In this document: positions 1 through 21,624 of the stretch, piece by piece | Numbering within the stretch: position 1 is the first letter of the stretch | Layout: the number at the start of each line of letters is the position of its first letter | Origin: Ettlia oleoabundans | Taxonomy: Eukaryota > Chlorophyta > Chlorophyceae > Chlamydomonadales | Direction: 5' to 3' | NCBI GenBank assembly: GCA_019693395.1 | Contig: JAAMXP010001051.1 | Location: 1-21,624, forward strand | Length of the DNA stretch: 21,624 bases | Made by a program: the position numbers and the translations under genes | The notes under the pieces: generated by a model | Seen by the model: only the letters and a program-made list of their open reading frames with translations | The model's database searches: none | Told to the model about the DNA's origin: nothing

Positions 1-2089
1 GCTCAAGCTTGCCGTCCTGCACAACACACAAGGGATGGTCAGGGCGGGATGATGGCATATTGTGTGAGGTGGGGCAGGGTGGGCTGCTGTTGTGGGCCTA
101 ATGACATCCCCAATGCAACCGAGTCATCTGCCAATCCCGGCTGAGGTCCCCTGCGCCAATGGGTGTCTGCACACTTGCCCCACCAGCTCTGCGTTCCCGC
201 CTCTCGTTTTGCCCACTCCCACTGATCAACCCAACCACAAACGTATCTCACCCAAATCTTCCGCCCAACTTCTCGACGGCCAGCCCCGCCTCAACACCCC
301 ACCTTGATTTTCGCGGACAGCAGCTTCTCCCACAGCGGAATGTCGAATCCCTCCCGCAGTGCCTCCCGTGTGTACGGGCTCTCATACTCTGGGTCACCTG
401 CATTCCGAGAAGCGGCGGCTGCCATGGCAACGGCAGCCTGCGGGGGGAGGCAGAAGGGGACAAAGGGCATGGGGGGATGGAGGGAAACTGCGAGGGGCAA
501 CAGACTGTGCAGCCACCAGCAGACGGTGGTAGCACAAGCTGGAAACTGCCGGGATAGGGTGTTGTGCTTGCTGTCAGCAGCGTCACGGGCAAGCCCAACA
601 GAGAACGCTAGCTGCAAGAAGTTCCACCCCATGCCAACAGTGTGTTAACATCCATGCAAAGCTGCACGCAAAGCTTAACACATGGTGCCAGCCATCCACC
701 TGCTCTACTTCTGCCGCGCTGCGTGGTGCCATGCTGACAATCTCCTCTGGTGTCAAGTTGTCCAGCAGGCCGTCTGTTGCCAGCACAATCGCATCACCCG
801 GCTGCAGCTGGAAGGTGAACACCGCCGCATCAGCCGCATAGTCAGTGTCTGGGGGCTGGCCAAACTGCAGGGCAAGAAGTAGGGGCAGCAATGGGCAGGA
901 GAAGAGAGCCTCGGGGGTCATGCCAAGGAGGGAGCACCCGCAGGCAAAGAGCAGGAGGCCAGGCAGGGAAGGGTCGACAGTGAACAGGAGCAGGAAGGGT
1001 TGCGGCGAGAACTGAAACCAGGAATGGGTAGCAAAATGCCTCAGCATGTACGTTTGATGTTCAACTATTCCCAGCCCCCTTTGCCACATCCCACCTGATA
1101 TGGGCAGTCAAAGAAGTGCTGCATGGCGGGTGACTGGAAGTGCAGCTGTCCATCACGAATGATGAGGAACCCAGAGTCGCCCAGGTTGGCGGCATCAAGC
1201 TGCCCCGTCACGCTGTCCAGGCGTAGGACACACGCCGTGGTGGAGCCAGGCATTTTGGTAGCGCGATGCGCCACATCCAGGGCCTGCACCACGTTCAGCA
1301 CTTCATCTCCGCTGCCATTGGTGCTGCTAGCAGATGGTGTTGAGGGTGCAGCTGCTGCTTCCTCCGGCTCCATGCTGCCCTCTGCAGATGACACGGCTGC
1401 AGACTGCAGGCCGATGCACTCTTCCAAGTATTGCTTAGCAGCTGCAATGAAGGTCTTCGAGTAGTCTGCAGGCGCATTGAAGCAACAAGAGGATGGTGTA
1501 ATAGCGGGCATGCAAGCTAGCGCTGCAGCTACAAAGGTGCAAGGGGCATCTTCGCCATTGGCAGCTTGAAGCAGCCTGCCATGGTCCATTTGGCACCCTC
1601 AGCAGCTGAGAGCGAGGTTCTGGCTCTCACTGTGCACAGTGACAACAGTGCGGGGGCATGGAGCGGGATGTGTGGCTCACCTGCCGGGTTGATGCCGCTC
1701 TCCTGCCAGCCGCCCACGCCATCAGCGATGCCCATGGCGCCACCACCCAGATCGCTCACAAAGTAGGCATCTTCGCCGCCGTAATGGGCCTTGCTGGGGT
1801 GCGGGATGTTCTTCACACCAACCTGCAGCCGCAGCTGCCCGCCAGACTGCGGCCGAACAGCGGCGGCAGCAGGCGCTGACGCCACCTGCGCAGCCTCGAC
1901 TGCGGCAGCAGCGAAGCGTAGAAGGCAGCACACCGTCAGCTTCAGCTAGAGCTGCAGGGGCACGAAATAGCGCGAATAGGGCGCAAGGAAGGACTCACTG
2001 CGGATGTGCAGCTTCAGACCACGAGTCCGAACGGGGACGCTGCTGGGGGCCCTAAACGCCGTGCAGCGCATGGCCAGGTACCTTGCCAT
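1..2089 (-). CDS. PTC7-like PP2C (PPM family) protein phosphatase, 3' end outside window
   Basis: This is a metal-dependent Ser/Thr phosphatase of the PPM/PP2C fold, closest in layout to the PTC7-like branch, which is often organellar in other eukaryotes. Exons, 5' to 3' on minus: 1999-2089, 1681-1899, 1095-1465, 700-864, 303-437 and 1-16. All five introns are GT-AG and phases agree, giving about 332 residues in the window. Visible motifs are GGEDAYF (residues 71-77), GIADGVGGW (87-95), GSTTACVL, NLGDSGFL (about 197-204) and ATDGLLDN (256-263). They supply the usual metal-binding acidic residues, except the final Asp of the GGK-x-DD motif, which lies past the left edge. An Ala/Ser/Glu-rich insert follows the DYSKTF helix (about 121-160). 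The start at 2089 opens an Arg/Ala-rich N-terminus that could be a transit peptide; an in-frame ATG at 2176 is an alternative. The first intron was placed where phase fits, joining ..LHIR to IEAAQ..; that junction is the least certain. Substrate unknown. Confidence 0.88.
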
Positions 2090-2624
2090 CCCAACACCCT
2101 CTTCAAGGCCTAGCGACTGCAGTTGGTGTATGGGACGCTGCCTGACACAAGGCACAGTGTGTGAAGGATGCACCATGCAGTAGTGGGAGCCCGACGCCGA
2201 GATTTGCGCGCAGCAACATAGCCGGAAGTGCCAAACGCAGTACAATCTGCAGGACGCAACCCTGGCTAACTCGTCGGTGGTTGTTAGCGCCTTCTGGTAA
2301 CGCTGGTGCCGCTATTACACGCTTTTGACAAAATTGTTGTCATACCACGTCTTCAAGAGACGTTCAAAACTCGATATGTTTTTCGCTGAGCGTTCATGCA
2401 GCTCCAGAAATAGGCACATTGGCACTCGGCCCATCAATCAGGACAAGCCGGCACAACTGTCTTATGGGAAAAGACGCAATCAACGCTATACAATCAGAAG
2501 TACGCCGTCACTCAGAATGGTAAGCCGTGGCCAACACATGCCGTTGCAGGCACAAAAGGAGCTGCGCTGGCGCAGGCCTTGCGGCGGCAACATCTAGCAC
2601 GGTGGGTAGATCCAGTCAGCATGA
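2090..2624. other. Intergenic region between giant gene 3' end and phosphatase 5' end
   Basis: About 535 bp hold the 3' flank of the giant membrane-protein gene and the 5' flank of the phosphatase gene, both on minus. Part of the right-hand end of the phosphatase 5' region could be coding if translation starts at 2176. I see no convincing separate gene, RNA gene or repeat; short open frames here lack family motifs. The stretch at about 2290-2520 is more AT-rich than the coding exons, as expected of flanking DNA. Confidence 0.6.
2315..2319 (-). terminator. Candidate TGTAA poly(A) signal for the giant gene
   Basis: The minus strand reads TGTAA here, the usual green-algal polyadenylation signal. 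It lies roughly 305 nt downstream of the giant gene's stop codon. A five-base match occurs easily by chance, so only transcript 3' ends could confirm it. Confidence 0.3.
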
Positions 2625-3034
2625 TCAGGCAATGGGCGCAGAGGGGGCGAAAGGGTGTTGATGGGCCTTTTGTATGAAGGGAGTGGGGCTGGTGGGCGAG
2701 ACCGGCGACATTGGTGAGCTGGGCTGGCTCTCCATCATCTCGGCCTCATTGGAGTTGTACTTGCACCCCACTTGAGCACGAGCTGCACGGCACTTCCAGA
2801 TGGCAATGGCGATGCCAGCCACCAGGATGGCGCCGCCCACTGCAACGCGAAGGAAATAGCGTGGGACAAGGCAGCCAAGGTGCAGCAAGCAAGGCCAGGC
2901 AGCGCCATCATGCACTCGGTAGATAACTGAGAACTGCCCCAACTTCACGAACAGCCAACGCAGCATCAGCAAATGTATTGACAGCGGCAACCGCCAGCGC
3001 ACCTCCGCCCACGATGCCAGCAATCAAGGCCGTG
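2625..3034 (-). other. Transmembrane helix and Ser-Pro cytoplasmic tail (exon 45 end, exon 46)
   Basis: The helix spans the exon 45/46 junction: ALIAGIVGGVGGAILVAG followed by IAIAIW (residues about 2610-2633). Its repeated small residues (G-x-x-G) are typical of helices that pair in the membrane. Basic residues KCRAARA follow, fitting a type I orientation with the C-terminus inside. The 56-residue tail carries SSPMSPVSPTSPTP, a cluster of Ser/Thr-Pro sites that proline-directed kinases could use, then a His/Pro-rich end. The stop codon is TGA at 2625-2627. There are no further membrane helices, so no polycystin channel domain follows. Confidence 0.82.
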
Positions 3035-6000
3035 GTGTTGCTCTTGGTTTTTGGGGGCCAGCTCAGCAGCTCGTCGTCCACCGTGACCTCCACCATGGAC
3101 TGCACCAGGCCGCTCACAGTCACCTCACCCCATGCGGCGGCGAGCAGTACGCTGGCAGGATTGGTGGAGAGGGTGGAGGCAAGAGAATCCGCCGCAGCGG
3201 TGTTGTTGTTGCGAACAAGGACCCTGATGGTGGTGTCCTGCAAGGCAGAGGGTGGGGGCAACCCAGTGCAGATGCAATAAGCAAGGATGCTACATGCTGG
3301 GTGGAGGCGGGCCTGGGCTGGTGGCAGCTCGCAAGCAAGCGCTGCCGCCACACAATGCGCCCAGCCATCAGGAAGCCCATTCAACCCCCGCTCACCACGA
3401 CGACAGAGCCCGAACGGATGTTTGTGAGCAGCACCAGGGTACTAACGCTGGGCACTGCAGCCTGCAGCGCGGCAATGTACAGCTGCTGGACGGTGTTGGT
3501 GAAGGTCTCCGGGTCGTACGCAGTCAGGCGGGCGGTGAAGAAGATTTGTGGCACAGTGAGGGTCACCTGCAGGATGGGGCAGCAACGAGGCATGTGGGCA
3601 GTGTGGCTTGCTGAGGCGAGCTTGTCTACACAACGAGTTTGCATTGTGCGCACCATTGGCGGGTTTTGCGGGTTCATCAGCAGGACAACCTCCCAAGTAA
3701 GACCACACACAGCACAATATCAAACAAGCAACAGAAGCCTGTGCGCACCAGGGTAGTGTTAGAGCTGGGGCTGGGGCTGGGGCTCGAAGGTGTCTCAGGC
3801 AGCCCTCCCTCCGGCTCCACGTACTGCACCACCACCACCTGCTGGTTGTTCAGGTTGGACAGCGCGCAGTGGGCCGCACTGCCAGACACAGAGGTAAGCT
3901 GGATGGCGTCAGAGCGCCAATAGCCAGAAGAGTCCAGGCGAAGGCACATGGTGGACTGCAGCGGGGGCACAGGGTCATAAGTACATTCAGGCAGAGCACA
4001 AAAGTTGGGCTGCTGAGGCTAGCAAGGCGTTACATGTTTGCAAATCAGCCCTTGTGGTCGGTATGCTGACCCACTGGCTGACCGCCTGGCTGCAGAAGGC
4101 AAACAAACATCATAGCTGGCGTGCAGCACAAAATGTACCCAAACCACCGGTGCGGCACCTGTCCAGCGTCGTAGGCGTTGTTGAGGGGCAGCGTGATGTC
4201 AATGGCCTCGCCGCTCACGGTGCCCATGCCATCCAGGGAGGAGGTGAAGTTGACGTAACCTGACGTGGCAGCAGGTGGTGCGGAAGTGGGTTGAGCCACG
4301 GGTCAGCTCCCAGGCTGCTCACCAGCACAGGCAAGACCAGGGCGGTGGCATCGGGAGTTGAACCCAGCTTGTGTCGTGTTCCCAGCTTGCAACCCACACC
4401 AACCTCAGCCTGCAATCCACACCGAATCAACACCACACTCACCGCTGACGACTGTGGTGGATACCGCCCCCAACACTTCGGGCGCAGCCACATTGAGCAG
4501 AAGCTTGCGGCGAGCAGCGGGAGATTCAGCGGCGCTGCTGCTGACCACGGCAAACAGCAGTGAGGGATCTGCCAGGTATGACAGCATCAGCTCAAGTGTG
4601 GTGTCTGCAGGGGATGAGTAGCGGTATGGTCCAAGGGGAAGGGTGAGAGGGATTGGGGGAACTACACGGGGCAGGAGACAGTGAGGTGTATCCAGCCACA
4701 AACAACACACCATCTCAGAACTGTCTGGGGATTCACTTAGGCACAACCGCCTTTCAGTCAAGAAGTGGATGTCCCCTTTTAGTATTCCACGACGCCCAAC
4801 ATGCCCACCTTCAGAATCAACCAGGGCTGCGAAGCCCTCCATCAAGGTTACAGCTGCCCCGCTGTCGCCAATGGCAAACTGCTCGGCAGTCGTCAACAGT
4901 GCAAGGTCAGCCAGGCCAACAGCGGCAAGCAACTCGCCAGTCCCAACAGACTGCGACTCTCCCTCAACCTGAAGGCAGTGAGAGAGGCAGGCAGGCAGAG
5001 AGTGAACAGGGGCTGAAGGGGATCAGGGAGAGGCAAACTCACCTCGAATCTTCAGCAGTTAGGGGACCGCAGATGAGTAGGTTGGCTGGGCATGGCCATT
5101 AACCACAGCAGGTCATGAGCAAAATTGCCGTTGACAGACTAGTGGACGGAATGTCCTTGCCCCCAAACCTGCCCCCCACCTCCCTCACCATGTTGCGCAG
5201 CAGCGCGGTTTGCACGCCTGACACCACGTGGAAGGTTCTGGTCAGGGCTGCCAGCGCCTGGGCAGCCACCTTGGGGTCCTCCTGTGCATCCAGCAGGCGG
5301 CGGCGGCCGCTTTCGGCAGATGCGGCACCAGAGGAGGTGTTCACCAGTGCATTGGCACACGCCCCCGCAATGTCCAGCAGGCTATTCATGTCAGCCGCAT
5401 CCACAGGGCCCGCTGCGCTGAGAGTGTCCAGAGCACTGTTGGCAACCTGCAATGACAGATCAGAAAGGACGGGCAGACGGCGAGGATGTTAGGATGCAAA
5501 TGTCATGCCAGGCAGGTGAGTTTCCACTCCAACAGCCATCCCGTTTTGTTGGTTAACTCACAATTGTATGCATACTACCTTCACTCCCAGCCTTATCAGG
5601 TTACTCACGTTCATTGCACTGTCCGCCATCTCAGGGGTTACCTCGGGGGTGGAAGCAACCAAAGTGGAGGCTGCATGTTTGGCACAGTGATGGTGGGCAC
5701 AGTGATGGTGGGCACAGGGTCAGTCAGTTGCAAAATGCTCTGCCTGCTCAACTGCACTCACCACAACACCCACGGAATAGTTGTGCCAGCTGCAACCGCC
5801 CAGCCTGGTAACCCACCGGCGGATGCCACGCCCTGCGAATCCTCGACAGTGGCGCCGTCGCCGCTCAGGATATCTTCCATGGCGCCCATGGCGTTCTCGG
5901 CCTGCTCAGTGGCAGCCTGCTGGGCCTCCTCGTCGGAGCCGCTAGACGTGGCGGCAGACAGCTGTCGTGCTACGCTGACCACAGCATCAGTTGAACCTGA

Positions 6001-9000
6001 CGCAACGGCGGTGGTGAGGTTGTCACCAATGTCGTTGATGTCAGAAGCGGTGACCTGCTGCGCCGCAGGCGTTGCTGTGACATTAGCAGTGCTGCAGGCT
6101 TGGGCACCCGTGATGTCTGCAAGCGGGCCACAGACCCAGGAGGAGTGAACAAGCCAGGGGCCGGCGATTATGCACCGATGATCTACTACACGAGTTCCCC
6201 CCTCGCACCACAGCACATGGTGAAATAAAGGCCCACAGAGAACATCCATTCGTCTCCCCCAGGCCCCACGCACCCCTGGCGCAGACGAACAGCGTGTGTG
6301 TGCCTTCAGCCAGCACACGCGGGGCAAAGGTGTAGGTGTTCAGGCCGGAGCTGCGAATGAAGTAGTCACTCCTGCCGCCTGGCAGCTGCCGCCCAAAGTC
6401 GTAGGTCAGGGTGGAGTCGGCGGCAAAAGCGCTGGCGGTGGCGGTGAAGGTGGTGGTGTCCACTGGTCCGGTGGTGGGGGAGACAGAGAGGCACGCGCCA
6501 TTGGTGGCAGTGCAGGTGGGGCGGCGTGCAATGGGAACGCTGATGGTTGCAGTGGCGTTCTTGCCATCAGCCTGGGCAGTAATGTTGACGGTAATCACAG
6601 CACCATCAGTGAAGACGGCGGTGCCGGCAGGAGTGAACGGCTGAATCACCAGGGCCTGCCGGGCGGTGCTGGTAGCAGTAGCCAGGGAGACACCGGAAGA
6701 GGTCCAGGAGAAGGTGGTGCGGGGCAGCAGAGACGTGTCATCAAGGGTAAATACCAGGCGGAGCGGCTCAGAGGGGGTGTGGAGCTTGGAAGGGCACCCA
6801 CCGAAGCCTGGGCAGAAGCGGCTGCACAGGGGCAGGAAGGAAAGAGTGCCAGATGTCATGATTGATGCCTCATAAGCACCACAGCAGAAAGGGCAAGGCA
6901 GGACGGCGGATTGCACGCGGAATATTTGTTGCGCACGGGGCTGGCCCGACCTGATTCTGCCGGTGGGGGCTGCACCCGACAGCACCCGAAGGGTTGTGGT
7001 GTCTGTGTTGGTGCGCAGGCTGGCACCCGAGCCCTTGGCTGCTGTGAGGGTGATGGTGTACAGGGTGTCGCCGGCTGGCAGCAGGCCAGCAGCAATGACC
7101 AACTGGCTGGCGGTCATGTCTGGCGCCGTGAGTGGATCTGGGAAGCAAGCGGTGCTGATCTGCAATACATGCCGAGAAGCAGGCAAGACGACAAGAGGGA
7201 AGCATCGCAAGCAGGCATGAGTTGCAAGCCATTCCTCGTTGCACAGCTAGAAACACGGGTCACTATCCACACCTTGCTTTCCACCACTTCCAGGAGCGCA
7301 CCTGAGTGGCAGGGTCTGTGGCGGTGCAGTCCCAGGAGTAGCGGAAGGGTGTGAGCGTGTTTGCCGCATCATCAGGATCAAGGGACCCACTTCCACTAAA
7401 AGTGAGGGTGCGGGTGTCCTGCACACCAAGCAACAGGATTAGACAACACTCAAAGAGCAGTCCAGAGAAAAGGGTCCTGCCAACACGACAACACATCCAC
7501 TGCGCCCACGCACCAGCACATCGCCACGGGGGCCTGCCAGCACCGCCATCACGGCAGACTGCCTGGCAGTGAGCGAGAGTGAAGCCGAGGAGGAGCCTGC
7601 GCCCTCTAGGGTGGCGCTGAGCGAGAAGTTGAGCACGCTGCCACCCGTCACACCAGCAACAGGGCCCTGCATTTGCATTTTACAACAAAGGGACAGGCGT
7701 CAGGTGTTGTTTCGCCATATATTGTTACAGAGATCTTATTCTAGCCTGTCCCGACCCTCCATTCAATGGACAAGATGGACGGCTACAAAGCAACAGACCG
7801 ACCCTGATGGACAGAGAAGGCCGGTTGGCAGTGAAGGCGCCCGCGGGCAGCAGGCCGCTGGTTTCCGCCCATGAGTAAGACACGCTCCTCCCTGCATAGC
7901 AGGCAAGCAAGTTCAGTTAGCATTGACTCCAGAGTGCAAAGGCTGGTTTGCTGCCTCAGCCACCGGCTGCTCACCTGGGCAGACAGTTGAGAGGTCGATA
8001 GCTGTCTGGACGCGAATGCCGCTGGCCACAGAGAACTCCTGTGCTGACCCGCCAACAATAGCAATCATAGGCAGGACAGCGGCGCTCTTTGTGAACACAA
8101 AGTCCGCGGTGGCTGCAAAGGCAGGGAGGCAGGCACATGTCATGCAGAGCTTTTGGCAATGCTGCGGCTGCATGGTAGCAGCATAGACAACCTGCACGGG
8201 TGTGCACTGTCTCAGCGCTAATATAAGTTGTAAAGCAAGAATATCAGGCTAATATGTGGCTGCCATGCCATCAAACAGCGAAATGCAGCACTGCTTATGT
8301 CTTTGGATTGAAAACGGCCATCACGCACCATTACCACCCAGCCAGTTCTCAACAGTGAGGCGCACAGTGTACTCTCCAGCACTGAGCCCAGCCACGGTTG
8401 CCCCTGGCAGCACTAGTTGCTTGTCGTTGGCGTTGGTGGCCGCAACAGCCAGCAGGTCCAGCTCGGCACGCTGGCTGGCGGCGGTGAGGAAGTCCCAGCT
8501 GTAGGTGACCGCACGCCCAGCAGAGAAGGGTGTGCGGGCGGCGCTGAGGATGACGTCTGCGGCGCTGCCACCCGCACACCCAGCGCCAACAGACGTTGGA
8601 CCAGAGAGCAGAGCAACTGGTGCCTCCGGTGTTTGAGGCTCCTGCAGCACGGTAGGGACAGCAGGGGTGCAGGAGATACTGAGGGGAGTAAAAAAGGCAG
8701 GCACCTATGTGCATGTGCATGTGCATCGAGAAAGCGGGATACAGCCCATGCAGACAGGCGCTGGGCAGTCTGTCACCCAACCGCACCTGAAGTAGCACTG
8801 TGGCGCTGCCAGTGACCCTCTGGCCGTTAATGCGGCTAGCAACTTGGGGAGATGCAGCCAGTGTGATTGCCTCATCAGGGACGATGGTTGCCCCCCAGCC
8901 CAGGTACGCCACCAGCGTCTTCGGGTTTTCACTGGAGAACACCTGGCTATAGCCTCCCAGCTTGCCCACAGTGGAAGGTGCAAAGAAGGCACTGCACAGA

Positions 9001-12000
9001 AGCATAGGTGGCCAAAGCAGGCCGGCGCTTTCTAGGGGTGTAAAAGGGTGGGAGGGCAAGGCTCAATCAGTGCCATCCCCGTTTGCAAACTGATGGGCTG
9101 TACTTCAAGCAATACTTCCATCCCTGCCGGGTGCAGGCTTTGTCAATCTAGCACAGCTTGCCTGGCTGCGCTTGAGCCTACAGTGGTCACGTCCTGATCA
9201 AAAGTGATGGTGATCTGGCGTCCATCATTGGAGAGGGCCGCCGAGACCAGGGAGGGAGCGCCACCGCTGCGGCAGGACCGACACATGCATTTCAACGTCA
9301 ACATGCCAGTTAAATTGGTGTGACAGGTGGTTGACTGGTTGCTGATTAACACCCCTCACCAGTCCTCATTGCCCACCTGGCGCAGAAGCCGGTGCATGAG
9401 ACGGTGGTGATGGCCCCAGTGGCATCGTTGCACGCTGACTTCTTGCATGTACGCCCCTCGATAGCCATACAACTCTCACCCGCCCCGGTGCAGTCCCTGC
9501 AAACATGAGCGGGTAAGAGTCGGTGCTCAAACAGCACTAAGCTGAGGTGCCAGGGAACCATGGTTCCAATACACCTGGTAAACAGCAGCGTCGGGCTGTG
9601 ACCCACCCGTCATTGTCGCAGGTGCCCTTGTTCAACCTGGCCAGCAGGGGCTCAAGCAGCGAGCACTTGCTCACACACGTGCCGCCGCATGACTTAACGT
9701 CAAACCCGGTCTGGACATCGCACTGCGCTCCAAGGATGCATACAGCATGCGGGCAGGTTAGCATGTGAACACGTGTCCACTAATCGGGACAGCACGTTCC
9801 ATTTGGTGCTATGCACCTTTTATGTAATGCATGGCCCACGCACCTGAGTCAGAACCTGGCAACTGCTGGTGTCACAGCTCTGCGCGTTTGTACATGTGGC
9901 TGAGGACTTGCAGGTGCCGTCGGGCAGGGTGGGTGCCGTAATGGCTCCATCAGTGGTGCCATCAGAGGAGCATAGAACCAGACCCATGCTGCCCATGCAC
10001 TGGGTGCTGCAGTCAATGAATGAACCGGCAGACGGCAGAAAATGACCACCCATTGACAAGGCACACTGATGCCAGGATTCCCTACCACCCCTTGCCCACC
10101 TGCACTGTCCAATGGCCTTGCACATGGCGGCAGGGCGTGTGGCTGCCTCTGGCTGTGCCGCAACAGTCTTGAAGGCGTGCCAGCAGGTCCAGTAGTCACC
10201 CCCGCTCTGCATGGACCACAGACAATGGTGCAGGTGCACGACTTTCAATTGAGTTTTGGTATAGCCCAGTGCAATAGCACGCAGGGCAGCAGCAGGGAAG
10301 GCATTGCATAAAGATTGGGTTGCTGTTTTACGTACGTATAACCCGGGTAGGGCGCACCTGCACGCAGAAGTCGCGGACGGCCTGGGCATAGCGGGAGGTG
10401 TCACCGTTGAGGCTGGGCAGGACGTCGGAGATGAAGCCAGACACGCCTTGGAGGCACTCGCGGCAGGTGCGGCATGCATCGTAGCACGAGGTCTGGTAGC
10501 GGCAGAGGGGGGTGCCGCGGCGGGGATCGCGCACAGCCGCACAGCCGATGGGTGAGTTGCCCTGTGAAGCGCATGGGTCGTCAGCCACACTGCACCAGCC
10601 CCCGCTGTAGGTGCTGCCGTCAACGTTGGTGCTGTTGTAGGACTGCCAGCGGCAGCCGGCCAGCCCAGTGCACGTCTCGCTGTCCCATGCCTGCCAGCAG
10701 TCAGAGGAGACCAGGCTGCACCAGCCGCTGCTGGCACACCCAGGAGTTGAGGAGCACTGTGTGGGGGATTTAATGAGGCAGCACTCGTCGTCACGAGGGC
10801 AGTAAGACACGTCGCAGCGAGGCACGGAGCGGCAGTTGGGGGCAGAAGCGCAGGCTTCGTGGTCGTTACTGAACTCCCAGCAAGAATCGCGGGTGGAGGT
10901 GCACCAGCCTGCATCGACAAGAAGGAGGAATGCACGTGGCAGACGTAGTGATAGAAGCGGTGTAAGTGGACAGCTATGGCTTTGGCTTTGAGTCTTGAAC
11001 AGATTGCTGCCTTATGATTTTGGAATGGCCTTGGGCACAACCACTTACCGTATGCTGGGTAGCCTCCCACTGGTTTGAAGGTCCTCCAGGAGCAGCTGCT
11101 GCTCAGCTCGCATGTGTTGCTGGACATGAAAGCATTGCAGGGGTCATACCTGTACAAAAAAGGCAGATACGCAGTTGGGCAGCCAGGCAAGTGGGCAGGC
11201 AAAGATGAGCAAACTCCTGCAGTTAGGCAATCCTGAAGCAAGCCAGCATGCTGACCCGCACAGCAGCACTACCATCGGCACCACAAGACCTAACAAACCT
11301 GGACTGACACTGCGTGCTATAGTCGCAGAGGGCACTCTGGGTTGTTTTGTTGGCACATTCGATGGGGGCCTCGGGCTGGAAGAGATCCGCCGGCTTCAGG
11401 CAGCATGCGTTGCTGTCGTCGCATGGCCGCAGAGCCCAGTCCATGTGGCACGACTGCATGTGAGTAAACCATCGAGAAGTGTTATGGGTTGCCTAGGCAG
11501 CCCACAAGGTTGAGGTAATGCAACCCTCTCTCCATGCTGTAATCGGCCAACTGTCTGCCTAGACCTACCTGGAAATGGGAGCATTGTGCCATGCCCTGAT
11601 CATCCCTAATGTTGAGGCATGCCGTCTTGCCGCCTTGCTGGCCTGAAGAAAGTTGAACAAACAGGCAAGCAGGCAGGCATTGTTGGCAGCAGGTTGAAAC
11701 CGGGCAAGTGTGCTGCTTTTGCATTCAACAACAACTAGATGCAGGGTGCTTTCCCACAACGTCAGCGCCCAGCAGTAGCATCCCCTCACCGGCCAGGCGG
11801 CACTTTGCAGAAAGAGCGGCATCCACACAGTTGCCCTGCTCGCCATCTGAGCCCCATGCAAACCACTGCAGGGCCAGCAGACTTTATGATGGTGCGTCAG
11901 GTGCTTCAAGGGAGTGAACTAGGGTGAAGAAACAGCAGGCAGCCAGGCACATGGGACGGTTCCCATACATTGCTGAAAGGCCCAGCGCAGCCAGCCAACG

Positions 12001-15000
12001 ACCATCATTCAAACAGTCCAAGACACAAACCTGGCACTGCTGGTTAGCTTTGCAGGCAGATGCAGAAGAGAGGGACTGGCAAGTGTCGGCACCCCACTGC
12101 AGATATAGGGACAGCAGGCAAGGGACAGCAGACACGATGTGTCAGCATAACACAAGGACGGATGCACTCCTGTCTAATTACTCAAGACTTTGTTAGCGAT
12201 CCCGTGAAAGTTCCAGGAAATAGCAGGATGGTCACCAACCCCCTCATTTTTTACCGAGGGCCAGCAGTAGGAGCTGGCAGTGCACCCAGGCAGTTCTTCG
12301 CAGCTGGAGGTCGATTGTGGAGTGAGCCCCCCGATTTCCAGCGCAGTTGACAGGTAGGAGTCGGGAGGCAGCTGAGCACAGCACGAGTCAGAGGGATTGC
12401 AGCCGTAGCGCCACCGCAGCTGCTGGCGCAGGCTGCAGTGAGGGCGTGATGAAGCGTGCAAAATGGTGAGAAGTGCTGAACGTTGACAAGACGGGCCATG
12501 AAGTGAGGGTATGTTGCCAGTCGAACATCAAACAATGTCCTGCTTTGCATGACACCAGCACCAAATTTGCCCTCACTTGTCAGCGGAACTGCCGCCGTAT
12601 TGGCTTGTTTCGAAGCACAGCTGACTCAGGCCGCTTGCACCCTGAAGCACTCCTGCTGTGGCAAGGTCCTTGTAAGCGGACAGCAAGGTGGTGCAGAAGC
12701 CGCAATCCAAGCTGGTGCTGTTGCCGGCGCCGTAGCCCTCATCACTCTGCGGCGGCAGCAGTACAGGAACAAATGTTGACTCGAGCACAGTGTAGTGCCA
12801 CACGCAGGTGCAGCAGCGTCTAAGCAAGTGATTTACTACCGCAGGTGTGCAAATTAAATGCCTCACCTGGCAGAGGCTTTCCGCCAGTTCCTGGCAGGTT
12901 GCTGCAGCGCTGGCAGCCAAAGCAGAGGCATTGAGCGTGGAGAAGGCATTGCAGCGTGCCTTCACGGCGTTCAGGCGAGACATTGTGCTGCTGCACTGCG
13001 AGAAGGCCGAATCCTCAATGTCTGCACAATGAGGCAGCAGGGCAGGGGAATGATAAAATGACTCAAGAGGTTCTGGGCAGCCCTACAGGCAACTTATGTG
13101 CAAGTTAGACACAGCAATGGCTGCGCACGTCCCGACAGTACGCACTGGAGCTGCAGCCGTAGCCGTTGTTGTATTTCCTCTGGTACTTGATGCTTGCCAC
13201 GGTCTCCGACATGGCAGTCAGGCAGGTGCTGCAGGCAGGGCTGCTATCGCTGGTGCCAGTGCACATGCCCATGCTCTGGCACACCTGCAGGCGTGACAGT
13301 CCAGGTTTGGGGCGGGATCACTAGCATTGAACATGACGGGTTCATCATGCTGGCTGGCTTTCCACCAGCAAGGTAGGGAGGCAGAGCATAGAGGCTGCTT
13401 CACTCTCCCAAACAATGTGAGGCATACCTGAGCCAGAGGGATGGGTGCGTCGCCATCGCCACCGGGTGCCACCAGCTGCCTTACCAGCGGGCCGCAGGCG
13501 GGCAGAGCGGCACTTCGCTGCAGGCACCAGTGGTCGTTCTCGCTGCACTGCTGGCGCTGGCAGGAGGCGCTCCAGCGGCAGCCGGAAAGGGTGGAGCAGG
13601 ATGCGCTGTCTGGTGCCATGCACTGTGGGTAGCCGCTCATCATGCAGTACCCGGAGCTTGGGCCTGGGGCTGGGCCTGGAGCCGCACTGCTGTTGTAGCG
13701 GTGGGAGTCGTAGTAGTGCTGAGATTCGGGGTAGTAGTGGGTGGCGTTGTGATACACAGCGTCAGGGTTGTAGTAGGTATCATTGTAATACCCACCATCA
13801 GGGTTGTAATACGTCTCGTTGTAGTGGACAGGCTGAGGGTACTCGTCAAACTCTCTGCAGGGTGGGCAAGGCAGGAGAGCAGGGAAACATAAAGACCAGA
13901 GCTATTTCAGTGCTTCACACCACTGCCACAGGCGCCTTAAGCCAGGCAGCCCACAGAAAACGGGCGCTCAAGCAAGGCTCATGTTGGTTGGTAGGGGAAA
14001 CATTAGCTGTCCTGATAGGCACCACACATGCCGCAAGCCAACGCACCCGTGTTCAAATAGATGAGGCAGCTTGGCATAGCAGACGGAGGCGGCTGCACTT
14101 GCCGGGTCTGAGCGCATGAAGGGTTCTGTGGTGTTCAGGAAGCAATCTTCAGGCTGGCCCAGCAGGGCGCAAGGCTGGCGTGTGTTGTTCATCAGGTGTT
14201 GGCTTTCAGCCACAACAGACTGCATGCCAACAAGAAAGCAGGTGGCCGGGGCGTGGAGGGCTGCAACACAAGCAGCAGACAACCAAAGCAGGCATGAGAG
14301 ACCCCTTGGCTCCTGCACCAGGGGCTTTCGTCCCTGAGGCAATCTGACCTTCACAACAGGGCACAAGGCCGCAGCCATGGGGTGGCTGATTGTGAGCAGG
14401 AAGTCAAAGTGCTTGCCAATCCACAGCACCCCCTCCAGCATCGTGGGGCAAGCGGCACCAAAGGCCTCGATGCCACTGGGGCCCACAGCAAGCAGCAGCC
14501 CCGCCAGGTCGATGCCGGTCTCATTTATGAACATGGGCAGGAAATCTGCAGGCAGAGGATTGAGAAAAGGTTCCATGTGAGACATTTGCTGGCGATGGTG
14601 GCAGCCTCCTGCCCAATCCTGTTGGGGGTGGCAGCTCAGAGAGTTTCACATATGCCCCCTGCAGGCGGACTGGTATGCCTCACAGTCAAGAGAGCATGTC
14701 ACCTTCGACCAGATCGCCACATGTCGTGCAGGGCTCCAGCAGCATGCCAAACTTCTCCAGCATGAGGTCAGTGAGGTTGAGCAGCTCGGGCAGGTAGGTT
14801 GGGGAGCACAGGCCTGACAACTCACACACGCTGCACATCTCAGGACACGGTGAAACTTTGCGGGGGGCAGGCTGGCATGGATGGCAAACTCAACTTTGTG
14901 GCCTGATTATCACATTCCTGGTTTACATGCAGCCAAGCGCAGGTGAGATAGAGCAGAGCAGCAAAGTGGCATGCCCCACCTGTGCGTGTTGTTGGACATG

Positions 15001-17356
15001 GTTTGCAACAGGTCTGTGAGCGCCAAGCAAAGGGGGCGAGGGGCTCCAGCATGCAGCAGAGCGTCGGCGATGGGTGGTGTGAGCACATCAAAGAGCCCAT
15101 GGCCGCTGCGTTCAGGGTCGTTCCACCAGCGATAGGTTTCATTTGAGAAGTAGCCGGGGGGGAACTCGGGGACATGCCAGATCTGCAACAGGGCCATCAG
15201 TGGCAAGGCATGGCAGTGGTTCAAGGTTGGGAAAACAGGCTGAACCAACATTTTAACATAAGATGACTAGTATTGGGTAGGGAAAATTGGGCAGGGTTAT
15301 CTCGTGCCTGTATTTCCCATACCAACACCTGCCAGGGAGCAGCGCCAGGGGTGTAGGGGCGGCTAGGGCCTGGAGCAAGAGCGTGTGGGTAAGGCCAGGG
15401 GTGGCTAGGGCTTCGTGTTGAGTTGCTGTGGTAATCGGGCATGGGGCTGGAGTGCCACATGCCGTTGCCATTGCTAGAGGTGGTGACCCAGAAGCAGCCT
15501 GAGTCCGCCATTGCTGAGCAGGAGTTGTGATCCACCTGCAGACCAAGAGACACCAGCAGGCCAGCACAGCGGGTTGACTTTGTGGCTACAAGACCAGACA
15601 GAGCGGAATACCAGCTGGACGAAAGGGCTTGAAGGTTGCCCGTCAGTACCAAGGGAAACACTCCACAGATTGGCCTATGGCAGCCATGCTATGCACACCT
15701 GGCGTGAGCACAGGTTATAGTCGGGCTGACAGCCGCTGCTGTAGTAGTTGCAGGAGTCCTCTGGTGGAGAGTCCAGCACACAGGTGGAGAAGGAGTCGGC
15801 ACGGCGGCAGCACGGGTCCTGGCTGTAGCGGCAGGAGTCGACGTCGGAGGTGTCGTGGGGGTTGTAGGGCGATGGTGAATGGGGGTCTGAGCAGCGGTAG
15901 GTGGAAGTGTAGTTGCAGACCTGCAGTGCGGCACATGAGTGTGCGTATGGCATGTCACTCTGTGAAGTTTTGGCAAGGTATGCGTCAATCAGCAGGCCAT
16001 TGCAGCTGGGAATTTCCAGGGCTGCTCGCTCTTCGAAACCAAGCACACCATCCGTGCATACCACTCACCTTGGCACCACCTTCAGTCAGTGTCGCATTGC
16101 CGCACATGCTTTCATCAAGACCCTCGCACACGTTGGTTACGACACATCGTCCGCCGTTGGGCCAGCAGCTGGGGAAGTCATTTCCAATGCAGGATGACGC
16201 GATAGTGACAAACATTTCCTTGAACGCCTGCAGGGCAGGCGGCAAGGGGGGCAGCCAATTGGCAGGCTCAGGTCAGGGGAATGTGAATGCCACTGCAGTG
16301 CGTGGCCTGAGTTTCATTCTAATTGCATATCTTGAAGAACGTGGGCATGCGGTGTTTGCTGGCAAGACCTCGCTCACCGCCTGGCTGTCGGTCTCCCAGC
16401 AGACGCCATCAGCGTCGCAGGTGGAGAGCTGGCACACGGCGGCTGCGGCTTCTGTCACCACGCTGGAGCCCAACTGCAATAACATGTGAGACATCTAGGG
16501 CGGGCTGGGAGCAGGAAGGAGTTGGGGTGACGAGCAGTTTGGCAGCCAGGCAGCGTAGGTTTCCGCCACTCAGCCACCCATTCAAGCACGTGCTGTCAAC
16601 TGCACTGGCTGGCCCTGGCCCAAGCGCCCACCTTGGTCAGGTGGTCACGGCAGGTTGCTGGGCAGGTTTCATTGCGGGAGACGTCGCCGCAGGCGCGCTC
16701 CACGGCGGACAAGTTGAAAGCCGCGGGCCAGCTGACTGTGGCCAGCTCCTCCGGGGACACATCAGCTGCAACGGTAGTGGAAGCCAAGGCGTGGCCACTG
16801 GGCAGTGAGTCAAGAGACTGAGATGACTGGGTCAAAACTCGAGGAGCGTGCAGTATTTAACAATGTCCAAAGGGCGACTGACAGGGGCTTTGTGCTTGTC
16901 ATCTCACCATGGTGCATTTCGGCAAAACTGCCCGCGGTCTGCCACTCGCAGTGAGCCGACGTGGTGCATGCAGTCTTGCTGGTGAAAGAAGCGCATGCCT
17001 TGTTGGCTTCCTTCCTGCACAACCGAGGTTGCCGGGATCGCTTACAACAAGGACCAAGAGGCAGAACCACAGCAGTGAAAGGCAAGGACGGATCCGCCCA
17101 ACTTGCCGGCAAAGTGCGCCGCCCCAGGGGAGGGCCCCACCTGAGGGTGCACTCGTTTTCGCTCCAGCAATGAGAATGTTCCACGGCGCACCCTGTAGGC
17201 ATATGTAGACCGGTCAGCCGACGTGCTCTGAAGAACTCGAAACTGAATGCGCTTTAGGCATGACCGCACCAGTCGCGATTCCTCACCCGCGCACTCACCT
17301 GAGGCAATTGAGGCCGCCAGGCATAGAGCCAACAAGACCCAGCCGGCTTCGCGCAT
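2625..17356 (-). CDS. Giant single-pass membrane glycoprotein: Cys-rich repeats, REJ/PKD-like region, GPS-like and SEA-like modules
   Basis: I read 46 exons in one frame-consistent chain: 17299-17356, 17141-17192, 16908-17014, 16632-16765, 16378-16473, 16069-16227, 15699-15920, 15329-15535, 14980-15182, 14703-14830, 14349-14545, 14047-14219, 13428-13854, 13129-13284, 12867-12995, 12577-12746, 12255-12432, 12031-12096, 11790-11865, 11569-11642, 11290-11453, 11049-11149, 10358-10908, 10100-10206, 9844-10006, 9607-9722, 9377-9496, 9162-9266, 8787-8991, 8338-8641, 7975-8112, 7803-7891, 7514-7666, 7302-7418, 6937-7159, 6274-6807, 5817-6116, 5609-5670, 5189-5446, 4809-4968, 4443-4604, 4159-4259, 3749-3955, 3396-3566, 3003-3237 and 2625-2839. 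The sum is 8073 nt, or 2690 residues plus TGA. Start 17356 was chosen because it begins a signal peptide; an in-frame ATG at 17539 would bury it. Intron 28 needs a GC donor. Less certain joins are 14/15, 35/36 and 39/40. The architecture suggests a cell-surface adhesion or recognition receptor; the ligand is unknown. REJ-type ectodomains occur in polycystin-1 and sea-urchin sperm receptors. It could instead be two genes if one junction is wrong, though no internal start with a second signal peptide was seen. Confidence 0.82.
3003..3566 (-). other. SEA-like membrane-proximal domain (exons 44-45, residues about 2485-2609)
   Basis: Two exons encode an alternating strand/helix unit: TVPQIFFTARL, then a helix (FTNTVQQLYIAALQAA), then strands VSTLVLLTNIRSGSVVV and TTIRVLVR, a second helix (AAADSLASTL) and a last strand WGEVTVSG. 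This order and the I-x-x-GS-V-V hairpin match the ferredoxin-like SEA fold that often sits next to the membrane in surface glycoproteins. It directly precedes the transmembrane helix. Homology was judged from the secondary-structure pattern, so an unrelated alpha/beta domain is possible. Confidence 0.5.
3749..4259 (-). other. GPS-like motif without canonical cleavage residues (exons 42-43, residues about 2382-2484)
   Basis: The segment around LNNAYDAGQ, MCLRLDSSGYW, RSDAIQLTS and AAHCALSNLNNQQVVVV has the order of a GAIN/GPS domain: C, then an aromatic Trp, then a second C followed by beta strand residues. In canonical GPS motifs the second cysteine cluster leads to His-Leu-Ser/Thr, where autoproteolysis occurs. 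Here the matching position reads N-L-N, so the catalytic His and the Ser/Thr nucleophile are not evident. A low-complexity Pro/Ser linker (about ETPSSPSPSPSS) follows. The module is therefore probably structural and uncleaved, but the assignment is moderate. Confidence 0.5.
3761..3784. repeat. GGGGCT hexanucleotide repeat inside exon 43
   Basis: About four copies of a GGGGCT-type unit on plus (AGCCCC on minus) encode the Pro/Ser linker after the GPS-like motif. Because the unit is six bases, copy-number change would keep the frame and alter linker length only. Confidence 0.7.
4443..8641 (-). other. REJ/PKD-like extracellular region (exons 30-41, residues about 1549-2381)
   Basis: This 830-residue region reads like the REJ (receptor for egg jelly) module of polycystin-1. 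Four strand motifs recur: VTYSWDF (exon 30), VSYSWAE (exon 32), FRYSWDC (exon 34) and TTFSWTS (exon 36). They are accompanied by PKD/REJ-like phrases such as YTVRLTVENWL, MIAIVGGSAQEF, SGSGSLDPDDAA and LLPAGDTLYTITLTA. The later part (exons 37-41) is Ala-rich and helical, as in REJ C-terminal regions, for example AAQQVTASDINDIGDNLTTA and LLDAQEDPKVAAQALAAL. The assignment is by motif pattern only. The exon 35/36 join (6937 to 6807) has an alternative phase-consistent placement, as does the exon 40 acceptor (4968 or 4950). Confidence 0.7.
5681..5717. repeat. 15-bp tandem repeat in an intron of the giant gene
   Basis: The unit GGCACAGTGATGGTG occurs twice plus a partial third copy. It lies in the intron between exons 37 and 38, 10 bp upstream of the exon 38 acceptor in transcript direction. 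It is short and shows no coding role. Confidence 0.8.
8707..8726. repeat. Short ATGTGC repeat in an intron
   Basis: Three and a third copies of the hexamer ATGTGC lie in the intron between exons 29 and 30 of the giant gene. It is a simple-sequence tract with no evident function. Confidence 0.7.
8787..9266 (-). other. Beta-sandwich-like segment at the start of the REJ-like half (exons 28-29)
   Basis: Residues about 1445-1548 open with GAPSLVSAALSNDGRQITIT and continue FDQD, a pattern of alternating hydrophobic strands ending in an FD turn. The second part contains LVAYLGWGATIVPDEAITL. Together these resemble the Ig/cadherin-like unit that often precedes REJ repeats in large algal surface proteins. 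The cysteine density drops sharply here, marking the change from disulfide repeats to beta-rich domains. The intron between the two exons (8992-9161) appears to use a GC donor. Confidence 0.55.
9377..13854 (-). other. Main Cys/Trp-rich repeat region (exons 13-27, residues about 579-1445)
   Basis: After the Tyr-rich repeat, exons 13-27 encode the densest cysteine region. Exon 23 (10358-10908) alone has 23 cysteines in about 184 residues. A loose motif recurs: CSTLSGCRW (exon 13), CEELPGCTASSYCW (exon 17), CELSSSCSW (exon 22), CSSTPGCASSGWC and CTGLAGCRW (exon 23). Between copies are helical Cys-poor parts such as CRTCRECLQGVSGF. The exon chain is phase-consistent. The 14/15 join (13129 to 12995) is canonical and in phase as drawn. 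However, an adjacent in-frame stretch at 12996-13021, reading IEDSAFSQ, looks coding and may be retained in a way I could not resolve. The repeats are PSI-like in spacing; exact family unknown. Confidence 0.7.
13695..13823 (-). repeat. 36-nt tandem repeat encoding a 12-residue Tyr/Asn glyco-repeat
   Basis: Within exon 13 the protein repeats every 12 residues from residue 590: YNETYYNPDGGY, YNDTYYNPDAVY, HNATHYYPESQH, then a degenerate copy YYDSHRYNSS. The first three copies (13716-13823) each carry an N-x-T sequon at residues 591, 603 and 615, exactly 12 apart. Fourteen tyrosines fall within residues 584-632. A short Pro/Gly linker (PGPAPGP) follows before the Cys-rich module resumes. Evenly spaced glycans and tyrosine pairs suggest a stalk or a cross-linkable wall-contact segment; that function is inference. 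Confidence 0.85.
14047..15535 (-). other. Pro-rich insert and second Cys/helical segment (exons 8-12, residues about 277-578)
   Basis: Exon 8 opens with VDHNSCSAMADSGCFW and then becomes Pro/Ser/His/Tyr-rich, with stretches such as PSHPWPYPHALAPGPSRPY. This composition resembles algal hydroxyproline-rich extracellular linkers. Exon 9 carries FSNETYRWW with an Asn-glycosylation sequon. Exons 10-12 return to widely spaced cysteines in Leu-rich, probably helical, segments (for example LMLEKFGMLLEPCTTCGDL and GIEAFGAACPTMLEGV) with further sequons NLT, NET, NNT and NTT. The exon 11/12 junction was placed at the CAG before SVVAESQ because phase 0 matches there. Confidence 0.65.
15699..17192 (-). 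other. N-terminal Cys-rich segment (exons 2-7, residues about 20-276)
   Basis: Exons 2-7 encode an extracellular Cys-rich segment. Spaced cysteines occur with Trp in motifs such as ACTTSAHCEW (exon 3), CDADGVCWE (exon 5), FPSCWPNGGRC (exon 6) and CRYSQDPCCRR (exon 7). Alternating Cys-poor stretches look helical, for example the segment around AFKEMFVTIASSC. The spacing of a Cys, a short run, and then C-x-W recalls PSI-type (plexin/semaphorin/integrin) modules, but I cannot establish homology by eye. Disulfide bonding and secretion are inferred from the cysteine density and the signal peptide. Confidence 0.7.
17299..17356 (-). other. Signal peptide exon (exon 1) of the giant gene
   Basis: Exon 1 encodes 19 residues plus one base. 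It begins MREAGWVLLALCLAASIAS, a short charged start followed by a hydrophobic core rich in Leu and Ala and a small-residue end, which is the pattern of a secretory signal peptide. Cleavage is likely near residues 19-20, just before the first Cys-rich segment (CAVEHSHC). The donor is GTGAGT. This is the main reason for choosing the start codon at 17356. Confidence 0.85.
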
Positions 17357-18283
17357 CGCAGCGCCAGTCGCGGAGACTGTCCGATAGGGAGGTTGACCTG
17401 CTGCCTGGTTGGGTTCCGCGATGGCGGAGGGGGCTCGCACAGCTACCACGGGTCTGCAGTAAGGAAGGATGGGAGCGATCAAGTCACAATCAAAGGCTAC
17501 GAGTAGATGCGGCCAGCCGTGCTCAGCATGCTGCCCCATGGCATTCGGTACCACAATGACGGCTGAAACCCTTGTCAAACAACACTACGCCTTTGTCGAA
17601 TGAGATCAAAAAAGGTAGCAACCGACGGTTTAGGCCTTACTGCATCACTCACCTCAATAGGAATGCTATGTGGCTGGGCATTGGGCCCAATAAGTGGAAG
17701 GGGTAATGCATGTGTCATTGATCTTGTTTGGCTGGCACCTGATATGTGGGCTGGCAGATATCCTGCAACCCAGGCAATAGCTTGCGCGTCAGCCCAGACC
17801 AATATGCGTTACCACACCATGAGTTTACTGGTGCAAGCATGCGAGCTTCAACGGGAAAATCCAGGAGTCCTGGATCCCACTTGCGCTAATGCCAGCACGC
17901 GCCAACCTCAACCCACCTGAATCGGCTTGAAGGCAGGCGATGTGACAGCCGCCCTAGCGAGAAGCGGGAGCTTCTGGCAGCGGATGCAGGGGTAGCTGCT
18001 CTGCAAGGCACACACGCAAGGGCAGCACTGGTGCCAGCGCGTCCCCAGAGACCCAAAATGAGCATGTACAGGAGCATATAGGTAAGTAAGAAGGTAATCC
18101 TGCACCAATGCAGTGGCCAACAGCTTGTGGCAAGCCCAAACACGGTAACTCATCAGCTGCATTGTGCTTTGTATCCTAAGAATATGGTTAAATTTGAAAA
18201 GCTGCCAGGCAGCGTACTTCAATCTGGCAAGCATTGACCGTCTGCTGCCTGCTAACCTTCGGTATATGTGACCACGCTGCAGC
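17357..18283. other. Gene-poor interval upstream of the giant gene
   Basis: About 930 bp separate the giant gene start from the glycosylase 3' end. Part must hold the promoter and 5' leader of the giant gene. On minus there are splice-like signals that could define leader introns: a donor GTGAGT with its GT at 17653-17654, and an acceptor CTTACTGCAG just upstream of about 17454. A weak two-exon open frame is listed separately. Nothing here shows a recognisable protein family, RNA gene or repeat. Confidence 0.5.
17715..18234 (-). CDS. Weak candidate two-exon gene, hypothetical
   Basis: An ATG at 18234 opens 106 codons to a donor at 17915-17916 (GTGGGT). Joining to an acceptor (GTTGCAG) before 17762 continues in phase for 15 codons to TGA at 17715, for 121 residues. 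The middle contains CCPCVCAL and YPCIRC, a cysteine cluster, but no family is recognised. Codon third positions are less GC-rich than in the neighbouring exons, which argues against coding. It may be non-coding leader DNA of the giant gene. Kept only because the phase and splice signals agree. Confidence 0.15.
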
Positions 18284-18288
18284 TTACA
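18284..18288 (-). terminator. Candidate TGTAA poly(A) signal for the glycosylase gene
   Basis: The minus strand reads TGTAA about 90 nt downstream of the glycosylase stop codon at 18379-18381. Both the motif and the distance fit green-algal 3' ends. An A/T-rich tract at about 18318-18340 lies between the stop and this signal. Confidence 0.5.
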
Positions 18289-18378
18289 AGCCCCCAATCA
18301 CAGCAGACAAGTGTTCAATTAAAACTAAAAAAAAAATTAGGTTGACAAATGGTAGATCCACTGCTGCTCACGTGATCA

Positions 18379-20272
18379 CTACTTCTTGGCCTTCTTGGCT
18401 TTAGGGTTGGAGGAGCGAGGGACGTCCACTTTCCACATGTAATAGGAACCGGCCGACCTGAAGGGGCGCCACCTCTCAGCCACCTTCTCCATCTCAGGTG
18501 GCCCCGGTAGATCCTGCAGCCACGGTACCACGTGGCAAAGGGTGGAACAAGTGAAGGCCAGGGTGTGACCAACAGCAACTGGCAGTTGCAAACCCCAAAC
18601 AGTCTGGATACACATAGTGCGGGACAGCCACCATTCGCCTACCACCCGCCACAAACTCCAAGCCAAGCATGCATGGTGAAAATCAATGCTTGCCTTGAGG
18701 CTGTATAGATGCTGCATGCCCCTGCGCACACCTAGGTCCCCAACAGGCAGCACATCCGGGCTGCCAAGATGAAACATTGCATGCTGCAGCAGAGGGTTTA
18801 GACAGCCAAACAGTGGCTCAGAACCAGCCACCGCCCATCCAGCAAAGGTGTAGCAGCATTGCAGCAGTGCATGCATGAATGCCTGCCCTTGTTCATGCGT
18901 TAGCCTAATGCAATTCACACATTCTCCCTCAGCCCCATGTAAAGCCGCCATACCACTGCTGCTCACCATGTGGCACGTCCCTGGAGCATCATAACATGCA
19001 GGGCACAGCAAATGAAAATAACAAGTAAGTAACGAACGTATAGAACACCTGCTATATCTTGCAACACAGCATGATAACTGACTCTGATGGCTGCCAGGTT
19101 GCACCCACGGGTGCCTGGGCAGCGGCAGTAGGCACTCACATTTGCCTATGCCCTTGACAGCACATAGTTCTACCTCCAACGTCTCTTCATCCATTCCTGC
19201 ACACCCAGGCATAATGCACAGATACATGGAAAGGGCAATGACGAGTGTCAGACAGCACGTCACCTGCCACCTCCAGGTCTGTGCTGGAAACCGGAAGGGG
19301 CACATCTCACCCGCAATTTTCTCATCAGACAGCCTTCCGTCCCTGAAGTGTTGGGCCAGGTCAAGCAGGTAGCCAGCCTTGCGCTCTGATAGACCCGCCT
19401 CTCGCAGCTTGGGCAGCGGCACCGCCAGCACTGCCTCAGGGGTCAGCGAGTCAGCGCAGGCGCAGGCTGCCAGCACGCGGCCATATATTTTTGCAGCTGC
19501 ACTAGTAGCTAGTTGCTGCAGGGAAGATTGCAGGACAAAGTATGTGGCAGGAGAGGAGCTGGGTTGGGCGGCCAAAGCATCAAGCAGGGGGGCGGCAATC
19601 CATGGCAGCGGAACAGAAAATGGGAGCAACCATGCAATGAACCTCCCTCAACAAGGCTAATAGCCTGGTGCATGGCAGATGGACCCACTGCCTGACCAGC
19701 TCACTTGAAAGATGATTGCCTTGGCCAGCGTGGCATGGTTGCTGCCTGTCTTGCGCAGCAGGCCGTCTGGCAGGCCCAGCTGCTGAATCAGCGGCGCCAG
19801 CTCTACAGGGGTGGCAGACAGGCGGCCCCATGGTATGTAAGCAGCTTACATGAGCAGAGCTGGAGGCAAAGCAGGACATGCAGTCTTTGCATTGGCATGA
19901 ACTGCGTTTTGGTAGCCTCGTTTATTGCTCACTTGGGTCGGCTTTCGCCAGGTAGTCACAGGCAGTTTGCAGCGAGGAGCTGGTGAAGCCCGCCGCTGCC
20001 AGTGGCATGTGGTCGATTGCGTCAGTGGCTGCCTCCACGTTGATACCGCCCCCCAGCAGCAGCGCAGGGATGCCAATGTCCTGGGGTGCTTTGCGAGGGG
20101 CACGCTGAGCCACGGCTGTTGGCGTGGCGCGCTTGGAGGTGCTACCCTCCTTATCCGCCGTCACTGCTGCCGCATGCTGCAGGCCCCTGCTTTTTGCCCC
20201 GGTTTGGCTGTCGTCGCCGCCCTTCGGCATGCCATGTACCACTTGAGGCGCCTTTCGCTTTCGCAGCAGCAT
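18379..20272 (-). CDS. AlkA/MAG-type DNA-3-methyladenine glycosylase (HhH-GPD superfamily)
   Basis: This enzyme excises alkylated purines such as 3-methyladenine from DNA to start base-excision repair. Exons on minus: 19933-20272, 19705-19802, 19311-19515, 19140-19196, 18967-18980, 18694-18783 and 18379-18513. The sum is 939 nt, or 312 residues plus TAG. Family marks in order: LAKADPKLAPLI (about 109-120), AKAIIFQQLA (140-149), a long helix region LSERKAGYLLDLAQH, the helix-hairpin-helix VKGIGKWT (228-235), SPDVLPVGDLGVRRG (246-260) with the expected catalytic Asp at 254, and the C-terminal WRPFRSAGSYYMWKV. The first 80 residues are a basic low-complexity extension (RKRK near the start). With the KAKKAKK end, this suggests nuclear targeting. 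The final intron (18514-18693) uses a GC donor, and exon 5 has 14 nt. An upstream in-frame ATG at 20386 could add an organellar presequence. The helicase gene diverges from its 5' end. Confidence 0.92.
18967..18980 (-). other. 14-nt microexon of the glycosylase gene
   Basis: The 14 bases supply the last two bases of the Trp codon and the residues T-C-H-M. They complete the helix-hairpin-helix reading GIGKWTCHM before the next exon begins HAMFHLG. Flanking signals are ...CTCCAG before and GTGAGC after. Without this exon the reading frame breaks and the Trp of the conserved motif is lost, so family conservation supports it strongly. Confidence 0.85.
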
Positions 20273-20466
20273 GGAGGCAGCGTGGTGAGGTTCGGGAAAA
20301 AGGGCGAGCACTCCGGCGTGTCGGCTGCGGATCAAGCAGCGACCGTGAATAAACGAACCAAGAAGCAGCATGCACCCGCTCTGCATGCCCCAGATCAAGG
20401 CAGGGTTTTTGGCAGGTTTTGCGCCTGCCACCTGAGCTTGCCACCTAGGAGGCCTGGTTATACATA
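20273..20466. promoter_or_regulatory. Short divergent promoter region between glycosylase and helicase
   Basis: Only 194 bp separate the chosen start codons of the glycosylase (minus) and the helicase (plus), so both promoters and 5' leaders must share this space. Part could be glycosylase coding sequence if the upstream ATG at 20386 is used. I see no clear TATA box at a suitable distance for either gene. Confidence 0.6.
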
Positions 20467-21624
20467 ATGCAGAATGTCATTAGTGCAATCAGAGGTACAG
20501 TTTTTGAGGGCCTTACGAAGGCCCTCGGGCCTTTGTGCGGGTTGAGCATCATGTGCTGGGCTCGCCTCGCTGCCAGAGCCCTTCCCAAAGCCGTAATGGA
20601 ACCTTGTCGAAGCTATAGCGGTGATCAAAGGCGGCAGGTTGCTTGCTGGTTTCCCTAGCTTTGCCACTTCAGCTGCGCCCGCCATGCTGCCTCCGCCAAC
20701 GTTGATCACTTTGTTGGCTAGTACAGCTGCTGGCTGCAGGTCTGGGTGCAGTTGCGGCTTCAGAAGATTACACAGAAGCAATATCAGATCTGAGCAACCC
20801 TGCCTCCTTTTTCCCTACTGCGCGTGCGCTGGAGCGCACCATTGTGGCGCACCTCGGGTCCGTACCTCAACAGGCACCTGCCATTGACCACCCTCTGACA
20901 CCAGTGTGAACAAGCCAGCTGTGGCCTGAGTGCATGCCGTCTGTGGAATTGTTTCATGGGTCGTACGTGCCGCTGTCTCGTTGCTACACTGCTGCGTGCA
21001 GCCCTACCAATAGTGGCAAGACACACACAGCCCTGCAGCACCTGCGCCGTGCCACCAGTGGCGTTTATTGTGGCCCGCTGCGCCTGCTCGCCTGGCAAGT
21101 GCACGACCAGCTCAACACCTCGGGCCTGCCCTGCAACCTGATCACTGGTCAGGAGCGGCGTGATGCGGGTGCACCGCACACCGCCTGCACAACAGAGATG
21201 GCCTCCACGCGCGCAGTGGTGGATGTGGCGGTGAGTGCTGTGCTGGGTTTGCAACAAGCAGGTGGGAGGGAAGCGAGTCCCAAGTCTTGTGCTGTCATAT
21301 GCGTGTAGAACCTCTGCTTCCTTAGCAAGGCGTTTGCTTTGCAGCTCACCCTCCTGTGCTGTTACCTGGCTGGACTGCTGAGCTACAGCACCCGCGCCGT
21401 TGCCTCGCTTTGTGCATTGTTCTTAATTCCCTTTTAGGTTCTGGATGAGATTCAGATGCTGGCAGACCCCAGCCGTGGCTGGGCCTTTACTAAAGCCCTG
21501 CTGGGGGTACCTGCGCGCACCCTGCATGTCTGTGGGGACCCAGCAGTGCTGCCGCTGCTTCAGAAGATCCTGGAGGAGACAGGTGAGCACATGTTTTGTG
21601 TGTGTGTGTGTGTGTGTGTGGGGG
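20467..21624 (+). CDS. SUV3-type ATP-dependent RNA helicase, 5' part, predicted mitochondrial
   Basis: SUV3 is a DExH/D-box RNA helicase that acts with exoribonuclease in mitochondrial RNA turnover. Exons read: 20467-20620, 20740-20857 (acceptor could be 20752 instead), 21002-21230 and 21438-21582. The gene continues past the right edge from the donor at 21583. Phases agree throughout. Motif I is GPTNSGKT (about residues 91-98), created only when exon 2 (..ERTIVAHLG) is spliced to exon 3. Then come YCGPLRLLAWQ, NLITGQER, CTTEMAS, motif II VLDEIQM (168-174) and RGWAFTKALLG. The DEIQ box and the spacing are characteristic of SUV3. The N-terminus (residues 1-51) is Arg/Ala/Leu-rich with few acids and ends CRSYS, matching an R-3 type mitochondrial processing site. 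The helicase C-terminal half and SUV3 C-terminal domain are outside the window. Confidence 0.9.
21597..21620. repeat. GT dinucleotide microsatellite in helicase intron 4
   Basis: About twelve GT/TG units follow the donor of the fourth helicase exon by roughly a dozen bases and run nearly to the window edge. Such tracts are common in introns and often vary in length between strains. Confidence 0.85.

What the first reader, a model, noticed from the sequence alone, without database searches (positions are those of the whole stretch)
2625..17356. A 46-exon, 2690-residue polycystin-like ectodomain with no channel
Every exon chosen by splice signal fits its neighbour in phase, and the total is divisible by three, which is unlikely by chance over 45 introns. 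The protein combines a signal peptide, Cys/Trp repeats, REJ/PKD-like and GPS-like modules, a SEA-like domain and one transmembrane helix. Polycystin-1 normally continues into PLAT and multi-pass domains, and these are absent because the TGA follows a 56-residue tail. It may be an algal surface receptor for cell-cell or mating recognition (inference).
Basis: partly seen in the sequence, partly recalled or inferred. Interest (0 to 1): 0.78.

Follow-up and report, generated by a model that had tools for sequence, protein, structure and literature searches.

The report
Algal single-pass egg-jelly-type receptor gene

Summary
The gene is real. Relatives of about 43-51% identity exist in Micractinium and Chlorella sorokiniana ("receptor for egg jelly precursor"), and a distant one in Haematococcus. 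The REJ domain is solid (E=1.5e-26) and a PKD-like domain precedes it. The missing channel is a family trait, not a truncation: none of six proteins has a PLAT or channel hit, and by eye all have one TM helix near the end. Sea-urchin suREJ1 is also single-pass (PMC10855541, passage). GPS and PSI are not supported. SEA is partly supported: the best of five models is beta-alpha-beta-beta-alpha-beta (pLDDT 81) with a GSVVV-type self-cleavage motif in the beta2-beta3 loop, G-S invariant in 5 of 5 (PMC6954182, passages), but no SEA profile or structure was matched. Best reading: a large algal surface receptor/adhesin whose cleavage site has probably moved from GPS to a membrane-proximal SEA-like module. 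A mating role is possible but untested.

The parts
2625..17356 (-). whole gene, ATG at 17356 to TGA at 2627-2625, 46 exons, 2693 aa
   Evidence: homologues
17300..17356 (-). signal-peptide-like start, residues 1-19 (MREAGWVLLALCLAASIAS), exon 1
   Evidence: hydropathy and by eye; no signal-peptide program was run
9377..17192 (-). Cys/Trp-rich ectodomain, residues 20-1444, exons 2-27; 118 of the 140 Cys of the protein lie in residues 1-1400
   Evidence: 35-56% identity to relatives from residue 346 on
14047..15182 (-). W/C module, residues 346-578 (VPEFPPGYF..RWW..GHG..), seen once here and four times in tandem in the M. tetrahymenae paralogue P0005
   Evidence: (P0005 by eye); no Pfam hit
8787..9266 (-). 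segment before PKD, possibly Ig-like (by eye), residues 1445-1548, exons 28-29
   Evidence: 35-44% identity to relatives; no Pfam hit
8102..8557 (-). PKD-like domain, residues 1577-1656
   Evidence: PF22352 E=1.3e-5, 25.5 bits, cut-off 27; above cut-off in P0002 and P0004; corresponding part of the P0002 AF2 model with pLDDT 73-83
5974..7639 (-). REJ domain, residues 1738-2118, exons 33-37
   Evidence: PF02010 E=1.5e-26, 93.4 bits, cut-off 25; the two REJ matches reported in the genome are both in this gene
3815..5973 (-). helical then beta region with Cys..Trp..Cys, residues 2119-2465, in the GAIN/GPS position but without HL-S/T
   Evidence: (low confidence)
3749..3814 (-). Ser/Pro-rich linker, residues 2466-2487
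3076..3566 (-). SEA-like membrane-proximal domain, residues 2488-2598, exons 44-45
   Evidence: AF2 of the P0002 domain aligned with P0001, P0005 and these two exons: best model pLDDT 81.3, pTM 0.77, beta-alpha-beta-beta-alpha-beta
3396..3410 (-). GSVVV, candidate G^S self-cleavage site, residues 2540-2544, in the predicted beta2-beta3 loop
   Evidence: meaning of the motif from PMC6954182 (passages)
2799..3036 (-). single TM helix, about residues 2612-2636, with a glycine/small-residue run (exon 45/46 junction inside)
2628..2798 (-). cytoplasmic tail, residues 2637-2693
2679..2729 (-). SQPSSPMSPVSPTSPTP tail motif with five S/T-P sites; SQPTSPxSP in P0002, P0003, P0004

Best explanation
It is a chlorophyte gene, single copy as far as the searches see, for a type I, single-pass surface receptor/adhesin of the REJ kind. 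Shown by sequence: signal-peptide-like start, about 1400 residues of Cys/Trp-rich modules, a PKD-like and REJ stalk, a region in the GAIN/GPS position without the cleavage tripeptide, a membrane-proximal SEA-like domain carrying GSVVV, one TM helix with a small-residue run, and a short Ser-Pro tail, with no PLAT or channel. Inferred mechanism: the Cys-rich head binds a partner on another cell, wall or symbiont surface. The PKD/REJ rod transmits pull. The SEA-like domain folds, cuts itself at G^SVVV and stays together non-covalently, so that strong pull sheds the ectodomain, the job done by GPS/GAIN in polycystin-1 and adhesion GPCRs. The TM pairs through the glycine face, and the tail is regulated by proline-directed phosphorylation rather than by a channel.
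For: Gene model and strand control. Relatives over most of the length, 43-51% identity. All 21 reported exon-wise matches of P0002 and all 7 of P0008 in the genome fall in this gene. REJ and PKD-like hits. No PLAT/channel hit in 6 of 6 family proteins (at E<=10; at E<=1). SEA topology at pLDDT 81 and G-S invariant in 5 of 5, in the loop where SEA domains with GSVVV/GSIVA are cut (PMC6954182, passages; MUC1 site GSVVV, PMC4456727, passages). HL-S/T absent in 5 of 5 aligned members. SQP[TS]SP tail motif in 4 of 6. suREJ1 as a single-TM precedent (PMC10855541, passage).
Confidence: 0.6

Rival explanations
1. Gamete (mating) recognition receptor, as REJ proteins are in sea urchin sperm and perhaps in Ectocarpus male gametes.
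For: REJ domain. Ectocarpus Esi0130_0068 is male-gamete specific, REJ+GPS, with positively selected sites in REJ (PMC4700764, abstract and passages). Trebouxiophytes mostly keep core meiosis genes, and Auxenochlorella keeps GEX1 and HAP2 (PMC12636532, passages). The W/C head is less conserved (35-56% from residue 346 on) than REJ (57-63%), and the neighbouring glycosylase is 68% identical to its P0001 counterpart over 241 aa, as a faster-evolving head would give.
Against: No expression data. No lectin hit. Direct evidence of sex in the Trebouxiophyceae is scarce (PMC12636532, passage). Here REJ is the conserved part, unlike the positively selected REJ of Ectocarpus and primates (PMC4700764, passage).
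Confidence: 0.2
2. Wall or glycocalyx adhesin/stalk without signalling; the PKD/REJ modules are just a rod, and the tail only anchors it.
For: Large ectodomain with many Cys and 30 N-x-S/T sites in the protein. REJ subdomains of polycystin-1 behave as mechanical elements (PMC3677617, abstract and passages).
Against: A Ser-Pro tail motif in 4 of 6 members and a TM glycine run in all six hint at a cytoplasmic role.
Confidence: 0.3
3. Degenerate polycystin-1 that lost its PLAT and channel half in this lineage.
For: Order PKD-like then REJ resembles polycystin-1. No PKD_channel match in this genome.
Against: Five of six family proteins end soon after one TM helix, and the sixth (P0001) runs into a different gene by annotation. 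The DNA after the stop belongs to a PP2C-like gene. One search had no control that rang, so it is weak either way; Ion_trans did ring elsewhere in the genome.
Confidence: 0.08
4. Annotation artefact: two or more genes, or a pseudogene.
For: My first unconstrained run fused the gene with both neighbours. Ten exons were set by hand; two splice sites are weak (exon 17 donor, exon 42 acceptor). P0001's public model looks like a chimera of three genes.
Against: Relatives over most of the length, collinear exon matches, a transcript-like contig for residues 722-2693, no frame break.
Confidence: 0.03

Closest known systems
'Receptor for egg jelly precursor' of Chlorella sorokiniana (P0003) and its Micractinium relatives (P0001, P0002, P0005) and P0004 (source gives no name)
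   Same: Same family, same order of modules, single TM near the end, 43-51% identity to ours over the aligned part
   Different: P0003/P0004 lack the SEA-like domain; P0005 repeats the W/C module four times (by eye); the window gene has a Tyr/Asn-rich insert in exon 13
Sea-urchin suREJ1 (and PKDREJ)
   Same: REJ module, large ectodomain, suREJ1 with one TM segment (PMC10855541, passage)
   Different: No lectin, EGF or GPS hit here; that suREJ1 has an upstream lectin domain is from PMC4700764 (passage), that it has EGF modules is recalled
Polycystin-1
   Same: PKD then REJ then a region in the GAIN position before the membrane
   Different: No GPS tripeptide, no PLAT, 1 TM instead of 11
KIAA0319-like (AAVR) PKD receptors
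   Same: PKD match PF22352 and a weak sequence match of P0002 to PDB 6nz0 (E=0.15); single-pass (recalled)
   Different: No MANEC hit, one PKD-like match here, REJ added
MUC1 and adhesion GPCRs GPR110/GPR116 (SEA cleavage)
   Same: SEA-like fold with GSVVV in the beta2-beta3 loop (PMC6954182, passages)
   Different: No Pfam SEA hit; cleavage not tested
Ectocarpus Esi0130_0068
   Same: Algal REJ protein with large ectodomain (PMC4700764, passages)
   Different: That one has GPS and 6-7 predicted TM helices and is a brown-algal protein

Membership tests
REJ-domain proteins (PF02010) | REJ domain above curated cut-off | tested here: met
   93.4 bits vs 25, residues 1738-2118
Chlorellaceae 'receptor for egg jelly' family | collinear similarity over most of the length | tested here: met
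Polycystin-1 | PKD repeat(s) before REJ | tested here: inconclusive
   one PKD-like hit, 25.5 bits vs cut-off 27; above cut-off in two relatives
Polycystin-1 | GPS cleavage motif (HL-S/T in GAIN) | tested here: not met
   no GPS hit at E<=10; tripeptide absent in 5 of 5 (by eye)
Polycystin-1 | PLAT domain | tested here: not met
   the two PLAT matches reported in the genome lie on contig 326
Polycystin-1 | 11 TM / polycystin channel half | tested here: not met
   besides the start of the protein and one window at 2516 inside the SEA-like domain, only one hydropathy peak, 2611 on; no channel hit in the protein
suREJ1-type receptor | REJ with a single TM | tested here: met
suREJ1-type receptor | carbohydrate-recognition (lectin) domain upstream of REJ | tested here: not met
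   no lectin family at E<=10
suREJ1-type receptor | binding of a gamete-coat ligand | not testable with these tools
   -
SEA domain | Pfam SEA profile | tested here: not met
   no SEA hit for 5 of 5 members at E<=10
SEA domain | beta-alpha-beta-beta-alpha-beta ferredoxin-like fold | tested here: met
   best of five models
SEA domain | fold match to a solved SEA chain | tested here: inconclusive
   ferredoxin-like chains listed, none named SEA among 50 rows each
SEA domain | GSVVV-type motif in beta2-beta3 loop | tested here: met
   GSVVV here; G-S and the last V invariant in 5 of 5, relatives GSVYV, GSVIV, GSVVV, GSAVV
SEA domain | self-cleavage at G^S | not testable with these tools
   -
GAIN domain | helical subdomain A + beta subdomain B fold | tested here: inconclusive
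   helices then strands predicted but pLDDT 23-76; no PDB profile match of use
PSI domain | Pfam PSI profile | tested here: not met
   no hit at E<=10; six C-x(5-10)-C-x(3-7)-C-x-[WYF] units against a shuffle mean of 1.6 and maximum of 6 in 500

The most novel reading that the evidence does not exclude
Green algae have a mechanically releasable REJ receptor in which self-cleavage moved from the GAIN/GPS site, now dead, to a membrane-proximal SEA-like module with GSVVV, coupled to a single TM and a proline-directed phosphorylation tail. This would be an independent, channel-free design of the polycystin/adhesion-GPCR type of cleavable force receptor. By parsimony (the SEA-like module is also in the more distant paralogue P0005) the lineage of P0003/P0004 later lost the SEA-like module.
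Probability: 0.35. Interest if true: 0.65.

Novelty: new variant of a known kind. Interest (0 to 1): 0.45.

Why it matters
REJ proteins are known mainly from animal fertilisation and polycystic kidney disease, where GPS cleavage and channels are prominent. A conserved channel-free REJ receptor in green algae, with a SEA-type cleavage motif next to the membrane and no GPS tripeptide, separates the REJ ectodomain from the channel. It also gives a directly testable candidate for algal cell-cell, mating or symbiont-host recognition: Micractinium tetrahymenae lives in a ciliate and a Chlorella in Hydra (PMC12516953, PMC6019070, abstracts as listed).

Tried and rejected
GPS: rejected at sequence level. 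PSI: rejected; a C..C..C.W pattern is repeated six times, but shuffles reach six at least once in 500. SEA by Pfam and by PDB sequence profile: nothing meaningful. GAIN by PDB profile: nothing. AF2 of the 1092-residue REJ-to-tail segment of P0002 gave mean pLDDT 45.6, so its Foldseek list (query TM 0.06-0.10 in the rows shown) is not used as evidence. No SEA chain appears among the 50 listed rows or. A search with the N-terminal 1330 residues of P0002 listed only P0002, P0003 and P0004, so the head has no relative outside the family at that sensitivity; the search scored 7986 candidates only, and missed P0001 and P0005. Searches also listed PKD-repeat proteins that look bacterial (P0006, P0007, P0013), set aside as PKD-level similarity. 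Rfam and tRNA scans of the window: nothing. Literature: searches; I saw no listed paper on this algal protein, but only open-licence papers are searched and only listings and passages were read. 'Receptor for egg jelly' + Chlorella led to a Hydra transcript table, not an alga.

The unconstrained gene-finder run fused this gene with both neighbours. Settings with cheaper introns and one call with a wrong gene bonus gave fragmented models and were dropped. One search had two wrong exon ends (exons 11 and 43) and was replaced.

Full report
Where it is. The window is contig 352 of an unnamed 32.9-Mb genome. Its close relatives are named Micractinium and Chlorella, so it is probably a Chlorellaceae-type green alga (taxonomy recalled). 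The finding lies on the minus strand between a PP2C-like gene (downstream) and an HhH-GPD DNA glycosylase gene (upstream); a SUV3-like helicase begins on the plus strand at the right edge. A glycosylase is also fused in annotation to the Micractinium conductrix relative P0001, so the upstream neighbourhood seems conserved. P0001 continues into ankyrin/U-box domains, so the downstream neighbour differs.

The observation. A gene finder trained on 20 loci of the same genome plus the window learned strong splice signals (AG|GTGAG and TGCAG|). On the whole window it fused this gene with both neighbours. On the slice 2625-17356 it returns one 46-exon gene on this strand, starting at an inner ATG. 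Curation gives 46 exons, 8082 nt and 2693 aa. The automatic score is 648 (curated 620) against 101 for the other strand and 4.0-28.8 for 20 shuffles. Ten of 46 exons differ from the automatic path. The changes were made before the homologues were fetched; seven of the ten then align with relatives at a best identity of 41-62%, while exons 1, 2 and 6 have weak support. One donor is GC, and exon 17's donor and exon 42's acceptor are weak.

One gene. A protein from Micractinium tetrahymenae (P0002) finds 21 matches in the genome, all in this gene and strand and broadly collinear. The more divergent P0008 finds 7, again all here. The two REJ matches reported are both here. So the gene is single copy as far as these searches see; the tool calls its counts lower bounds. 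P0004, 1826 aa on a 5755-base contig, is almost all ORF, i.e. probably a spliced transcript, and covers our residues 722-2693.

What it is. Pfam gives REJ (E=1.5e-26, 1738-2118) and PKD-like K319L (E=1.3e-5, just under cut-off), and no GPS, SEA, PSI, PLAT, lectin or channel at E<=10. Relatives give the same picture: REJ in 5 of 5, no PLAT or channel in 5 of 5 at E<=1. A 1592-aa Haematococcus protein has REJ, with PKD under the cut-off, 29% identical over 33% of the query; this extends the family to Chlorophyceae (taxonomy recalled), though I see no TM helix near its end. Pairwise identity of ours to the five is 43-51%. By segment, REJ is 57-63%, the W/C head 35-56% from residue 346 on, and the first 202 residues 19-33%.

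The end of the protein. All six (ours, P0001-P0005) have one hydrophobic helix with a glycine/small-residue run near the end of the receptor part; this is by hydropathy for ours and by eye for the others. Four of six carry SQP[TS]SP-type tails, ours with five S/T-P sites; P0005 and P0001 do not. The missing channel is therefore a shared trait of the family, not a truncation in this gene. PMC10855541 (passage) states that suREJ1 has one TM segment, suREJ2 two and suREJ3 eleven, so single-pass REJ receptors are known.

Cleavage. In polycystin-1 the GPS lies before the first TM. Here the corresponding region has beta strands and, in 4 of 5 rows, C..W..C, but no HL-S/T (5 of 5), and GAIN could not be confirmed. 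Next to the membrane lies a 111-residue domain present in ours, P0001, P0002, P0005 and P0008 and absent from P0003 and P0004. Its AF2 model (best pLDDT 81.3, pTM 0.77; the other four 58.9-64.8) has the order E2-14 H24-36 E42-47 E54-62 H70-81 E95-108, with invariant G52-S53 just before the third strand. PMC6954182 (passages) says that the GSVVV (or GSIVA) motif of SEA domains leads to self-cleavage in the loop between strands 2 and 3. Ours reads GSVVV (residues 2540-2544, window 3410-3396), exactly at the exon 44/45 border. Against this, no SEA profile or SEA structure was matched, so I call it SEA-like. It also occurs in the more distant paralogue P0005, so by parsimony P0003/P0004 lost it. 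I built no tree.

Function. The best-supported statement is a surface receptor or adhesin. Steps shown: architecture, conservation, single copy within the searches. Steps inferred: ligand binding by the head, force transmission, SEA-like self-cleavage and shedding, TM pairing, tail phosphorylation. A mating role rests on analogy with suREJ1 and with Ectocarpus Esi0130_0068 (PMC4700764, abstract and passages). PMC12636532 (passages) notes scarce direct evidence of sex in Trebouxiophyceae but retained meiosis genes, and GEX1 and HAP2 in Auxenochlorella.

Novelty. The proteins are in databases under a borrowed or no name, and I saw no paper about them in the ten searches named under Tried and rejected. 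New here are the gene model, the observation that the channel-less form is shared across the family, and the SEA-like GSVVV module beside a GPS position without its tripeptide.

Noticed in passing
window 300-1945, minus: PP2C-type phosphatase-like gene (SpoIIE/PP2C_2 hits) directly downstream of the REJ gene.
   Followed up: partly
window 18383-20324, minus: HhH-GPD DNA glycosylase, 68% identical over 241 aa to the glycosylase part of P0001.
   Followed up: partly
window 20951-21624, plus: Part of a SUV3-like helicase gene, cut by the window end.
   Followed up: no
window 13729-13823 (exon 13): 36-base tandem repeat coding a Tyr/Asn-rich stretch with several N-x-S/T sites (YYNPD...) that I did not see in the relatives (relatives by eye).
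   Followed up: no
window 5681-5717: 15-base perfect tandem repeat (2.5 copies) in the intron just upstream of exon 38.
   Followed up: no
P0001 (Micractinium conductrix): Public protein 'putative DNA-3-methyladenine glycosylase 2' looks like a chimera of three genes: glycosylase, REJ receptor and ankyrin/U-box protein.
   Followed up: partly
P0005 (Micractinium tetrahymenae) residues about 290-1390: Four tandem copies of a W/C module (about 270 aa apart, by eye) without any Pfam hit at E<=1.
   Followed up: no
G000 contig 326 (L023, L024) and contig 365: The two PLAT matches reported in the genome (C326) and a cluster of six Ion_trans matches (C365; a seventh on C793).
   Followed up: no
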